Assembly (NCBI RefSeq): GCF_001618865.1
Contig: NZ_CP015136.1
Coordinates: 6,297,001 to 6,361,000 of the forward strand
From: Luteitalea pratensis
GTDB lineage: Bacteria > Acidobacteriota > Vicinamibacteria > Vicinamibacterales > Vicinamibacteraceae
Length of the DNA: 64,000 bases
Direction of reading: 5' to 3'
The notes beneath the pieces were generated by a model that ran no database searches, was not told the origin of the DNA, and saw only the letters and a program-made list of their open reading frames with translations. Each line of letters begins with the position of its first letter. Position 1 is the stretch's first letter. Position numbers and translations under genes: made by a program. Below are positions 1-64,000 of this stretch, piece after piece.

Positions 1-87
1 CACGATCTGGCAGTGCATTTCCTCCCGGTAACGCACCCGCAACGGCAGGATGGCTGCAGGTGTCGTGGCGATCGCGGCCGCTCGCAT
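1..87 (-). CDS. GNAT-family N-acetyltransferase, N-terminal fragment cut by the window edge
   Basis: Reading the minus strand from an ATG at 87 gives 29 uninterrupted codons to the window edge. The peptide contains ILPLRVRYREEM followed by HCQIV, which resembles the opening of GNAT acetyltransferases of the type LRxxYRxEMxCQIVHDS. The start lies 10 bp past the stop of the AtuA-like domain gene, so it looks like the last visible gene of the same operon. An in-frame GTG at 96 is an alternative start. The acetyl-CoA site lies outside the window, so the family call rests on one motif only and the substrate is unknown. Confidence 0.5.
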   Translation of the reverse strand, partial: MRAAAIATTPAAILPLRVRYREEMHCQIV

Positions 88-97
88 GGGCGCCACT

Positions 98-436
98 CTA
101 CCCGATGCCGCCACGCGAGGCCGGCAGGGAGCGGTCCGGCAGGATCATCTCCAGCAGCGCCGAACTGATTGACTTTCCGTGCGCATCCAGCGCAAGTGTC
201 CGCGTGACGCTGTTGCCGGGCGGACGTGCCATCACGAAGTTCATCGCTCCCAGGGACGGGAGCAGGTAGCGCGCGACGTCTCCGTGAATCAGGTCACGCA
301 GGTGCGCCTTCACGGCGTCTGCAGTCACGACCTCCATCAGGTACTCGAAGTCGCGCGGGTCGTAGGCGATGACCGAGCAGTTCACGAGCGTGCCCTTGTC
401 CCCTGAACGGGAATGCGCCAAGTCGCGGAGCGTCAT
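98..436 (-). CDS. AtuA-like C-terminal ferredoxin-fold domain protein (stand-alone)
   Basis: A 112-residue protein opening with LAHSRSGDKGTLVNCSVIAYDP, which matches the start of the small domain usually found at the C-terminus of AtuA (acyclic terpene utilisation) proteins. Here it is a separate gene one base after the AtuA-like gene, so the two products probably work together. The conserved RSGDKG stretch sits at residues 10-15. AtuA is genetically required for citronellol/geraniol breakdown in Pseudomonas, but its reaction is not established, and the substrate here is unknown. No signal peptide or membrane segment is visible, so it is probably cytosolic. The ATG at 436 is the only good start. 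Confidence 0.75.
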   Translation of the reverse strand: MTLRDLAHSRSGDKGTLVNCSVIAYDPRDFEYLMEVVTADAVKAHLRDLIHGDVARYLLPSLGAMNFVMARPPGNSVTRTLALDAHGKSISSALLEMILPDRSLPASRGGIG

Positions 437-437
437 G

Positions 438-1781
438 TCACGCCTCCCGCACGTCCACCTGGCAGCGAACCTGGTCGCGTGGAAGGAGCATCGACGTCAC
501 CGCCAGGATCTGCCGCACGAGGCGGGTCGCTCCGGCGCCGCCGGCAGGACCGTTCGTGTAGAGCGCCTCCACTTCGTTTCCGATCCACGCCGCGGCCGAC
601 GCGGACTGGGCTCGACCCGCCACGCGAACCCTGACCTCGTACGGCTCGCCTCGTGAGGCACCCAGTTTCCCATGAAGCGCATCGACGCCAATCAGATCGC
701 ACCGCAGTTCCTCGATCGCGTGCCCGTACTCCGAAATCCGCGCGGCCACGATCTCCAGCGCCAGTTGTGCCCGCCGCCGCGCCCCGCCGCCCGCGTACGA
801 GATCTGACCCTCACCGACGAATCCGTCGCGATAGCCGAGCGTCACCTTCAGGCATTCCGGCCTGGTGCGGCCTCGACCGCCCTGCACGCGCACGCGGTCC
901 CTGCCTACCTCGGTCAACGTGACGGCAGTGAAGTCGGCGACGACATCGGGTGTGTAGTACGCGGCCGGGTCGTGGATCTCGTACAGCAACTGCTCCTTGC
1001 ACGTGGCCAGCGAGACGCACCCGCCGGACCCGGGCACTTTCGTGATCACCGTCGCGCCGTCTTCGCCAACCTCCGCAATCGGAAACCCGAGGTGCGCCAG
1101 ATCGACGACGTCCTTCTTCCCGGGCTCCGCGAAGTAGCCGCCCGTGACCTGGCCCGCGCATTCGAGCAGATGTCCCGTGACGGTGCCGGCTCCCAGCCGC
1201 TCCCAGTCGTCCAGGCGCCAGCCGAACTCGTGCACCTGCGGAGCGAGGAACAGGGAGGGATCGGCGGCTCGCCCGGTGATCACGACATCCGCATCCTGGG
1301 CAAGCGCCTCGACGATGGGCTCGACGCCGATGTAGGCGTTGGCAGACACGAGGCGGTCCGCGAGCGAGTGGACAGACTCGCCTGTTTCCAGGACGGCATC
1401 TTGGTCCTGCCGCACCTGCGCCAGCACGTCGTCACCCGTGACGGCAGCGACGTGAAGACCCGCGAGCCCGGCGTCCCTGGCAAGCGCGCGCACCGCGTCA
1501 GCGGCTCCCGCAGGATTGGCCGCACCCATGTTCGTGATGACGCGGACGCCGTTGGCGCGGCAAATGGGCAACACGGCGCGCATGCGGTCCAGCAGCAGCG
1601 GATCGAAGCCGGCGCGCTCGTCGCGTGCGCGCGCCTGCTGGGACAATGCGATCGTGCGCTCCGCGAGGCACTCGAACACGAGATAGTCGAGCTGTCCATG
1701 CGCGGCCAGCTGGACGGCCGGCTCGATCCGGTCGCCGGAGTAGCCGGCACCCGCGCCGAGCCGCAGCGTGCGTCCTTTCAC
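438..1781 (-). CDS. AtuA-family protein (DUF1446, acyclic terpene utilisation)
   Basis: A 447-residue cytosolic protein. RLGAGAGYSGDR near the N-terminus, CRANGVRVITNMGAANP around residue 95, VITGRAADPSLFLAP around residue 185 and CAGQVTGGYFAEPG around residue 230 are the signatures of the DUF1446/AtuA family. The GTG start at 1781 overlaps the stop of the transporter gene (GTGA at 1778-1781), which indicates translational coupling. The C-terminal domain normally fused to AtuA is encoded separately just downstream. The family is linked to catabolism of branched or terpenoid acids, but no activity is proven. The adjacent CitMHS-type transporter suggests that an organic acid is imported and processed. 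Confidence 0.85.
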   Translation of the reverse strand: MKGRTLRLGAGAGYSGDRIEPAVQLAAHGQLDYLVFECLAERTIALSQQARARDERAGFDPLLLDRMRAVLPICRANGVRVITNMGAANPAGAADAVRALARDAGLAGLHVAAVTGDDVLAQVRQDQDAVLETGESVHSLADRLVSANAYIGVEPIVEALAQDADVVITGRAADPSLFLAPQVHEFGWRLDDWERLGAGTVTGHLLECAGQVTGGYFAEPGKKDVVDLAHLGFPIAEVGEDGATVITKVPGSGGCVSLATCKEQLLYEIHDPAAYYTPDVVADFTAVTLTEVGRDRVRVQGGRGRTRPECLKVTLGYRDGFVGEGQISYAGGGARRRAQLALEIVAARISEYGHAIEELRCDLIGVDALHGKLGASRGEPYEVRVRVAGRAQSASAAAWIGNEVEALYTNGPAGGAGATRLVRQILAVTSMLLPRDQVRCQVDVREA

Positions 1782-3106
1782 AGCGGAAACACTCCCAGCA
1801 CGACACAGGCGGCCGTCATCACGATCGTCGTCGCGAGCAGAAACGGGATCGAGAAGCGCTGGTGGTCGGCGAGATCAACGCCCGTGAGGCCGACGAGGAG
1901 GAACGTCGACGGCGTCAGGGGACTGACCGGAAATCCCGTCGTCATCTGGCCGAGCAACGCCGCCTGGCCCACCTGTACGCCCGGGATGCCAAAAGCCGCG
2001 GCAGCCTGGGCGACAACCGGCAAGACCCCGAAGTAGAACGAATCCGGATCGAACAAGAGGCTGAGCGGCATCGACAGCAGCCCGAGCAGCACGGGGATGT
2101 GGCTCCCTCCCCCTGCCGGCACGGCCCGCACCGCCGCCACCGCCATCGCGTCGAGCATGCCCGATCCCTTCATTACTCCGATGAAGGCGCCGGCTCCCAT
2201 CAGGACGGTGGCCATCATCAAGGCACTCCTGGCGTGCGCGTCGACGCGGATACGTTGCATCGCCGTGTCCGGGTAGTTCAGCAGCAGGGCCAGTACCGTG
2301 CCGACCATGAACGCCACCGCGGGTGGAACCCATTCCGCGACCATCGCCACGAGCAGCATCACGGTGATCAGCACGTTCCACCAGAACCGCGAGGGCCGGC
2401 GCAAGACCAGTTCGTCTTCCGTGAGGCGCGACTCGCCGATCGTGGATCGGGCACGACCGGGAACGGTCGCATCCTCGATGGACGCAGGCATCGCGGCGAG
2501 GCGACGCGTTTCACGACGACCCAGCCACAGTGCCGTCGCGAAGACGAACGAGAGACCGACGGCCATCACCGGCAACAGCGGCCTGAACAGGTCGGTCACC
2601 GGCACGTGCAGGGACGCCGCGGCTCGCAGCAGCGGACCGCCCCACGGCACGATGTTCATCACCCCGGCGGCCATCGCGACAACACAGGCGAGCACGCGCT
2701 TGTCCATCCGCAACCGCTCGTACACCGGGACGAGCGGCGGGATGGTGACGAGGAAGGTCACCGCGCCAGCGCCATCGAGATGCACTGCCGCGGCGAGCAC
2801 GGCCGAACCGGCGACGATGCGGGTGGGGTTGGTGCCGATCGCTCGCAGCACGCCGTTCACGACGGGATCGAGCAGGCCCGCGTCCGTCATGAGGCCGAAG
2901 AACAGGATCGCGAAGACGAACGTCGCGACGACCGGCGCCGTCTGCTGCAGGCCGGACGTCACGTACTGCCCGACCGAGGCCCCATGGCCGGACACGATGG
3001 CGGCAAGGATCGGCACGCCGACGAGGCCGACGACAGGGGTCACCCGCCTGCTGGCGAGGAGCACGAGCAGGATGAGGACCGTAACGAAACCGATGGTCGC
3101 CAGCAT
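1778..3106 (-). CDS. CitMHS-family organic acid:cation symporter
   Basis: A 442-residue polytopic inner-membrane protein with about 11-12 hydrophobic segments and no signal peptide. Segments such as FVFAILFFGLMTDAGLLDP, AAAVHLDGAGAVTFLVTIPP and VMNIVPWGGPLLRAA match the CitMHS family, which imports citrate complexed with divalent metal, and related transporters. It starts one base after the DUF3592 stop and overlaps the AtuA-like gene by four bases, so all are probably one transcript. Citrate is not certain: an AtuA-like neighbour points to another carboxylate, perhaps a branched-chain or terpenoid acid. Family assignment is firm and substrate is inferred. Confidence 0.8.
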   Translation of the reverse strand: MLATIGFVTVLILLVLLASRRVTPVVGLVGVPILAAIVSGHGASVGQYVTSGLQQTAPVVATFVFAILFFGLMTDAGLLDPVVNGVLRAIGTNPTRIVAGSAVLAAAVHLDGAGAVTFLVTIPPLVPVYERLRMDKRVLACVVAMAAGVMNIVPWGGPLLRAAASLHVPVTDLFRPLLPVMAVGLSFVFATALWLGRRETRRLAAMPASIEDATVPGRARSTIGESRLTEDELVLRRPSRFWWNVLITVMLLVAMVAEWVPPAVAFMVGTVLALLLNYPDTAMQRIRVDAHARSALMMATVLMGAGAFIGVMKGSGMLDAMAVAAVRAVPAGGGSHIPVLLGLLSMPLSLLFDPDSFYFGVLPVVAQAAAAFGIPGVQVGQAALLGQMTTGFPVSPLTPSTFLLVGLTGVDLADHQRFSIPFLLATTIVMTAACVVLGVFPL

Positions 3107-3107
3107 G

Positions 3108-3608
3108 TCAGTCGCCGGACTTCTCCGCTGGCCCCTGCCTGAGGAACAGCACCATGGGAAGCATCGCGATGACCGCGGGCACGGCGGCGACGGTGCACCA
3201 GATCGCGAGCCAGAGCTTCCATCCGTCGAGCTCGCTCTTGAGATCAGCCCGCTCCGGCCGGACGGGATCGTAGACGACCTCGACGACGTCGCCGACGCTC
3301 CAGGGCGCGGGATAGCGGTTCACGCTGCCCGTCATCTTGCGCGGAAGTCCCGTGCGGGTCGTGAACGCGACCGTGGGGGACACGGCACTCCCGCGACCGT
3401 TCCTCGCCGAGGAGTTGCCCGGCATGTAGTCGAGTTCGACCACGCGGCCCTCCACGACCTCGCCTTCACGCATGAGGGTGCCGTTGGACCACTGTGAGCG
3501 GGCCCCGTAGCCCAGGGGGATCAGTGCGACCAGGAGGAATGGGATGGTGATGCAGCCGAAAGCATTCGGCTGGACCCGTGTGACCGTACCGCCGGCCGGT
3601 GTTGCCAT
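3108..3608 (-). CDS. DUF3592 domain membrane protein
   Basis: A 166-residue protein with two transmembrane segments: residues about 17-35 (FGCITIPFLLVALIPLGYG) and about 132-155 (LWLAIWCTVAAVPAVIAMLPMVLFL). Between them lies a soluble beta-rich domain containing VVEGRVVELDY, SPTVAFTTRTG and VGDVVEVVYDPVRPERADL. This SVGDxVxVxYDPxxP pattern is typical of DUF3592. No function is known for the domain. It is the first gene of the minus-strand operon that continues into the CitMHS transporter one base later. The promoter should lie in the 100-bp gap shared with the divergent deacetylase gene. Confidence 0.75.
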   Translation of the reverse strand: MATPAGGTVTRVQPNAFGCITIPFLLVALIPLGYGARSQWSNGTLMREGEVVEGRVVELDYMPGNSSARNGRGSAVSPTVAFTTRTGLPRKMTGSVNRYPAPWSVGDVVEVVYDPVRPERADLKSELDGWKLWLAIWCTVAAVPAVIAMLPMVLFLRQGPAEKSGD

Positions 3609-3708
3609 GGGCGCCTGACCTCAGGGGACGTGCTCTCTCGCGAACGCCGTGTCCGATCCGCCGAATGGCACGCATGGTATCGCGGACGGCCGCGGTAGAC
3701 TGCAGCCC

Positions 3709-4557
3709 ATGCGCATCAACCTTCTCGCTCTTGCGCTTGTCGCGTTCCTGCTGCAGCCGGCCTCGCCGACCGAGATCCGCCTGATCGTCAAGGGTGACGA
3801 CATGGGCGCAGCGCACGGCATCAACGTCGGCACGATCAAGGCGTACACGGACGGCATCCTGAGCACGACCAATGTGATCGTCCCCGGGCCGTGGTTCCTC
3901 GAGGCCGCGAAACTGCTGCGCGAGAATCCGGGACTCGACGTCGGCGTGCACCTGGCACTCACGAGCGAGTGGGACAACGTGAAGTGGCGACCACTGACGT
4001 ACGCGCCGTCGATCGTCGACGCGGACGGCTACTTCTTTCCGGCGGTCGTGCCGCGGCCAGGCTATCCGCCGAAGACGAGCATCAAGGACGCGCCGTGGAA
4101 GATTGACGAGATCGAACGCGAGTTGCGGGCGCAGCTCGATGCCGCGAAGAGGCACCTGCCGCAGGCGACGTACACGTGGTACCACATGGGATTCACCATG
4201 CTGGACCCGGCGGTGCGTGACCTGGCCACGAAGCTGACGAAGGAGTACGGGCTGGTCCAGGCGACCGACGTCGGCTTCAAGCCGCTCGGACGCATCTACG
4301 AGGGCACCGACAGCGGCGCCATCAAGGCAGACAAGCTGGCGGCCAGGCTCGAGACACTCGAACCGGGTCTGTGGCTGCTGATCGACCACGGATCCACGAA
4401 CGACCCGGAGATGCAGGCGATCGGACATCGCGGCTACGAGAACGTCGCCGCCGATCGCAGTGCGAACGTCGAGATGTGGACCAGTCCCAAGGTGCGCGAG
4501 GTCATCACGCGCCGCCACATCAAGCTCACCAACTACCGGGAACTCACGAAGAAGTAG
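3709..4557 (+). CDS. ChbG/YdjC-family carbohydrate deacetylase, secreted
   Basis: A 282-residue protein with a Sec signal peptide (about residues 1-20, MRINLLALALVAFLLQPAS). The mature part opens with IRLIVKGDDMGAAHGIN, followed by LDVGVHLALTSEW and TYTWYHMGF. The paired Asp and the His residues in these motifs fit the metal site of ChbG/YdjC enzymes, which remove acetyl groups from amino-sugar oligosaccharides. I chose the ATG at 3709 because it starts directly at the signal peptide. An in-frame ATG at 3649 would add 20 non-conserved residues. The gene ends three bases before the sugar dehydrogenase, so they are probably co-transcribed. The natural substrate is unknown. Confidence 0.8.
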   Translation: MRINLLALALVAFLLQPASPTEIRLIVKGDDMGAAHGINVGTIKAYTDGILSTTNVIVPGPWFLEAAKLLRENPGLDVGVHLALTSEWDNVKWRPLTYAPSIVDADGYFFPAVVPRPGYPPKTSIKDAPWKIDEIERELRAQLDAAKRHLPQATYTWYHMGFTMLDPAVRDLATKLTKEYGLVQATDVGFKPLGRIYEGTDSGAIKADKLAARLETLEPGLWLLIDHGSTNDPEMQAIGHRGYENVAADRSANVEMWTSPKVREVITRRHIKLTNYRELTKK

Positions 4558-4560
4558 CCC

Positions 4561-6510
4561 ATGTCCAGACACGCGACGTCCCTGCTGGTCCTCGTGCTCG
4601 GAGCTGGCGGCAGTGTGCTGTTCAGCCAACAGGTGACAAGTGGAGTCGCTGCCCTGCAGAATCCGGTGCCCGCGACGCCCGCGTCCATCGCCGCTGGCAA
4701 GCGGGCCTACGACCTCAACTGCGCGGGCTGCCACGGCAACAAGGCGCAGGGTTCGGAAAAGGCTGGCGTCGTGATTTCCATCATCCAGGAGCAGGGCGGA
4801 AAGCAGCCGCCCGATCTGACCGACGCGGCCTGGGACCACGGCTCGAGTGACAGCGAGATCTTCGGCGTGATCAAGCGGGGCGTGCCGCCGACGATGATGG
4901 CGGGATTCGACGGGCGGATCCCGGACGCGGAGATCTGGAGCCTGGTGAATTACCTGCGGGCGCTCGCGAAGGGCGACGTCACGGTCGCGCCGACCACCGA
5001 GACCGCCGCGGCAGTCCGGCCGACGCTGGAACTCGCCGAGTACGTGCAGATGCCGATCACCGCCGATCCCACGGGCGACAACACCCGCGCCCAACTCGCC
5101 AGGGTGAACTTCATGCGCGAGGAGCCGGGCGGCCGGCGCTTCTTCGTCAACGACCTCAACGGCCCGCTCTACATCCTCGACAAGGCCAGCAAGCAGTTCA
5201 CGACGTACCTGGACTTCAACGGCCTCGAGGGCCGGCCGGGGCTGTACCCGCGCTTCACGTTCCAGCGCAATTTCGCCATGGGCCTGATCAACGTGGTCTT
5301 CGATCCGGACTACGCGCGCAACGGCGTCTTCTACACGATTCACACCGAAGACCCGACGACGGTCGCAGCTGCGGAACCGAAGGCCGGCGCCGTCGCCGGT
5401 CTCGATCTCTCCGCATATCGAACGACGCCCGCCATCTCGACGCCTTCGCAGCCGGACGGCCGCTTCGATCGCGAAGCCGTGATCGTCGAATGGACCGATC
5501 GCGACGTCACCAACACGACCTTCGAGGGCACGGCGCGCGAACTGCTGCGGCTGCAGCTGTCCTCACCCATCCACCCGCTCGGGGAATTGACGTTCAATCC
5601 CGTCGCAAAGCGCGGCGACCCGGAGTGGCGCGTCATGTATGTCGGCGTCGGCGACGCCGGCACGGGCGAGCGCCCCGACCTGCGCCGGCTGAACCCGCAG
5701 CGGCTCGACAACTTCAACGGCAAGATCCTTCGCATCGTGCCGGACCTGCGCGAGCACACGGCATCGAGCACGGTGAGCGAGAACGGCCGCTACCGCATCC
5801 CCAACGACAATCCCTTTGCGTCGATGGAAGGCGCGCGCAAGGAGATCTGGGCGTTGGGCCTGCGCAATCCCCATCGGCTGGTCTGGGACGTCGATTCAGC
5901 CCGCCCGCGGGCGCCGCGACTGCTGGCGTTCAACATCGGCCTCACCGCGTGGGAGACGGTCGTGGTCATCAAGAAGGGCGCCAACTACGGCTACCCGCTG
6001 CGCGAAGGCCCGCAAGCGATGACGCCGCAAGGGATGACGGCGGCCCCGGCAGACGACACGATTCCGGTGCAGATCACCGATACCGTCACACGTGGCCGGA
6101 TGACGCCGACATATCCGGTGATCGCGTATCCACACTCCGCCACCGGCGGCGACGCGATCGCAGGTGGGATCGTCTATCACGGCGGCAGGATCCCCGCATT
6201 GAAGGGAAGGCTGCTGCTGGGCGACATCACGACCGGGCATCTCTGGTATGCGGAGATGAAGGACGTCTTGAGTGCCGACGATGGCAATCCGACCACGCTG
6301 GCTCCGCTGCACGAACTGGACGCGAACCTCCGCCGCATCGTCGAGGAGACGTTCCGCGCGCGGGGGGGCCGTGGCGATGTGCTGCCCGGCGCAGCCGCCG
6401 TGTCTGGGCGCGGACGGGTGGACGTCCGCGTCGCGGAAGACAGCGCCGGCGAGCTCTACCTCCTCACGAAGAGTGACGGCATGGTCCGGCAGGTCATGGG
6501 CATGAGGTAG
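4561..6510 (+). CDS. Cytochrome c-PQQ-dependent sugar dehydrogenase fusion, secreted
   Basis: A 649-residue exported protein. A signal peptide (residues 1-22) is followed by a cytochrome c domain with the haem motif CAGCH (C54, C57, H58) and a probable distal Met in PTMMAGF. From about residue 150 comes a six-bladed propeller of the glucose/sorbosone dehydrogenase type, with FNGKILRIVPD, WALGLRNPHRLVWD, GANYGYPLREG and GGDAIAGGIVYHGGRIP. Such enzymes oxidise aldoses in the periplasm with PQQ and pass electrons to cytochromes. Here the electron-accepting haem is fused at the N-terminus. It follows the ChbG-like gene after three bases. The other copy in this window (60229-62001) carries its haem domain at the opposite end. 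Confidence 0.85.
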   Translation: MSRHATSLLVLVLGAGGSVLFSQQVTSGVAALQNPVPATPASIAAGKRAYDLNCAGCHGNKAQGSEKAGVVISIIQEQGGKQPPDLTDAAWDHGSSDSEIFGVIKRGVPPTMMAGFDGRIPDAEIWSLVNYLRALAKGDVTVAPTTETAAAVRPTLELAEYVQMPITADPTGDNTRAQLARVNFMREEPGGRRFFVNDLNGPLYILDKASKQFTTYLDFNGLEGRPGLYPRFTFQRNFAMGLINVVFDPDYARNGVFYTIHTEDPTTVAAAEPKAGAVAGLDLSAYRTTPAISTPSQPDGRFDREAVIVEWTDRDVTNTTFEGTARELLRLQLSSPIHPLGELTFNPVAKRGDPEWRVMYVGVGDAGTGERPDLRRLNPQRLDNFNGKILRIVPDLREHTASSTVSENGRYRIPNDNPFASMEGARKEIWALGLRNPHRLVWDVDSARPRAPRLLAFNIGLTAWETVVVIKKGANYGYPLREGPQAMTPQGMTAAPADDTIPVQITDTVTRGRMTPTYPVIAYPHSATGGDAIAGGIVYHGGRIPALKGRLLLGDITTGHLWYAEMKDVLSADDGNPTTLAPLHELDANLRRIVEETFRARGGRGDVLPGAAAVSGRGRVDVRVAEDSAGELYLLTKSDGMVRQVMGMR

Positions 6511-6603
6511 GCCCCTCCGCAAAATGGCGGGCCGTGCAATGCCGGAATGCCGCGAATGCCGGGAGTGTCGAACAAAGACCACGCAACGCTGAAGAACTGG
6601 TGG

Positions 6604-6627
6604 CGTCGGGGCTGTCCCAGCCCGACG
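6604..6627. terminator. Hairpin between convergent genes, possible bidirectional terminator
   Basis: CGTCGGGGCTG, a TCC loop and CAGCCCGACG form a GC-rich stem with one bulged G. It lies about 95 bp past the sugar dehydrogenase stop and 95 bp short of the ankyrin stop. There is no T-tract on either strand, so its terminator role is an inference from position. Confidence 0.35.
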
Positions 6628-6643
6628 GCGCGCGAAACGCGAT

Positions 6644-6702
6644 GTGTAGGCGTCGACCTTGGTCGACGGTCAGGGATGCGTCGAGCAAGCTCGACGCCTA
6701 CA
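6644..6702. repeat. Family A palindromic repeat pair (GTAGGCGTCGA...TCGACGCCTAC)
   Basis: Two small palindromes lie head to head: GTCGACC-TT-GGTCGAC (6652-6667) and GCGTCGAGC-AA-GCTCGACGC (6678-6697). They are flanked by TGTAGGC on the left and GCCTACA on the right, so the whole block is also an inverted repeat. Related copies occur at 22949, 24166, 44086 and 53595. It sits between convergent genes. Confidence 0.7.
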
Positions 6703-6719
6703 CGTGGGGTCCTCGACGT

Positions 6720-8114
6720 TCAGCGTTCGGCGTTCGGGGCCGACGGACCGCGTGCGTCGATCAGCAGGCGATCCGCCTCGTCATAGCCCGTCGGGACGAC
6801 GACGCGAGACGCAATCGCTCCGGCGTCGAGCAGCGCCGCGATCGACGTGGGCTGCCGGCGCTCGCGCCAGTAGGAGATCGTGCAGGCCCGGACGGCGAGC
6901 TGTAGCGGGGTGAAACCGGCGCCGTCGGTGGCATGGACGGGGGCGGCTTGCCCGAGCAGGTATCGCACCGCGTCGTGTTGCGCGCGCCACGCGGCGACGT
7001 GCAGCGCGGTGGTCGCCGGAGAAATGCCGAAGTAGCCGTCGCCCTCGGCCCAGATCGCGCCGATCGGCACGCCGATGGCCAGCAGGCACCGAAGTGCCGC
7101 CACGTTGCCGTTACCCGCTGCCAGCGCGAGCCATTCGCCGCCGCTGACACGGCAGGCGGGCGACACGTCCGGATTCGCGGCCAGCAGCGCTCGCGCGGCC
7201 GCCTCGTCGCCTCGCGCACATGCCACGAGAAAGCCGGGCACGCCATCGGCTGGTATCGGCGCGCCGGCGTACTCAAACAACGCCAGCAGATCGGCACGGC
7301 TCCGCCACGCCGCGACGGCCAGGGCATCGACGTCGTCGCGTCCGTGCGCGGCACGCGGTTGCATCCGTCGAGTGGGATCGGCGCCGTGCGCGAGCAGCGC
7401 CTCGACGATCGTGGCCGCGTTGTCGCGACGCACGGCCTGCTGAAGAGGGGTGAGGCCCCACACCGTCTGGCCGTTCGGATCGGCGCCGTGTGCGAGCAGG
7501 TACCTCACGCCCGGCTCATCGTGCCAGTCGTGCTTGCGGAGCAACATGGTGGCAAGACTGGCGCCGTTGAGACGTCCCGATTCGACGAGCGCCGCGATCA
7601 CGTCGGGGTCCCACCCCTCGGGCGCGTGGTAGGTCACCTCGCCGTCGTTGGGGTCGGCGCCGCGTTCGAGCAGCAGGCGTGTCAGCGCCGCATCGTGCGC
7701 GACGCCCGCGGCACCGTAGAGCACACTCTCGAACTCCGGGTTCGGCGAATGCGCCTTCTCGTAGAAGCCCGTGCTGGCCGACGCGCCGGCGTCGAGCAAC
7801 CGGGTCGCCGCGCGGACGAACGCGCCGGACCTGGCACGATCGATACGCAGGTAGCGCGAGAAGCACAAGTACGTGAGCGGGTCCCAGCCTCGAGGCCCGC
7901 CGCGCACGGCGGCGGACGCAGGATCAGCCGCCAGGCATGCGGCGACGGCGCTGTCGTCACCGAAGACGGCGGCGGCATGGATCGTCGCGTTGACGACGTC
8001 GGGATGCGCCTGCCGGATCTTCTCAGCCTCCTCGAGGCCACCCGCCATGTGCGACACCTCGAGCGATACGGATCCGGCTTCGATGAAGGCGTCGACGACA
8101 GAGGCTGGTGGCAT
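6720..8114 (-). CDS. Ankyrin-repeat protein
   Basis: A 464-residue protein without signal peptide or membrane segment, built of ankyrin repeats over most of its length. LLLERGADPNDGE, YLLAHGADPNGQTVWGLTPL, ALLAHGADPTRR, TTALHVAAWRAQHDAVRYLL and GAGFTPLQLAVRA show the GADPN and TPLxxA signatures. Such repeats bind partner proteins and have no catalytic role themselves. It starts six bases after the P450 stop and is probably translated from the same mRNA. Its last codons and its stop (6720-6722) lie inside a copy of the repeat GTTCGGCGTTCGG, so the C-terminal tail PSAPNAER appears to be repeat-derived. The partner is unknown. Confidence 0.85.
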   Translation of the reverse strand: MPPASVVDAFIEAGSVSLEVSHMAGGLEEAEKIRQAHPDVVNATIHAAAVFGDDSAVAACLAADPASAAVRGGPRGWDPLTYLCFSRYLRIDRARSGAFVRAATRLLDAGASASTGFYEKAHSPNPEFESVLYGAAGVAHDAALTRLLLERGADPNDGEVTYHAPEGWDPDVIAALVESGRLNGASLATMLLRKHDWHDEPGVRYLLAHGADPNGQTVWGLTPLQQAVRRDNAATIVEALLAHGADPTRRMQPRAAHGRDDVDALAVAAWRSRADLLALFEYAGAPIPADGVPGFLVACARGDEAAARALLAANPDVSPACRVSGGEWLALAAGNGNVAALRCLLAIGVPIGAIWAEGDGYFGISPATTALHVAAWRAQHDAVRYLLGQAAPVHATDGAGFTPLQLAVRACTISYWRERRQPTSIAALLDAGAIASRVVVPTGYDEADRLLIDARGPSAPNAER

Positions 8115-8120
8115 CGGCGG

Positions 8121-9419
8121 TCAGAGCGGGCGCAGCTCCAGTATGAACGTGGTCGGAAACGGCCCGACGCTCCGGAGCCTGCCGTCAAAGCCCTCGGCGC
8201 GTCGCAGGTGCGGCATCCGGAGCAATGCGGCGGCCATCTCGGTCACGAGCGCCACGGCCGTCTGCCGCCCGAGGCAGTGGTGCACGCCGGCGCCGAAGTG
8301 CAGGTAGTGCTCGTCCGGGCGATCGAGGCGGAAGGCCCTGGGACTGTCGACGGCGCTGGGGTCCATCATCGCCGTGCCCAGGCCGACGAAGACCGTGGTG
8401 TCGGCGGGGATGATCCTCGTCTTGCGCCTCCCCTCGCCAAGGGTGTGCGCGCGGACGCTGCGACGGATCACGACTGGAGTGGGCGTGTGGAAGCGCAGGG
8501 TCTCGAACACGAATGACTGGAGCCGCGCCATGTCGTGCTCACGGGCCGCGGCTGTCGTCGCCTCGAGCAACTCCGCATCGTCCAGCCAGCGGTCGATGAC
8601 GCGACACACGGCGGCGTTCACGTTGTCGATCACGCCGGCGACGCACCACAGCAGGTTGTCCCGAATCCACGTGTCGGCAGACTGGGCATCGCCTCCCTCC
8701 TGCCGTTCCAGCATGCGGCCCAGCACGTGATCGCATATGACACCGCCCGCGCGATCGGCGCGAGTGTCGGCGATGAGTTCGTCGAGGTAGGCGCGAAATT
8801 CCAGGCTGGCGCGCATCGCGCGGCGTGACAACAGCGGCACGCCGAGCAGGTTGACGAAAGCGTCGGTGAAGATGGCGCGGGCCCACCGCGCCAGCGACGC
8901 GGGATCCGGCCCGGGCACGCCGAAGTAATCGCCGATGACCAGCGACGGCACGAGGCGCCCGAAGCCGCCCACGAGATCGAGGCGCCCGCCGGCGGCCGCG
9001 GCCGTCAACGTCTCGGTGGCGTGGACGGCGGCGCGTTCTCGGACGCGACCCTCGTCCTCCCGACGGAACGCCGAACCGAGGCGTTCCAGCTGCCGGCGGT
9101 ACTCGGGCCCGTCGTCCATGCCGAGCAGGAACGAGGGACCGCGATTGATGCGCGTCATCGCCTCGCCGTACGGCGCAACGCTGAACACGTCGCTGCGGCT
9201 CAGGACCTCCAGCACATCGTCGTAGCTGGTGATGAACGCCAGCCCTGGAAGTGCGAACTCCGGATCGTGTGTCCGCAGATCCTCGAGGACGGCGTCGGCA
9301 CGCAACGTCAGCCATTCCCGAAGGACCGCGACTCCCGACTCCGCGGGGGTGCCGGAGTTGCGACTTGCCCGGTACTCGTCGAGGAAGGTGACGGCGCCTG
9401 TCATGGGACCCGACACCAT
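8121..9419 (-). CDS. Cytochrome P450
   Basis: A 432-residue soluble bacterial P450. The haem-ligand loop HFGAGVHHCLGR gives Cys382, the K-helix motif ETLR lies at residues 306-309, and FRLDRPDEHYLHFG is the usual run-in. The I-helix reads AGVIDNVN (261-268) where most P450s have AGxET or AGxDT, so the acid-alcohol pair used to deliver protons to bound oxygen is missing or replaced by Asp-Asn. That may mean altered chemistry or peroxide use. It is the first gene of a pair with the ankyrin protein and is divergent from the amidohydrolase. No ferredoxin or reductase gene is nearby. The ATG at 9404 is an alternative start. Substrate unknown. Confidence 0.88.
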   Translation of the reverse strand: MVSGPMTGAVTFLDEYRASRNSGTPAESGVAVLREWLTLRADAVLEDLRTHDPEFALPGLAFITSYDDVLEVLSRSDVFSVAPYGEAMTRINRGPSFLLGMDDGPEYRRQLERLGSAFRREDEGRVRERAAVHATETLTAAAAGGRLDLVGGFGRLVPSLVIGDYFGVPGPDPASLARWARAIFTDAFVNLLGVPLLSRRAMRASLEFRAYLDELIADTRADRAGGVICDHVLGRMLERQEGGDAQSADTWIRDNLLWCVAGVIDNVNAAVCRVIDRWLDDAELLEATTAAAREHDMARLQSFVFETLRFHTPTPVVIRRSVRAHTLGEGRRKTRIIPADTTVFVGLGTAMMDPSAVDSPRAFRLDRPDEHYLHFGAGVHHCLGRQTAVALVTEMAAALLRMPHLRRAEGFDGRLRSVGPFPTTFILELRPL

Positions 9420-9542
9420 GAACGACGATGGGCGGTCGAGCGGACAACGGGTGCTGGCCCTCCCCCGGCCGGGATGTCACCTGTGAGATGCTCTGCGGAC
9501 GCGACGCGACAACTCGCCATCGCGTGCGGAGGAGATGGAGCG

Positions 9543-10484
9543 ATGGACCGACGTGCGTTCCTCGGCAGCCTCGTGGCTCCCGCCCTGATGCCCGCCCTTG
9601 CCCGCCAGAGTCCGGCCCCAGCGAACGAGTGGGGCACGGCCGTCTTCGACCTCCATTTTCATTTGCGCCCGCAGCCGGCGAGCGTGCTGGCCCACCTGGA
9701 CGGTGCGGGCATCACCGGCGCCAACCTGCTCACTCGCGGCGACGCCCGCGAGCGAGTCGAAGCGCTGCAGGCGACGGCGCCTGGCCGCTTCACGTGGTTC
9801 GCCAGCGACGACATCTCGGACCCGGCCGCGCAACAGCGACTCACCATGGCCGTGAAAGCGGGGGCCCGCGGCTTCGGCGAGCTGAAGTTCCATGTGACCG
9901 CCGACGGCCCGGAGTTGCAGCGCATGTACGCGCTCGCAGGCGAACTGGGCGTGCCGATCCTCGTGCACTTCCAGGAAGTGGATCATTTCCCCGGCGAGGG
10001 CACCTGGGCCACCGGATACGCGCGCACGTTCGACAAGGTGCTGGCGGCGCATCCGAAGACGACCTTCATCGGTCACGCCGACGCGTTCTGGGCCAACATC
10101 AGCGCCGACTACCGCGACCAGGCGGCCTATCCGACCGGCCCGATCGTCCCTGGCGGGGTCACCGACCGATGGCTGGCTGACCACCCCAACCTGTTTGCCG
10201 ACATATCAGCCAACTCCGGCAACAATGCGCTCTCGCGTGACCCGGCCTTCACTGCGGCGTTCCTCGAACGCCACCAGGACAAGCTGATGTTCGGCAGTGA
10301 CTGCGGCTGCAGTGACGGACACGGCGGTGGCGTCAGCCAGAACAACAATCCCGCCGCAACGCGCATGGCTGGAAAATGCGTGGCGAGGGAGACGCTCGGC
10401 CTGCTCAAACGGACGACGACGCCAGCGATCTTCAGCAAGATCACCTGGGGCAACGTCCATGCATTGCTGAAGGTGCCCGCCTGA
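9543..10484 (+). CDS. Amidohydrolase-family TIM-barrel hydrolase, exported (Tat-like signal)
   Basis: A 313-residue protein starting MDRRAFLGSLVAPALMPALA, a twin-arginine-type signal. The mature part has FDLHFHLRP (HxH metal motif), FGELKFHV (a metal-bridging Lys or nearby residue), LVHFQEVDHF, FIGHADAFW and FGSDCGCSDGHGGG. This is the amidohydrolase-2 (PF04909-like) pattern of metal-dependent hydrolases and decarboxylases. I chose the ATG at 9543 for its strong ribosome site AGGAGATGGAGCG, although the frame is open far upstream. It is divergent from the P450. The Cys-rich GSDCGCSDGHGGG loop is a distinctive feature of this subgroup. Substrate is unknown. Confidence 0.8.
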   Translation: MDRRAFLGSLVAPALMPALARQSPAPANEWGTAVFDLHFHLRPQPASVLAHLDGAGITGANLLTRGDARERVEALQATAPGRFTWFASDDISDPAAQQRLTMAVKAGARGFGELKFHVTADGPELQRMYALAGELGVPILVHFQEVDHFPGEGTWATGYARTFDKVLAAHPKTTFIGHADAFWANISADYRDQAAYPTGPIVPGGVTDRWLADHPNLFADISANSGNNALSRDPAFTAAFLERHQDKLMFGSDCGCSDGHGGGVSQNNNPAATRMAGKCVARETLGLLKRTTTPAIFSKITWGNVHALLKVPA

Positions 10485-10745
10485 ACCCAGCGTACGGGTG
10501 TAGCGCCTCGCCCCAGCCGGGCGCCACGCAGACTGACGACCGCGGTCGAGCTCGTACCTGATAGGCCCTGTCCGGCATGTTGACGGCATGTGAACAAAGT
10601 GTGAAAACGGACCCGCCGGCACTCGTTAACAGGAATTTCATCGTCACAAGAGGACGATTCCTGCCGCCGGCAGGACATGCCAGCCCCCCGGCAGGCGTAC
10701 TCCAAGTCATCCGGCAGCGATCGAGCAGCCGGCACGGACCCATTC

Positions 10746-12110
10746 ATGACCACTACGAGCGACGCGCAACCTGACCTCACGCATCCCGAGCCGACCCCGC
10801 GTCGGCGTTTCCGCCCATGGCAATGGCTCATCGGCCTCTTGCTGGTCGCCGGCGGTGCGGGCCTGGTCTGGTACTACGACTTCGGCACGCCGGCGGCGCG
10901 GCCCGGCCAGTTCGGCGGCGGTGGGGGCGGCGGTCGAGGCCCCGGTGGGCCAGGAGGAGGAGGCCCGGGAGGGCGCCGGCCGGACGAGAAGCCACCGGTC
11001 CGGGTAGTCACGGCCGAGACGCGGAATATCGGCGTGGCGCTGAAGGCGCTCGGCACGGTGACGCCGATCAATACGGTCACGGTGCGCCCTCGCCTGGACG
11101 GCGAGCTCGTGAAAGCCCACTTCACCGAGGGACAGCGCGTGCGCGAAGGCCAGTTGCTGGCAGAGATCGACGCGCGACCGTACGAGGTCGCGCTGGCGCA
11201 GGCGCAGGGCAACAAGGCCGAGAACGACGCCCGGCTGAACAATGCCCGCGCTGACTTTGCCACCTACCAGTCGCTCTTCGAGCGTCAGCTGATTCCCAAG
11301 CAGCAGCTCACCGCGCAGGAGGCGCTGGTCAAGCAGGTGGAGGGCACCGTCCAGTCCAACGACGCCCAGGTGAACAACGCGAAGCTGCAGCTGTCCTACA
11401 CGAAGATCGTCGCCCCGATTTCGGGCCGGCTCGGGTTGCGGCAGGTGGACGTCGGCAACCTCGTACGCTCCGGCGACGCCAACGGCATCGTGGTGATCAC
11501 CCAGATGCAGCCGATCTCGGTGCTGTTCACCGTGCCCGAGACCGATCTGCCGGCGGTGCTCGACGCGATGGGCCGCGGTCAACGGCTGGCCGTGCAGGCC
11601 TGGGATCGCGCCGAGACGACCCAGCTCGCGACGGGCACGTTGCAGACGGTCGACAACCAGATCGACACGACGACCGGCACCATCCGCCTGCGTGCGGTCT
11701 TCGTCAACGCCGACGACAAGCTGTTCCCCAACCAGTTCGTCAACATCGTGCTCAGCCTGTCGACGCTGCGGGACGCGACCGTCGTGCCATCGGCGACAAT
11801 CCAGCGCGCCTCGTTCGGTACCTTCGTGTACGGGGTCAACGACGAGAACAAGGCCACGGTGCGTCGCGTGACGCTCGGCCCGGCCGAGGGTGAGCGCGTC
11901 GCCGTCACCGAAGGGCTCAAGCCGGGCGATCGCGTCGTGCTGGAGGGCGTCGACCAGCTGCGCGAAGGCGTCACCGTGGAAGTGGTTGCCGCGGCGACCG
12001 ACCGTGATGCGCCCGTGGCGCCGCGCCGTCCGCGCGGCCAGCGTGGCGCGCCGCCAGGACAGGCGACGACCGGCGCCAAGGCGGAGCCAAAGTCGGAGAC
12101 AAAGCGATGA
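10746..12110 (+). CDS. mdtA-like: RND efflux periplasmic adaptor subunit, MdtA-like
   Basis: A 454-residue membrane-fusion protein. One N-terminal membrane anchor ([20 protein letters not shown], about residues 26-45) is followed by an unusual Gly-rich linker of about 30 residues. Then come the barrel-sandwich/lipoyl domain ([33 protein letters not shown]), a coiled-coil hairpin, [25 protein letters not shown], and the beta-barrel and membrane-proximal domains. It links inner-membrane RND pumps to an outer-membrane channel. It overlaps the first permease by ATGA at 12107-12110. No outer-membrane factor gene is present, as in mdtABC operons that borrow TolC. The start at ATG 10746 precedes the membrane anchor. 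An earlier in-frame ATG at 10677 is less likely. Confidence 0.9.
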
Positions 12111-15100
12111 ACATCTCGCGCCCATTCATCCAGCGACCGGTGGCAACCGCGCTCCTGATGGGGGCGTTGCTGCTGTCGGGCATGCTCGCGTACCGGCTCC
12201 TGCCGGTCTCGGCGTTGCCGCAGGTCGACTACCCGACCATCCGCGTGCTGACCTTCTACCCGGGCGCCAGCCCGGAGGTGATGACGAGCGCCGTGACGGC
12301 GCCGCTCGAGCGGCAGTTCGGACAAATCCCCGGGCTCGATCAGATGTCGTCGACCAGTTCGGGGGGCGCGTCAGTGCTGACGCTGCGCTTCTCGCTGGAC
12401 AAGAAAATCGAGGTGGCCGAACAAGAAGTGCAGGCGGCCATCAACGCCGCCGGCAACCTGCTGCCCAACGATCTGCCGCAGCCGCCGGTCTACAACAAGG
12501 TCAATCCGGCCGACACGCCGGTCCTCACCCTGTCTGTCACCTCGCCCACGATGCCGCTGCCCGCAGTCTACGACCTGGTGGACACGCGCATTGCGCAGAA
12601 GCTCTCGCAGTTGCCCGGTGTCGGGCTTGTGAGCATCGCCGGCGGCCAGCGGCCCGCCGTTCGCATCCAGGCCAACCCGCAGGCCCTGGCTGCCCACAAC
12701 CTGAACCTGCAGAGCTTGCGGGCCGTGATTGCCGCGGCCAACGTCAATCAGCCGAAGGGCAACTTCGACGGCCCCGAGCGCTCGTTCATGCTCGACGCCA
12801 ACGACCAGTTGCGGTCGGTGCAGGCGTACAAGGACCTGATCATCGCCTACCAGGACGGTGCGCCGCTGCGCTTGTCGGACGTGGCGCAAGTGGTCGACGG
12901 CGCCGAGAACACGCGCCTCTCGGCATGGGCCGACGATGCACCGGCCGTGCTGGTGAACATCCAGCGGCAGCCTGGCGCCAACGTCATCGACGTGGTGGAT
13001 CGGATCCGCGCCGTGCTGCCTCAACTCACCGCCAGCCTGCCCGAAACGGTGTCGGTTGCGGTGCTGAGCGACCGTACCGATACGATCCGCGCCTCGGTGC
13101 GCGACGTGCAGCACGAGTTGGTGTTCGCCGTGGCGCTCGTCGTGATGGTCACCTTCGTCTTCCTGCGCAACGTGCCCGCCACCATCATCCCCAGCGTCGT
13201 GGTGCCGCTGTCGCTGATCGGCACGTTCGGCGTCATGTACCTGGCCGGCTACTCCATCAACAACCTGACGCTGATGGCCCTGACCATCGCCACCGGCTTC
13301 GTCGTCGACGATGCCATCGTCATGGTGGAGAACATCGCCCGCTACCTCGAGGAAGGGGCTACGCCGATGCACGCCGCGCTCGAAGGGGCCCGGCAGATCG
13401 GCTTCACGCTGGTGTCGCTCACGGTGTCGCTGATCGCCGTGCTGATTCCGCTGCTGTTCATGGCCGACGTCGTCGGCCGCCTGTTCCGCGAGTTCGCGAT
13501 CACGCTGGCGGTCTCGATCCTCATCTCGCTGGTGGTCTCGCTGACGCTGACCCCGATGATGTGCGCGCGCCTGCTCAAGGCGGAACACGACGAGTCGCAC
13601 GGGCGGCTCTACCGCGCGACCGGATACATCCTCGACAAGACGATCGAGCTCTACGGAAGGGCGCTGAACGTCGCGCTGCGCTACGAAGCGGTGACGCTCC
13701 TCATCGCGCTGGCGACGATGGCGCTGACGGCCTGGCTCTACATCGTCATCCCGAAGGGCTTCTTTCCGGTGCAGGACACCGGGGCCATCCAGGTGATCAC
13801 CGAGGCGCCGCAGACCGTGTCGTTCTCGGCGATGGCCGACCTGCAGCGAGACGCGGCGCGCGCCATCCTGAAGGAGCCTGACATCCACGGCCTGTCGTCG
13901 TTCATCGGCGTCGATGGCTCCAACGCGACGCTGAACAGCGGCCGCATGCTGATCACGCTGACGTCGCACGAGATGCGTCACCGCAGCGCCACCGAGATCA
14001 TCGCGTCGCTGCGCGACCGCGTGGCCAAGGTGCCGGGCATCATCCTGTACTTCCAGCCCGTGCAGGACCTGACCATCGAGGACCGGGTCAGCCGCACGCA
14101 GTTCCAGTTCACGCTCGAGGACCCGGACGCGAACCGTCTCGCCGAATGGGTGCCGAAGCTGCTGGCGCGGCTGCAGAAGTCGCCCTTTCTCGCGGACGTG
14201 GCCAGCGACCTGCAGGACCGCGGCCTGCAAGCCTTCGTGGACATCGACCGCGATGCCGCCAGCCGCCTCGGCATCCGCGTCGCCGCCATCGACGATGCGC
14301 TCTACGACGCGTTCGGCCAGCGGCTGATTTCGACGATCTACACGCAGGCCAACCAGTATCGCGTCGTGCTCGAGATCGATCCGCGCTTCCAGGTCGGCCC
14401 CGAAGCGCTCGGGCAGGTGTTCGTCATGACGGGCGACAGCCGCCAGGTGCCGCTGTCCAGCCTGGCGACCATCAAGGAGCGCAATACCCAGTTGGTCATC
14501 AGCCATGCTGGCCAGTTCCCTGCCGTGACGATGTCGTTCAACCTGGCGCCCGGAGCGTCACTGGGCAGTGCCGTGGCGGCAATCGAGGAGGCGCAGGCCG
14601 AGATCCGCATGCCGGCCAGCGTCCAGACGACGTTCCAGGGAGCCGCGGCGGCGTTTCGCGCGTCGCTCGACAGCACACTGCTGCTGGTGCTCGCGGCCAT
14701 CGTGACGATGTACGTCGTGCTCGGCGTGCTCTACGAGAGCTACATCCACCCGATCACCATCCTCTCGACGTTGCCGTCGGCCGGCGTGGGCGCGCTGCTC
14801 GCACTGCTGATGACCGACCGTGACCTCAGCTTGATCGCCATCATCGGCATCATCCTGCTGATCGGCATCGTCAAGAAGAACGCGATCATGATGATCGACT
14901 TCGCGCTCGATGCCGAACGCAACGACGGGCTCAGCCCGCGCGACGCGATCTACCAGGCGGCGCTCCTGCGCTTCCGGCCGATCCTGATGACAACGCTGGC
15001 GGCGCTGTTCGGCGCGCTGCCGCTGATGCTTTCGACGGGTTCCGGCGCCGAGATGCGTCAACCGCTCGGTGTGGTCATGGTGGGTGGCCTGCTCGTCAGC

Positions 15101-15208
15101 CAGGTACTCACGCTCTTCACGACGCCGGCGATCTACCTCTTCTTCGACCGGATCGCGCGTGCCTGGCGGACGTCCCGCCAGTCCGTGGCCGTGGAGGAGC
15201 CGGCATGA
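12107..15208 (+). CDS. mdtB-like: RND multidrug efflux permease, MdtB-like
   Basis: A 1033-residue inner-membrane transporter of full RND length with 12 predicted membrane helices and two large periplasmic loops. It opens [19 protein letters not shown], typical of HAE1 permeases. The proton-relay pair is intact in [16 protein letters not shown], and the helix-4/helix-10 and C-terminal motifs ([16 protein letters not shown]) are present. It is coupled by ATGA overlaps to both neighbours. Two different consecutive permeases with one adaptor match the MdtB/MdtC arrangement, in which both subunits form a mixed trimer. Substrates such as bile salts or novobiocin are known for E. coli MdtBC but cannot be read from this sequence. 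Confidence 0.92.
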
Positions 15209-18200
15209 GCCTGTCCTCGCCATTCATCGAGCGTCCGGTCGCTACGACGCTGCTCAGCCTGTCGGTGGTGATGGTCGGCGTGCTTGGCTACATGCTGCTG
15301 CCCGTGTCGCCGCTGCCGCAGGTGGACTTCCCCGCGATCTCGGTGTCGGCGTCGCTGCCCGGCGCCAGTCCCGAGACGATGGCCTCGAGCATTGCAACTC
15401 CGCTCGAGCGGGCACTCGGCACGATCGCCGGCGTCAACCAGATCGATTCGCAGAGCTCGCAGGGCTCGACGCGGATCTTCATCCAGTTCGATCTGGGCAA
15501 GAACATCGACACCGCCGCCCGCGAGGTGCAGGCGGCGATCAATGCGTCGCGCTCACTTTTGCCGAGCTCGCTGCCAGGGATGCCGCAGTACCGCAAGATC
15601 AACCCCTCGCAGGCGCCGATCATGCTGCTGGCACTGACCTCGAAGACCGCGACCTCAAGCGAACTGTACGACCTCGCGTCGACGGTGCTCGCGCAGAAGG
15701 TCGCGCAGGTGATTGGGGTCGGCGACGTCACGGTGGGCGGTGGCTCGCTGCCTGCCGTTCGCGTCGAGTTGCAGCCGCAGGCGCTCACCCAGTACGGCAT
15801 CTCGCTCGACCAGGTGCGCCAGTCGATCAGCGGTGCGAATCTCCTGCGGCCGAAGGGGATCATCGAGGACGGCGAGCGGCACTGGCAGATCCAGGCCAGC
15901 GACCAGCTGACGAAAGCCGCCGACTACCGACCGCTCGTGATTGCCTATCGCGGCGACGCGCCGGTGCGACTGCAGGACGTCGCCAACGTCTACGACGGCA
16001 TCGAGGACCGCTACAACGCCGGCTACTTCAATAACGAGAATGCCGTGCTGCTCGTGGTCAGCCGGCAGCCCCAGGCCAACATCATCGCCACCGTCGACGG
16101 CGTGATGGAGCAGCTGCCCGCCCTGCGCGCGTTCCTGCCGGCCGGCGTGTCGCTCGACGTCGCCAGCGACCGATCGCCCACCATCCGCGCCACGCTGCAG
16201 GAGGCACAGCGGACCCTGCTCATCGCCGTGGCCCTCGTCGTCTTCGTCGTGCTGCTGTTCCTGGCGAATTTCCGCGCCGCGATGATCCCGGTCACCGCCG
16301 TGCCGGTGGCGCTGGTCGGCAGCTGCGCCGTGATGTACCTGTGGGGCTTCTCGCTCAACAACCTGTCGCTGATGGCGCTGATCGTGGCCACAGGCCTGGT
16401 CGTCGACGACGCCATCGTGGTGCTCGAGAACATCTCGCGGCATGTCGAGGAAGGCATGGCGCCGATGGCCGCGGCGCTGCAGGGCGCCAGGGAAGTGGGG
16501 TTCACCCTCCTCTCGATGAACCTGTCGCTGGTGGCGGTGTTCGTGTCGATCCTCTTCATGGGCGGTATCGTCGAGCGGCTGTTCCGCGAGTTCTCGATCA
16601 CGCTGGTGGCGGCGATCCTGATCTCGCTGGTCGTGTCGCTGACGCTCACGCCGATGCTGTGCGCGCGCTGGCTGTCTGCACGCCGGCTGCGCCCGGGGCG
16701 CCTGCAGCGGATCAGCGATGCCGTGTTCGGCCGCCTGCGGCGCGGCTATGGCCGTTCGCTCGACTGGGCGTTACACCACGCGCCGATCATCCTGATGCTG
16801 TTCATCGGCGTGGCCGCGCTCAACGTCCACCTGTACATGAAGGCGCCCAAGAGCTTCCTGCCGGACCAGGACACAGGTCAGCTGGGCGGCTTCATCCGTG
16901 GCGACGACGGCATGTCGTTCCAGATCATGCAGCCGAAGATCGATGCGTTCCGCAAGGCGGTGCTGAAGGATCCGGCGGTCGAAAGCGTGGCCGGGTTCAT
17001 CGGTGGCGGGCGCGGCATCAACAACGCCCAGATCTTCGTGCGCCTCAAGCCGCTGAAGGAGCGCATGGTCTCGGCGCAGGTGGTGGCCGACCGCATTCGC
17101 CGCAATCTTCCGCCGGTTGCCGGCGCGCGGATGTTCCTGAACGTGGACCAGGACATCCGCTTCGGCGGCGGCTTCGGTCGTGGTACCTACTCGTACACGC
17201 TGCGCGCCGACGACCTCGGCCTCTTGCGCGTCTGGGGCCAGCGGATCCGCTCGGCATTGTCCCAGTTGCCGGAGGTCACCGGCATCGAGGACGAACTGAT
17301 CTCCAGCCAGCAGATCACCCTGGACGTGGATCGCGAGGCAGCCCGTCAGCTCGGCATCGAGATGAACACGGTGACCCAGGCGCTCAACAACGCGTTCGGC
17401 CAGCGGCAGGTGTCGACGATCTACAACGCGATGAACCAGTACCGCGTCGTGATGGAGGTCGCACCGCGTTTCGCCCAGGGACCCGAAGCCCTCGACGAGG
17501 TCTATGTGGTGACCGCGGCCGGCCGCGTCCCCTTGTCGTCGTTCAGCCACTACACACGCAGCACGGCCAACGATCGTGTCAGCCGCAACGATCAGTTCGC
17601 GTCGACGAGCATCGGCTTCGAGCTGGCGCCCAACGTCAGCCTGAGCCAGGCCGAGACGGCCATCAACCGCGCCGTCTCGCTGCTTACCATGCCCTCGTCG
17701 GTGCAGGGCCGGCTGCAGGGCAACGCCAGCCTGTTCCAGCGCATGCAGGGTAACCAGCCGGTCGCCATCCTCGGCACGCTGCTGGTCGTCTACATCGTGC
17801 TCGGCGTGCTCTACGAGAGCTACGTCCACCCGCTCACCATTCTGTCGACGCTGCCGTCGGCGGGTGTGGGCGCGCTGATCGCGCTCCTGCTGCTCAAGAC
17901 CGACTTCAGCCTCGTCGCGCTGCTGGGGGTGTTCCTGCTGATTGGCGTCGTGATGAAAAACGCGATCCTGATGATCGACGTCGCGCTGCAGATCGAGCGG
18001 GAACGAAACGCCACGCCAATCGCGGCGATCCGGGAAGCGTGCCTGCTGCGGCTGCGGCCGATCCTCATGACGACCATGGCGGCGCTGCTCGGGGCCCTGC
18101 CGCTGATGCTGGGCGAGGGCGAAGGCGCGGAACTGCGGCGTCCGCTCGGCATCGCGATCGTCGGGGGCCTGGCCATGAGCCAGATACTGACGCTGTACAC

Positions 18201-18336
18201 GACGCCGGTCGTCTACTTGTATCTCGAGGAGATCCGCACCAAGTTCTCACGGCGGCGGGCCGCGAGGCGTCATGCCCCGCCGCGCCCGTCGGAGGACACG
18301 GCGCAGGTGACGTCGATGCCTGCGCACGGCCAGTAA
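15205..18336 (+). CDS. mdtC-like: RND multidrug efflux permease, MdtC-like
   Basis: A 1043-residue RND permease beginning [20 protein letters not shown]. It has the same architecture as the preceding gene but a clearly different sequence, so it is an old paralogue and not a recent duplicate. The proton-relay Asp pair is in [16 protein letters not shown], and [17 protein letters not shown] marks the end of the last helices. The ATG overlaps the previous stop (ATGA at 15205-15208). In MdtBC the C subunit is thought to bind drug while B drives protons. Which of the two does which here cannot be told. The C-terminal tail is basic and proline-rich. No outer-membrane channel gene follows. Confidence 0.92.
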
Positions 18337-18432
18337 GGCTCAGCCATCACGAGCGCAGGACCCCAGGATCTCTGGATCCAAGGACATCAGGACCTCAGGA
18401 GCTCAGGGCTGAGGGCTCAGGCAGTACCTGCT

Positions 18433-18467
18433 TGAGACCTGAGACGTGAGACCTGAGACTTGAGACG
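18433..18467. repeat. Heptamer tandem repeat (TGAGACN) x5
   Basis: Five consecutive heptamers TGAGACC, TGAGACG, TGAGACC, TGAGACT and TGAGACG end directly against the TCA that is the stop codon of the minus-strand FMN reductase gene. The 70 bp before them contain looser CTCAGG/CTGAGG variants. The same heptamer array occurs at 28463-28511, again at the 3' end of a minus-strand gene. Confidence 0.85.
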
Positions 18468-19058
18468 TCATGCGTTGTCGGGCAGCGCGATCTTCACGCG
18501 GATGATGAACTGATGGAACTCGTGCATGAAGTTGCGGAGGAAGTCGGCCGTCTCCTTCACCGTGACCGTGCCGGTGTCGTCGATCAGGTCGGGCGTGAAC
18601 TGGATGTAGGCTTCGACCGCGTTCATCTGCGGTGAGTTGCAGAACGCGAGGATGCTGCGCAGGTGCTGCTGCGCCACGGCCGTCCCGATCTTGCCGGGTG
18701 AGGTCCCGATGATCGCCGATGCCTTCCGAGTGAAGGCATTGGAGCCATAGGGACGGCTGGCCCAGTCGATCGCGTTCTTGAGCGCGCCAGGGATCGAGCG
18801 GTTGTACTCCGGCGTGACGAACAGGACGGCGTCCGATTCGTTGATCGCCTGCTTGAATGCGCGTGCCACCGCCGGGAAGTCCGCGTCGAGGTCGTAGCTG
18901 TAGAACGGCAGGTCGCTGAACGGGATCTCCGTCATCGCGAGTTCGGGTGGCGCGAGCTTGACGAGCGCCCCGGCGAGGCGACGATTCAACGAGGCTTTCG
19001 CGAGACTCCCGACGAGGTAGCCGACCTTGTACGTCCTGCCCTGTGGTGTCGATGCCAT
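18468..19058 (-). CDS. NAD(P)H-dependent FMN reductase family protein
   Basis: A 196-residue flavodoxin-fold protein. GSLAKASLNRRLA near the N-terminus is the FMN-phosphate-binding loop. TPEYNRSIPGALKNAIDWASRP at about residues 82-103 is the hallmark of the NADPH-dependent FMN reductase/chromate reductase family. No signal peptide, so cytosolic. Such enzymes reduce FMN, quinones or adventitious acceptors such as azo dyes and chromate. The C-terminal part (FMHEFHQFIIRVKIALP) is somewhat longer than minimal family members. It lies 3' to 3' against the RND operon. The physiological acceptor cannot be inferred. Confidence 0.85.
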   Translation of the reverse strand: MASTPQGRTYKVGYLVGSLAKASLNRRLAGALVKLAPPELAMTEIPFSDLPFYSYDLDADFPAVARAFKQAINESDAVLFVTPEYNRSIPGALKNAIDWASRPYGSNAFTRKASAIIGTSPGKIGTAVAQQHLRSILAFCNSPQMNAVEAYIQFTPDLIDDTGTVTVKETADFLRNFMHEFHQFIIRVKIALPDNA

Positions 19059-19099
19059 GGGTCAGTGTGCTCGCCCGGCAACGTGATGTCCACGTCAGC

Positions 19100-21109
19100 C
19101 TAGCGCGGCTCGAAGCGATACTCGTGTTGGGCGTCCCTGAGGATGAGGCTGGGTGTCTGCCCCTTGACGACGACGAATTCAAAGCCGATGAGGCCCGGCT
19201 CGGTCGTGAGGAAGGACACCGAGCCGTCGGGGTTGGTGCGTGACCCGACCTCGCTCTTCCATTCACCGAAATCGAAGATCGTGGCGGCGCCGTTGCGGCT
19301 GACGGCGATCTCGCCGAGCGCGGCATTCGAGTAGCGCGCCGCAAGCGTGCCCGCAAGCGCAGGCTCGGCCGGCACCGTCAGCAGCTTGCGCTCGGCAGCG
19401 AGTTGCTCTGCGTACGTCTTCGCACCTGCCGCGAGCTGGGCATCCGCCTCGGGACGTCCATCGAACAACACTTCGAGCAGCTTCCGGCGGAAGCCGCCGC
19501 GAATCAACCACCCCGGGTCTCCATTGGTCAGGATCACCGCGCCGACGTTGTGATCGGGGAGCCAGATCATGTCGCTGTGGAAGCCAATCATGTCGCCGCC
19601 GTGATGGACGACCGACACGCCGTACGTGGTATCGACCGACAGCCCCATCCCGTAGGTCGAGTCCTTGCCGGTGGGCACCTGCGGCACGCGGCGCTCGAGC
19701 AGCGGCGCCTTGGCGACGTAGCGGACGCCACCCGGCAAGTTCCCCTGTGCCAGCTCCATCTGCACGTACTTGAGCATGTCGGTGACATTGCTCCACGCGG
19801 CCCCGGCCGGACGCACCGGGATGATGGAGTAGTTGATCGCCATCGCCGCGACGGCCGGATGGCCGTCGACGTCCGAGGCGTGCGCGGCGGCATGGTTGCC
19901 GGCGAGCGCGCGCGCATAGTCGAAGGTAGTCGACGTCATGCCGAGCGGGGTCAGGACCTGCTCCTGCATCGCGCGGTCGTACGCCGTCCCGAGGTCGAGA
20001 TCGGGAAACAGCACGTGTCCGCCGATGAAGCCGGCGGCGCCGGCGAGCGGGTTTGAATACTGGAACATCTCGCCGAACTTGCTGGTCGGCTGCATCGAGC
20101 CGAGCGCGGCGACCGCGCGCTCCGGTGTGAGGTCCTTGAACTCGAACAGCCACTCGAAGTCCTGGCGGGGCAGGCCCGTGCAGGCGCAGATCAGGTGCTT
20201 GACCAGCACCTGGCGAGTGGTCGCCTCGTCGCCGAGCCTGAACGACGGCAGCAAGGTCGTGACGGGCGTGTCCCACGTGATCTTGTGCTGATCGACGAGC
20301 CTTGCGAGCAGCAACGTCGTCAGCGCCTTCGTGTTGGAGGCAATCATGTAGAGGCTGTCGGCGTCGACTGGTGTGGACGTGCCGAGCTCGCGGACGCCGA
20401 AGCCACCCGCAAACACGGTCTTGCCGTCCTGGACGAGGCCGACCGAGACGCCGGGCACACCCGTCGCCTTGCGGCCCGCCTCGACGAACGCGCCGAGGGC
20501 GGCAATTCGGGCCGCGTCGAGGGGATGTGCTTTCTTGCCGGCAAACGTCTCGCGCGTGTAGCCCTTCGGCAGCAGTCGATCGAAAACGAGGCTGACCTGC
20601 GCGCCACGCTTCTCGCCGACGTCCTGGGCCATGTCGTAGATGACCACCGTCCACTGCCCGTCGGCGTACAGGGCGAAAGCGGCGACGTCGCGGCGTTCGT
20701 TCGGCGACGTCTGGTAGGACATCTGCCGCCTTCGGGACCAGCCGTCCCGGTCGGGTAAGTCGTTGGTGACCTTGAGCGGCCAGCGTGTCTGCGGCGGATA
20801 GGCGGCCCAGGCAGCCGTCACGGCGGCCTCGGCATCGGCGCCCTGCACGTCGATCAACGCGAGGCGCGATCCCCCTTCGGGAGCCTCCAGGATCGTGGCA
20901 GGACCACGCACGACGATGCTCCAGCCAGACGGCGCGATGAAGCCATTGCCCGCGGTCGTGGTCCTCGGCGTGTCGGCGGTCAGGCGCTCGGCACCGGCGG
21001 TCGCGGCCTGGCCATGGCCGGCTGCCGCAGGGTTCCACCCGCCGGCCGTGACGAGGGCCGAGGCGACCAGTGAAGCCGAGACGAACAGGCCCGCGGTGAA
21101 CGGCGGCAT
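19100..21109 (-). CDS. Secreted serine hydrolase, class C beta-lactamase/penicillin-binding-like
   Basis: A 669-residue exported protein. A signal peptide (residues 1-22) is followed by an N-terminal domain of about 160 residues (GFIAPSGWSIVVRGPATILEAPEGG...) and then the serine-hydrolase domain. The active-site triad motifs are SNTK (Ser258, Lys261), YSN (Tyr351-Asn353) and HHGG (about residue 505). The C-terminal region resembles DUF3471-type beta domains. Such proteins act on peptides, D-amino-acid amides or esters in the periplasm. True beta-lactamase activity should not be assumed. I chose the ATG at 21109 for its GGAGGCACC ribosome site. The frame stays open for 69 more codons through a repeat and gives a misleading extension. 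Confidence 0.85.
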   Translation of the reverse strand: MPPFTAGLFVSASLVASALVTAGGWNPAAAGHGQAATAGAERLTADTPRTTTAGNGFIAPSGWSIVVRGPATILEAPEGGSRLALIDVQGADAEAAVTAAWAAYPPQTRWPLKVTNDLPDRDGWSRRRQMSYQTSPNERRDVAAFALYADGQWTVVIYDMAQDVGEKRGAQVSLVFDRLLPKGYTRETFAGKKAHPLDAARIAALGAFVEAGRKATGVPGVSVGLVQDGKTVFAGGFGVRELGTSTPVDADSLYMIASNTKALTTLLLARLVDQHKITWDTPVTTLLPSFRLGDEATTRQVLVKHLICACTGLPRQDFEWLFEFKDLTPERAVAALGSMQPTSKFGEMFQYSNPLAGAAGFIGGHVLFPDLDLGTAYDRAMQEQVLTPLGMTSTTFDYARALAGNHAAAHASDVDGHPAVAAMAINYSIIPVRPAGAAWSNVTDMLKYVQMELAQGNLPGGVRYVAKAPLLERRVPQVPTGKDSTYGMGLSVDTTYGVSVVHHGGDMIGFHSDMIWLPDHNVGAVILTNGDPGWLIRGGFRRKLLEVLFDGRPEADAQLAAGAKTYAEQLAAERKLLTVPAEPALAGTLAARYSNAALGEIAVSRNGAATIFDFGEWKSEVGSRTNPDGSVSFLTTEPGLIGFEFVVVKGQTPSLILRDAQHEYRFEPR

Positions 21110-21290
21110 GGTGCCTCCTGTAGTGGATGGGTCCGTTGCGCGGATCAAACGACAGAACCGCCCACGCGTCAACCCGCGCTCACCACTCGGGATGTCGCCA
21201 GCGAAGGTAGTGCCCGTTCCCCGAACCCGCCGCCCGGCGGAGCCGGACATCGGCGGGTCTTCAACGCGGCCCGGTGGAGGGCCGGGCTCC

Positions 21291-21336
21291 ACCTTCGCCA
21301 AGGCTACGGTGGACAAGTCGGAGAGTCGGCCCTACC
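21291..21336. repeat. CTTCGCCAAGGCTACGGTGGACAAG repeat abutting a family E palindrome half
   Basis: CCTTCGCCAAGGCTACGGTG then GACAAGTCGGAGAG and TCGGCCCTACC lie between the GH79-like stop and the serine hydrolase start. The first part resembles a short interspersed element I recall from Acidobacteriota and other soil genomes. The second part matches the right arm of family E (CTCTCCGA...GGCCCTACC). A degenerate relative of the first part lies in the YCF48-like gene at 31117-31140. Confidence 0.55.
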
Positions 21337-21353
21337 ACGTCAGCGGCAGTTGA

Positions 21354-22925
21354 TCACGGCCGACAGCCAGGATTGTCAGCACCGGCGAGGGCGACAAACG
21401 TGATGCTCGCCGGTGACAGCGACAGCGTGCCGGCCGGCGAAGCAGCGCCGCGGAGCGCCGGCACGGTCCCGTCCTTGCCGGCAGCCAGCGCTGCGCCGTT
21501 CAGTTGCACCGCGTGCGACAGCAGTCCGGTAGACGATGCGAGCGTGTAGCGCTCGCCCTTCACCGGCATCGTCAATTCGAGCGTGGCTGTTCGCTCGGTG
21601 TTGACAACAACGAGCGCAACGCCGCCGGGCGTTCCCGCCAGGCAGTGCGCGAAGAGGTCCACACCCGCCGGCGAGGGACCTGCGTCGAGCACCCGTGTGC
21701 CCATCAGCCGCTTCCAGAGCACCGCCGCCCAATAGCTCGGTCGCGGTTCGAGGGTGTCCTCGTCGATCAGCGCGTAGTCGCTGGCCGACAACGTGTTGTG
21801 CATCACCACCTGGACACCGAGCCTGGCGACCCGCCCGAGCTGTTCGACATAACGGAACGTGTCGGTGAACGTCGAGGCCCAGGGATTGCCGCCGCAGCCG
21901 GTCTCGCCCGTCTCGGTGAGCCAGATCGGCTTGCCGGGCTCGAAGCGATCGCGCAACGCGATGTAATGGCGTGCGTCGCGCTCGGTGCGGGCGAGCCAGT
22001 CTGGCGACAGCGCTGCTTCGGCGGTGTGCGCCTGCTGCGCGGTGACGCCCGCGCCGGCGCATCGCTGCGAGACGCTGTTGTACGAGTGGTAGGAGAAGAC
22101 ATCCACGCCGGGACCGGTGGCCGCGAGCATCGCCTCGCTCTTGATCCCGGGGTAGTTGGCGAGCAGACCGCCCTCGCCCACCGAGCCGGGGCCGAGGACC
22201 CGCAGGGCTGGCGCCGCCTTCCTGATGAACGGCAGGAACACGCCGAAGTCGCGCGCGTAGGCCGCGGCGTCGTAGCCCTTCGGGGCGCCGCCGATCACCG
22301 CCACGTTCGGCTCGTTGAAGAACTCCGCCGCCGTGATGCGTCCGCCGACCGTGTCGGTGTACGCAAGCAGTTTTCGCAGTTGGTCGGGTGTCCACGCACC
22401 GGACGCGTCGCGCGTGCCGACGCTGATCGCGACCGACGTGACGAGGGCCGCGTCGGTCGCCTTCGCGAACTCGACGACACCGCGCCACTGCGCACGGGTG
22501 AGCACACCGCCGAAGCCCTCGGGCGGAGTCGCCGGCGGCGGCGTGTCTGCGTCGTGGAAGTACGTCGAGTTGGCCCACGTCCCACTCACCCGCATGTACG
22601 CTGGTCCGAGCGCTGTCGCCAGCCGTCGAAGTCGCTCGTTACCGAGGTCGAGCGGAGTGCGCATACGGAACGCATTCGCGTCCAGACCGGCGACCAGGGG
22701 TGTGGCGCCGCCGCCGGCCGTCGTCGACGGATCGGCCTTGTAGGGCGCCGAGAAGCGGCCGCCCGTGACCTCGACCATCTCGACGTTGTACGAGACGAAG
22801 CGCGGATCGACGTCGGCGACGCGGCGGAACAACCCCGGCTGGATCGGCCCTGACTGGGCATGTAGCGCCGCCAGCACCGCGATGGTGTACATCGCGACCA
22901 CGGCTGGAAGAACGAATCGCTTCAT
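21354..22925 (-). CDS. GH79-like (heparanase/beta-glucuronidase type) glycoside hydrolase, secreted
   Basis: A 523-residue exported protein with a signal peptide (residues 1-23). In the (beta/alpha)8 barrel, AAEFFNEPN places the acid/base at Glu205 and PIWLTETGETGCGG places the probable nucleophile at Glu338. The C-terminal lobe YALIDEDTLEPRPSYWAAVLWKRLMGTRVLD matches heparanase-like GH79 enzymes, which carry a small beta domain after the barrel. These cleave glucuronides or heparan-like chains outside the cytoplasm. The ribosome site AGGAGAGG lies upstream of the ATG at 22925. It sits in a run of minus-strand secreted genes downstream of a TetR regulator. The exact glycan is unknown. Confidence 0.8.
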   Translation of the reverse strand: MKRFVLPAVVAMYTIAVLAALHAQSGPIQPGLFRRVADVDPRFVSYNVEMVEVTGGRFSAPYKADPSTTAGGGATPLVAGLDANAFRMRTPLDLGNERLRRLATALGPAYMRVSGTWANSTYFHDADTPPPATPPEGFGGVLTRAQWRGVVEFAKATDAALVTSVAISVGTRDASGAWTPDQLRKLLAYTDTVGGRITAAEFFNEPNVAVIGGAPKGYDAAAYARDFGVFLPFIRKAAPALRVLGPGSVGEGGLLANYPGIKSEAMLAATGPGVDVFSYHSYNSVSQRCAGAGVTAQQAHTAEAALSPDWLARTERDARHYIALRDRFEPGKPIWLTETGETGCGGNPWASTFTDTFRYVEQLGRVARLGVQVVMHNTLSASDYALIDEDTLEPRPSYWAAVLWKRLMGTRVLDAGPSPAGVDLFAHCLAGTPGGVALVVVNTERTATLELTMPVKGERYTLASSTGLLSHAVQLNGAALAAGKDGTVPALRGAASPAGTLSLSPASITFVALAGADNPGCRP

Positions 22926-22948
22926 GGTGCCTCTCCTGGTACTGACGT

Positions 22949-22972
22949 GTAGCCGTCGAGCTTGCTCGACGG
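22949..22972. repeat. Family A palindrome (TGTAGCCGTCGAGC-TT-GCTCGACGG)
   Basis: A perfect 9-bp inverted repeat CCGTCGAGC/GCTCGACGG with a 2-bp centre, preceded by TGTAG. It lies 24 bp upstream of the GH79-like start and 16 bp past the stop of the small secreted protein gene. Confidence 0.75.
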
Positions 22973-22987
22973 AAATCGCATGGCGGC

Positions 22988-23365
22988 CTACTGCCGAGTG
23001 GCCGTGAACGTGCCGGTGGCCATGTTCTCCACGTCCACCGTGCCCTTCACCACGCCGTCATCGCCAATCGTGCCGGTCCAGGTGTTGGTGTAGGTGCCCG
23101 CCTCCGCCTGGACCTCGAACCGGATCGTGATCGCGCGTTCCTTGACGGTACCGCTGACGGGCGCGGGCTTGGCGCGGCCGTGGAAGTCGATCGTGCCGGC
23201 GACCACCTCTCCGTCCTGTTTCAGGACGAGCGTCGCGTCGAGGTCGTTGTTGGCGATCTCGCCGGTGACCTTGTACGTGCCCGACACGTCGGGCGCAGCG
23301 AACGGCGCCGCGGTGAAGGCGACGGTGAGGACAGTGGTGGCGAACAGGCGGGCAAAAGAAGGCAT
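22988..23365 (-). CDS. Small secreted beta-rich protein of unknown function
   Basis: A 125-residue protein with a clear signal peptide (MPSFARLFATTVLTVAFTAAPFAA, cleaved near residue 24). The mature part is a short beta-sandwich-like sequence: DVSGTYKVTGEI, LVLKQDGEVVAGTIDF, VSGTVKERAITIRFEV, TWTGTIGDDGVVKGTVDV and the ending GTFTATRQ. Proteins ending in GTFTATR and containing GTW/GTY-type strands are common as small secreted domains in Acidobacteriota, without known function. The ATG at 23365 has GAGGAGA upstream. It is preceded by the TetR gene and a small palindrome at 23395, so it may be a regulated gene. Confidence 0.7.
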   Translation of the reverse strand: MPSFARLFATTVLTVAFTAAPFAAPDVSGTYKVTGEIANNDLDATLVLKQDGEVVAGTIDFHGRAKPAPVSGTVKERAITIRFEVQAEAGTYTNTWTGTIGDDGVVKGTVDVENMATGTFTATRQ

Positions 23366-23394
23366 GCGATTTCTCCTCGAAAACACAGAAAGTT

Positions 23395-23406
23395 GTAAGT
23401 GCTTAC
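23395..23406. promoter_or_regulatory. Palindrome GTAAG-TG-CTTAC upstream of the small secreted gene
   Basis: A perfect 5-bp inverted repeat with a 2-bp centre lies in a locally AT-rich stretch 30 bp upstream of the start at 23365 and downstream of the TetR stop. Symmetry, size and position suit a repressor operator. Its sequence differs from the palindrome upstream of the TetR gene, so a shared regulator is only a possibility. Confidence 0.35.
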
Positions 23407-23445
23407 TTTTTACCATACGTCGGTCCTGCCGGTTCACGAGCGCCG

Positions 23446-24111
23446 TTACTGGCCCGCGCGCAGGCCGTTCAGCAGGGCGACCGCCTGCACGCCGATTTCC
23501 CGCTCGGTGAGCCCGAGCGGATTCACCCCGAGCACGTTCCACAACCCGAAGTGGCTCGCCATGCTGACCAGCATGTGCACCACGAGTTCGGGACGCACCC
23601 CCGCGAAAGCGCCCTCGGCCTGTCGCCGCGACACATACTCGCGCAGGAAGCCCGTGACCGGCGCGGTGTACTTGACCTGCCACACGCGGGCGAGTTCCTG
23701 GTGCTCGAGCGCGGCGAAGAGCATCAGGCGGTGGTAGGTGGGATGCGCCCGATACGAGGCCAGCACCGCCGTCACCACCGCCCGGAACAGCGCCTCATCG
23801 TCACGCGTCTCGGCGATCTCGCGCAGCTGCCTCAGCCACTCCTCCACCTCGGCCAATGGCACCTGGTGCTCGAGCACGGCGAGGTACAGGCTCTCCTTCG
23901 TGGGGAACAGGCGGAACAGGACCGTCTCGCTGGCGCCGACGGCCGCGGCGATCTCCCGCGTGGTGGTGCCGGCAAAGCCGTGCTCCCCGAACAGTTCCGC
24001 TGCCGCGTGCAGGATCTGCGCACGCCGGGCCCCGCTCGGCACGTGCCTGCGGACGAGCGCACCGGGACGGCTCGCAGCTGAGGAACGGGGGGAGCGGGCG
24101 GCTCGAGGCAT
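23446..24111 (-). CDS. TetR/AcrR-family transcriptional regulator
   Basis: A protein of about 221 residues. The N-terminal helix-turn-helix is typical: RRAQILHAAAELFGEHGFAGTTTREIAAAVGASETVLFRLFPTKESLYLAVLEHQ. The ligand-binding domain is all-helical, with ATYR-like AVVTAVLASYRAHPTYHRLMLFAALEHQELARVW. I prefer the ATG at 24111, because an in-frame ATG at 24132 falls inside the palindrome at 24124-24141, which then sits where a self-regulating operator would be. Downstream genes on the same strand encode secreted proteins. Ligand and targets are not known. Confidence 0.85.
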   Translation of the reverse strand: MPRAARSPRSSAASRPGALVRRHVPSGARRAQILHAAAELFGEHGFAGTTTREIAAAVGASETVLFRLFPTKESLYLAVLEHQVPLAEVEEWLRQLREIAETRDDEALFRAVVTAVLASYRAHPTYHRLMLFAALEHQELARVWQVKYTAPVTGFLREYVSRRQAEGAFAGVRPELVVHMLVSMASHFGLWNVLGVNPLGLTEREIGVQAVALLNGLRAGQ

Positions 24112-24123
24112 GGTCGGACGGAA

Positions 24124-24141
24124 TGGTAGCATCTGCTACCA
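24124..24141. promoter_or_regulatory. Palindromic operator candidate TGGTAGCA-TC-TGCTACCA
   Basis: A perfect 8-bp inverted repeat with a 2-bp spacer lies 13-30 bp upstream of the preferred TetR start. TetR repressors commonly bind such 16-20 bp palindromes in their own promoters. It is not one of the interspersed repeat families here, and no second copy was noticed in the window. Confidence 0.5.
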
Positions 24142-24165
24142 ACTAGTCAATCTCACGTCGCGTGG

Positions 24166-24192
24166 TAGCGTCGAGCAAGCTCGACGCCTACG
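24166..24192. repeat. Family A palindrome upstream of the TetR gene
   Basis: GCGTCGAGC-AA-GCTCGACGC (24168-24187) is flanked by GTA and CTACG, nearly identical to the second palindrome at 6678-6697. Confidence 0.75.
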
Positions 24193-24262
24193 CTTGGCCG
24201 GACGCTCGCCCCTGCCGATGTGCGCCTGCGGCCGCGCCGGGGTCTCCGGACGCGGCATATAT

Positions 24263-24284
24263 GGCCGGGCTCGGAGAGCCGGCC
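24263..24284. repeat. Family E palindrome (GGCCGGGCTC-GGA-GAGCCGGCC)
   Basis: An inverted repeat with one bulged G and a GGA loop, in the 208-bp gap between the TetR and FG-GAP genes. The flanks are rich in CCGGCCCTGCCCC runs. The loop and arms match the other family E copies (GGTAGGGCC...CTCTCCGAG...GGCCC). Confidence 0.6.
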
Positions 24285-24340
24285 CTGCCCCTGATGCCGG
24301 CCCTGCCCCCGATTCCGGGCCTACCGCCGACGACGGCGTG

Positions 24341-25492
24341 TCACGGCCGGGGCTGTTGCTCGAACAGCATGACGTTGCCGGTCGACGCCCCCGAGCAGAC
24401 GATGTCCAGGCGCCCATCACCAGTGAGGTCTGCGACCTTGCAGTCGGCGCCTGCCACGTGCCCCTGGTCGAGCACGGTCGGCGTCCACCGCGTGCCCGTC
24501 GCATCGTCGGCGCGGTAGATCGTGACGCGGAAGTCCTTGCCGCGGAAGCCACCGATGATTTCGTCGCGCCCGTCGCCATCGAGGTCAGCCACCGCAAGTG
24601 CGTGGCCATTGCTCATGCCCCGCTCGATGACGAGGCTATCCCACCCGGACGGCCGATCCAGATACACGACGACGTTGGTTCCATGGAACGGTTCGATCGT
24701 CGCCAGGAAACGCCGCTGGCCGAGCGCCCCGACCTTGACCTCGCTGCTGCCACACAGCGGACAGGGCTCGACGTTGCCGGAGGTGATCGGCACGTGTGTC
24801 CACTCGCCGTCCTTCGGCACCAGCCGCTGCAGGCCATCGAAACTCGCCGTAAGCATTTGCCATCGGCCCGGTGCCCACTCCACGGGATGGATGCTGTGCA
24901 CGATGCCGGTGAGCGTCGACGAAATCTGCTGCCGCACCCAGGTGCCGGGACGGTAGGCGTAGATGGGCGTCCGGCCCTCGTACTTCGGCGCGACCACGCC
25001 GGTGCCGGCAAACGGCGCGACGATCAACGACGGCGCCTTGCCGGGCTCGACACGCATCCAGCGCACGCGATGCGCCGTGGGCACGGCGTCGATGGGCCGC
25101 GACGTCCACGCCTGCGTCGGATCCTCACCATGTGTCAGCAGGAGCACCTGCCCGACGCTGCGCGCCGGATCGGTCTCGAACCGGTGCGCCAACGCGATCT
25201 CGGGAATGCCGTCGCCGTCCAGATCGTACGTGTCCAGGTTGATGACGCGCGGCACCGCCGTCACCAGCACGTGACGTGCCCAGGTGGGGTTCTCGTACCA
25301 CGCCAGGTCCTGGGCGCGCTCGTCCACGACGATGACGTCGAGGCGCTTGTCGCGATTCAGATCGGCGAGCACCAACTGATAACCCATCCCCAGGCCGGAG
25401 ACGATCGACGTGGCCCTGAAGACGGGCAGTGCCGAGGCCGGAGGGGCCTGGGCCCCTGACACCAGCAGCAGCATCAGCACGAATGGAAGCAT
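24341..25492 (-). CDS. FG-GAP/VCBS repeat protein, secreted
   Basis: A 383-residue exported protein with a signal peptide (MLPFVLMLLLVSGAQAPPASA). Calcium-binding propeller repeats appear as LVLADLNRDKRLDVIVVDE, DTYDLDGDGIPEIALAHR, AVADLDGDGRDEIIGGFRG and KVADLTGDGRLDIVCSG. These DxDGDGxxD loops are typical of VCBS/FG-GAP beta-propellers seen in surface proteins and polysaccharide-binding modules. A CPLCG pair at about residue 245 is an unusual Cys site for this fold. The start at ATG 25492 is set by the signal peptide. Longer reading frames upstream have no signal. The gene is divergent from the Tat-exported hydrolase with a 54-bp gap. Ligand is unknown. Confidence 0.8.
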   Translation of the reverse strand: MLPFVLMLLLVSGAQAPPASALPVFRATSIVSGLGMGYQLVLADLNRDKRLDVIVVDERAQDLAWYENPTWARHVLVTAVPRVINLDTYDLDGDGIPEIALAHRFETDPARSVGQVLLLTHGEDPTQAWTSRPIDAVPTAHRVRWMRVEPGKAPSLIVAPFAGTGVVAPKYEGRTPIYAYRPGTWVRQQISSTLTGIVHSIHPVEWAPGRWQMLTASFDGLQRLVPKDGEWTHVPITSGNVEPCPLCGSSEVKVGALGQRRFLATIEPFHGTNVVVYLDRPSGWDSLVIERGMSNGHALAVADLDGDGRDEIIGGFRGKDFRVTIYRADDATGTRWTPTVLDQGHVAGADCKVADLTGDGRLDIVCSGASTGNVMLFEQQPRP

Positions 25493-25546
25493 GCGCCGCC
25501 AGTCTACCCGTTGCGCCGGTGGCGGCGCTGCGACAGGATCGGCGGC

Positions 25547-26839
25547 ATGAGCGCTTCGTCCTCGTCCCGTTCCCACCGCGTGAACCGACGGCGCTTCCTG
25601 CAGGCCGCCGCGATCGCCAGCACCACACCGATGGCTGCAGGGTCCACGAGAGCGCGCGCAGCCGACACGACGCAACAAGCCACAGCCGCGGCACGTGCCG
25701 TCGCGCCCAGCGGGTCCGACGTCGGATCGCTCTTCCCCTTCATCCAGAAACAGGCGGTGCAGGGGCCGTTTCCAATGTCGTTCACGAACCCGCAGTTCCG
25801 GTCACTCGAGGACTGGACGGCCACGGCCCGCGCCACGGTACTGGATCTGCTCCACTACGCGCCGCCCCCCTGCGATCCCCGCGCGGAGACCTTCGAGCGC
25901 GTCGACTGCGGCGATTACATCCGCGAAAAGGTGTTCTTCAACACGACCCCGGACCTGCGCGTTCCCGCCTACGTCCTGGCGCCAAAGCGTGCCACGGCTG
26001 CGAGGCCGGCCCCGGCGATCGTGGCCCTGCACGATCACGGCGGCTTCTACTTGTGGGGCAAGGAAAAGCTCGTGTCTGTCGACGGCGAGCACCCGGTCTT
26101 CACCGAGTTCCGCCAGCGCTACTACGGCGGTCGCAGCATTGCCATCGACCTGGCGCGGCGCGGCTACGTGGTGGTCGTGATCGACATGTTCTACTGGGGC
26201 GATCGACGCATGCTGCTCGACGACGACCCGGCCGACTGGCGGGATCGACCGTCGACGATGGCGCCCGAACGCGTCCAGGCCTTCAATACGCGGGCCAGCC
26301 AGAACGAACAACTCGTCGGCCGCACCCTGTACACGGCCGGCATCACCTGGCCCGGCGTGATGTTCTGGGACGACATCCGTACCGTCGACTATCTGTTGAC
26401 CCGTCCGGACGTGGACTCGAAGCGAATCGGTTGCGTCGGGCTCTCGGTCGGCGCCGTCCGGTCCGCGCATCTCGCGGCGCTGGACGATCGCATCAAGGCT
26501 GGCGTCGTCGTGTGCTGGATGACATCGTTCCCGGGACAGTTGAAGAAGCACATCCGGAACACCATCGGACACACGAAGGTGGTGCCCGGCCTGCATCGAC
26601 ACCTGGACTACCCCGATGTGGCGTCGCTCGCGATGCCGAGACCGGTGCTGTTCATGAGCGGGAGCCAGGACGGGCTGTTCGACCTCGATGCCGTCAAGGC
26701 GAGCTTCGCGACCTTGAACGCGTGTTATGCGAAGGCCGGCATGCCCGACCGGTGCCGGACGCGCATGTACGACAGCCCGCACCAGTTCAACGCCGAGATG
26801 CAGGCCGAGGCGTGGGCCTGGCTCGAGCGCTTCGTCTGA
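25547..26839 (+). CDS. Alpha/beta hydrolase (dienelactone hydrolase/acetyl-esterase-like), Tat-exported
   Basis: A 430-residue protein with a twin-arginine signal (NRRRFLQAAAIASTTPMAAG, residues 13-32). The hydrolase core has the oxyanion strand PAIVALHDHGGFYLWGKEK, the nucleophile elbow GLSVG (Ser in IGCVGLSVGAVRSAHL), an acid in LFMSGSQDGLFD and a probable catalytic His in YDSPHQF. The fold resembles acetyl-xylan esterase/dienelactone hydrolase proteins annotated as abhydrolase_7-type. It is probably a periplasmic ester hydrolase on carbohydrates or plant material. The ATG at 25547 precedes the Tat motif. It is divergent from the FG-GAP gene and converges on the GH4 gene. Substrate not known. 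Confidence 0.78.
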   Translation: MSASSSSRSHRVNRRRFLQAAAIASTTPMAAGSTRARAADTTQQATAAARAVAPSGSDVGSLFPFIQKQAVQGPFPMSFTNPQFRSLEDWTATARATVLDLLHYAPPPCDPRAETFERVDCGDYIREKVFFNTTPDLRVPAYVLAPKRATAARPAPAIVALHDHGGFYLWGKEKLVSVDGEHPVFTEFRQRYYGGRSIAIDLARRGYVVVVIDMFYWGDRRMLLDDDPADWRDRPSTMAPERVQAFNTRASQNEQLVGRTLYTAGITWPGVMFWDDIRTVDYLLTRPDVDSKRIGCVGLSVGAVRSAHLAALDDRIKAGVVVCWMTSFPGQLKKHIRNTIGHTKVVPGLHRHLDYPDVASLAMPRPVLFMSGSQDGLFDLDAVKASFATLNACYAKAGMPDRCRTRMYDSPHQFNAEMQAEAWAWLERFV

Positions 26840-26844
26840 GTCGG

Positions 26845-26876
26845 GCAGCCTGCAGCCTGCAGCCTACGGGCTACGA
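26845..26876. repeat. Family B repeat (GCAGCCTGCAGCCTACGGGCTACG)
   Basis: CAGCCTGCAGCCTGCAGCC followed by TACGGGCTACG lies in the 111-bp gap between the convergent hydrolase and GH4 genes. Variants occur at 36216, 42190 and 53540. CTGCAG cores make it locally self-complementary. Confidence 0.7.
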
Positions 26877-26950
26877 GTCGGCGGCGGCAGCAGCGCTCAG
26901 CGCCGATGCATTCCGAAGGCCGACTGCCGAATGACGAAGGCCGTCTCGGT

Positions 26951-28393
26951 TCACCGATCCGTCTTCTGCTCGACGAGCTTGCCGAAACGCTGGTGAATGG
27001 CCAGGGCCGGGTCGAGCGGCACCTGCACGGGCACGACATCGTCCGGAATGCTGATGACCGGCGTCGGACGAATCGTCCGTCCCGTGAACTCGGGCAGCCA
27101 AAGGCGCTGCGCCTCCAGCATCTCGGTGGCCATCTCGCGGATCTCCCGGAGCGTGCACACCGCGGCCGTCAACGGATCGAGCGCGAGCGCGTGGACGATG
27201 TGCTCGGGATCGCCGGTCAGCGCGGCTTCTGCCGTCAGTTGCTGCACGTTGATGTTGGTCATGCAGGCGGCGGCACATTGCGGCGGCAGTGCTCCGATGC
27301 GCGTCGGGTGGATCCCGGTGGCGTCGGCGAAGGCCGGAACCTCGACGCAGCTGTCGCGCGGCAGGTTGTCGATGTAGCCATCGTTGTAGACATTGCCCAT
27401 GAAACGGAAGGGGCGGCCGGTCGCGACGGCCTCCATGATCCACGAGCAGTACTCGACGCTGCGCCGGGCGCACGCGGTCTCCTCGAACTCCAACGGATCG
27501 ACCTCGGCGTACTTCTCCGCCATGGCCTTGCCCCAGGTGTAGTAGGCCCCGCTCTCACCACCGAACGCCGGTTCGTCGCAGTAGAGGGCGAGCGCCGCCC
27601 GGTTCTTGCGGAACCAGGGCACGTACTCGCTCAGATGCCCGGTCGACTCGGTCATGAAGTAGCCGAACTGGCGGAAGACCTCGCCGCGCACCTTCTCGTT
27701 CTTGTAGTACTCGGGCCGCTCGAATCTCTCGCGCAGTTCCGGGTACAGGTCGCGGCCCTCGTGTTCGAGCCGCAGGAACCAGTCCATGTGGTTGATGCCG
27801 CCGCACGTGTAAGTGATCGCATTCTTGTCTGCGATGCCACAGTAGCCGGCAATCAGGTCCAGCGTGGTCTGCACGCCGTGGCACAGGCCGACGAACGGCA
27901 TGCGCGTCAGGCGGCCGAGCGCGAGACAGTTGGCTGCCATCGGGTTCGCGTACTGCAGCATGATCGCTCCGGGCCGCGCGACCTCTTCCATGTCACGGGC
28001 AATCCCGGCCAGCACGGGGATATGACGCAGCCCGCGGAACACGCCGCCGGGGCCGAGCGTGTCCCCGATGCACTGATCGACGCCGTACGCCAGCGGCACC
28101 TCGTAGTCCACGGCATACGCATCGAAGCCGCCGACCTGGATCATCACGACGACGAAGTCTGCGTCGCGGATCGCCTCGCGCCGATCGGTCGTCGCCCACA
28201 CGGAGGCGGCCAAACCGTTGTCGCGAATCATCCGCGAGACGAAGCTCTCCATGCGGCGCAGCTTCGTCTCGGTCGGCGACATCAGCGCGAACTCGCTGTC
28301 ACGAAGCGCCGGGGTCGCCAGGATGTCAGCGATCAGGGTCTTGCAGAACACGACCGATCCGGCGCCGATCATCGCGATCTTGTGTCGTCCCAT
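26951..28393 (-). CDS. GH4-family glycosidase (alpha-galactosidase/alpha-glucosidase type)
   Basis: A 480-residue cytosolic enzyme. The N-terminal Rossmann motif KIAMIGAGSVVF binds NAD+. FVGLCHGVQ (Cys about 171, His about 172) and GGINHMDWF (Asn-His) supply the Mn2+/substrate site of GH4. GH4 enzymes open the glycosidic bond by NAD-dependent oxidation at C3 and act on alpha- or beta-linked sugars, often phosphorylated. QYANPMAANCLAL and the length fit the MelA/AglA group. A GTG at 28396 directly precedes the ATG chosen at 28393. GGGAGA lies upstream. No sugar transporter is next to it, so the substrate cannot be assigned. Confidence 0.85.
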   Translation of the reverse strand: MGRHKIAMIGAGSVVFCKTLIADILATPALRDSEFALMSPTETKLRRMESFVSRMIRDNGLAASVWATTDRREAIRDADFVVVMIQVGGFDAYAVDYEVPLAYGVDQCIGDTLGPGGVFRGLRHIPVLAGIARDMEEVARPGAIMLQYANPMAANCLALGRLTRMPFVGLCHGVQTTLDLIAGYCGIADKNAITYTCGGINHMDWFLRLEHEGRDLYPELRERFERPEYYKNEKVRGEVFRQFGYFMTESTGHLSEYVPWFRKNRAALALYCDEPAFGGESGAYYTWGKAMAEKYAEVDPLEFEETACARRSVEYCSWIMEAVATGRPFRFMGNVYNDGYIDNLPRDSCVEVPAFADATGIHPTRIGALPPQCAAACMTNINVQQLTAEAALTGDPEHIVHALALDPLTAAVCTLREIREMATEMLEAQRLWLPEFTGRTIRPTPVISIPDDVVPVQVPLDPALAIHQRFGKLVEQKTDR

Positions 28394-28462
28394 CACATGT
28401 CTCCCGGGCTGCGTCGTCGCCCAACCTGTTCCGCTGGCGTCAGCCGAGGCTCAAGCATTCCC

Positions 28463-28511
28463 TGAGACCTGAGACCTGAGACCTGAGACCTGAGACCTGA
28501 GACCTGAGACG
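28463..28511. repeat. Heptamer tandem repeat (TGAGACC) x7
   Basis: Six perfect TGAGACC units followed by one TGAGACG form a 49-bp array that ends four bases before the TCA stop of the minus-strand SnoaL-like gene, and lies 70 bp upstream of the GH4 start. It shares unit, terminal variant and position relative to a stop codon with the array at 18433-18467. Confidence 0.9.
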
Positions 28512-28515
28512 AAGA

Positions 28516-28926
28516 TCACGTCGCCGCCTTGATGCCCATCACCTCTTGGACTTTGGCCGTGTCGAGGTACTGCTGGAAGCTCACGATCCGGCCGTCGCGC
28601 ACCCCCCAGATGTGACAGGCCTGCGCGTCCATGCCCTTGCCCGTGGCCTTGGAGGTTCCCGAATACCTGAGTTCCACGACCACCGTGTCACCGGCGTCGT
28701 GGTAGGTCTTCGGCTGGACCTTGAAACCATCCCAGTCGTTGCCGATTCTCATGAACAGATTGTTGAGGATGGCGTCGGGCCCGACCCACGGCTCCCCGCT
28801 CGGCCTGTACGGATTGCCCTCGGCCTGGCGCCACTCGATCGCCGGATCCATGGCCCCGAGCACCGTGCTCATGTCGCCACGCCCGAAGGCCTCGTACACG
28901 CCCTTCACGAATTCCACATTGCCCAT
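28516..28926 (-). CDS. SnoaL-like/NTF2-fold protein
   Basis: A 136-residue cytosolic protein of the NTF2-like superfamily. VEFVKGVYEAFGRGDMSTVLGAMDPAIEWRQAEG is the standard opening helix pair and first strand, followed by VVVELRYSGTSKATGKGMDAQACHIWGVRDGRIVSFQQYLDT. Such cone-shaped alpha+beta barrels act as small isomerases or hydrolases or just bind ligands. The catalytic type cannot be read. The ATG at 28926 has GGAGGT upstream. It lies 35 bp after the D-threonine-aldolase-like gene on the same strand, so both may be co-transcribed. Confidence 0.8.
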   Translation of the reverse strand: MGNVEFVKGVYEAFGRGDMSTVLGAMDPAIEWRQAEGNPYRPSGEPWVGPDAILNNLFMRIGNDWDGFKVQPKTYHDAGDTVVVELRYSGTSKATGKGMDAQACHIWGVRDGRIVSFQQYLDTAKVQEVMGIKAAT

Positions 28927-28961
28927 GTGAACCTCCAGGTACCTCGTGACTCGATCACGGC

Positions 28962-30209
28962 CTACTGCGACTTGCCTCTTGCCGTGATGGGAATCACCCG
29001 CTCGACGCGATCCTTGCGGATGCCGTACATCACGTCGTAGAGGTTCACCACCGGATCGCAATGCGGCACGATCATCTCGACACGGTCACCCATGGCGTAC
29101 GCGCGCGACGGATCCGACTTGAACGTGATCACGCCGAATTCATCCGAGCCGGCGTTGTAGTCGGCGCCCGGCTCACCGATGACGCCGGCGTGCGGCACGT
29201 TCAGCGTCAGCGCCTTGGAGCCGGCATCGATCGTGAGCTTGCCCGGGAACCGGTTGTTGAGCACCGTGCCGACGACCGTCAGCGACGACGCGAAGTCGTC
29301 GTACACCGGCTGGCCATCCTCGCGGCCGATCGCGAGGTACTGCATGTCCATGAATACGTAACTGCCGACCTGCACGTCGGTGAACCCGGGCACGAGGTGC
29401 TGGATGTTGTAGGTACCGGTGCCGCCGCCGCTGAAGATCTCGGTGTTCAGCCCGGCCTTCTTCATGGCGGCACACGTGCCCGCGTTGGCCTCGATGTTGG
29501 CCAGCGCGCGCTCCTTGCGCGCCGCGAACCCCGTGATGTGCTGGGCGCCGCCGTCGTAGGACAGCAGGCCGCGCAGCTTCAGCCCGGGCAACGTGTCCAC
29601 GAGCTTCGCGAGTCGCAACGCGCCCTCGCCAGCGGGAATGCCGCTCCGCGTTCCCACCGCGACGTCGACGACCACGTCGGCGACCACGCCCGCCTCCTGC
29701 GCCGCGGCCGAGAGGTCGCGGGCGTTGCGCTCGTCGTCTACCGCCTGGACGAATCCGGGCGCCCGCTTGCGGAGCTGCATGGCGCGCCGGATCTTCGACG
29801 GCGAGAGGTTGGCCGTGGTCATGCAGATGCGATCGATGCCATGCGGCATCAAGGCCTCGGCCTCGCCGAGCTTGGCGCAGCAGACGCCGATCGCGCCTGC
29901 GGCGAGCTGGAGCTTCGCGATGTCGGCGCTGCGATGCGTCTTGGCGTGCGGCCGAGTCGCCAGCCCGAAGCGCCGCATCGCCGCCTGCATCGTCTTGATG
30001 TTGGCCTCGAGTCGATCGAGGTCGACGCACAGTGCCGGGGTGTCGAGGTCCCACTTGGACGTGCCGACTTCGGACAGGCTGCCGGCCAGGCGGCCGGCAA
30101 CCTCGTGGGTCGTGTAGCCCTTCACCGTGCGAGGCACCCAGACATCGGCCGCAAGGGCCGTCGACGATGCGAGGAAGACACGACGGGTGGCAGAAGGAGT
30201 TGTCGCCAT
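28962..30209 (-). CDS. D-threonine aldolase/D-serine dehydratase-family PLP enzyme with export signal
   Basis: A 415-residue protein. After about 50 N-terminal residues comes an alanine-racemase-type barrel, WDLDTPALCVDLDRLEANI, with the PLP lysine in TRPHAKTHRS. SGGGTGTYNI and GSYVFMDMQY bind cofactor phosphate. The C-terminal domain ends with VEMIVPHCDPVVNLYD, where His and Cys match the metal site of D-threonine aldolase and eukaryotic D-serine dehydratase. Unexpectedly the N-terminus is RRVFLASSTALAA, a twin-arginine-type export signal. That fits Tat export of a folded PLP enzyme. A GTG at 30215 is an alternative start. It probably cleaves or dehydrates a D-beta-hydroxy amino acid. Confidence 0.8.
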   Translation of the reverse strand: MATTPSATRRVFLASSTALAADVWVPRTVKGYTTHEVAGRLAGSLSEVGTSKWDLDTPALCVDLDRLEANIKTMQAAMRRFGLATRPHAKTHRSADIAKLQLAAGAIGVCCAKLGEAEALMPHGIDRICMTTANLSPSKIRRAMQLRKRAPGFVQAVDDERNARDLSAAAQEAGVVADVVVDVAVGTRSGIPAGEGALRLAKLVDTLPGLKLRGLLSYDGGAQHITGFAARKERALANIEANAGTCAAMKKAGLNTEIFSGGGTGTYNIQHLVPGFTDVQVGSYVFMDMQYLAIGREDGQPVYDDFASSLTVVGTVLNNRFPGKLTIDAGSKALTLNVPHAGVIGEPGADYNAGSDEFGVITFKSDPSRAYAMGDRVEMIVPHCDPVVNLYDVMYGIRKDRVERVIPITARGKSQ

Positions 30210-30282
30210 GCGCACACTCTAAGCCTACTTGCCCGGCGTTTGGCCACCGTGCCTTTGCCGCCCCTGCGGTAGAGTCCACGCC

Positions 30283-31398
30283 ATGAAGACTGCTCCCGCC
30301 CTCTTCGCTGTTCTCGTGGCCGCGCTGGCGACAGGACTGGCCCAGGAGCGCGTGGGTTGGCAACCGCTCGACAGCGGCGTGACCGTGCGCCTGCGCGGCG
30401 TCAGTACGGTGTCGCGTCAGGTCGCCTGGGCCAGCGGTGAGCACGGCACGGTGCTGCGGACCTCCGATGGCGGCACGACATGGCAGCCGCGTCCGGTGCC
30501 TGGAGCCGATGCGCTGGACTTCCGCGACATCGACGCCAGCAGCGACCGCGTCGCGTCCGTGCTCAGCATTGGTCCCGGCGATGCGTCTCGGATCTACAGG
30601 ACCACGGACGGCGGTGCGCACTGGACGCTGCAGTTCACCAACCATGATCCCAAGGTGTTCCTCGATGCGATGGCGTTCGCCGACGCCACGCACGGGGTCG
30701 CGGTCAGCGATTCGGTGGATGGCCAGTTCGTCGTCCTCATGACCGCGGATGGCGGCGCCCACTGGGCGCGTGTCCCGGCCGAGCGCCTGCCGCCGGCCTT
30801 GGCCGTGGAGGGCGCGTTCGCGGCCAGCGGCACGAACGTCGCGGTGCGCGGCACGCACATCTGGATCGGCACGACGGCCTCGCGGGTACTGCACTCGGCC
30901 GACGCCGGACGCACATGGACGGTGACCTCCACCCCGGTGGCTTCGGGCAAGGCGACCGGCATCTTCTCCATCGCGTTCAGGGACGCACGGCACGGCGTGG
31001 TCGTCGGCGGGAACTACACGAAGGAGGCCGACGCGATCGCCAACGTCGCGACGACCGAGGATGGCGGGGCGACCTGGGCGGGAAGCGGCACGGACGAACG
31101 CCGAACGCTTGCCGCGCCGAAGCCAGCAGGCGAAGGCGGGCAGAACGCCGAACGCAGAGCGACAGACGGCGGCGCGTCATTGTCCGGGTACCGTTCCGTG
31201 GTGGCGTGGATGCGCGGGCTCGGACCGGCGGGATGGCTGGCGGTCGGCCCGTCTGGTGCTGACGTGTCCATCGACGACGGGCGGACATGGTCGCCCGCGG
31301 GCGGTGACGGCTACGACGCGTTGAGCGTCAGCCCCGACGGCCAGGCCGGCTTCGCGACCGGCGCGCGCGGACGAATTGCGCGTGTGACGGTACGGTAG
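30283..31398 (+). CDS. YCF48/BNR-repeat secreted protein carrying repeat-derived insertion
   Basis: A 371-residue exported protein (signal residues 1-20). It has a beta-propeller of BNR/YCF48-type blades: GTVLRTSDGGTTWQPRP, RIYRTTDGGAHWTLQF, VVLMTADGGAHWARVP, RVLHSADAGRTWTVTS and NVATTEDGGATWAGSG. YCF48-like proteins help assemble photosystems in phototrophs. In heterotrophs the role is unknown and probably structural. Residues about 272-296 (DERRTLAAPKPAGEGGQNAERRA) are low in fold propensity and coincide with two GAACGCCGAACGC repeats, so they look inserted. The TAG stop lies inside a palindrome at 31391-31428. It is divergent from the PLP-enzyme gene. Confidence 0.78.
   Translation: MKTAPALFAVLVAALATGLAQERVGWQPLDSGVTVRLRGVSTVSRQVAWASGEHGTVLRTSDGGTTWQPRPVPGADALDFRDIDASSDRVASVLSIGPGDASRIYRTTDGGAHWTLQFTNHDPKVFLDAMAFADATHGVAVSDSVDGQFVVLMTADGGAHWARVPAERLPPALAVEGAFAASGTNVAVRGTHIWIGTTASRVLHSADAGRTWTVTSTPVASGKATGIFSIAFRDARHGVVVGGNYTKEADAIANVATTEDGGATWAGSGTDERRTLAAPKPAGEGGQNAERRATDGGASLSGYRSVVAWMRGLGPAGWLAVGPSGADVSIDDGRTWSPAGGDGYDALSVSPDGQAGFATGARGRIARVTVR
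31096..31155. repeat. Repeat block inside the YCF48-like gene (GAACGCCGAACGC x2)
   Basis: GAACGCCGAACGC at 31096-31108 and again at 31143-31155 flank a degenerate GAAGCCAGCAGGCGAAGGCGG element. The same motifs occur between genes at 53631 and 58979 and at the ankyrin 3' end (6718-6737). The reading frame is kept. Confidence 0.65.
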
Positions 31399-31428
31399 AC
31401 CCGCGTTCGGAGAACGGGCCCTACCGTA
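31391..31428. repeat. Family E palindrome spanning the YCF48-like stop, terminator-like
   Basis: TACGGTAG (31391-31398) pairs with CTACCGTA (31421-31428), and CGTTC-GGA-GAACG forms the inner stem. The TAG stop codon is part of the left arm. This is a family E element in reverse orientation, which may also end transcription before the tartrate operon. Confidence 0.65.
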
Positions 31429-31495
31429 CCATTCGGCCAGGCGCCTCCGCGAACCCAACGTCGCCAGGTCCTACCAATCGCCATACACTGGCGCC

Positions 31496-32554
31496 GTGAA
31501 GACACACCGCATTGCCCTGTACCCGGGGGATGGCATCGGCACCGAGGTCGTCGCGGCCACCGTCCCGGTCCTCGACGCCGTGGCGAGCATCACCGGCCGT
31601 TTCGATCTGTCGTACGAATCGTTCGACTGGGGCATGGCCCACTACGACCGGCACGGGCGCGTCGCCCCGGAGGACTTCCTCGACGTCCTGCGCGGTTTCG
31701 ACGCCATCTTCCTCGGCGCCGTCGGCTGGCCGGCCAGGCTGCCGGACCACATCACGCTGACGCCGCTCATCCGCTTGCGGCAGGCGTTCGATCTCTATGC
31801 GTGCGTCCGACCGGCACGCACGTTCCCTGGCGTCGTCGGGCCGCTTCGTCGCAGTGATCCGATCGACGTCGTCGTCGTCCGCGAGAACTCCGAGGGCGAG
31901 TACATCGACAACGGCGGCCTGTTCGCGACCGGCACGGCGCAGGAGGTGGCGGTGCAGACGGCCTTGCACACGCGCCGGGGCGTCGAGCGTATCCTGCGCT
32001 TCTCGTTCGCGCTCGCCCGCACGCGACGCCACACGCTGACGATGATCACGAAGTCGAATGCGCAGCGCTACTCGTACGTGTTGTGGGATCGGGTGCTCGC
32101 TGAACTTGCGCCGGAGTTCCCCGACGTCAGGACCGACAAGTTGCACATCGACGCGGCGACGCTCGAACTCGTGCGGCGGCCGCACACGTTCGACGTGATT
32201 GTCGGATCGAACCTGTTCGGCGACATCCTCAGCGACCTGACCGGGGGCATCACCGGCAGCCTGGGCCTGAATCCGTCGGCGAACCTCAACCCCGAGCGCA
32301 CGACGCCGTCGCTGTTCGAACCGGTGCACGGCTCTGCCCCGGACATCGCCGGTAAGGGCGTGGCCAACCCGACCGGCGCCATGCTGAGCGGAGCGATGAT
32401 GCTCGAGTGGCTCGGGGAGGCAGACGCCGCGACCCTGGTCCGTGACGCCGTCGAGCAGACGCTCGCGGCCGGAGTGGCGACGCCAGACATCGGCGGCCTC
32501 ACCACCACGGCGCAATTCACCGACGCGGTCCTCGGCCGTCTCAGGCAGGGATGA
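31496..32554 (+). CDS. Tartrate/malate-type dehydrogenase (isocitrate/isopropylmalate dehydrogenase family)
   Basis: A 352-residue cytosolic NAD-dependent beta-decarboxylating dehydrogenase. IALYPGDGIGTEV is the N-terminal signature, GAVGWPARLPDHITL is characteristic of tartrate dehydrogenases (TtuC type), and VVVRENSEGEYID, ITKSNAQRYSYVLWD and NLFGDILSDLTGGITGSLG carry the substrate and metal residues. FEPVHGSAPDIAGKGVANPTG is the NAD loop. Family members oxidise tartrate and often D-malate or isopropylmalate. The GTG at 31496 is the start. It overlaps the DASS transporter by ATGA at 32551-32554, and that pairing supports a hydroxy-dicarboxylate substrate over leucine synthesis. Confidence 0.85.
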   Translation: MKTHRIALYPGDGIGTEVVAATVPVLDAVASITGRFDLSYESFDWGMAHYDRHGRVAPEDFLDVLRGFDAIFLGAVGWPARLPDHITLTPLIRLRQAFDLYACVRPARTFPGVVGPLRRSDPIDVVVVRENSEGEYIDNGGLFATGTAQEVAVQTALHTRRGVERILRFSFALARTRRHTLTMITKSNAQRYSYVLWDRVLAELAPEFPDVRTDKLHIDAATLELVRRPHTFDVIVGSNLFGDILSDLTGGITGSLGLNPSANLNPERTTPSLFEPVHGSAPDIAGKGVANPTGAMLSGAMMLEWLGEADAATLVRDAVEQTLAAGVATPDIGGLTTTAQFTDAVLGRLRQG

Positions 32555-33993
32555 TCTGGCGGGCCGGCGTCCCGATCGCCGTTGGCCTTGGCATCGCCCT
32601 GCTCCCGGTGCCGGCGGGGCTCGACCAGTCGGCCTGGTACTACGTCGCGATCTTCGCCGCGGTGATCCTGGGGCTCATCACCGAGCCGTTGTCGCCCTCG
32701 GCCATCGGCTTCATCGGCGTGACGATCGCCGCGGCGGCGGGACTGCCGTTTTCGGCCGCCCAGCGCGCCGCCCCCGGCTTCCGGATGCCGGCCGAAGCGG
32801 TGCGATGGGCGCTCTCCGGATTTTCCAACGGCACCATCTGGCTGATCTTCGCCGCGTTCGTGTTCGCGATGGGTTACGAGAGGACCGGGCTCGGCCGGCG
32901 CGTTGCGCTGTTGATGGTGAAGTGGCTCGGCCATCGGACGCTCGGCCTCGGGTACGCGGTGGCGCTGTCGGATTTGCTGCTCGCGCCGTTCACGCCATCC
33001 AACACGGCGCGCAGCGCCGGCATGATCTACCCAGTGATCCGCAACATCCCCGAGTTGTACGGGGTCAGCAGCGACGAACCTCCGAGGCCGTTTGGCACTG
33101 CGGTGATGTGGACCGCGTTTGCCACCACGTGCGTCACCAGTTCGATGTTCGTGACGGCACTCGCGCCCAACCTGCTCCTGCTGGACCTCGCGCGGACGAC
33201 CACAGGCGTCGTCATCACGTGGACGGACTGGTTGGTCGGATTCCTGCCCATCGGCGCGGTGCTGCTGCTCGTCGTCCCGTGGCTCACCTTCCGGTTGCAT
33301 CCGCCAGATGCGCCGATGAGCGCCGAGGTGCCGCGCTGGGCCGGCAGTGCGCTGGTGGCCATGGGACCGGTGAGCCGCCGTGAGCTCGGCATGGCGACGC
33401 TGGCACTGCTCTCGCTCGCGCTGTGGATCTTCGCCGGTGCGGTGCTCGACCCCACGCTCGTGGCGATGATCGCCGTGTCGCTGATGCTCGTGACCGGCAT
33501 CACCTCGTGGGAGGACGTGCTCCACAACGCCGCGGCCTGGAACGTGCTCGCGTGGTTCGCGACGCTCGTGGCTCTCGCCGATGGCCTGAACCGCGTCGGT
33601 GTCGTCGCCTGGCTCGGGCATGGCGCGGCCACGCTGCTGGCCGGCTTCCCGCCGCTCGTCGTCATGACGCTGCTGGTGACGCTGTTCTTCCTGATGCATT
33701 ACGCCTTCGCCGGCATCACCGCGCACACCGCCGCTGTGGCGCCGGTCTTCATGGCGGCGGGTGCCGCGATCGACGGGCTGCCCATCCGCACCTTCGTGAT
33801 GCTGCTCGGCTTCTCGCTGGGCATCATGGGGGTGCTCACGCCGTACGCGACCGGTCCGGCTCCCCTCTATTACGGCTGTGGATTCATCGGCCGCCGCGAG
33901 TTCTGGCGGCTCGGGCTCCTCTTCGGGCTGCTGTTCCTTGCCGCGCTCCTCGGCATCGGTGTCCCGTGGCTGCAGGCCGTCAACCGCAGCTGA
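32551..33993 (+). CDS. DASS-family (SLC13) dicarboxylate transporter, TtdT/YbhI-like
   Basis: A 480-residue inner-membrane protein with about 12 hydrophobic segments. ALSDLLLAPFTPSNTARSAGMIYPVIRNIP contains the SNT signature of the first DASS substrate/cation loop, and MGVLTPYATGPAPLYYGCGFI the second. This form (PFTPSNTARSAG) is typical of the tartrate:succinate and 2-oxoglutarate:malate exchangers in bacteria and plastids. It is translationally coupled to the dehydrogenase, so uptake of tartrate or malate followed by oxidative decarboxylation is the likely pathway. Exact substrate and whether it is a symporter or antiporter cannot be told. Confidence 0.83.
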   Translation: MIWRAGVPIAVGLGIALLPVPAGLDQSAWYYVAIFAAVILGLITEPLSPSAIGFIGVTIAAAAGLPFSAAQRAAPGFRMPAEAVRWALSGFSNGTIWLIFAAFVFAMGYERTGLGRRVALLMVKWLGHRTLGLGYAVALSDLLLAPFTPSNTARSAGMIYPVIRNIPELYGVSSDEPPRPFGTAVMWTAFATTCVTSSMFVTALAPNLLLLDLARTTTGVVITWTDWLVGFLPIGAVLLLVVPWLTFRLHPPDAPMSAEVPRWAGSALVAMGPVSRRELGMATLALLSLALWIFAGAVLDPTLVAMIAVSLMLVTGITSWEDVLHNAAAWNVLAWFATLVALADGLNRVGVVAWLGHGAATLLAGFPPLVVMTLLVTLFFLMHYAFAGITAHTAAVAPVFMAAGAAIDGLPIRTFVMLLGFSLGIMGVLTPYATGPAPLYYGCGFIGRREFWRLGLLFGLLFLAALLGIGVPWLQAVNRS

Positions 33994-34121
33994 CCGTCAC
34001 ATCGGGAGGTCGTACCGTCCCTCGCCGGAGGAGGCTGGGAAGCTGATCGGCCGTATTCTGTGTCGTCCCGGGGGGTCGGCGTGCAGTCGAGCGGCGTCCC
34101 CCTGCATCCTGAGGTGAATCA

Positions 34122-36170
34122 ATGAGACGTTTCATTCTCGCAGCGCCGACGGCGGCGTTGCTCGTCGCGTGTTCCGGCCCCTCGCCGGCTCCTCCCGCCG
34201 CGGCTCCCCCCGCAAAGGCGGCGCTGGGGGTCTTCGGCGTCGAGACCGCGAACATGGACACGACGGTCAAGCCAGGCGACGACTTCTTCAAGTACGCCAA
34301 CGGCAAGTGGCTGGCGACCTTCAAGATGCCGGCCGACAAGGCGCGCTTCGGGGCGTTCGACGCCCTGGGCGACAAGTCCGAGGCCGACGTGAAGACCGTC
34401 GTCGAGTCGCTGGCTGCCGAGAAGCCTGCCGCAGGCACGACCGCCGCCAAGGTCGGCGACATGTACTCCAGCTGGATGGACGAGGCCGCGATTGAAGCGC
34501 GCGGCATTGCCCCGTTGCAGCCGTACCTGGACAAGATCAACGGCGTCAGCGATACGGCCGGCGTGCTCGCCCTGATGGGCACCACCGACTTCGCGTCGCC
34601 GTTCGGGCTCGGTGTCGAGGCCGACCCACAGGACCCCACCAAGTACGCGATCTGGGCCGGCCAGGATGGCCTGGGCATGCCGGACCGTGACTATTACCTC
34701 GGCAAGGACGCGTCCTTCGAGAAGTACCGCGCCGCGTACAAGACCTACGTCACGAAGATCTTCGAGTTGCTTGGCGACGCAGCCCCGGCTGCCTCCGCCG
34801 ACACCGTGATGGCCCTCGAGACGAAGATCGCCCAGGGACACTGGCCACAGGCGAACCTCCGCGATGTGGCCAAGGCGATCAAGCCGATGCCGTTCGCCGA
34901 GTTCAAGGCCTTCGCGCCGACGGTGCCCTGGGACACCTTCCTCACCGGCCTGGGCATGCCGGCGGCCCCGGAGAAGATCGTCGCCTACGGTGACACCGCG
35001 GTCCGCGCCGGCGCCGCGCTGGTCGGTAAAGAGCCGGTCGCGGCGTGGAAGAAGTACCTGGCCTTCCACATCGCCTCCGACAACGCGGCGCACCTGCCCA
35101 AGGCGTTCGACGATGCGAGTTTCGAGTTCTTCGGCAAGACGCTGCAGGGCGTGCAGGCCAAGCGTGAGCGCTGGAAGCGGGGTGTCTCGCTGCTCGACGA
35201 CCAGATCGGCGAGGGCGTCGGCGAGGTCTACGTCACGAAGTTCTTCCCGCCCGAGAACAAGGCGCGGATGGACGCGCTCGTGGTCAACCTGCGCAAGGCG
35301 CTCGAGGGACGCCTGAAGACGCTGGCCTGGATGGACGAGGCGACTCGTGCGGAAGCCCTGAAGAAGCTCGCGACATTCGAGCCGCGGGTGGGGTATCCGT
35401 CCAAGTGGCGTGACTACTCGAAGATGACCATCGAGAAGGGCAAGCACTTCGAGAACGTGATCAATGCCCGCAACTTCGAGTGGAAGCGCCAGGTGGCGCG
35501 GATCGGCAAGACGGTCGATCGCGAGGAATGGGGCATGAACCCGCAGACCGTCAACGCCGGCTACAACCCGCTGATGAACCAGATCACGTTCCCGGCCGCG
35601 ATCCTGCAGCCGCCCTTCTTCGACGTCAGCGCCGATGCGGCAGTGAACTACGGCGCGATCGGCGGCGTCATCGGCCACGAGATCGGCCACGGCTTCGACG
35701 ACCAGGGCCGGGCGTTCGACGAGGCCGGCCGCACCCGCAACTGGTGGACGCCGGACACGGACACGAAGTTCAAGGCCGCGACGCAGCAGCTCGGCACCCA
35801 GTATTCGAAGTACTGCCCCGTGCCCAACGGCTGCATCAACGGCCAGCTGACGATGGGCGAGAACATCGGCGACCTCGGCGGTCTGACGATGGCCTACACG
35901 GCGTACAAGCTGTCGCTGAACGGCAAGGAGGCGCCGGTGATCGGCGGCTTCACCGGCGACCAGCGCTTCTTCCTCGCCTGGGCGCAGGTATGGCGCGCCA
36001 CGGCTCGCGAGGACGACACGCGCCAGCGGCTGGTCATCGATCCGCACTCGATGCCGGAGTTCCGCACCAACGGCGTCGTCCGCAACATGGACGCGTGGTA
36101 CGCGGCATTCGACGTCAAACCGGAAGACAAGCTGTACCTGCCGCCGGATCAGCGCGTCAAGATCTGGTAA
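34122..36170 (+). CDS. M13-family zinc metallopeptidase lipoprotein (PepO/neprilysin-like)
   Basis: A 682-residue lipoprotein. The signal ends in a lipobox (LLVAC, Cys18), followed by a Pro/Ala-rich spacer. The long all-helical M13 N-domain begins at PGDDFFKYANGKWL. The catalytic site is VIGHEIGHGFDDQG (His519, Glu520, His523), with the third ligand in GENIGDLGG (Glu580, Asp584). NAGYNPLMNQITFPAAILQPPFF is the conserved NAYY-like substrate strand. It cleaves oligopeptides, probably in the periplasm. It ends VKIW like other bacterial M13 enzymes. GAGGTGA lies upstream of the ATG, and a strong hairpin follows the stop. Confidence 0.92.
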   Translation: MRRFILAAPTAALLVACSGPSPAPPAAAPPAKAALGVFGVETANMDTTVKPGDDFFKYANGKWLATFKMPADKARFGAFDALGDKSEADVKTVVESLAAEKPAAGTTAAKVGDMYSSWMDEAAIEARGIAPLQPYLDKINGVSDTAGVLALMGTTDFASPFGLGVEADPQDPTKYAIWAGQDGLGMPDRDYYLGKDASFEKYRAAYKTYVTKIFELLGDAAPAASADTVMALETKIAQGHWPQANLRDVAKAIKPMPFAEFKAFAPTVPWDTFLTGLGMPAAPEKIVAYGDTAVRAGAALVGKEPVAAWKKYLAFHIASDNAAHLPKAFDDASFEFFGKTLQGVQAKRERWKRGVSLLDDQIGEGVGEVYVTKFFPPENKARMDALVVNLRKALEGRLKTLAWMDEATRAEALKKLATFEPRVGYPSKWRDYSKMTIEKGKHFENVINARNFEWKRQVARIGKTVDREEWGMNPQTVNAGYNPLMNQITFPAAILQPPFFDVSADAAVNYGAIGGVIGHEIGHGFDDQGRAFDEAGRTRNWWTPDTDTKFKAATQQLGTQYSKYCPVPNGCINGQLTMGENIGDLGGLTMAYTAYKLSLNGKEAPVIGGFTGDQRFFLAWAQVWRATAREDDTRQRLVIDPHSMPEFRTNGVVRNMDAWYAAFDVKPEDKLYLPPDQRVKIW

Positions 36171-36174
36171 GCGA

Positions 36175-36208
36175 GACGGGGAGGGTGGCGAGTCGCCCCC
36201 TCCCCGTC
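36175..36208. terminator. Strong hairpin after the M13 peptidase gene
   Basis: GACGGGGAGGG (36175-36185) and CCCTCCCCGTC (36198-36208) form a perfect 11-bp stem closing over TGGCGAGTCGCC, which can itself pair. It begins four bases after the TAA stop. There is no T-run after it, so it may be a Rho-independent-like or RNA-stabilising structure. Confidence 0.6.
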
Positions 36209-36215
36209 ATCTCGC

Positions 36216-36280
36216 TGGCCTGCGGCCTGCAGCCTGCAGCCTGCAGCCTGCAGCCTACGGCCTACGGCTTACGGATTACG
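36216..36280. repeat. Family B repeat, longest copy
   Basis: About five CTGCAG-centred units (GCCTGCAGCCTGCAGCC) are followed by TACGGCCTACGGCTTACGG and ATTACG, between the convergent peptidase and outer-membrane protein genes. Units of 7 and 8 bases degrade toward the right side. Confidence 0.75.
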
Positions 36281-36298
36281 CCAATCGAGGCGTGTGTG

Positions 36299-36817
36299 TC
36301 AGAACGCAACGCCGACGTTGATGATCCGGAACGTCGGCACGAGTGGCATCACGTCGCTGTCACCCGTGCCGATCAATCGCTTCAGTCCGAAGCCGGTGCT
36401 CAGATAGAGGCGATCCTGGTTACCGGGCAACCAGCTCCAGTTGATGTCGAACCCGACGCCGAAATGCGGGCCGCCGTCGACGTTGGTCATTCCCACCTTC
36501 ACCCCGAGCGCCAGACCGTCGAACGGACGCCCTGCCGGGTAGTACCGGTAGAACATGTCGGCGTTGACGTATTCGTCATCGTCCACGGTGAAGAACGAGC
36601 CGCCGATGCCGGCGGTCGTCGACCGGGACACCTGCCGCTCGAACTCGACGTTGAAGAAGTCGATGAGCAGGCCGAACGGGTTGGCCGAGATCACCTGCTG
36701 TCGTGTCGGCGGTGGCGGGGCCCCGACCGGCGGGGCCCCCTGTCGTGCGCACAGTGGCGCTGCCGTGCTGATGACCAGGCCTGCGACCAGCACGATGATG
36801 CGTCTCAGGGAAGTCAT
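36299..36817 (-). CDS. Outer-membrane beta-barrel-like protein of unknown function
   Basis: A 172-residue exported protein with a signal peptide (residues 1-24) and a Pro-rich stretch VGAPPPPTRQQ. Alternating strands follow: GLLIDFFNVEFERQVSRSTTAGIGGSFF, DMFYRYYPAGRPFDGLALGVKVGM and FGVGFDINWSWLPGNQDRLYLSTGFGLKRLIG. It ends in an aromatic residue (INVGVAF), as many outer-membrane barrels do. The pattern resembles DUF3575-type eight-stranded barrels. Function is unknown. The start at ATG 36817 follows GGAGG. It lies 42 bp after the SGNH hydrolase start region on the same strand, so they may be co-transcribed. Confidence 0.65.
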   Translation of the reverse strand: MTSLRRIIVLVAGLVISTAAPLCARQGAPPVGAPPPPTRQQVISANPFGLLIDFFNVEFERQVSRSTTAGIGGSFFTVDDDEYVNADMFYRYYPAGRPFDGLALGVKVGMTNVDGGPHFGVGFDINWSWLPGNQDRLYLSTGFGLKRLIGTGDSDVMPLVPTFRIINVGVAF

Positions 36818-36859
36818 GGCGCCTCCAGGAATCGGAGAGGGAACGGGATCGCGCAGTCG

Positions 36860-37834
36860 CTACTGCCCCAGCGCCTCAGCCGCGCGCTTGGCGATGAAGC
36901 CGTGCATTGCGGTGGTCGGGTGGATGCCGTCCCAGAACAGGTACTCGTCGGGCGTGACGCACGCGAAGGGCGCAGTCCCTGGCGTGATGCACGCCGCCGT
37001 CACGTTGGTCAGGTCGAAGGTCTCGGGGGAGAGGACGACCTCGTTGAGCAGCGCGAAGGCATCGAGCCTGGCGATGTGGATCTCGGGAGCTGGCGTCCAT
37101 TGCGCGACGATGCCATCCAGACCGCCGTTGAAGGCCATCGTCAGGCCCGTGACGAGCTGCGCGGTGCCAGGCATGACGCTGTTCAGGTATCGGATGGCCG
37201 GAGTGAGCGCGGGGTTGGGTGCGCGCCAGATCAGGAACTGCCTCGCACCCGCTCCATACAGGCGCCCGACATTGACAGCGATCGCCTGCAGTGCCTCCTT
37301 GATCACGAGCGTGTGACCATTGGGGTACGCGACCAGGGCATCGCGGATGTCGTTGCCGCCCATCTCGATCACGTACAGCGCGTTGGGCGACGCGATGCCG
37401 CCGGACGCCTCCAGGAATGCGTCCACCTGCGCCGTCAGGTTGAAGTTCTTGCCATCGTCGCGGGCGCGAGCCGCCGCCACCGCGTAGTTGGTGGCCACCG
37501 GCCCTTCGGCCCGGAATGCGGGCCTGACGCTTCCGGCGTGCCCGAGCGAGCCTGCCAGCTGCTCGACCCACGTGCGGCCGTTGGTGAAGTGGTGGCCGCC
37601 CCTCGCGTACGGCGCGCTCGGCACCAGCAGCGGATCCAGCTGGTAGTCCGGCGCCGTGCTCGCCTCGCCCCACAACACGAAGGCGTTGCCGGTGTCGGAG
37701 AGGCTGGTGCCGAACACCACCACGCCGTCGTACGCGCCCTGGGCCTGAACGACAGGCGTCGCCAGCGCGAAGGCGATACAGCCGATGACTGCGCCCCGAA
37801 GGATGCAGGCCTGAGTGGTGTCGATGCTGATCAT
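36860..37834 (-). CDS. Secreted SGNH/GDSL hydrolase
   Basis: A 324-residue exported protein (signal about residues 1-31, ending VVQAQ). Block I is VVFGTSLSDTGN, where GDS is replaced by GTS. The catalytic Ser is the second S of FGTSLSD. Block III is EMGGNDIRDAL, and block V DGIHPTTAMHGFIA supplies the Asp-His pair. The overall layout matches GDSL lipases/esterases of the phosphatidylcholine-sterol acyltransferase and thermolabile haemolysin group. It likely hydrolyses lipid or acetyl esters outside the cell. Two Cys residues near the C-terminus may form a disulphide. GGGGAG precedes the ATG. Confidence 0.82.
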   Translation of the reverse strand: MISIDTTQACILRGAVIGCIAFALATPVVQAQGAYDGVVVFGTSLSDTGNAFVLWGEASTAPDYQLDPLLVPSAPYARGGHHFTNGRTWVEQLAGSLGHAGSVRPAFRAEGPVATNYAVAAARARDDGKNFNLTAQVDAFLEASGGIASPNALYVIEMGGNDIRDALVAYPNGHTLVIKEALQAIAVNVGRLYGAGARQFLIWRAPNPALTPAIRYLNSVMPGTAQLVTGLTMAFNGGLDGIVAQWTPAPEIHIARLDAFALLNEVVLSPETFDLTNVTAACITPGTAPFACVTPDEYLFWDGIHPTTAMHGFIAKRAAEALGQ

Positions 37835-37938
37835 GACGATGCTCCCCGGCTCGAGTGGCCGAACTGCGTCGGACGCGACCGGATTGGCCGGCGTCGCTGG
37901 CAGCGTTCAGGAGGTAGTTCAGGAAAACCGGCCGGAGG

Positions 37939-38625
37939 TTACAGGCTGGGTCCGGTGGACGCCTTGTGGCTGGCGTCAAGCAGGCGGCGTTCGAGCGATA
38001 TGAGGCCTTGGCGGTCGGCCATGGCGAGGGAGGCCTGATCGCGGCTCGGCGAGAAGATGGCGTGCATGCCGAAGTCGAGGAGATCGGCCGCCTCGTCGCC
38101 CGTGCGGACAATCACGTTCCCGCCAGCAATCGAGCCGTGGGCCAGGCCGAGCGCATGTGCCGCGCGGAGGACGTCAGCGAGCGCTGACAGCAGCCCCTGT
38201 GCGCACATGGGGTCGAGTGCGCCAGACGAGACGGCATCCAGAATGGGGACGCCCTGCCTGAACTCGCTCAGCACCGCCGGGCACCCGGTCTCGTCCAGCC
38301 ACGACGCCAGCACGCGTGGGATGCGCGGGTGGCCCCAGTCGTCCAGGCGCGCCTGCAGGCCGGTGAGGCGTGTGAGAAAGTCTTCTGGCGCGGGCGTTCG
38401 CCAGGTCTTGAGCCGCAACATGTGGCCCTCCGGCGAGGACTCGTCGCGCACGAGCCACACCGACGACGTTGCAGACGAGCCGAGCGGCAGCTGAATCGTG
38501 AGGATGCTCGCCTCGCCCCCGGCCGGAATCGCGAGGGCGTGTTCGAGCAGGCACGCCGGACAGTGACCACGATGCGCCACCGCATCGGGATGCCTGGCGC
38601 AACGCGCGCGCGCAGGATCGGTCAC
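37939..38625 (-). CDS. Pseudokinase with zinc-ribbon-like N-terminus
   Basis: A 228-residue protein related to Ser/Thr kinases but degenerate. The N-terminus holds Cys9, Cys22 and Cys25 with nearby His (CARHPD, HRGHCPACLLEH), like the zinc-ribbon heads of many kinases. A lysine in LRLKTW (73) and LLDFGM (184-186) remain. The catalytic loop reads AHGSIAGGN (162-170) in place of HRDLKPEN, so the catalytic Asp is absent, and there is no glycine loop or APE motif. It is therefore probably a non-catalytic binding partner. The GTG start overlaps the sigma-factor stop (GTGA at 38622-38625), which makes it the last gene of a kinase-sigma-pseudokinase operon. Confidence 0.75.
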   Translation of the reverse strand: MTDPARARCARHPDAVAHRGHCPACLLEHALAIPAGGEASILTIQLPLGSSATSSVWLVRDESSPEGHMLRLKTWRTPAPEDFLTRLTGLQARLDDWGHPRIPRVLASWLDETGCPAVLSEFRQGVPILDAVSSGALDPMCAQGLLSALADVLRAAHALGLAHGSIAGGNVIVRTGDEAADLLDFGMHAIFSPSRDQASLAMADRQGLISLERRLLDASHKASTGPSL

Positions 38626-39350
38626 GAGGCCACCGCGCGCATCAACTCACGCATCTCGTCCTCGGTGTCCTCCGGCGAGAGGACCGTATCGGCCACCTGT
38701 TGCCTGAGGACGACCCCGAACCGCTGACGCAGGCGGTGCACCGCAACCTTCACCGCGCCCTCGCTGATCTGCAGCTGCTGCGCGGCGGCACGATATGGCG
38801 GCAGTTCGCCACTGTCGGTCAGGTACGGCATGAGCACCGACGCCGTGCGACCCTTGCCGGCAGCCTCGTACTCCGTCCGAACACTCGCCAACGCGCGATC
38901 GAGACACAGGCTGGCCCACTTCCTGTCGAATACCCGATCGGGCGTGTCGTCGGTGCCGGCGCCGCTCGCGTAGGTCCGCTCCGCCTCGTCGAAGTCCAGC
39001 GCAAAGCGTAACCGGTTGCCGCCGCGCCTGGCCGCGATGGCACGCTCGTGCTCGTTGATGACGTAGCGCTTGAGCGCGGTCAGCAGGAATCCACGAAATC
39101 GGCCGCGGGCCTGATCAGCGGCACGGATGACGTCACCTTCGAGCAACCTCGTGAAGAAGCCCTGTGTGAGATCCTCGGCCTCTTCCCGATCGTGTCCGCG
39201 CCGCCTGAGATAGCTGTAGAGCGGGGGCCAGTACACTTCGCACAACTGCTCGAGGGCGACGCGTGCCGGCACCTCGGCCGAATCGGCGGCGGCGTTCACC
39301 ATCGTCCAGCGCGTCGTCGCGAACTTGCCCCGGCCGCGCGCACCCGTCAC
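38622..39350 (-). CDS. ECF-type RNA polymerase sigma factor
   Basis: A 242-residue sigma-70-family protein. Region 2 is LCEVYWPPLYSYLRRRGHDREEAEDLTQGFFTRLLE, followed by GRFRGFLLTALKRYVINEHE (-10 recognition and melting). Region 4 has the helix-turn-helix YRAAAQQLQISEGAVKVAVHRLRQRF. The linker between them is longer than in minimal ECF factors. Its GTG overlaps the kinase stop (39347-39350) and its own stop overlaps the pseudokinase start. No classical anti-sigma gene is present, so phosphorylation by the upstream kinase is a plausible control, as shown for some kinase-linked ECF factors (PknT-EcfP in Vibrio). Target promoters are unknown. Confidence 0.88.
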   Translation of the reverse strand: MTGARGRGKFATTRWTMVNAAADSAEVPARVALEQLCEVYWPPLYSYLRRRGHDREEAEDLTQGFFTRLLEGDVIRAADQARGRFRGFLLTALKRYVINEHERAIAARRGGNRLRFALDFDEAERTYASGAGTDDTPDRVFDRKWASLCLDRALASVRTEYEAAGKGRTASVLMPYLTDSGELPPYRAAAQQLQISEGAVKVAVHRLRQRFGVVLRQQVADTVLSPEDTEDEMRELMRAVAS

Positions 39351-42112
39351 GCCAGCATTTCCTCACATTTTGCCAGGAAGGCCATCGGGTCCGGTGGCCG
39401 GCGCGTACGATCGGAAGACAGCGCGGCATCGAAGAACGTCGCGGCGGCGGGTGGAAGTATCGAAACGGCGTCTCCAGTCGTCACGTCGCCGATCGTGCTG
39501 GCCAGCCCGTTCCCGACGACGACAGTGCGGCGGAAGGGATGGCGAGTCGTGAGCATCTCGTGCGCTATCACGGCGAGCGCCCACAGGTCCCACGACGGAC
39601 TGACGACGTCACCCGCCAACTGTTCGGGCGCCATGTAGTCGAGCGTGCCGATCATGAGACCTGCGCTGGTCAGCTTCGTGTCGTCGCCGGGCGCAGCCGG
39701 CCAGTCGGCGGCGAAGGCTCGCGCCAATCCGAAATCGAGCACCTTCGTGATGAACCCGTGCTCCTGCTGCTGCAGGAAAACGTTTTCCGGCTTGAGGTCG
39801 CGATGAACCAGGCCGCGTCGGTGTGCAGCGTCGAGCGCGGCGCACAGACCGCGGAGTACGAGGAGGGTTTCCTGCGGCGCCAGCGGCGCGCCCGCTGCGA
39901 GACGTTGGCGCAACGTCTCGCCTTCGAGCAGTTCCATGACCAGGAAAGGCTGCCGTTCGTGATCGACGCCGAAGTCGTAGACCCGCACCACGTGAGCGTG
40001 GGCGAAACCGGCCGCGGCCCGCGCCTCCCGCCGGAACCGCGCCTCGACGCGCCCTGGAGCGCCGCGCCCGAACGCCGTGCTGGCCAGGTCCTCCCGGATC
40101 ACCTTCACGGCGACTTTTCGATCGAGGACGTCGTCGGTGGCCTCGTACACGGTGCCCATGCCGCCCCGGCCGCGCCGCCGCTCGAGCCGGTACCGACCGT
40201 TCAGCATCCGTGACCCGGGTCTGACCGAGAGGCGATCCCCATCGTGGGTGCACAGCGTGGCCCCCTCGTCGAAGCAACGCCCGCAGCTGTCGCACTCGGC
40301 CAGGCGCCGCGCGTCACCGTGAGATCGCGCGAGCAGCAGCCCGAGCCGCTGCGCGATCGTGGACAGCAGTTCGAGATCGTCGGTGTTGTAGGGTTCTTCC
40401 GAACGGCGCGGCCCCAGCACCACCAACGCAATCGGCAGCTCTCGCCCGTCGTCACCGAACACGGGCACGAGCAGTTCGACGCCGCGTTCGAGCAGCAGTG
40501 TCCGTTCCTCGAGAGGCAGTTGGTGACGGACCCACGCCGTGTCGCCGAGCGAGATCGCCAGCGGCTTGCGCAAGACCGACAGCACGCCAATCACCGCGAG
40601 CGACGCTGGCAGAGCCAGTCGGCGGGGCGCCGAATCGGTCGCGGCCGTGAATAGACCTTCACCTGGCGCATGCCGGAGGACGTCGACGAACACCGGATGC
40701 AGCGCTTCGTCGATCTGCTGGACGACCACGGGGGCAACCGACTCGAAGGCCGAGGCGCGGTCGATCTGGGTCACCACGCTCTGGAGCAGGCGCTCGGCGT
40801 CGTAGCGTTCGCGGAAGAAGTGGCGGTCGAGCGCCGCGAGCCAGTGCTCGCGGCGCCGGCGGATCACCGCGAGGGCGAGCACGGCGAGGGCATACCACCA
40901 CCAGCGGGCCTGCACCATCTCGGAGAGTGGCTGGTTGCGGTGCAGCACGGCCTCGATGACCAGCAGTGCGCCAACAAGCGGGATCAAGGCATCGAGCAGC
41001 CGTCGCGCGAGTGCATAGCGGACGCCCTGCCTGACGATGAGGGGCAGATCGAAGAGCCGGTGCCGCAGGATCGCGTAGGCAAAGGCGGCCGGGCCGGCGA
41101 GCCACCCGAGCGCCAGCACGGTAAGCAGCGGGTTGCCGAAGATGGGGCCCTCGTCGAGCTTGTAGATGGCGAGGAACGCGACGCCGGCGGTGACGCCGGT
41201 CCCCAGACCGCCCAGCAGCACGCCGGTCCGGCGCCGATCGGTGAGGTTCTCGAGCCGACGGTGTTGGGCGATCAGCAGGCCGATGGCGGCCAGCGCGTAG
41301 AAGCACCACGTGGCGAAGACCCAGGGAATCGCGTCGGGCAGGCCGGTGGCGGCCCCGAGTGGCTGGTTCAGGTGGCGCCCCACGAAGACGAACCAGCCGA
41401 CCGCCGCCACGCCGGGGAGCAGGGACACAGCAAGGTTGGTGGGCGAGAGCGCACGACGCGGGAACACCGCGAAGAACGCGAACAGCAACGGGCCGGTCGC
41501 GAAGCTCGTGGCAAACGGCACCCAGAGCAGCGCCTCGAGGGGCTGCGGCAGTTCCTGCCAGAAGAAGAACATGCGGCCGGGCAACGCCACCGACAGCGTC
41601 CCGAACGAGGCGAGCAGCCAGGCGCCGAGCAGCGCCGATGGCTGCGACGAACGACGATAGGCCACCAGGAGGGCCAGGCCGAGAACAATGACCTCGGCGC
41701 CTCGAAATGCAATCAGTCCTGGCCGCACAGGTTCGGACCACCACTCGCCGAGCCCGGCCGAGAGCGGCAGCCGGAGCTTCAACGGGTGGCCGTCGCGCTC
41801 GATGTCGAGTTCGAGGGGACGCGACGGATCCAGTTGGACACGCATGCGCTGCCAGTCGACGCGCCCCTCCAGCACCTGACCGTTGGCACGACGCAGGCGG
41901 TCGTGCGGACGCAATCCCCCACGGGCCGCCAACGTCGCGGGCTGCACCTGCTCCACCGTGACTTGGCGCCCGTCAAAGTGCGGCACGAAGCCAAAGGGCA
42001 CGACTGGGAGGGCGTCGCAGGTGATCAGCAGCGCAAGGTACGCGACGTGTGCAAAGGCCGCGACGGCAAGGCTCCAGCCAACGACGGGCGGAGTACGTCC
42101 GTCCGAAGGCAC
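39347..42112 (-). CDS. Membrane Ser/Thr protein kinase with PDZ-like, multi-TM, GAF-like and zinc-ribbon modules
   Basis: A 921-residue protein. One N-terminal helix (residues 13-33) and a PDZ-like segment (TVEQVQPATLAARGGLRPHDRLRRANG) are followed by about seven to eight membrane helices (about 135-420). A GAF-like soluble part (about 450-590) and a four-Cys ribbon (CDSCGRC, with LCTHDGDRL; Cys607-621) precede the kinase domain. The kinase is intact: GRGGMGTVYEA loop, VAVKV (Lys670), HRDLKPEN (770-777), DFG (793-795) and APE (828-830). It probably senses a membrane or periplasmic signal and phosphorylates the sigma factor or the pseudokinase encoded in the same operon. The start is a GTG with no good ribosome site, so it is less certain. 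Confidence 0.88.
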   Translation of the reverse strand: MPSDGRTPPVVGWSLAVAAFAHVAYLALLITCDALPVVPFGFVPHFDGRQVTVEQVQPATLAARGGLRPHDRLRRANGQVLEGRVDWQRMRVQLDPSRPLELDIERDGHPLKLRLPLSAGLGEWWSEPVRPGLIAFRGAEVIVLGLALLVAYRRSSQPSALLGAWLLASFGTLSVALPGRMFFFWQELPQPLEALLWVPFATSFATGPLLFAFFAVFPRRALSPTNLAVSLLPGVAAVGWFVFVGRHLNQPLGAATGLPDAIPWVFATWCFYALAAIGLLIAQHRRLENLTDRRRTGVLLGGLGTGVTAGVAFLAIYKLDEGPIFGNPLLTVLALGWLAGPAAFAYAILRHRLFDLPLIVRQGVRYALARRLLDALIPLVGALLVIEAVLHRNQPLSEMVQARWWWYALAVLALAVIRRRREHWLAALDRHFFRERYDAERLLQSVVTQIDRASAFESVAPVVVQQIDEALHPVFVDVLRHAPGEGLFTAATDSAPRRLALPASLAVIGVLSVLRKPLAISLGDTAWVRHQLPLEERTLLLERGVELLVPVFGDDGRELPIALVVLGPRRSEEPYNTDDLELLSTIAQRLGLLLARSHGDARRLAECDSCGRCFDEGATLCTHDGDRLSVRPGSRMLNGRYRLERRRGRGGMGTVYEATDDVLDRKVAVKVIREDLASTAFGRGAPGRVEARFRREARAAAGFAHAHVVRVYDFGVDHERQPFLVMELLEGETLRQRLAAGAPLAPQETLLVLRGLCAALDAAHRRGLVHRDLKPENVFLQQQEHGFITKVLDFGLARAFAADWPAAPGDDTKLTSAGLMIGTLDYMAPEQLAGDVVSPSWDLWALAVIAHEMLTTRHPFRRTVVVGNGLASTIGDVTTGDAVSILPPAAATFFDAALSSDRTRRPPDPMAFLAKCEEMLA

Positions 42113-42189
42113 AGGAGGTTCTCGCCGAATGGAACCGACGGTGTGGATTGTCAGGTCGGCTAACTCTACTACGGCCGGGCCACAAGGGC

Positions 42190-42236
42190 AGGCAGCCTGC
42201 AGCCTACGGCCTTCGGCCTACGACTTACGGCCTAAC
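42190..42236. repeat. Family B repeat next to the tandem array
   Basis: GCAGCCTGCAGCCTACGGCC followed by TTCGGCCTACGACTTACGG lies between the kinase start and the 224-bp array. Confidence 0.65.
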
Positions 42237-42249
42237 CTTGCGGCTTCGC

Positions 42250-42948
42250 GGTAGGGCCCGCTCTCCGAGCGCGGCCCGTGGGTGGCCGTGGTTCAAGGGA
42301 CCAGCGACAAGGAGAGAAGTCACAAGGGCGTCAAGGGACAAGGGACGAGGCCGGCAAGACAACCAAGGCACAAGCTGACGCCGCGCCCCGCCTGATTCCC
42401 TTGCCACTGCTTCCTTGTTCCTCGTCCCTTGAAGTCCTTCTGACTTGTTCGTTGTCCCTTGTCCCTTGACACGGTAGGGCCCGCTCTCCGAGCGCGGCCC
42501 GTCGGTGGCCGTGGTTCAAGGGACCAGCGACAAGGAGAGAAGTCACAAGGGCGTCAAGGGACAAGGGACGAGGCCGGCAAGACAACCAAGGCACAAGCTG
42601 ACGCCGCGCCCCGCCTGATTCCCTTGCCCACTGCATCCTTGTTCCTCGTCCCTTGAAGTCCTTCTGACTTGTTCGTTGTCCCTTGTCCCTTGACACGGTA
42701 GGGCCCGCTCTCCGAGCGCGGCCCGTGGGTGGCCGTGGTTCAAGGGACCAGCGACAAGGAGAGAAGTCACAAGGGTGTCAAGGGACAAGGGACGAGGCCG
42801 GCAAGACAACCAAGGCACAAGCTGACGCCGCGCCCCGCCTGATTCCCTTGCCCACTGCATCCTTGTTCCTCGTCCCTTGAAGTCCTTCTGACTTGTTCGT
42901 TGTCCCTTGTCCCTTGACACGGTAGGGCCCGCTCTCCGAGCGCGGCCT
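42250..42948. repeat. Tandem array, three units of 223-224 bp plus a partial fourth
   Basis: GGTAGGGCCCGCTCTCCGAG recurs at 42250, 42473, 42697 and 42921. Units two and three are nearly identical, and unit one differs at a few sites. Each unit starts with a family E palindrome (GGGCCCGCTC-TCC-GAGCGCGGCCC). It then has CAAGGGACAAGGGACGAGG on the left and CCTCGTCCCTTG with TTGTCCCTTGTCCCTTGAC on the right. The two halves are inverted repeats and could fold into a long hairpin. No transposase or direct target duplication is apparent. Confidence 0.9.
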
Positions 42949-43047
42949 GTCCATTGCGGCTCACGGCTTGCGGTGCCCGCTGCCCGGTGCCCGGATGCGG
43001 TACCCGGATTACGGCGGCGTCCGGCCATTGCGATATACATGCGGGGC

Positions 43048-44046
43048 ATGGACCATCGCCTGCTCGGACGCACTGGCGTCCATGTGTCGCCGCTCTGCCT
43101 CGGCGCGATGAACCTCGGCGGCCCGACGCCTGAAGCCGAGGGCATTCGCCTCGTGCATGCGGCGATGGATGCCGGCATCAACCTGATCGACACCGCGGAC
43201 GTCTATCACGACGGCGCGAGCGAGACTGTTGTCGGCAAAGCGCTCGCCGACCGGCGCGAGAAGGTGGTCCTGGCCACGAAGGTGCACGGACGCACCGGAC
43301 CGGGACCGAACGACCTTGGCAACTCGCGGTTGCACATCATGCGCGCGTGCGAAGCCTCACTGCGACGCCTCGGCACCGATTACATCGACCTCTACCAGGT
43401 ACACCGGCCGAGCCCGCAAATCCCGATCGACGAGACGCTCGGGGCACTGACCGATCTCGTGCGCGCCGGTAAGGTCCGCTACGTGGGCTGCTCGACGCAT
43501 CCGGCGTGGATGGTGATGGAGGCGCTCGCAGCGAGCGATCGGCATGGCCTGGCGCGCTACGTGAGCGAACAACCCCCCTACAACCTCCTCGATCGCCGCA
43601 TCGAAAACGAACTGGTACCGCTCGCGCTGCGCTACGGACTCGCACTGATCCCGTGGGCGCCGCTGGCGCAAGGCGTCCTCGCAGGCCGTTACCAGGCGGA
43701 TGGCGCCCTGCCGGGTGACTCCAGGGCCGCGCGGCAGCCGGGCAGCATCTACGCCGAGCGCGTCACCGTGCGTGGCATCGAGGCGGGGGCGCGATTCGCG
43801 ACACTGGCGGCCGCGCACGGCCGCACGCCGGGTCAGCTCGCGCTGCTCTGGTGCAAGGATCAGCCCGGCGTCACCGCGCCGATCGTCGGACCCCGCACGC
43901 GCGAACAACTCGACGACGTGCTGCCGGTACTGGAGATGTCACTGAGCGGCGAGGAACGCGCAGCGTGCGACACCATCAACGGCCCCGGCGGGGTGCTTGT
44001 GAACTTCCACAACACCGCGCCCTGGATGAAGACGCCGATCGTGTAG
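43048..44046 (+). CDS. Aldo/keto reductase
   Basis: A 332-residue cytosolic (beta/alpha)8 oxidoreductase. The catalytic tetrad can be read as Asp in IDTADVY, Tyr in the same motif (VYHDGASE), Lys in VVLATKVHG and His in [25 protein letters not shown]-like [17 protein letters not shown] binds the NADP phosphate. [21 protein letters not shown] is typical of the AKR11/YhdN-like group that includes potassium-channel beta-like reductases. It likely reduces aldehydes or ketones with NADPH. ATG 43039 is an alternative start. The upstream region is the tandem array. Neighbours give no substrate clue. Confidence 0.88.
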
Positions 44047-44085
44047 GCTCGGCGCGTTCCGAACCCTGGCCGAGGTAGCGCGGAA

Positions 44086-44147
44086 GCGTCGACTTGAAGG
44101 TCGAGGCCTACGTCCTCCATATGAGCCGTCGACCTTCAGGTCGACGG
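44086..44147. repeat. Family A palindrome pair
   Basis: GCGTCGACTTGAAGGTCGAGGC (44086-44107) is followed by CCGTCGACCT-TC-AGGTCGACGG (44126-44147), a perfect 10-bp inverted repeat. The first copy is imperfect. The pair lies just after the aldo/keto reductase gene and could also serve as its terminator. Confidence 0.75.
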
Positions 44148-44226
44148 AGGCGACGCGGTGGAGAATGCGGAAGGGAACGCCGCGCAGTCCCAGCGCGGCG
44201 TTCCATCCATGACAGAAAGGCTGCGT

Positions 44227-45027
44227 ATGAACCGGCGAACATTCCTGAGTGCCGCGGCCGCCGTGGCCGCGGCAGGACAGGCGAACGCGAGCGGATTCGA
44301 GCCGCAGGCGCCGGCGGCGACAGCACCGCCGGCCAAACGCACCATCCTCGCCATGGGCGCACACTACGACGACAGCCCGTTCGGCATCCCGGGAACGCTC
44401 CTGCAGGCGGTGGCGCAGGGACACCGCGTCGTCGTCCTTGCGATGATCGGCGACTACTCGAACTGGAAACCGGTGCGCGGACGCGGCCCCGACATCGTCG
44501 AAGGTACGAAACGCATCAACGCAGAGTACGGCATGGAGTCGCGGTTCCTGCCGTGGGCGTCCGGCATGCTGCAATCGACTGACGCCCACAGGCGCGCGGT
44601 CGCCGAGGTCGTGGCGGAGGTGAAACCGGACACCGCTTTCGTGTTGTGGTCCAGGGACCAGCATCCGGATCATGTCGTCGCGTCGGAGTTGAGCACGCTC
44701 GCGCTGCACCTGGGCGACCGCGTCCTCTCCGACCCGTTTGCGCCCTACATCACGCCGCGTCGCACCTACCTGTACGACAACGGCCCGCGCCACACGATCG
44801 GCTTCGTGCCGGACACGTTCGTCGATGTGACGCGCGAGTGGCCTCGTGCCATCGAATGGCTCGGCAAGTTGATGGCCCTGACGCGTAACGAGACCTACGC
44901 TGCGGGTACGCTCGACGGCGCACAGCGGCTCAAGGAGAGCCTCGCGCGCTACCGCGGCGCCACGTGCGGTGTCGCGTACGCCGAGGCGTTGACGGCGGTC
45001 AACGCCTACCCGCAAACCCTCTTCTGA
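44227..45027 (+). CDS. PIG-L family deacetylase, Tat-exported
   Basis: A 266-residue protein starting MNRRTFLSAAAAVAAAGQANA, a twin-arginine signal. The LmbE/PIG-L zinc motifs are AMGAHYDDSPFG (variant of GAHPDD) and WSRDQHPDHV (HPDH). The fold removes acetyl groups from N-acetylglucosamine-type substrates or acts on thiol-sugar conjugates. Pro to Tyr in the first motif is a mild variation. I chose the ATG at 44227 for its fit to the Tat motif and the upstream GAAAGG. Frames open to 44158 add poorly conserved residues. Export suggests cell-surface or extracellular sugars as substrate. Confidence 0.82.
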   Translation: MNRRTFLSAAAAVAAAGQANASGFEPQAPAATAPPAKRTILAMGAHYDDSPFGIPGTLLQAVAQGHRVVVLAMIGDYSNWKPVRGRGPDIVEGTKRINAEYGMESRFLPWASGMLQSTDAHRRAVAEVVAEVKPDTAFVLWSRDQHPDHVVASELSTLALHLGDRVLSDPFAPYITPRRTYLYDNGPRHTIGFVPDTFVDVTREWPRAIEWLGKLMALTRNETYAAGTLDGAQRLKESLARYRGATCGVAYAEALTAVNAYPQTLF

Positions 45028-45339
45028 GAGTGCGGGACACTCGCGTAAGCAGACACAATCGCGTCAGAGACTCCCGTGCTCCTGCGCTCCGTGCTCCTGG
45101 GTTCCTGATCCAACGGCCGAGTTGCCACCCCATCCGTGCCTACAGCACTCGTGAGTAAGTCACTGGTTGCATGTGACGACCGACGTTCGGATCGCAATCG
45201 ACCCACCGTTTAGATCACCAGACCGCAGGCAGACGCGATCTCACGCTTCCGACCACGACGAACCACGCTCGAGCGCTGCGTGCGCCATGGCGCCCCGGAG
45301 CGAGATGGCGGCCGCGTGCCCGCACCAGAGGGAGTGTCA
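45028..45339. other. 312-bp intergenic region without a recognised gene
   Basis: Just past the PIG-L stop there is a short stem GAGTG-CGGGA-CACTC (45028-45042) that may end transcription. The rest has a mildly AT-richer patch around 45150-45230 that could hold the promoter of the next gene. Nothing else stands out. Confidence 0.5.
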
Positions 45340-45786
45340 ATGGCAATCAACAAGAAGTTGCTGTCGATCATCGGGAAGAAGTTCCCTTCCATCTACGACG
45401 TCAATCCTCCGCACGGCCCGTTTGGTCGCGTGTCCTGGGTTGCGCTGAATCCGCAGCCGCTTCCGCCAATGGGAATCGGCGCGGCGATGGCCACCGACTT
45501 GCTGCACCACGCGTGGGTGGGTGAACGGACGGGCCTCGACCCCGCCGGCGCGCTGCGTTTCCTCGAAGACCTGTGTCCGCCATACCCGCGGCGACCGAAG
45601 CTTCCGCCGGTGTGGCCGCCGGTGCCCGATCCCGACCCGGGACCTGACTGGTACGCCGAGTATTACCTCGGCTTCGCGGCCCGCCTCGCCGCGGTCCCGG
45701 GCGACCAGATGGCCGGGCGCATGCGGGAGTTCTTCGACAAGGCCCTCGATCAGTCGATCGCATCGTTGGAGAAGGCAGTGGGCTGA
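45340..45786 (+). CDS. Conserved-looking small protein with NPQPLPP motif, function unknown
   Basis: I do not recognise a named family. It is a 148-residue soluble protein with no signal peptide. The N-terminus is MAINKKLLSIIGKKFPSIYD. A proline-rich signature VSWVALNPQPLPPMGIG lies at about residues 31-47, and PKLPPVWPPVPDPDPGPDW at about 86-104. The C-terminal third is helical (DQMAGRMREFFDKALDQSIASLEKAVG). The ATG at 45340 has AGGGAG upstream. It precedes the M20 peptidase by 21 bases and so may share its transcript. The WVALNPQPLPP core looks like a conserved functional stretch, but its role is not known to me. Confidence 0.65.
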   Translation: MAINKKLLSIIGKKFPSIYDVNPPHGPFGRVSWVALNPQPLPPMGIGAAMATDLLHHAWVGERTGLDPAGALRFLEDLCPPYPRRPKLPPVWPPVPDPDPGPDWYAEYYLGFAARLAAVPGDQMAGRMREFFDKALDQSIASLEKAVG

Positions 45787-45807
45787 GCGTGCAGTACAGT
45801 GACGTGC

Positions 45808-47262
45808 ATGTCACGTTCGATCACGATGGCCGTCGCGGGCGCTGCCTTGCTGGGCACGCTCGCGGCGCCGGCCTCGGCACAGCCCAGCGCGGCGTCGTAC
45901 ACGCAGCCCTATCAACGCAAGGCGTTCGAGATCTATCGGACCATCGTCGGCATGCGCACGGCTGAAGGCCAGGCCATGGTCCCGGCGATGGCAGATTACC
46001 TCGCCGGGCAGTTCCGAGCTGGGGGCTTCCCAGCCACCGACGTGCATGTCCTGCCATTCACCGTGCCGTCAGGCGAGAAGACGGCCGGGCTCGTGGTGCG
46101 CTACCGCGGTGACGGCTCCTCCGGCAAGAAGCCCATCCTGCTGCTGGCCCATATGGATGTCGTCGACGCACGGCGCGAGGACTGGACGCGCGACCCGTTT
46201 GTCCTGCAGGAAGAGCGCGGCTATTTCTTCGGCCGCGGCAGCGCCGACGACAAGTTCGGCGTCTCCTCGCTCACGGCCACGTTCCTGCGCCTGAAGGCGG
46301 AGGGCTTCGTCCCGAGTCGTGATCTCGTGATCGCCCTCTCCGGTGACGAGGAGACGGGCATGCTCTCGGTACGCGACCTCGTGACGACACACCGCGCGCT
46401 GACCGATGCCGAGTTCGCACTGAATGACGATGGCGGCGGTGGCAAGCTGGACGAGACCGGAACGCCTGTCGCGTACTTCGTCCAGAGCGCCGAGAAGACG
46501 TATGCCACCTTCGAACTGACGGTCACCAACCCTGGCGGACACAGCTCCACGCCGCGCACCGACAGCGCGATTTTCGATCTTGCCAACGTCCTCAAGCGCC
46601 TCGAAGCGTATCGCTTCCCCGTCGCGGTCAACGACACGACGCGCGCGTACCTGCGCGAGATGGAACGTCTCACACCAGGCCCCGAGGGCGAAGCCATGGG
46701 CCGGCTGGCAGCCGATCCCGCCGATCAGGCCGCCGCGGACGAACTCTGGCGTCGTCCCGAGGCCGTCGGGATCACGCGCACCACGTGCGTACCGACCATG
46801 CTGCGCGCCGGGCATGCCGAGAACGCATTGCCGCAATCGGCGACCGTGACCGTGAACTGCCGGATCTTCCCCGGGGAAGCCGTCGACGCCGTCAAGGCGA
46901 CGCTGGAGCGCGTGGCGAACCTGAGGGGCCTCACCATCACCCAGGTAGGCGAGGGGTTGCCGAGTCCGGCGTCGCCCCTGCGCGAGGACGTCATCGCGGC
47001 AGTCGCCGCGGCGGTGCACGCGCGCTATCCCGGTGTCCCTGTCATCCCCTACATGGCCCCCTACGCCACCGACGGCCGCGAGGTGCGGTCCGCCGGCATC
47101 CCCACCTACGGCGTGATGGGGCTGTTCATGAAGGACAGCGACCAGTTCTCGCACGGCCGCGATGAGCGCGTGCCCGTGGAGCAGTTGTTCGGTGCCCTCG
47201 AACACTGGAAGGTGCTTCTTACCAACCTCGCTGGACGAAGTGGCGTCAGCGCGGCACGGTGA
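45808..47262 (+). CDS. M20-family metallopeptidase/deacylase, secreted
   Basis: A 484-residue exported zinc hydrolase (signal about residues 1-20). Metal ligands are in LLAHMDVVDA (His, Asp), GRGSADDKFGV (bridging Asp), SGDEETG (catalytic Glu pair) and QFSHGRDE (last His). The dimerisation lid begins at TFELTVTNPGGHSS. This is the M20/M25/M40 family that contains carboxypeptidases, dipeptidases and aminoacylases. It probably trims peptides or acyl-amino acids in the periplasm. The ATG at 45808 is preferred over the GTG at 45799. The gene follows the NPQPLPP protein and converges on the frameshifted gene. Confidence 0.88.
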   Translation: MSRSITMAVAGAALLGTLAAPASAQPSAASYTQPYQRKAFEIYRTIVGMRTAEGQAMVPAMADYLAGQFRAGGFPATDVHVLPFTVPSGEKTAGLVVRYRGDGSSGKKPILLLAHMDVVDARREDWTRDPFVLQEERGYFFGRGSADDKFGVSSLTATFLRLKAEGFVPSRDLVIALSGDEETGMLSVRDLVTTHRALTDAEFALNDDGGGGKLDETGTPVAYFVQSAEKTYATFELTVTNPGGHSSTPRTDSAIFDLANVLKRLEAYRFPVAVNDTTRAYLREMERLTPGPEGEAMGRLAADPADQAAADELWRRPEAVGITRTTCVPTMLRAGHAENALPQSATVTVNCRIFPGEAVDAVKATLERVANLRGLTITQVGEGLPSPASPLREDVIAAVAAAVHARYPGVPVIPYMAPYATDGREVRSAGIPTYGVMGLFMKDSDQFSHGRDERVPVEQLFGALEHWKVLLTNLAGRSGVSAAR

Positions 47263-47304
47263 CGTGACCGCCAGGCGGGAATTGCAGGCACGCGCCGCGA
47301 CGCG

Positions 47305-49068
47305 TCAACGGCAGGGCGTCGCCAACGCGTTGGTCCCGGCGGCCCAGGCCCGCACGCCATCGCCCGAGTACATGGCGCGCTCGACGACGATGCCACCCGC
47401 CTCTTGACCCGGCTCGGGCATCGACTCGATCCGCGCACCGAAGCGGCGTCGGGTGACGCCACTGAAGGTTCCGGGAAAGTCCACGGGGGGATAGACGTTG
47501 AAGCGACTGGTCGGCGCCACATCGAAGGTGCCACTCACCGGCCGCTGGCCATTCTCGAAGAAGAGCGTGGCGCGTATCCGGCGCGGCTGATCGGACGTGT
47601 TCGCCACGAGGATGTACGTGTCGACGCCAGGCCCCGCCTCGCCCTCGGCCAGGCACCAGCTCGGATCGGTCTGCGTCGCCCCCGGAGACGCGTGAGCCTC
47701 GCCCCACGTGGTCGAGGTCGGACCTGGCCACCACATCGACCGCTCGGCGACGATGGGGACGCCGTTGGTCGACGTGACCACGGCCGAGACCGCCGTGTCC
47801 CGAAGGCGTGGGTCCTCCTGATCGACCCAGATCGTGAACCGTGACCGGGGCGCGATGACGTACGCCTTGGCGAACGAGCTGCCGTCGGGGAGCAGGAAAC
47901 GCGACGACACGTTCGCGGAGCGGTCGTCCGGGTTCGCGAGCAGGATGAACATGTCGAAGTAGTCGCCGGTCGCCCCTTCGGCGAAGAACCAGTCGCTCTC
48001 CGGCGCCGCAATCCCGGCACTCTCGTGCCCCGCTTCGAACGCCCTTCCCGCGCCAGTCAGGTACATGGCCCGCTCGACGATGATCGGGACGTTCGAGCGC
48101 AGGACCGCCGACACGTCCGTGTCGCCAAGGCCGGGCAGCGTGTCGACCCACAGTGTGAAGCGGCTCCTGGGGTCGACGTGGTATGTGGACTGGGTCGGCC
48201 CGAGCGGCGGTGGACGCAGGAACTCCACGCTCACGTCGGCCGCTTGGTCGCCCGGGTTCTCGATCAGATAGAACAGGTCGAAGCCGGAGTGTGTCGCCCC
48301 CTCCGCCAGATACCACGTCGTGCCCGGAGCGACAACGGCGCGATCGGCATGGCTGCCGTACGCGTTGACGCCCGGGGGCCACCGCATCGTTCGATCGACG
48401 ACGATCGGCGCGTCGGACTCGATCGTGGTCGCAAACTCCGCCGATTGCATCCCGGGCAGCAGCCCGGGCGTGATCGTCCGACGGGACTCCGGTCCGACGA
48501 CCACCGTCTCCTTGCGAACGGTACGGTCCGCCGCCTGGTACGACAGCAGCACGTGGGCCGGCTCGCTCGCCGTGTTCAGGAGCGCGATCGACGTCTCGAA
48601 GAACTTGTTGGAGGCGCCTTCGGCGAGGTACCGGGTGAACACGCCCCGTGGATGCGTGCCGGCGACATACTCCTGCGCGTTCGTGATGCCATCGGTGTCG
48701 CTGTCGAGCGCCGCGTCAGAGGGACTGGACGGGTCGAGCCCGTTCGCCTGCTCCCAGCCGTCGGGCAAGCCGTCACCATCGGTGTCGGTCGTGGCGCCGG
48801 ACGGGATGCGGATGTCGAACCGCAGCCGAGACATCACGTGGGGCGGGCTCAGGCCGAAGAACCCGCGCGCGAAGTACACGTAGCCGTGCTGCCCGGTGGT
48901 CTCCTGTGTGGGCTGATCGGGGCTGACAAACGAGGGATAGGCGAACCAGGTCTTGCCTGGCACCTGCACGTGGATGGGGAGATCCCGCCAGACGAGCCTG
49001 GGACGATCCCAGTGAATGCCATCCGGCGATGTGGCGACGTAGACACCGTGAAACGTCATGAACGTCAT
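47305..49068 (-). CDS. 3' part of a frameshifted secreted protein: end of sialidase-like domain, TSP3 linker, DUF5719 repeats
   Basis: This 587-codon frame starts with MTFMTFHGVYVATSPDGIHWDRP, which is the middle of a BNR/GH43-like blade and not a natural N-terminus. Codons just upstream continue the domain as RQRYL up to a frame break at about 49083. Next comes a calcium-binding TSP3-like segment (DTDGDGLPDGWEQANGLDP, DSDTDGITNAQEY) and then repeats WYLAEGATHSGFDLFYL, WFFAEGATGDYFDMFIL and WCLAEGEAGPGVDTYIL of DUF5719, found in secreted adhesive or enzyme-bearing proteins. See also the entries at 49068 and 49676, which together make one gene. Confidence 0.75.
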   Translation of the reverse strand: MTFMTFHGVYVATSPDGIHWDRPRLVWRDLPIHVQVPGKTWFAYPSFVSPDQPTQETTGQHGYVYFARGFFGLSPPHVMSRLRFDIRIPSGATTDTDGDGLPDGWEQANGLDPSSPSDAALDSDTDGITNAQEYVAGTHPRGVFTRYLAEGASNKFFETSIALLNTASEPAHVLLSYQAADRTVRKETVVVGPESRRTITPGLLPGMQSAEFATTIESDAPIVVDRTMRWPPGVNAYGSHADRAVVAPGTTWYLAEGATHSGFDLFYLIENPGDQAADVSVEFLRPPPLGPTQSTYHVDPRSRFTLWVDTLPGLGDTDVSAVLRSNVPIIVERAMYLTGAGRAFEAGHESAGIAAPESDWFFAEGATGDYFDMFILLANPDDRSANVSSRFLLPDGSSFAKAYVIAPRSRFTIWVDQEDPRLRDTAVSAVVTSTNGVPIVAERSMWWPGPTSTTWGEAHASPGATQTDPSWCLAEGEAGPGVDTYILVANTSDQPRRIRATLFFENGQRPVSGTFDVAPTSRFNVYPPVDFPGTFSGVTRRRFGARIESMPEPGQEAGGIVVERAMYSGDGVRAWAAGTNALATPCR

Positions 49069-49717
49069 CAGGTATCGCTGGCGTGCACGTTCCAGCTGAT
49101 GGAGGGCAAACCCGCATATACCGTCTCGCCCATTTGGTCGGGCGGGCCCACGATCGGCGTCGGCGATCCGCCGAGCCCGGCCTCCGCGAACCCGCCGTAG
49201 GCGTACTTCTGCCAGGAGCCCGGCTCCCCGTCCGATTCGATCGGCGCGCGGGCGAGGAATACCGAATCGGGTCCCGATTCAGGAAGACTGCGCCGCCATT
49301 CGCCGAAGAGCATGTAGAGCCAACGCCCGTCGCGGCTCTTGAAGACGGTGGGATTGCCGACGCCACTCGCGTCGAAGTTGCAGTGGGTCGGCTTCGGCTC
49401 GGATCCGGACAGGACCTGGCCGCGCTTCTGCCACGTGAGACCGCCATCGGTCGAGCGCGCGAGACCGATGCCGGCGATGAACGGCAGGAAGTAGCCACAC
49501 GGCTGGATCTCCGAGTGGTAGAACATCAGCAGGTCGCGCCCGTTCGCGGCGGCGACGACCGAGCCAACCCCGGCGTAGTTGGCGTCGAAGCCGCTTCCGG
49601 AGGGTCCGATGAGGGGCACGGCCTTGCCATTCTTCAAGGGCCACGGCACCTGGTTCTCCAGCGTCGAGCCTCGCGTCATGAACGTGCCGACACCGCCGAC
49701 GAACCACATGCGCAGCC
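49068..49717 (-). pseudogene. Middle part of the frameshifted secreted protein (sialidase-like propeller)
   Basis: In this frame LRMWFVGGVGTFMTRGSTLENQ to GLPSISWNVH continues the upstream part after a frame break at about 49715 and runs into a TGA at 49068-49070. GLARSTDGGLTWQKRG is a BNR-type Asp-box and NPTVFKSRDGRWLYMLFGEW is typical of GH43/sialidase-like blades. Inserting one base at about 49716 and another at about 49083 would join all three parts into one protein of about 1110 residues. There is no start codon of its own in the right place. Confidence 0.7.
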
Positions 49718-50641
49718 GCCGTCGAACGTGCGGTAGGACATGCCCTCGTCGGGCGTGTGCGTGAGGCCCCAGGGGTTGCCGTTGGGAATCATCGTCTGTT
49801 CGGGCCCCGACACGGTGAACTCGAAGTCGGGGGACTCGACATCGACTCGCTCGATCCCGCTCGCGCTGTACGCTGCCCCCGATAGAGCGCCGATGTCGTA
49901 GCTGGTCACCACACGACCGAGCGCATCGAGGACCGCCAACCCCGTTACTCGCATCGTGTAGCTGGCCGTGACCGACGTATTGGCCGGCAAGTTCCTGAAG
50001 AGGCGCGCGGCATGCCCGAACCCGATCATGACGTTGAACGGCACGCCAGCAGTGAATGGAATGCCGCCCAGCGTCCGAGTGACCGCCACCGAGTGCTGGG
50101 TGGTGTCGAGCGGCGTGTCCTGGATGACGGCCTTGCCGTCCGGACCATACAGCTGCACGCCGACACTGGCGGTGAACGGCAAGACGACACCGGACCAGTC
50201 CGTCGTGCCCTCGATCGTCACCCTCGGCACGAGTTGATACGATCCCGGCGTCAGGCCGCGAACGACGACGATGTCGCGAAACGTGGCATAGCCGTTCGCG
50301 CTCTCGGCGCTCCCCGCCATCGACCCGGGCGCCGTGTCGGTCATGGTCGACTGCGTGGTGAGCAGCCCGATCGTCGCGCTGCTGGATCCGCAGGCACGCG
50401 CTGTCGGCGTCGAGAGCATGCAGCCAGTCACCGACGCCAGTGGTCGCGATAGTGCCTCGACGTAGTCGGACGGACCAGCCGCCGCGACCGATCCGTCGAG
50501 GTAATAGTTGATATTGGCCGAATACGCGACTGGCGCTGGTCCCGCCGACACGGGCGATGGCAGCGCCACAACCCACAGCATCACGGCCGCCCTCGTCATT
50601 CGAGCGAGGGCAACATAAGGGGCAAGGGCAATCTGGCGCAT
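49676..50641 (-). CDS. 5' part of the frameshifted secreted protein
   Basis: This frame encodes the N-terminus: a signal peptide (RAAVMLWVVALPSPVSAG, about residues 17-34), a beta-rich region with GMSYRTFDGG near its end, then 12 meaningless codons and a stop at 49676 after the frame break. The correct continuation, starting LRMWFVGG, lies one base out of phase. A probable start is the ATG at 50641 or the ATG at 50599 nearer the signal. It is divergent from the exported carbamoylase-type gene. No catalytic residues were recognised. Confidence 0.65.
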   Translation of the reverse strand: MRQIALAPYVALARMTRAAVMLWVVALPSPVSAGPAPVAYSANINYYLDGSVAAAGPSDYVEALSRPLASVTGCMLSTPTARACGSSSATIGLLTTQSTMTDTAPGSMAGSAESANGYATFRDIVVVRGLTPGSYQLVPRVTIEGTTDWSGVVLPFTASVGVQLYGPDGKAVIQDTPLDTTQHSVAVTRTLGGIPFTAGVPFNVMIGFGHAARLFRNLPANTSVTASYTMRVTGLAVLDALGRVVTSYDIGALSGAAYSASGIERVDVESPDFEFTVSGPEQTMIPNGNPWGLTHTPDEGMSYRTFDGGCACGSSAVSARS

Positions 50642-50703
50642 GCCGATCCGCCCTGAAGGGTGCGCGGATGATACTCCGACAGCCCGACTGTACTATCTGC
50701 GGT

Positions 50704-52023
50704 ATGTCACCGCATAGAGTCACCCGTCGGGACTTCAACGCAACCTTCGTCGGTTCGATTGCCGGATTATCGACGGCCCGTCCGGCATTCGCGCAAGACA
50801 CCGCCGCGCGCGTCGATGCGACACGGCTACAGACGACGTTGATGGACCTGCGGCGATTCGGGGGCACGCCTGCGGGCGGCACGCATCGCCTCGGCTACAG
50901 CACCGAGGACAAGCAGGCCCGGCTCGTCGTCGCCGGCTGGATGCAGGAGGCCGGCCTCGTTCCCGCCACAGACCTCGCCGGCAACCTGATCGGCCGCCGT
51001 GCCGGCAGCACCTCGGGCCTGCCACCCATCGTGTTCGGCTCGCACATCGACTCGGTGCCGGACGGAGGCAGCTACGACGGCAACGTCGGCACGATGGCGG
51101 CGATCGAGGTCGCACGCACGCTGCAGGATCGCCGTGTGACCTTGCGACACCCGATCGAGGTCGCCGTGTGGGCCAACGAGGAGGGCGGCCTGTTCGGCAG
51201 TCGTGCGGTCAGCGGCCAGTTCGAAGAAACCGAACTCGCTCACGTCACGTCGAGCGGCAAGACCGTGCGCGATGGCATCAGCTTCGTTGGCGGCGATCCG
51301 GCGCGGCTCGGCGAGGCACGTCGTGACCGCGGTAGCGTCGCCGCGTACCTCGAACTCCACATCGAACAGGGCGGCATCCTCGAGGCAGAGCGCGTGCCGA
51401 TTGGCATCGTCGAGGGCATCGTCGGCATCCGGCAATGGGACGTGACGGTGACGGGACTTGCCAATCACGCCGGGACGACACCGATGGACAAGCGCCAGGA
51501 TGCGCTGCTCGCGGCGGCCCGTTTCGTGGACATGGTCAATCGAGTCGTCAGGGCGACGCCGGGACGCCAGGTCGGCACGGTTGGCAGAATGCAGGTCAGC
51601 CCGGGTGCGCGCAACGTAGTCCCTGGCAGCGTGGTCTGTTCACTGGAGTTGCGCGACCTGGATGCGGCCGCCATCCTGCGGTTCTACGACGCCATCCGAG
51701 GAGAAGCCGACCGAATCGGCGATGCGACCGGGACGACGTTCGCGTACAGGGAACTTCACGTCAATGCGCCCGCGCCGAGCGACCCGCACATGCGCAGCAT
51801 CATCGCCGATGCAGCCCGTGCATTGGGGCTCGAAACGAAGGTGATGCCGAGCGGCGCCGGCCACGACGCGCAGGCGATCGCGCAACTCGGGCCGATGGGG
51901 ATGATTTTCATCCCGAGCGTCGGCGGCATCAGCCATTCGCCCAAGGAGTTCTCGCACCCCACCGACATCGCCAACGGCGCGAACGTGCTGCTGGGCGCCG
52001 TGATGTCGGCCGACGCGATCTGA
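50704..52023 (+). CDS. Zn-dependent hydantoinase/carbamoylase-family amidohydrolase, Tat-exported
   Basis: A 439-residue protein. TRRDFNATFVGSIAGLSTA near the N-terminus is a twin-arginine signal. The M20-type catalytic domain has GSHIDSVPDGGSYDGNVG (His, Asp), WANEEGGLFG (Glu pair) and YLELHIEQGGILE, and the last ligand in GGISHSPKEF. ANHAGTTPMDKRQDA is the typical signature of N-carbamoyl-L-amino acid hydrolase, beta-ureidopropionase and allantoate amidohydrolase. Most relatives are cytosolic, so export is unusual. I chose the ATG at 50704 because the Tat motif follows at once. No purine or pyrimidine genes are adjacent, so the substrate is open. Confidence 0.85.
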   Translation: MSPHRVTRRDFNATFVGSIAGLSTARPAFAQDTAARVDATRLQTTLMDLRRFGGTPAGGTHRLGYSTEDKQARLVVAGWMQEAGLVPATDLAGNLIGRRAGSTSGLPPIVFGSHIDSVPDGGSYDGNVGTMAAIEVARTLQDRRVTLRHPIEVAVWANEEGGLFGSRAVSGQFEETELAHVTSSGKTVRDGISFVGGDPARLGEARRDRGSVAAYLELHIEQGGILEAERVPIGIVEGIVGIRQWDVTVTGLANHAGTTPMDKRQDALLAAARFVDMVNRVVRATPGRQVGTVGRMQVSPGARNVVPGSVVCSLELRDLDAAAILRFYDAIRGEADRIGDATGTTFAYRELHVNAPAPSDPHMRSIIADAARALGLETKVMPSGAGHDAQAIAQLGPMGMIFIPSVGGISHSPKEFSHPTDIANGANVLLGAVMSADAI

Positions 52024-52027
52024 CGCC

Positions 52028-53503
52028 CTACCGTGCCTTCATGAACGCCTCGACCTCCGCGATCGTGCGTGGGACCGCCGCGGAGAGGCTCGTGAGCCCG
52101 GTGTCGGTCAACAGGAACGAGTCCTCGATACGGATGCCGATCTGCGCGTACCTCTGGACGGCGGGGAGCACCGCCGCCGTGAAGGCGCGGTTTTCGGGCG
52201 TGTCGGGCAGTTCGTCGAGCGCCTGCGGACGAATGTAGAGGCCCGGCTCGACAACGAACGTCATGCCGGAAGCGAGCGGACGCTGGTAGTCGCCGACGTC
52301 GTGGACGTCGATGCCGATCCAGTGGCAGATGCCGTGGGTGTACCACGTCCGGAACTGCTCGCCTGTCGCATCGGTAATCAGGCCGAGCTTCAGCAAGCCG
52401 GCCTTGACGACTTCTTCGGCGGCCTTCTCGACGTCGGCCGTCTTGTTGCCGACACGCGCGGCGCGCATGCCGGCCTCCTGCGCCTCGAACACGAGGCGGT
52501 AGATGTCCTTCTGCGCCTCGGTGTAGGCACCGCTCACGGGATAGCTGCGGGTGATGTCGATGGTGTAGCCGTCGTAGCTGCCCGCCGCATCCACGAGCAG
52601 GATCTCGCCGGCCTGCATCTGCCGGCTGGATGCGCCGTAGTGGAGGATCGTCGCGTTCGGCCCGCTACCGACGATGGACGGGTAGCCGGGGTTCATGGCG
52701 CCGTTGGCGAGATAGACCTGCTCGATGGCGGCTTCGACTTCGTACTCGTACCTGCCGGGGCGTGCCGCGGTCATGCCGGCCTTGTGCGCGCTGCTCGAGA
52801 TGACACCGCTCCTGGTCAGCACCGACTGCTCGTACGGCGTCTTGACCAGCCTGAGGTCGGCGATGATCGGAGACGCATCGACGAACGTGACGTTCAGGAA
52901 GCGGTCACGCGCCCTGGCCGCGAACTCGTACGGCGCCGTCAGCGGCGCCGACGGCGCGGGGCGCGGTCCGAACGGCAACGAGAGCGTCGCCTTGTTGGCG
53001 GCCACGGCCTCGAAGAACACGTCGAACTCCGTCGAGACCTCGTTGCGCCTGAGCCCGAACACATGCCGGTTGAAGAGCGCGGTCACGAACGGCTCGAACT
53101 GGTTGCCGAAATGGACGGTCTTCACCCCGCTCTGGGCGGCGACTTCGGCCCTCGTGAGGATGTGACCTTCGCGGTGCTCGCGCGCCGGGTTGGGCTCGCG
53201 GACGAACAGCACTTCGCGGACGGTCCTTGCGCCCGGGATCAGGACGAGGATCGTGTCCGGCTGGGCGACTCCGGTGAGATACAGCAGGTCGCTGTCCGGG
53301 CGGTATTCGTAGTCGACGTCGCGGGAATAGACCCTGGTCGGGGCGCTCCACACGATCGCGATCGTGTCTGTGCCCAGCTTCTCCATCAGGCGCGCGCGTC
53401 GAGCTGCCAGGTCGTCCTGCAGTGGCCCCGCCCACACCAGGGACGCTCTCGCCAGGACTGTCAGTACCGCCATCGCCACCACACGCGCCGTTTGCCGAAC
53501 CAT
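52028..53503 (-). CDS. Secreted Xaa-Pro aminopeptidase (aminopeptidase P family)
   Basis: A 491-residue exported protein with signal peptide (about residues 1-25, ending SLVWA). The pita-bread catalytic domain has the di-metal ligands in LVDAAGSYDGYTIDITRSYPV (two Asp), THGICHWIGIDVHDVG (His), VVEPGLYI (Glu) and GIRIEDSFLLT (Glu). The N-terminal creatinase-like domain begins RRARLMEKLG. Aminopeptidase P releases the N-terminal residue before proline. A secreted copy would degrade proline-rich peptides outside the cell. It faces the carbamoylase-type gene 3' to 3' with a 4-bp gap. Confidence 0.9.
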   Translation of the reverse strand: MVRQTARVVAMAVLTVLARASLVWAGPLQDDLAARRARLMEKLGTDTIAIVWSAPTRVYSRDVDYEYRPDSDLLYLTGVAQPDTILVLIPGARTVREVLFVREPNPAREHREGHILTRAEVAAQSGVKTVHFGNQFEPFVTALFNRHVFGLRRNEVSTEFDVFFEAVAANKATLSLPFGPRPAPSAPLTAPYEFAARARDRFLNVTFVDASPIIADLRLVKTPYEQSVLTRSGVISSSAHKAGMTAARPGRYEYEVEAAIEQVYLANGAMNPGYPSIVGSGPNATILHYGASSRQMQAGEILLVDAAGSYDGYTIDITRSYPVSGAYTEAQKDIYRLVFEAQEAGMRAARVGNKTADVEKAAEEVVKAGLLKLGLITDATGEQFRTWYTHGICHWIGIDVHDVGDYQRPLASGMTFVVEPGLYIRPQALDELPDTPENRAFTAAVLPAVQRYAQIGIRIEDSFLLTDTGLTSLSAAVPRTIAEVEAFMKAR

Positions 53504-53539
53504 CGATGATGCTCCACACGGAAAAAGGCCTGCGGCTCA

Positions 53540-53658
53540 TGGCCTGCAGCCTGCTGCCTACGGCCTACAGTTTCCCGATTGCCACACGGGCCGACCGTCG
53601 ACCCAAAGGTCGACGGCTGGGTCAAGAAAACGCCGAACGTCGAACGATGAACGCTGAA
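53540..53658. repeat. Mixed repeat cluster (families B, A and D)
   Basis: In 120 bp there are a family B element (GGCCTGCAGCCTGCTGCC, TACGGCCTAC; 53540-53570), a family A palindrome CCGTCGACC-CAAA-GGTCGACGG (53595-53616) and the CGCCGAACGTCGAACGATGA family D string (53631-53658). It lies between the aminopeptidase start and the MscS-type stop. Confidence 0.7.
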
Positions 53659-53681
53659 GGGCAAGGCCCATGGTCGCGGCG

Positions 53682-55118
53682 TCAGCCACGACGCGTCAGT
53701 TGACGAGCCGCCTGCATGGCTCGGCGACGTGCCTCGAGGATCTGGCCGGTTTCGCGCGCCAGGCGCGGGCTCGCCTCAAACAACGTGCGGACCGTCTCGG
53801 GCGACATCCACAGGACCGCACAATCGAGGCTCGCGACGGCACGCATCTCGGCCGGCTGCACGCCGTACATGCCGGCTTCGCCGAAGTACTCACCGGCCGC
53901 GACGGCACCGATCGGACTGTAGACGCCGTCCGCGCCGACTTCGAGCGATACCGCGCCGGAAATGAGCAGGTAGACGCCGCTCAGCTCGCTGCCCTCGCTG
54001 AAGATCACCTCGTCCCGGCCGAACGTCAGCGCGCGCACTTGCCCTTCGTCGTCAGACAGCGTCGACACCTTCGAGAGGCGCCGCAGTTGCTCCACAGGTG
54101 GCACCACCGGCGGCACGAAGGGCCCCTCGGCGTCGTAGTTGATCTGTCGCACGACCGGGTACGGCATCGTCAGGCCGCGGCGTTTGGCGACGTACCAGAT
54201 CCGCGTGACGACGTCGTTGCGTACGGGCCAACGGTCGTCCTCGGTGGTGCGGTAGATCAGCTTGTAGCTGATGGCCGAAGGCGTGTATGCGAAGGTCGCG
54301 GCGATCGGGGCCGGATCCTGCATCACACCGGGCGTGCCCTGCGCCACTTCGAGCAAGCTGTCGCGGACCAGGTTGGGCGGATCGTCGTAACTGAAGGCGA
54401 CCTCGATCTCCTCCATCCGGACCGGCCGCGGACGCGAGTAGTTGTTGATGATCTCCTTGTTCAATGTCGAATTCGGGACGATCTGCACGACGCCGCGCGC
54501 CGACTTGATGTGCGCCGACCGCCAGTTGATCTCCTTGACGACACCGGACGCGCCGGCGACCTCGACGTTGTCGCCGACCTCGAACGGTCGCTCCATCAGC
54601 AGCATCAGGCCCGAGAACAGGTTGCCGAGTGGTTCCTGCAGCGCGAGGCCGACGACGATCGACGTGACGCCGAGTGCTGCAAGCGCGCCGCTCAGTTCCC
54701 GGCCCCACACGAATGAGAAGACCAGCGCACCGGCTGTGGCGACAAGCAACAGGCGCACGAGATCGCGCAGCAGTTTCGGCACCCGCGACTGCCAGCTGCC
54801 CTGGGACGCCTGCTCGAAGACGACCGTGTTGATCGCGCCCAGTACCGCGAGGACGACGCAGACCCAGAACAACGTCAGTGCAAGGCGGACCCACAGGTGC
54901 TCACCTGGCAGGTCCAGCACGTTGCGGAGGAAGAGCACGAAGACGAGCGCAGACAGGACCCATGTCCGCACGAACCGCACCGACGTCGCGATGGGGCGGC
55001 CGCGGCGCACGAGATCGAACGCCAGCTCGTTGAGCGCGAGCAGCGCCGCCGGGAACGCCAGCACCAGCGCCAGGGCCCACATCCACCGCGCGCCGAGATC
55101 GGCGAGGAGTTGGTTCAT
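53682..55118 (-). CDS. MscS-family channel with C-terminal cyclic-nucleotide-binding-like domain
   Basis: A 478-residue inner-membrane protein. Four hydrophobic segments precede the MscS pore helix and vestibule (ALAALGVTSIVVGLALQEPLGNLFSGLMLLMERPFEVGDNVEV, about 145-190). A C-terminal cNMP-binding-like beta roll (about 355-450) follows. In the phosphate-binding cassette the sequence is YFGEAGMYGVQPAEMRA. Glu is kept, but the Arg of the usual PRS/PRA position is Ala423, so ordinary cAMP/cGMP binding is doubtful. Relatives are called bacterial cyclic-nucleotide-gated channels. The ATG overlaps the stop of the cyclase-like receptor gene (ATGA, 55115-55118), a strong hint that the two proteins act together. 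Confidence 0.85.
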   Translation of the reverse strand: MNQLLADLGARWMWALALVLAFPAALLALNELAFDLVRRGRPIATSVRFVRTWVLSALVFVLFLRNVLDLPGEHLWVRLALTLFWVCVVLAVLGAINTVVFEQASQGSWQSRVPKLLRDLVRLLLVATAGALVFSFVWGRELSGALAALGVTSIVVGLALQEPLGNLFSGLMLLMERPFEVGDNVEVAGASGVVKEINWRSAHIKSARGVVQIVPNSTLNKEIINNYSRPRPVRMEEIEVAFSYDDPPNLVRDSLLEVAQGTPGVMQDPAPIAATFAYTPSAISYKLIYRTTEDDRWPVRNDVVTRIWYVAKRRGLTMPYPVVRQINYDAEGPFVPPVVPPVEQLRRLSKVSTLSDDEGQVRALTFGRDEVIFSEGSELSGVYLLISGAVSLEVGADGVYSPIGAVAAGEYFGEAGMYGVQPAEMRAVASLDCAVLWMSPETVRTLFEASPRLARETGQILEARRRAMQAARQLTRRG

Positions 55119-57223
55119 GCGGCGTCCCCGGCCACCGGATACAGCTCGATCGCGCCAAGGCCGCGGATGTCGACCATTCGGGGCGCATCGAACGGGACAG
55201 ACTCCCGCACGCGATCGTAGACGGCGCGTGTCACGACGATGGTGCCGACACCCTGCCGCTCGATGTCACGCGCCAGCCGCACGGTGTCGCCCCAGAGGTC
55301 GTAGATGAACTTCCGCCGGCCGACAAGACCCGCGACAATCGGTCCGGTGTTGATGCCGGCCTCGAGCGTCAGCGCGGTCCCACGCTCGGCGTTGAAACGG
55401 CGCACGATACGTGCGGCTTCGCGCGCGAACTCGACGACCCTGGCGGTGTGATCCGGGCGATCGACCGAGAGGCCCGACGCCGCCAGGTAGGAGGAACCGA
55501 TCGTCCGGACCTTCTCGACGCCATGCTGTTCGGCCGCTTCGTCGAACGCCGCGACGATGTCGCTGAGGAGCGTCATCGACTGATCCTCGCCAAAGTCGCG
55601 GGAGAGCGAGTCGAAACCGCTGAGTCGGGCGTAGGCTACCGTCACGTCGGCAAACGATTTCGGCGCATCGGACCCGCCACGGACCTGCGCCGCACCGGAT
55701 GCTGGCAGCAGGCTCAGGAGGAGGCGTTCGTTGGTCTGCACCTGGGCGTCGAGCGCAATGCGGCTCGCACCCAGGTTGTGGACCATCTCGTTGAAGGCCT
55801 CGCCCAGCGCACGGAACTCGTCATGGGCATTGACCTGCACGCGCGTCTCGAGGTTGCCTGCACTGACCTCGCGTGCCGCCCGCACCAGTTCGGCGATGGG
55901 GCGGGTGATGATCGACGCAAGGGCGAGCGCAAGCAACGACGCCAACAGTGACAGCGCCACTCCCACCGCCAGGATCCGGCGTCCCAGTGCATGCAGGGGC
56001 GCCATGGCCTCGCTGCGATCGATCTTGGTGAGCAGGGCCCAGCGCAATGAGTCGAGATCGACGGGCCCGTAGGCGGTGAACACGTCCTTGCCGCGGTAGT
56101 CCTCGGTCTCGATGAAGCCGCTGGCGCCGTTGAAAGCGGCACGAGCGCCATCGTGGGCGATCGGCACCGTCAGGATCGTGGTACCGAGCCTGCGTACCTC
56201 GTCGATCGTGCGGGCGGTCAACCTGGAATGACCGAGCGTCTCGAGAAAGTTCGCCCTGTCCTCTACCAGGAACCGGGAATCGACACGCATGGTCATGTCG
56301 GGACCAACGAGGTACGCCTGCCCGGTCTTGCCGAGCCCCTCGGCCTCCCAACCCCCGTTGTTGGAGAGCGCCTGCGCGATCGGCTCGATCGGGAAGCGCA
56401 GGATCATGATCGCCACCAGATCCGGGCCGACGAACACGGGGCTGGCAATGAAGGCCCTGGGCTGGCCGAGCGCCGGCCGGAACGACTCGAAGTCGGTGAA
56501 CTTGTAGTCGTCCTCGTCCTGCGAGCGCCGCAGCGCCCGCGCGAGTGTGGCCACGCCGCTGCCCGAATACGGTCCCGAGTCCAACGTTGTGCCGAAGATG
56601 GTCGACTGGTCGTAGCTGAAGATCACCTCGAGCGACTCCGGATCGACGAGGACGACGTTGTCGAGGCCCAGCCGATCGAGCGACGGCCCGAGCACGTTTC
56701 GCGCCCTGACGAGGGCTGCGGCAAACGCACTCTTGTCCGTGGACGACTCGAGCCGGCGCCGCTGTCCGTACGGGTGGCCGCCGTTCACCATGTAGTGGTA
56801 GTGGAGGTACCAACCGGTGTCGGTCGTCGGCAGGAAGGCGTCCTTCGCGGGCGCCAACCTGGTGCGAGCCGCCAGCGCCGGTTCGAACTCGCGGGTGTAG
56901 AAGGCCCGAACGGCATCCCGCATCTCGGGCGTGACCTGCTCGCGCGACAGCTGACGATACGCGGCCGTCAGGTCCGGGACGACCTGGCTGAGCCCGTCGC
57001 TACCCGACAGCGCCAGCACCTCGTTCTTCGTCGAGGTGAGGATGCTGCGGACAATGCCGGCCTTCGAGCGCTGAAGCCCGACGAGCTGTCGCTCGATCGA
57101 GGTCAGCAGGCTGGCTCGCGCGGTCGTGTACGCCGTGTACGACACCATCGCGATCCCCAGCAGCGTGAGCAGGGTGAAGGCGAGCAGCAGCTTGGATTGG
57201 ACACTCAGGGAGCGAAGAGCCAT
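55115..57223 (-). CDS. CACHE-HAMP receptor with degenerate class III cyclase domain (pseudocyclase)
   Basis: A 702-residue inner-membrane receptor. Helix one (about 10-30), a periplasmic CACHE-like domain (about 35-390), helix two (ILAVGVALSLLASLLALALAS), HAMP (RPIAELVRAAREVSAGNLETRV) and a C-terminal cyclase-fold domain (about 522-690). In that domain the metal Asp of FADIVGF is Arg533 (YARLSGF), the second metal Asp of KTIGDAY is Ser577 (RTIGSSY), and the Asn and Arg of VNxASR are Arg649 and Asp653 (VRLARDIE). IYDLWGDTV is kept. Catalysis is therefore unlikely, and the domain may be a binding or regulatory module. It is translationally coupled to the MscS/CNBD channel downstream. ATG 57223. 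Confidence 0.85.
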   Translation of the reverse strand: MALRSLSVQSKLLLAFTLLTLLGIAMVSYTAYTTARASLLTSIERQLVGLQRSKAGIVRSILTSTKNEVLALSGSDGLSQVVPDLTAAYRQLSREQVTPEMRDAVRAFYTREFEPALAARTRLAPAKDAFLPTTDTGWYLHYHYMVNGGHPYGQRRRLESSTDKSAFAAALVRARNVLGPSLDRLGLDNVVLVDPESLEVIFSYDQSTIFGTTLDSGPYSGSGVATLARALRRSQDEDDYKFTDFESFRPALGQPRAFIASPVFVGPDLVAIMILRFPIEPIAQALSNNGGWEAEGLGKTGQAYLVGPDMTMRVDSRFLVEDRANFLETLGHSRLTARTIDEVRRLGTTILTVPIAHDGARAAFNGASGFIETEDYRGKDVFTAYGPVDLDSLRWALLTKIDRSEAMAPLHALGRRILAVGVALSLLASLLALALASIITRPIAELVRAAREVSAGNLETRVQVNAHDEFRALGEAFNEMVHNLGASRIALDAQVQTNERLLLSLLPASGAAQVRGGSDAPKSFADVTVAYARLSGFDSLSRDFGEDQSMTLLSDIVAAFDEAAEQHGVEKVRTIGSSYLAASGLSVDRPDHTARVVEFAREAARIVRRFNAERGTALTLEAGINTGPIVAGLVGRRKFIYDLWGDTVRLARDIERQGVGTIVVTRAVYDRVRESVPFDAPRMVDIRGLGAIELYPVAGDAA

Positions 57224-57243
57224 GGGGTTGGGTTGGATTGAGA

Positions 57244-58935
57244 TCAGAAGCGCGACGATCGCGTCCAGGTGTCGGCACGCGCCCAGGCCTTCTCCAGGTC
57301 GGCGTCGATGGCGGCATCCTTTCGGCCCTGCCCTTCGAGGGCCTGACGAAGTCCGAGGAGCGACCAGCCATTGCGGGGATGCTGCTCGAGGTCCTCGCGA
57401 TACACGCGTTCGGCGTCCGCGAAGCGCCCTGCCTCGATGAGGGCGGCGCCGAGCCAGTGGCGCGCCGGGAAGGGCAGCGGTTCCGGCTCGTCGTACTCCA
57501 GCGCGTCGTCTTGCGCGACGGCGGACTCGAATCTCGCGATCGCCGCGTCGAGCTGTTTCTCGTCGCGCAGGATCTCGCCGTCGAGCAGGTCGGCGGCGAG
57601 GCCGAGCAGGCGGTTCGCCGGATGGTCGCGGAACTCCGCCTTGGGCGTCTCGGCGCCCTTGCGGACGCGCGCGAGATAGACCTTGGCCATGTCCGCCTGG
57701 CCTGTGCGGAGATAGGCGTAACCCTGGGCGAAGTCCCACAAACCGGCAGGGATCGGACGGTTGGGCCGAGGCTTCACCTCGAGCACTTCTTCGAAGCGGC
57801 CGAACCGGATCAGCGTCAGCACCTGGTACATCGTGTCCTTGGCGCGCCTGGCGTAATCGCGGCCCGCGGTCGTGGCGATCGCGCCCTGCCCGTCCATCGA
57901 GGCCGCGTACAGCAGCATGTGCAGGTTGTGCTCCGGGTAGATGGCGAAGCCCTCGCCGACGTCGGCCTTCATGTCGGAGTGGACGGCATCGAGGTTGGAG
58001 CGCACCGAGTCGCCCCAGCGTCCGACCTCGTTCCACGTGTGCGACGGCATGTGGTTGATGTGGCTCGCGCCGGGGATGGACTTACCGAGGTATTCGGCAC
58101 AGGCCTCCGCCTTGTCGGGCCGTACGGTCGACTCGGTGGCGTGCACGTAGAGGTGGCAGGCGCCCGGATGCTTCGGGTCGCGCGCCAGGATGCCTTCGAG
58201 GACACCATGGAGGCGCTGGATGTTCGGGGCGTTGACGTCGCGGCGACCCTTGCGTGGCTCGAGCAGGAACAGGGCCTCGGCATACAACGTGCGCGCGTCC
58301 ATATCGTCGGGATACTTCTCCGACAGGCGTCGCGTGGACTCGGCGTATGCCTCGTCCTGCACGCGGCGCTTCTCGGGATCGAAGTCCTTCACGTAGCGGA
58401 CCGCCAGCGCGTCGATATAGTCGCGTTCGACCGGGCTCGCCTTCGCCTTCAGCGAGAGCGCGGTGCGCGATGACGCGTACGCAAACGGTGCGTCTTCGGC
58501 GTCCATCTTCCCGTTCAAGTACGAGCCCCAGGCCCACGCCTCTCCCCAATGGCAGATGGCGCAGGCCGGATCGGCTGACCACGCGGCGCGGAACGACCGG
58601 ATCGCATCCGCCTTCGCGAAGGCGAACATCATCTGTATGCCCTGGGTGAAGAATGCCTGTGCCTCGGCGTTGTTCGAAGAAATGGCACGCGTGTACGGAC
58701 CGAGAGCCTTCGGCATCAGCGCGATCGGCTTCTTGATCATCTCGGGGAGTTCGCCGGGCCTGGCCGGCGACGCCGGTGCCGACGCCGATGGGGGCGGCAC
58801 CTGGGCGTGCCCGGCATGCGACGCTGCGGTCGCCTGCTCCTGCGCCGCGGTACCCGTCGACATCGTCACGACCACACAGAGAGGGAACCAGACGCTCGCC
58901 CTCAGGCGTGTCGCCTCGTGAATCCAGTCGAGCAT
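57244..58935 (-). CDS. Secreted TPR-repeat protein
   Basis: A 563-residue exported protein (signal about residues 1-32, followed by a Pro/Ala-rich stretch VPPPSASAPASPARP). Tetratricopeptide-like repeats follow, such as QAFFTQGIQMMFAFAKADAIRSFRAAWSADPACAICHWGEAWAWG and WSLLGLRQALEGQGRKDAAI. The CAICH string has the spacing of a haem-binding motif, but in this family the related site reads CxMCYWG and belongs to a TPR helix, so I do not take it as cytochrome. It sits 20 bases upstream of the receptor gene on the same strand and may lead the same transcript. Function is unknown. Confidence 0.75.
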   Translation of the reverse strand: MLDWIHEATRLRASVWFPLCVVVTMSTGTAAQEQATAASHAGHAQVPPPSASAPASPARPGELPEMIKKPIALMPKALGPYTRAISSNNAEAQAFFTQGIQMMFAFAKADAIRSFRAAWSADPACAICHWGEAWAWGSYLNGKMDAEDAPFAYASSRTALSLKAKASPVERDYIDALAVRYVKDFDPEKRRVQDEAYAESTRRLSEKYPDDMDARTLYAEALFLLEPRKGRRDVNAPNIQRLHGVLEGILARDPKHPGACHLYVHATESTVRPDKAEACAEYLGKSIPGASHINHMPSHTWNEVGRWGDSVRSNLDAVHSDMKADVGEGFAIYPEHNLHMLLYAASMDGQGAIATTAGRDYARRAKDTMYQVLTLIRFGRFEEVLEVKPRPNRPIPAGLWDFAQGYAYLRTGQADMAKVYLARVRKGAETPKAEFRDHPANRLLGLAADLLDGEILRDEKQLDAAIARFESAVAQDDALEYDEPEPLPFPARHWLGAALIEAGRFADAERVYREDLEQHPRNGWSLLGLRQALEGQGRKDAAIDADLEKAWARADTWTRSSRF

Positions 58936-58978
58936 GCGACGTAGCTTACCCCCTGAGCGCACAGCCCTGACCAACGCG

Positions 58979-58998
58979 GAACGCCGAACGCCGAACGC
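58979..58998. repeat. Family D repeat (GAACGCCGAACGCCGAACGC)
   Basis: Three near-perfect CGAACGC units lie in the 163-bp gap upstream of the TPR gene. Confidence 0.6.
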
Positions 58999-59098
58999 AG
59001 GCCGCACCGGGCTGTGCCAGCCACGCCTGGAATGTTGCCGCCCGCCGGTGGCGCTCGAGACCGGTTGCCAGAAACCGCTCGCGCTCACGCCGCCGGCG

Positions 59099-60250
59099 TC
59101 ACTGCACCGTCGATCCGTCGAGGAAATGCTCGAAGAAGGCCACGATCTGCGCGTTGGACTCCGGCGTCGGATCGTGTGTGGGCCGGCTCGACATGCCGAC
59201 CCGATCGCGGAAGCCGAGGAACCGGTTGACCGCCACGGCGTGGTTCAGCGCCACCCAGCGTTCCAGGGGATCCTCGGCCCCGCCGCTCACGAAGAAGGGG
59301 CGTGGCGCGATCAACGCGTGCAGGTCGTGCAGATCCATGCCCCGCTCACGCATCACCTTGTAGGCGCCGGTGCGCGGATTGTCGGCGGTCGGCAGGCCGC
59401 CGACCTGACGTCGCACCTTCGGATCGAATCCGAGGTACCAGGGCTCCCAGTAGTTCACGTTCGGGCGTGTCTCGTCGAAGACGATGCCCGGATCGCTGGT
59501 CGCCACGGCGGCGAACCGATCCCAGAACGCGCCGGCAAACAGCGCCCACTTGCCGCCGTAACTGTGGCCGACCACACCGATGCGCAGCGGATCGACGTAC
59601 GGCAGCGCCGCCAACGCCGTCGAGGCGTTGGCCGCGACGTAGGCGTAGTACGACAGCGGCTGTGACGTGACGCTGCCGAGATCGGGGCTGCGGGCGTCGC
59701 CGGCCGGCGTGCCGATGGAGAGGGTGACGAAGCCCGCGCGCGTCAGCAACCGCGCGAAATCACGATTGGGACGCTCGCCGAGGCCGACGCTGGTCTCTGG
59801 CTCGTAGAACGGGACGAGCACCGCCGCTTTTCGTAATGTGGCGTCGGCTGGCGCGAGCAGCCAGCCCTCGATGCGCTGCCCGGGGGCGACCTGAAGGCGC
59901 ACCCGGCGCTGCAGGTAGGTCTCGCGGCGGGTTTCCGAGAGCACCTCCATCGGCACCTTGTCGAGTAGCGGTGGCCATGCGCCCATCAGCCCGTGCCATT
60001 CGGCCAGAATCTCCGCGCGACGACGCGGCCAGTCGGTCGCGCTGCGGAGAGGTGACCCGTCGGCAAAAATCAGCGGTGACCGGAAGCTCCCGAGCTGGCC
60101 TTCGAAGCCGGCCGGGGTCCTGAACAGCGGCGCCAGTTGCAGCCATGCCGATTGCTCGCGAGCGAATGGCGAAGCCAGCAGCAGGGCCACCGCTGCCGCC
60201 ACGGCGACGCTCGGACGAGCGACCCGTTTCACGGCGTCGGCGGCGTCCAT
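59099..60250 (-). CDS. Alpha/beta hydrolase (dienelactone hydrolase/acetyl-xylan-esterase-like), secreted
   Basis: A 383-residue exported protein (signal or anchor residues 12-30, VARPSVAVAAAVALLLASPFA). The nucleophile elbow is GVVGHSYGGKWALF (Ser in GHSYGG), the acid is likely Asp in PFFVSGGAEDPLERW, and His in NHAVAV or PTHDPTPE completes the triad. AVLVPFYEPETSVG resembles the oxyanion strand of the family. It follows the PQQ dehydrogenase with a 22-base overlap, so the two are co-translated. An esterase next to a sugar dehydrogenase suggests processing of acylated or lactone sugars. Exact substrate unknown. Confidence 0.8.
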   Translation of the reverse strand: MDAADAVKRVARPSVAVAAAVALLLASPFAREQSAWLQLAPLFRTPAGFEGQLGSFRSPLIFADGSPLRSATDWPRRRAEILAEWHGLMGAWPPLLDKVPMEVLSETRRETYLQRRVRLQVAPGQRIEGWLLAPADATLRKAAVLVPFYEPETSVGLGERPNRDFARLLTRAGFVTLSIGTPAGDARSPDLGSVTSQPLSYYAYVAANASTALAALPYVDPLRIGVVGHSYGGKWALFAGAFWDRFAAVATSDPGIVFDETRPNVNYWEPWYLGFDPKVRRQVGGLPTADNPRTGAYKVMRERGMDLHDLHALIAPRPFFVSGGAEDPLERWVALNHAVAVNRFLGFRDRVGMSSRPTHDPTPESNAQIVAFFEHFLDGSTVQ

Positions 60251-62001
60251 TGGCCCTTGGCGCGCTGGTCGGCCACTTCGTTGGCGCTGACGCCCTGTGC
60301 GTGATTGGCGAAGTTCTGGCGGAGGAACGTCAGCAACTGCGCGATCTGCTCGTCGCTCAGGAAGCCGTTGGCAGGCATCACGCCGTTGTACGACTTGCCC
60401 TCGACCTCGATCTCGCCCTGCAGCCCGAACAGCACCACCGAGATCAACCGCTGTTTGTTGCCGGACACCCAGCGGGAGCTGGCGACCGGAGGAAACCGTG
60501 CGCCGTCGCCCTTGCCGTCGCCCTGGTGACAGGCAATGCAGTAGGTCTGATACAGCTTGCCGCCAGCAGCGAGCGTTTCGCCTCCGAGGATGTCCTTCTG
60601 CTCATCGGGTTGGTGGATGTGGGCCTGCTGCGTCTTGCGGGCCGCCATGGCGGAGAGCTGCGCCGCACTGAACGAGTCGCGCCGGCCGCGATAGTTCACC
60701 TTCCAGATCCGGCCCCTGACGCTGTCGCTGATGTAGAGCGAGCCGTCGGGTCCCTGCGCCAGGCCCATCGGCCGGCCGATGGCGTCGCCGGTATTCGGAA
60801 TCGGGTCGATCCCGGCGAATCCGTCGGCAAACACTTCCCAGTCACCGGTGGGGCGGCCGTCACGCATCGGCACGAAGGCCACGATGTAGCCGGCCTGGGA
60901 GTACGGCATGCGGATCGTCGAGCCATGGAACGCGATGAACGCGCCGTGACGATACCGTTCCGGGAACTGCGTGCCGTCGTAGAACAGCAGGTCATTGGGC
61001 GCGAAATGCCCGGGGAAGCCGACGAGCGGCGGCGTCAGCCTGGCGCCATCGCCCGTCTTCTTGCCATCGCCGCCATACTCCGGGTTGAGCAGCTTCTTGC
61101 CCTGCATCCAGTCGAAGTAGTAGTACGGCCAGCCGCCGTCGAAGCCCTCGGTGACCCGGAAGAACTCCTCGGACGGCAGGACCGCGCTCTGCCACCGGGA
61201 GAAATACTGCGACCACGACCGGTACAGGTCATCGCGACCGTGCTGCACCGCGTACAAGTCGTGCACTTCCTGGTTCCAGGTCATCGCCACGAGACTGCGG
61301 ATCCCGGTGGCGTAGCGACGGCCATCCTTCTCGGTCTGTCCCAGCTTGCGGGCGTCGAACTGCCAGACGCCACCGTGCCACTCCAACTGGCCGCACGGGT
61401 CGGCGCCGGGGGCGCCGGGCTGGCGGTTCTTGTCCTGGCACGCGTCGCCGGGGGCGCCGAACGGCACATACAGGTGGCCCTGCTCGTCGAAGGCGATCGG
61501 CTTGGCGATGTGCTCGTACGAGCGGCCGCTTTCCTTGTAGCCGTGCTTCAGCACCAGTTCGACCGGCGTCGTCGGGACGAGTTGGCCGGGCACCAGTTTC
61601 TGCCGGTAGACTTCGCCGGCGGTCGTGAAATAGATGTGGCCCTCGAAGAGCCGCATCCCGGTGCCGTAATCGCCGATGTCGTCGTAGGCGCCGAAGTACT
61701 CGACCTGATCGGCACGGCCGTCCCCGCCGGTATCCTGGAGCGCGACCACCCCCTTGAACTCCGCCGGGGTCTGGCCGCGTACCGGTCCGCGGAGCTTCAC
61801 GTACACGATGCCGTCGCTGGTCACGGCCAGGTGCCGCGCCCGGCCGACGCCGTCGTGAAAGATGGTCGCCTCGAAGCCCTGGGGCAGCGCGAGCCGGCCG
61901 GTGGTCGACGCGGCAGGCGGCTGCGTCGAAGGACGGCAACCCGCCAGGGCGGAGAAAAGGAGGATGCAGGTCAGGCGTCGCATGCGGTCCAGGGTGTCCA
62001 T
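60229..62001 (-). CDS. PQQ-dependent sugar dehydrogenase-cytochrome c fusion lipoprotein
   Basis: A 590-residue lipoprotein (MRRLTCILLFSALAGC lipobox, from residue 7). A six-bladed propeller of the glucose/sorbosone dehydrogenase type (FEATIFHDGVGRARHLAV, GDAIGRPMGLAQGPDGSLYISDSVRGRIWKV) is followed by a C-terminal cytochrome c with YCIACHQGDGKGDG and a Met in NGVMPANGF as probable axial ligand. It would oxidise sugars at the membrane surface and hand electrons to its own haem. The ATG at 62001 is weakly supported, and the ATG at 61983 directly at the lipobox is an alternative. It starts a two-gene operon with the alpha/beta hydrolase. Compare 4561-6510, where the haem domain is N-terminal. 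Confidence 0.85.
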   Translation of the reverse strand: MDTLDRMRRLTCILLFSALAGCRPSTQPPAASTTGRLALPQGFEATIFHDGVGRARHLAVTSDGIVYVKLRGPVRGQTPAEFKGVVALQDTGGDGRADQVEYFGAYDDIGDYGTGMRLFEGHIYFTTAGEVYRQKLVPGQLVPTTPVELVLKHGYKESGRSYEHIAKPIAFDEQGHLYVPFGAPGDACQDKNRQPGAPGADPCGQLEWHGGVWQFDARKLGQTEKDGRRYATGIRSLVAMTWNQEVHDLYAVQHGRDDLYRSWSQYFSRWQSAVLPSEEFFRVTEGFDGGWPYYYFDWMQGKKLLNPEYGGDGKKTGDGARLTPPLVGFPGHFAPNDLLFYDGTQFPERYRHGAFIAFHGSTIRMPYSQAGYIVAFVPMRDGRPTGDWEVFADGFAGIDPIPNTGDAIGRPMGLAQGPDGSLYISDSVRGRIWKVNYRGRRDSFSAAQLSAMAARKTQQAHIHQPDEQKDILGGETLAAGGKLYQTYCIACHQGDGKGDGARFPPVASSRWVSGNKQRLISVVLFGLQGEIEVEGKSYNGVMPANGFLSDEQIAQLLTFLRQNFANHAQGVSANEVADQRAKGQWTPPTP

Positions 62002-62047
62002 GAGCGCAAGCCTCGCAAACCCGCGAGGGTGCGTGGGCGTGACTTGT

Positions 62048-62058
62048 ACACAAAGTGT
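62048..62058. promoter_or_regulatory. Small palindrome in the divergent promoter region
   Basis: ACAC-AAA-GTGT lies in the 158-bp gap between the divergent PQQ-dehydrogenase and MliC-like genes, in a locally AT-rich patch. Such a short palindrome could occur by chance. Confidence 0.2.
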
Positions 62059-62159
62059 GCTGAACTGTCGAGGAGCGACCCCACGGCCGGGGCTGCCGCC
62101 TCGATGATCCCACGCGCCCCGGAGGCGCGCGAGCAATCGACCAGAGCAGGACGAACCAG

Positions 62160-62939
62160 ATGAGCATGCGCAACCCACTCATGTCGGCAGGTGTCACGAC
62201 GGTAGGAATGCTGCTGACCGCGACGCTGATGGCGACCCACGCGAATCAACAGCCAGCGCCACGGCCAGCGACGACCGCTGCCTCGCAGCCGACGCCCGCC
62301 GCTACGGCGGCGTCTACGGACATCCGCGTCGATCGGCTCGTCGATCGCGTGTGGGTCGCCGAGTCCTCCACGACCGTACCCGCTGGCGCGATGTACGTGT
62401 TCCTCTCGGACAACGTGCTCGTCATGTCGGCTACCGGCAAGCCGCCCTCGCTTGGCTCATGGGCGGAGGACGTGGCCGGCCTGGTGATCACCGAGAAGGG
62501 CACGACGGCCAAGGTGGACGTGCTCGAACTGACCGCGCAACGCCTGCGCATCCGCATTCACGGCAAGACAACGGCCGAAATCACGTTCGCCCCGGCCATC
62601 CGCCCGCCGGAGCCACCGCCCGCTGCTGCGGTGAGCGGCACGCCGGGCCCAGGGACCGCGGCAGCGGGACCGGCCGCTCCCATCGTCCCGATCGGGATGG
62701 CGTTCCGATGCGGTGCCGACGCCCTGCGGGTCGCCTTCGAGAACGACAAGGCCTACATCACGTGGCCCGACGGCACGACGGCGACGTTGTCGGAAACCAG
62801 ATCGCCCGAGACCAGTGCGTCGCGTCGGATGTACAGCGACGGACAGCTGCGGGTCGTCGAGGACACGAGCGAGTCCTTCACACGCGTGTTGTTTGCGCGC
62901 CCCGGGTTCCGTCCCCGCGCGTGCACGCCGGCGAGGTGA
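62160..62939 (+). CDS. Secreted protein with possible MliC-like C-terminal domain
   Basis: A 259-residue exported protein. The signal peptide (residues 1-28) is followed by an Ala/Thr/Pro-rich linker (residues about 29-50). A first domain has VDRLVDRVWVAESSTTVPAGAMYVFLSDNVLVM, and after a second linker (PPAAAVSGTPGPGTAAAGP) comes FRCGADALRVAFENDKAYITWPDGTTATL and SASRRMYSDGQLRVVEDTS. The latter resembles MliC/PliC lysozyme-inhibitor folds, which start with a YxC strand and end with SASGxxY. Only one Cys of the usual pair is evident, so the call is tentative. The ATG at 62160 is favoured. Confidence 0.5.
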   Translation: MSMRNPLMSAGVTTVGMLLTATLMATHANQQPAPRPATTAASQPTPAATAASTDIRVDRLVDRVWVAESSTTVPAGAMYVFLSDNVLVMSATGKPPSLGSWAEDVAGLVITEKGTTAKVDVLELTAQRLRIRIHGKTTAEITFAPAIRPPEPPPAAAVSGTPGPGTAAAGPAAPIVPIGMAFRCGADALRVAFENDKAYITWPDGTTATLSETRSPETSASRRMYSDGQLRVVEDTSESFTRVLFARPGFRPRACTPAR

Positions 62940-62951
62940 GGGCACCTCCCG

Positions 62952-64000
62952 TCAACTGACGCCTCGGCGGCGCCCGCCGTTGGCGCGTCGGCGCTCGATC
63001 ATCGCGCGGGCGAGGGCGGCCTCCAGGGTGGCAGGCTTCATCGGCTTGGGAATGAAGTCGTCCATGCCGGCCGCCAGGCACGCTTCGCGGTCGCCGACGA
63101 TCGCGTTGGCGGTCACGGCGATGACCCACGGTCGCTCCGCCGGGTTGGGTTGCGCGGCCACGATTCGGCGGGCCACTTCGAGTCCGTCGATCTCGGGCAT
63201 CTGGATGTCCAGCAGCACGACGTCGTAGTCGCGTTCCGCCAGCGCCTCGAGCGCCTCCCGCCCGTCGAACGCCTCGTCGACCTCCCAACCCAGTCGTCGC
63301 AGCATCAACAACGCCACCTTGCGATTGACAGGGTTGTCCTCGGCCAGCAGCGCGTGCCCGCGGGCGTACGCGGGCGTGACTTGCGGCGGCCGCGGACCAG
63401 CGCCGCTGACGCCGACGTCCCCGTCCGCCGAGGGCAGGCGTACGACGAACCGGAATGTGGACCCGATGCCCAGGGTGCTGGTGACCTCGATCGCGCCGTC
63501 CATCAACTCGACGAGGCGACGACTGATGGCCAGCCCAAGCCCCGTGCCGCCGAACCGGCGCGCCGTCGAGGCGTCAACCTGCGTGAACGGCTGGAACAGG
63601 CGCGGCAGCGCGTCGGCCGGGATGCCGATACCGGTGTCGCGGACCTCGAACACGAGGACGTCGGGGTCGTCGGGCATCGCCAGGTCGACGCCGACCACGA
63701 CGTGGCCCGCCTCGGTGAACTTCACGGCATTGCCGGCGAGGTTCATCAGCACCTGCCGCAGTCGATTGGCATCGCCGATGGCTTCGGCCGGAACAGCGGC
63801 GGCGATTTCCGCGCGCACCGCGACCCGCTTCCCGGTCGCGCGCGGGGCGATGATCGCGATCGTGCCCTGCACCAGGGTCCGCACGTCGAACGGCATCGGC
63901 GCGAGTTCCAGTTTTCCTGACTCGATCTTCGAGAAATCGAGGATGTCGTCGATGATCGCGAGCAGCACATCGCCACTCGTGCGGATCGTCTCCGCGCAGT
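62952..64000 (-). CDS. Hybrid sensor histidine kinase/response regulator, C-terminal part (5' end outside window)
   Basis: The open frame runs from the stop at 62952 to the window edge without a natural start. It begins within the HisKA helix pair (TIRTSGDVLLAIIDDILDFSKIESGKLEL). The ATP-binding domain follows: N box NLAGNAVKFTE, G1 DTGIGI, F box LFQPFTQ and G2 GGTGLGLAIS. A fused receiver domain ends the protein: LLAEDNPVNRKVAL, the phosphorylated Asp in DVVLLDIQMPEIDG, VIAVTANA and DFIPKP. Sensor input and phosphorylatable His are outside the window. The kinase-receiver order implies a phosphorelay to an unseen Hpt protein or DNA-binding regulator. Its stop lies 12 bp from the MliC-like gene end. 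Confidence 0.9.
   Translation of the reverse strand, partial: CAETIRTSGDVLLAIIDDILDFSKIESGKLELAPMPFDVRTLVQGTIAIIAPRATGKRVAVRAEIAAAVPAEAIGDANRLRQVLMNLAGNAVKFTEAGHVVVGVDLAMPDDPDVLVFEVRDTGIGIPADALPRLFQPFTQVDASTARRFGGTGLGLAISRRLVELMDGAIEVTSTLGIGSTFRFVVRLPSADGDVGVSGAGPRPPQVTPAYARGHALLAEDNPVNRKVALLMLRRLGWEVDEAFDGREALEALAERDYDVVLLDIQMPEIDGLEVARRIVAAQPNPAERPWVIAVTANAIVGDREACLAAGMDDFIPKPMKPATLEAALARAMIERRRANGGRRRGVS

Follow-up and report, generated by a model that had tools for sequence, protein, structure and literature searches.

bCNG channels, members of the MscS superfamily with a C-terminal CNBD (Caldwell 2010; Malcolm 2012), combine an MscS pore and cage with a cNMP-fold domain, and class III receptor adenylyl/guanylyl cyclases (Rv1625c/Cya, CyaB, mammalian AC) place a cyclase fold behind a membrane sensor. 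Not every cNMP fold, however, is a cyclic-nucleotide receptor. In CNNM transporters such as CNNM4 the phosphate-binding Arg is replaced by Ser/Pro and the pocket Glu is lost, no cNMP binds and the domain dimerises (PMC6940986), and the corresponding domains of KCNH channels, which probably also lack the Arg, do not bind cNMP (PMC3854790). In the trypanosomatid PKA regulatory subunit the Arg is replaced by a polar residue while the pocket Glu is kept, and a second Glu, two residues after the first, makes the pocket nucleoside-selective (PMC10959531). Pseudokinases are familiar, but a bacterial receptor pseudocyclase that keeps a fixed ion-channel partner did not appear in the papers searched.

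To characterize a candidate for such a module, we analysed a window of 64,000 nucleotides from Luteitalea pratensis (contig NZ_CP015136.1), in which a receptor gene (P0001) and a channel gene (P0002) overlap on the minus strand (Table 1). The results confirm the main observations of the earlier note, which had reported a receptor with all four expected catalytic positions of its cyclase domain replaced, adjacent to an MscS channel whose cNMP fold retains the Glu but not the phosphate-binding Arg. The best structure match of the receptor is 3r5g, and its best sequence matches are AC9 and bacterial Cya chains. The note had also assigned a CACHE sensor. This assignment fits the family, since all eight relatives in a nine-member alignment (A1) match dCache_1 at E 0.01 or better, but P0001 itself does not, with no such match at E 0.1, and a sensor profile searched against PDB sequences returned a single chance match at E 0.31 and no dCache chain. 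The P0002 structural model is of modest quality (pLDDT 73, pTM 0.41, residues 416-422 below 50), and no inference was drawn from its pocket geometry.

Table 1. Coordinates of the receptor and channel genes and of their constituent regions within the window.
Feature	Coordinates	Strand	Residues	Description and support
Receptor pseudocyclase P0001	55115..57223	-	702 aa	dCache-type sensor between two long helices inferred to cross the membrane, HAMP, class III cyclase-fold domain without catalytic residues
Sensor region	55994..57121	-	35-410	dCache_1 by homology to relatives
HAMP domain	55772..55921	-	435-484	PF00672, E 3.7e-17
Cyclase-fold domain	55133..55660	-	522-697	Guanylate_cyc, PF00211, E 2.7e-32; fold Z 25.3 to 3r5g over 181 residues, rmsd 2.6; R533, S577, R649 and D653 replace D, D, N and R (two metal Asp, transition-state Asn and Arg); purine-side K571 and D642 kept
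MscS-type channel P0002	53682..55118	-	478 aa	MS_channel with C-terminal cNMP-fold domain; start overlaps the receptor's stop codon (+ strand 55115-55118 reads tcat, ATGA on the coding strand)
CNBD region	53769..54038	-	361-450	cNMP_binding at 365-449; Glu414 kept, Ala423 in place of the phosphate-binding Arg, Glu424 next to it
C-terminal helix	53685..53768	-	451-478	E456 and E462, near-invariant in the Arg-less group and variable in ordinary channels

To determine whether this locus represents a single decayed copy, we searched for homologous pairs and identified 35 (34 plus the window) in the Cyanobacteria, Planctomycetota and Acidobacteriota. In all of them the receptor precedes the channel on the same strand, and in 11 of the 34 the two lie within 10 bases or overlap, with gaps measured from the receptor's stop to the start of the profile match rather than to a proven start codon. 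The channel Arg is absent in 35 of 35 pairs, with Ser in its place in 33, whereas the cyclase quartet is complete in 4 of 34 readable pairs and broken in 30. Because the searches drew genomes evenly from larger groups and scored at most two candidates per genome, rarity and copy number are only rough estimates. The receptor gene of locus L176, split by an insertion, was left out of the cyclase counts, as were from the counts L188 and two L180 ORFs as duplicates of L005 and L001, and the L001 ORF at 9719 as a duplicate of one L180 ORF; L013 is broken in two frames.

In contrast, none of 72 other cyclases shows a loss at these positions (one position was unreadable), and 42 of 45 ordinary MscS-CNBD channels keep the Arg. 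These control channels comprise 40 of 95 matches, chosen as high-scoring and about one per genus rather than at random, plus five others, and flanks were short in 7 of the 40. All 14 ordinary channels with a class III cyclase in the fetched flank are intact on both sides, including one in the same genome as P0001 and P0002 (locus L091), and the sensor of the accompanying cyclase was confirmed as CHASE2 by Pfam in the two scanned (L091 and L198). Twelve of these 14 have both genes on one strand; in 11 of these the cyclase comes first, with 0.6-1.3 kb between the open frames (an M48 peptidase in L091), while in L191 the channel comes first and overlaps.

The interpretation advanced in the earlier note, that the pair kept its architecture and changed its signal, is supported by these comparisons, since 0 of 34 readable pairs combine intact catalytic residues with the Arg. 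The two losses, however, are not locked together, and the order of events requires revision. On a channel tree made without the CNBD, the Arg-less channels fall on one side of a branch (SH-aLRT 98, on a quick tree without bootstrap), suggesting that Arg loss is single and old. Loss of catalytic residues, in turn, is partial and repeated, with the quartet lost about six times under loss-only counting. This count rests on a sensor tree with open forks, a long-branch warning for P0001, L150 and L006, and a chemotaxis protein (L178) falling inside the cyanobacterial cyclases. Furthermore, against the same-genus copy (75% identity), the cyclase-fold domain of P0001 presents a dN/dS of 0.143, indicating purifying selection. 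It is more constrained than its sensor (0.295) and close to the intact CHASE2-type cyclase domain of the same two genomes (0.123). The retention of fold and purifying selection in the absence of catalytic residues is that of a pseudoenzyme of the class III cyclase fold, although lack of activity itself is inferred.

Together, these results suggest a two-gene receptor-to-channel relay operating without a diffusible cyclic nucleotide, a reading to which we assign a probability of about 0.5. In this model, the dCache-type sensor binds a ligand outside the cytoplasmic membrane and HAMP passes the change to a cyclase-fold dimer that no longer makes cNMP; this dimer would act as a moving protein surface that docks on the cytoplasmic cNMP-fold domain and C-terminal helix of the neighbouring MscS channel and biases its gating. 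Absence of catalysis, dimerisation, docking, the direction of gating and the sensed ligand are all inferred, and sequence alone does not show which of the options raised in the earlier note (direct protein contact, a different small ligand, or a dead receptor capturing nucleotides made elsewhere) is correct. Repeated loss of the quartet is as expected if catalysis became irrelevant once the channel stopped needing cNMP. CNNM4 and KCNH provide precedent for cNMP folds that bind no cyclic nucleotide, but the pocket Glu lost in CNNMs is kept here in 35 of 37 Arg-less channels, and P0002 ends right after the C-helix, leaving no room for a KCNH-like auto-ligand strand. No contact between the two proteins has been shown. 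No open frame in the loci read holds both proteins, although fusions were not otherwise searched for, and distance correlation between parts of receptor and channel shows co-inheritance without singling out a cyclase-CNBD contact (cyclase-CNBD rho 0.74, sensor-CNBD 0.84, cyclase-TM 0.83).

Retention of Glu414 fits a ligand with a ribose, and K571 and D642, kept in 26 and 27 of 34 pairs and in all nine A1 rows, fit purine binding. It is therefore possible, though in our view unlikely, that the channel answers to a different small ligand (a nucleoside, ATP/ADP or another metabolite) held by the Arg-less pocket, and that the pseudocyclase binds, traps or presents it. The presence of Ser, rather than random letters, at position 423 in 35 of 37 channels is in line with this view, and trypanosomatid PKA shows that a cNMP domain without the Arg can be a nucleoside receptor. 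Nevertheless, the second Glu of the trypanosomatid pocket is present in 0 of 37 channels, the residue after 423 is Pro in 21 of 37 and Glu or Asp in 6, and, apart from the short linker, the pocket domain is the fastest-evolving part of the channel (dN/dS 0.287; mean identity 0.39 against 0.47 for TM and cage).

Persistence of a cyclic-nucleotide module, through weak catalysis and binding by other residues or with the receptor acting as half of a heterodimer, appears more doubtful. Four pairs (L162, L163, L164 and L166) keep D, D, N and R, L004 and L007 keep Asn and Arg, an Arg lies three residues after Ala423 in P0002 (R426), R or K occupies 426 in 5 of 37 channels, and L159 has Arg at 424. 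However, 30 of 37 channels have Ser or Thr at 426, all of these but L159 without Arg at 424 either. P0001 lacks both the metal Asp pair and the Asn/Arg pair, so that, if the active site is composite as in the likely mechanism of this fold, no intact partner could complete it; heterodimer rescue is rejected on these grounds for P0001, but not excluded for L004 and L007. A comparably improbable alternative is that the two proteins are only co-expressed, with the receptor contacting some other protein and the channel acting as a tension-gated osmotic valve. MscS homology is strong, and either gene can stand alone: channels L189 and L190 have no receptor beside them, receptor L168 has no channel beside it, receptor L006 lies at a contig end and its genome gave no such channel, and the genome of L180 has six such receptors and one channel. 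Yet 35 pairs in three phyla maintain a fixed order, and the channel's C-terminal helix has residues conserved in this group only. Plain decay is rejected, despite the split L176 and the degenerate, unpaired L168, by dN/dS values below 1 in every segment measured (0.10 to 0.68), by maintenance of the pair in three phyla and by conserved gene order in the same-genus genome.

More tentatively, the pairs may represent a widespread bacterial signalling module in which second-messenger wiring was turned into a direct receptor-channel complex, the channel changing first and once and the enzyme dying later and several times. Modules intact on both sides (as in L091), apparently intact enzymes with an Arg-less channel (L162, L163, L164 and L166), which look like living intermediates, and the module in this window would then form a natural series, the first and last of which are found in one genome. 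These observations also caution against calling every receptor cyclase plus CNBD-channel operon a cAMP pathway.

Fixed residues set the group apart on both proteins. Position 586 of the receptor is Ser, Thr or Ala in 34 of 34 pairs and Pro in 72 of 72 other cyclases, and channel residues E456 and E462 are present in 35 and 34 of 37 Arg-less channels, respectively, against 8 and 6 of 42 ordinary channels. In contrast, R595, although invariant in 34 of 34 paired cyclases, is not a residue gained with the pairing, as it is also found in canonical L009 and L010, and N498 is likewise present in the canonical dCache-type rows L009-L012.

To characterize the receptor-channel pair, we first examined the two adjacent genes and their products. 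The receptor (P0001, 702 aa) and channel (P0002, 478 aa) genes overlap, with the stop codon of the former and the start codon of the latter sharing an ATGA. Pfam searches identify HAMP and Guanylate_cyc domains in P0001, and MS_channel plus cNMP_binding domains in P0002. The structure model of P0001 is of good quality (pLDDT 88), and its C-terminal domain has a class III cyclase fold (Z 25.3 over 181 residues at rmsd 2.6 to 3r5g), whereas P0002 is an MscS protein by both sequence and predicted fold. The sensor matches dCache_1 in all 8 relatives aligned with P0001, but not in P0001 itself. Eight proteins of other genomes that match about the first 480-555 of the 698 positions of the profile carry a different output, either chemotaxis (MCP, 5), histidine kinase (2) or STAS (1), so it is a general sensor module.

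Coordinates and strand of the genes and loci analyzed
Feature	Location	Coordinates	Strand
Receptor gene (P0001)	window	55115-57223	minus
Channel gene (P0002)	window	53682-55118	minus
Flanking hydrolase, M24 aminopeptidase P-like and TPR genes	window	50557-53503 and 57244-59088	
CHASE2-cyclase, M48 peptidase and MscS-CNBD module (L091)	window's own genome	G000:C1:7044500-7053500	
Five dCache-type HAMP-pseudocyclase genes in tandem after the receptor-channel pair	planctomycete genome G396 (L180)	6638-18278	
Insertion splitting the paired cyclase gene	L176	about 6090-7200	

Comparison with canonical relatives presenting D, D, N and R revealed that P0001 has R533, S577, R649 and D653 at the corresponding positions, which are expected to constitute the metal and transition-state sites of this fold, while the presumed purine-side residues K571 and D642 remain. 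Similarly, P0002 keeps Glu414 but has Ala423, followed by Glu424, where ordinary channels have the phosphate-site Arg; for the CNBD, the role assigned to the Arg and Glu is supported by published work on related domains (PMC6940986, PMC3854790, PMC10959531). These results confirm the substitutions reported in the earlier note on both members of the pair.

To determine whether these substitutions are specific to this locus, we searched genome contigs with P0001, retaining the best 80 of at least 575 relatives. This search identified eight full-length relatives at 34-37% identity, seven of which have an MscS-CNBD gene directly downstream, while the contig of the eighth ends. Five more dCache-type matches at 29-32% (L009-L013) keep the canonical residues, although L011 has one unreadable position, L012 is partial and L013 is broken in two frames, and show no MscS gene in the fetched flanks. 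Profile searches of genomes detected full-length members in 2 of 396 Acidobacteriota genomes (the window's genome and one of the same genus), with 8 genomes presenting any match and a third genome of the genus (G362) presenting none. Full-length members were also found in 25 of 386 Cyanobacteria, one of them (in genome G779) from profile position 93 on, plus one with a split gene, and in 2 Planctomycetota genomes, the two used as search centers, among 392 sampled in each of two searches. Inspection of the flanking regions yielded a total of 35 pairs, of which 30 are cyanobacterial, 3 planctomycete and 2 acidobacterial. In 34 of 34 pairs measured outside the window, the channel follows the receptor on the same strand. 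The gap to the profile match is 10 bases or less, or an overlap, in 11 pairs, up to about 500 in most others, 957 in the L175 pair and 1716 in the L176 pair, where the cyclase gene is split by an insertion that looks like a transposable element while the downstream channel gene is open. Interestingly, a cyanobacterial branch of the paired pseudocyclases has a C-terminal globin domain (PF00042), detected in six of six long members scanned (L170, L171, L173, L174, L175, L177) and absent in the shorter L169 and L172.

Examination of these pairs revealed two kinds of loss. The channel Arg is missing in 35 of 35 paired channels and in two more found without a receptor, with Ser present in 35 and Ala in 2 of 37. 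In the 34 readable paired cyclases, in contrast, D533 is kept in 17, D577 in 18, N649 in 22 and R653 in 6, and all four residues are kept in 4 (L162, L163, L164 and L166). Hence, an Arg-less channel beside an apparently intact cyclase exists, but no pair of this receptor type with the Arg was found.

As a control, we analyzed the 72 other class III cyclases retained in the initial search (L009-L080), of which 71 have D, D, N and R, with the last having an X at one place. These cyclases are not all without an MscS neighbor. The canonical cyanobacterial cyclases L055 and L072 each have two MscS-type genes about 1 kb downstream, which match P0002 in the pore and cage part and not in the CNBD. We also performed a search with the ordinary channel of the same genome, which matched 90 of 376 Acidobacteriota genomes at 95 places, and read 40 of these plus five others. 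Arg is present in 42 of 45 and Thr in 3; three MscS-CNBD channels of one acidobacterial family (L212, L213 and L230) have Thr instead of the Arg, representing a separate, smaller loss with no cyclase in the fetched flank. A class III cyclase lies in the fetched flank of 14 channels (12 on the same strand), and all 14 cyclases keep D, D, N and R beside an Arg channel. One of these modules (L091) is located in the window's own genome. A recurring layout is apparent at this and other loci (L194, L196, L198-L202, L205 and L206), in which a class III cyclase (CHASE2 in the two scanned, L091 and L198) is followed by a gap of 0.6-1.3 kb, containing an M48 peptidase gene in L091, and then by an MscS-CNBD channel with Arg, a likely genuine cNMP-gated channel operon. 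The contrast between 0 of 35 and 14 of 14 yields a Fisher P of 1.5e-12, although relatedness makes this number only a guide.

To investigate the order in which these losses took place, we inferred a quick tree of the channel pore and cage without the CNBD, on which the 37 Arg-less channels are one side of a branch with SH-aLRT 98. On a tree of the sensor and HAMP, without the cyclase domain, the complete quartet was lost six times under loss-only counting, and position by position the fewest changes are 6, 3, 5 and 6. The simplest history is that the channel gave up the phosphate site once, at the base of the group, and that catalysis in the partner was thereafter free to go and went repeatedly. 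Furthermore, the cyclase domain carries a mark of the paired group at position 586, which is Pro in 72 of 72 other cyclases and Ser, Thr or Ala in 34 of 34 paired ones. The C-terminal helix of the channel likewise has E456 (35 of 37 against 8 of 42) and E462 (34 of 37 against 6 of 42).

We next assessed selection between the window's genome and its same-genus relative (L150), where the locus is in conserved gene order, with the flanking hydrolase, M24 aminopeptidase P-like and TPR genes arranged in the same order around the pair. In the receptor, dN/dS is 0.143 in the cyclase domain lacking catalytic residues, 0.295 in the sensor, 0.140 in HAMP and 0.096 in the linker to the cyclase. In the channel, it is 0.161 in the pore region, 0.195 in the cage, 0.678 in the 30-residue linker, 0.287 in the CNBD and 0.166 in the C-terminal helix. 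The intact cyclase domain of the CHASE2-type gene in the same genomes has a dN/dS of 0.123; the domain without catalytic residues is guarded about as closely as one with them.

Together, these results support and sharpen the proposal of the earlier note that the pair kept its architecture and changed its signal. The pair differs from the known arrangement of a receptor cyclase with an MscS-CNBD channel in being changed on both sides, and full-text literature searches, which did not reach most subscription papers, showed nothing on such a pair. The pseudoenzyme status of the receptor is strongly supported by sequence. A receptor that makes no messenger must pass its signal by contact, and the partner fixed beside it is the channel. 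We therefore hypothesize that the inactive cyclase dimer is a movable docking surface for the cNMP fold and C-terminal helix of the channel, with the ligand of the sensor setting the gating. Direct contact is the best of several readings, at about even odds. cNMP folds that bind no cyclic nucleotide are known in CNNM4, where Arg and Glu are replaced and the domain dimerizes (PMC6940986), and in KCNH (PMC3854790). Against this reading, the pocket Glu is kept in 35 of 37 channels, which leaves room for another ribose-bearing ligand as in trypanosomatid PKA (PMC10959531), although the second Glu of that pocket is absent in all 37. Distance correlation did not point to a particular contact, and no open frame in the loci read joins the two proteins.

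Some members also stand alone. These include the receptor L006 and a degenerate pseudocyclase (L168) and an Arg-less channel (L189) that lie on different contigs of one genome (G508), while another genome (G526) has an extra Arg-less channel alone (L190). In the planctomycete locus L180, moreover, three or four of the four catalytic residues are changed in each of the five additional receptors following the receptor-channel pair, and the genome gave one channel of this type.
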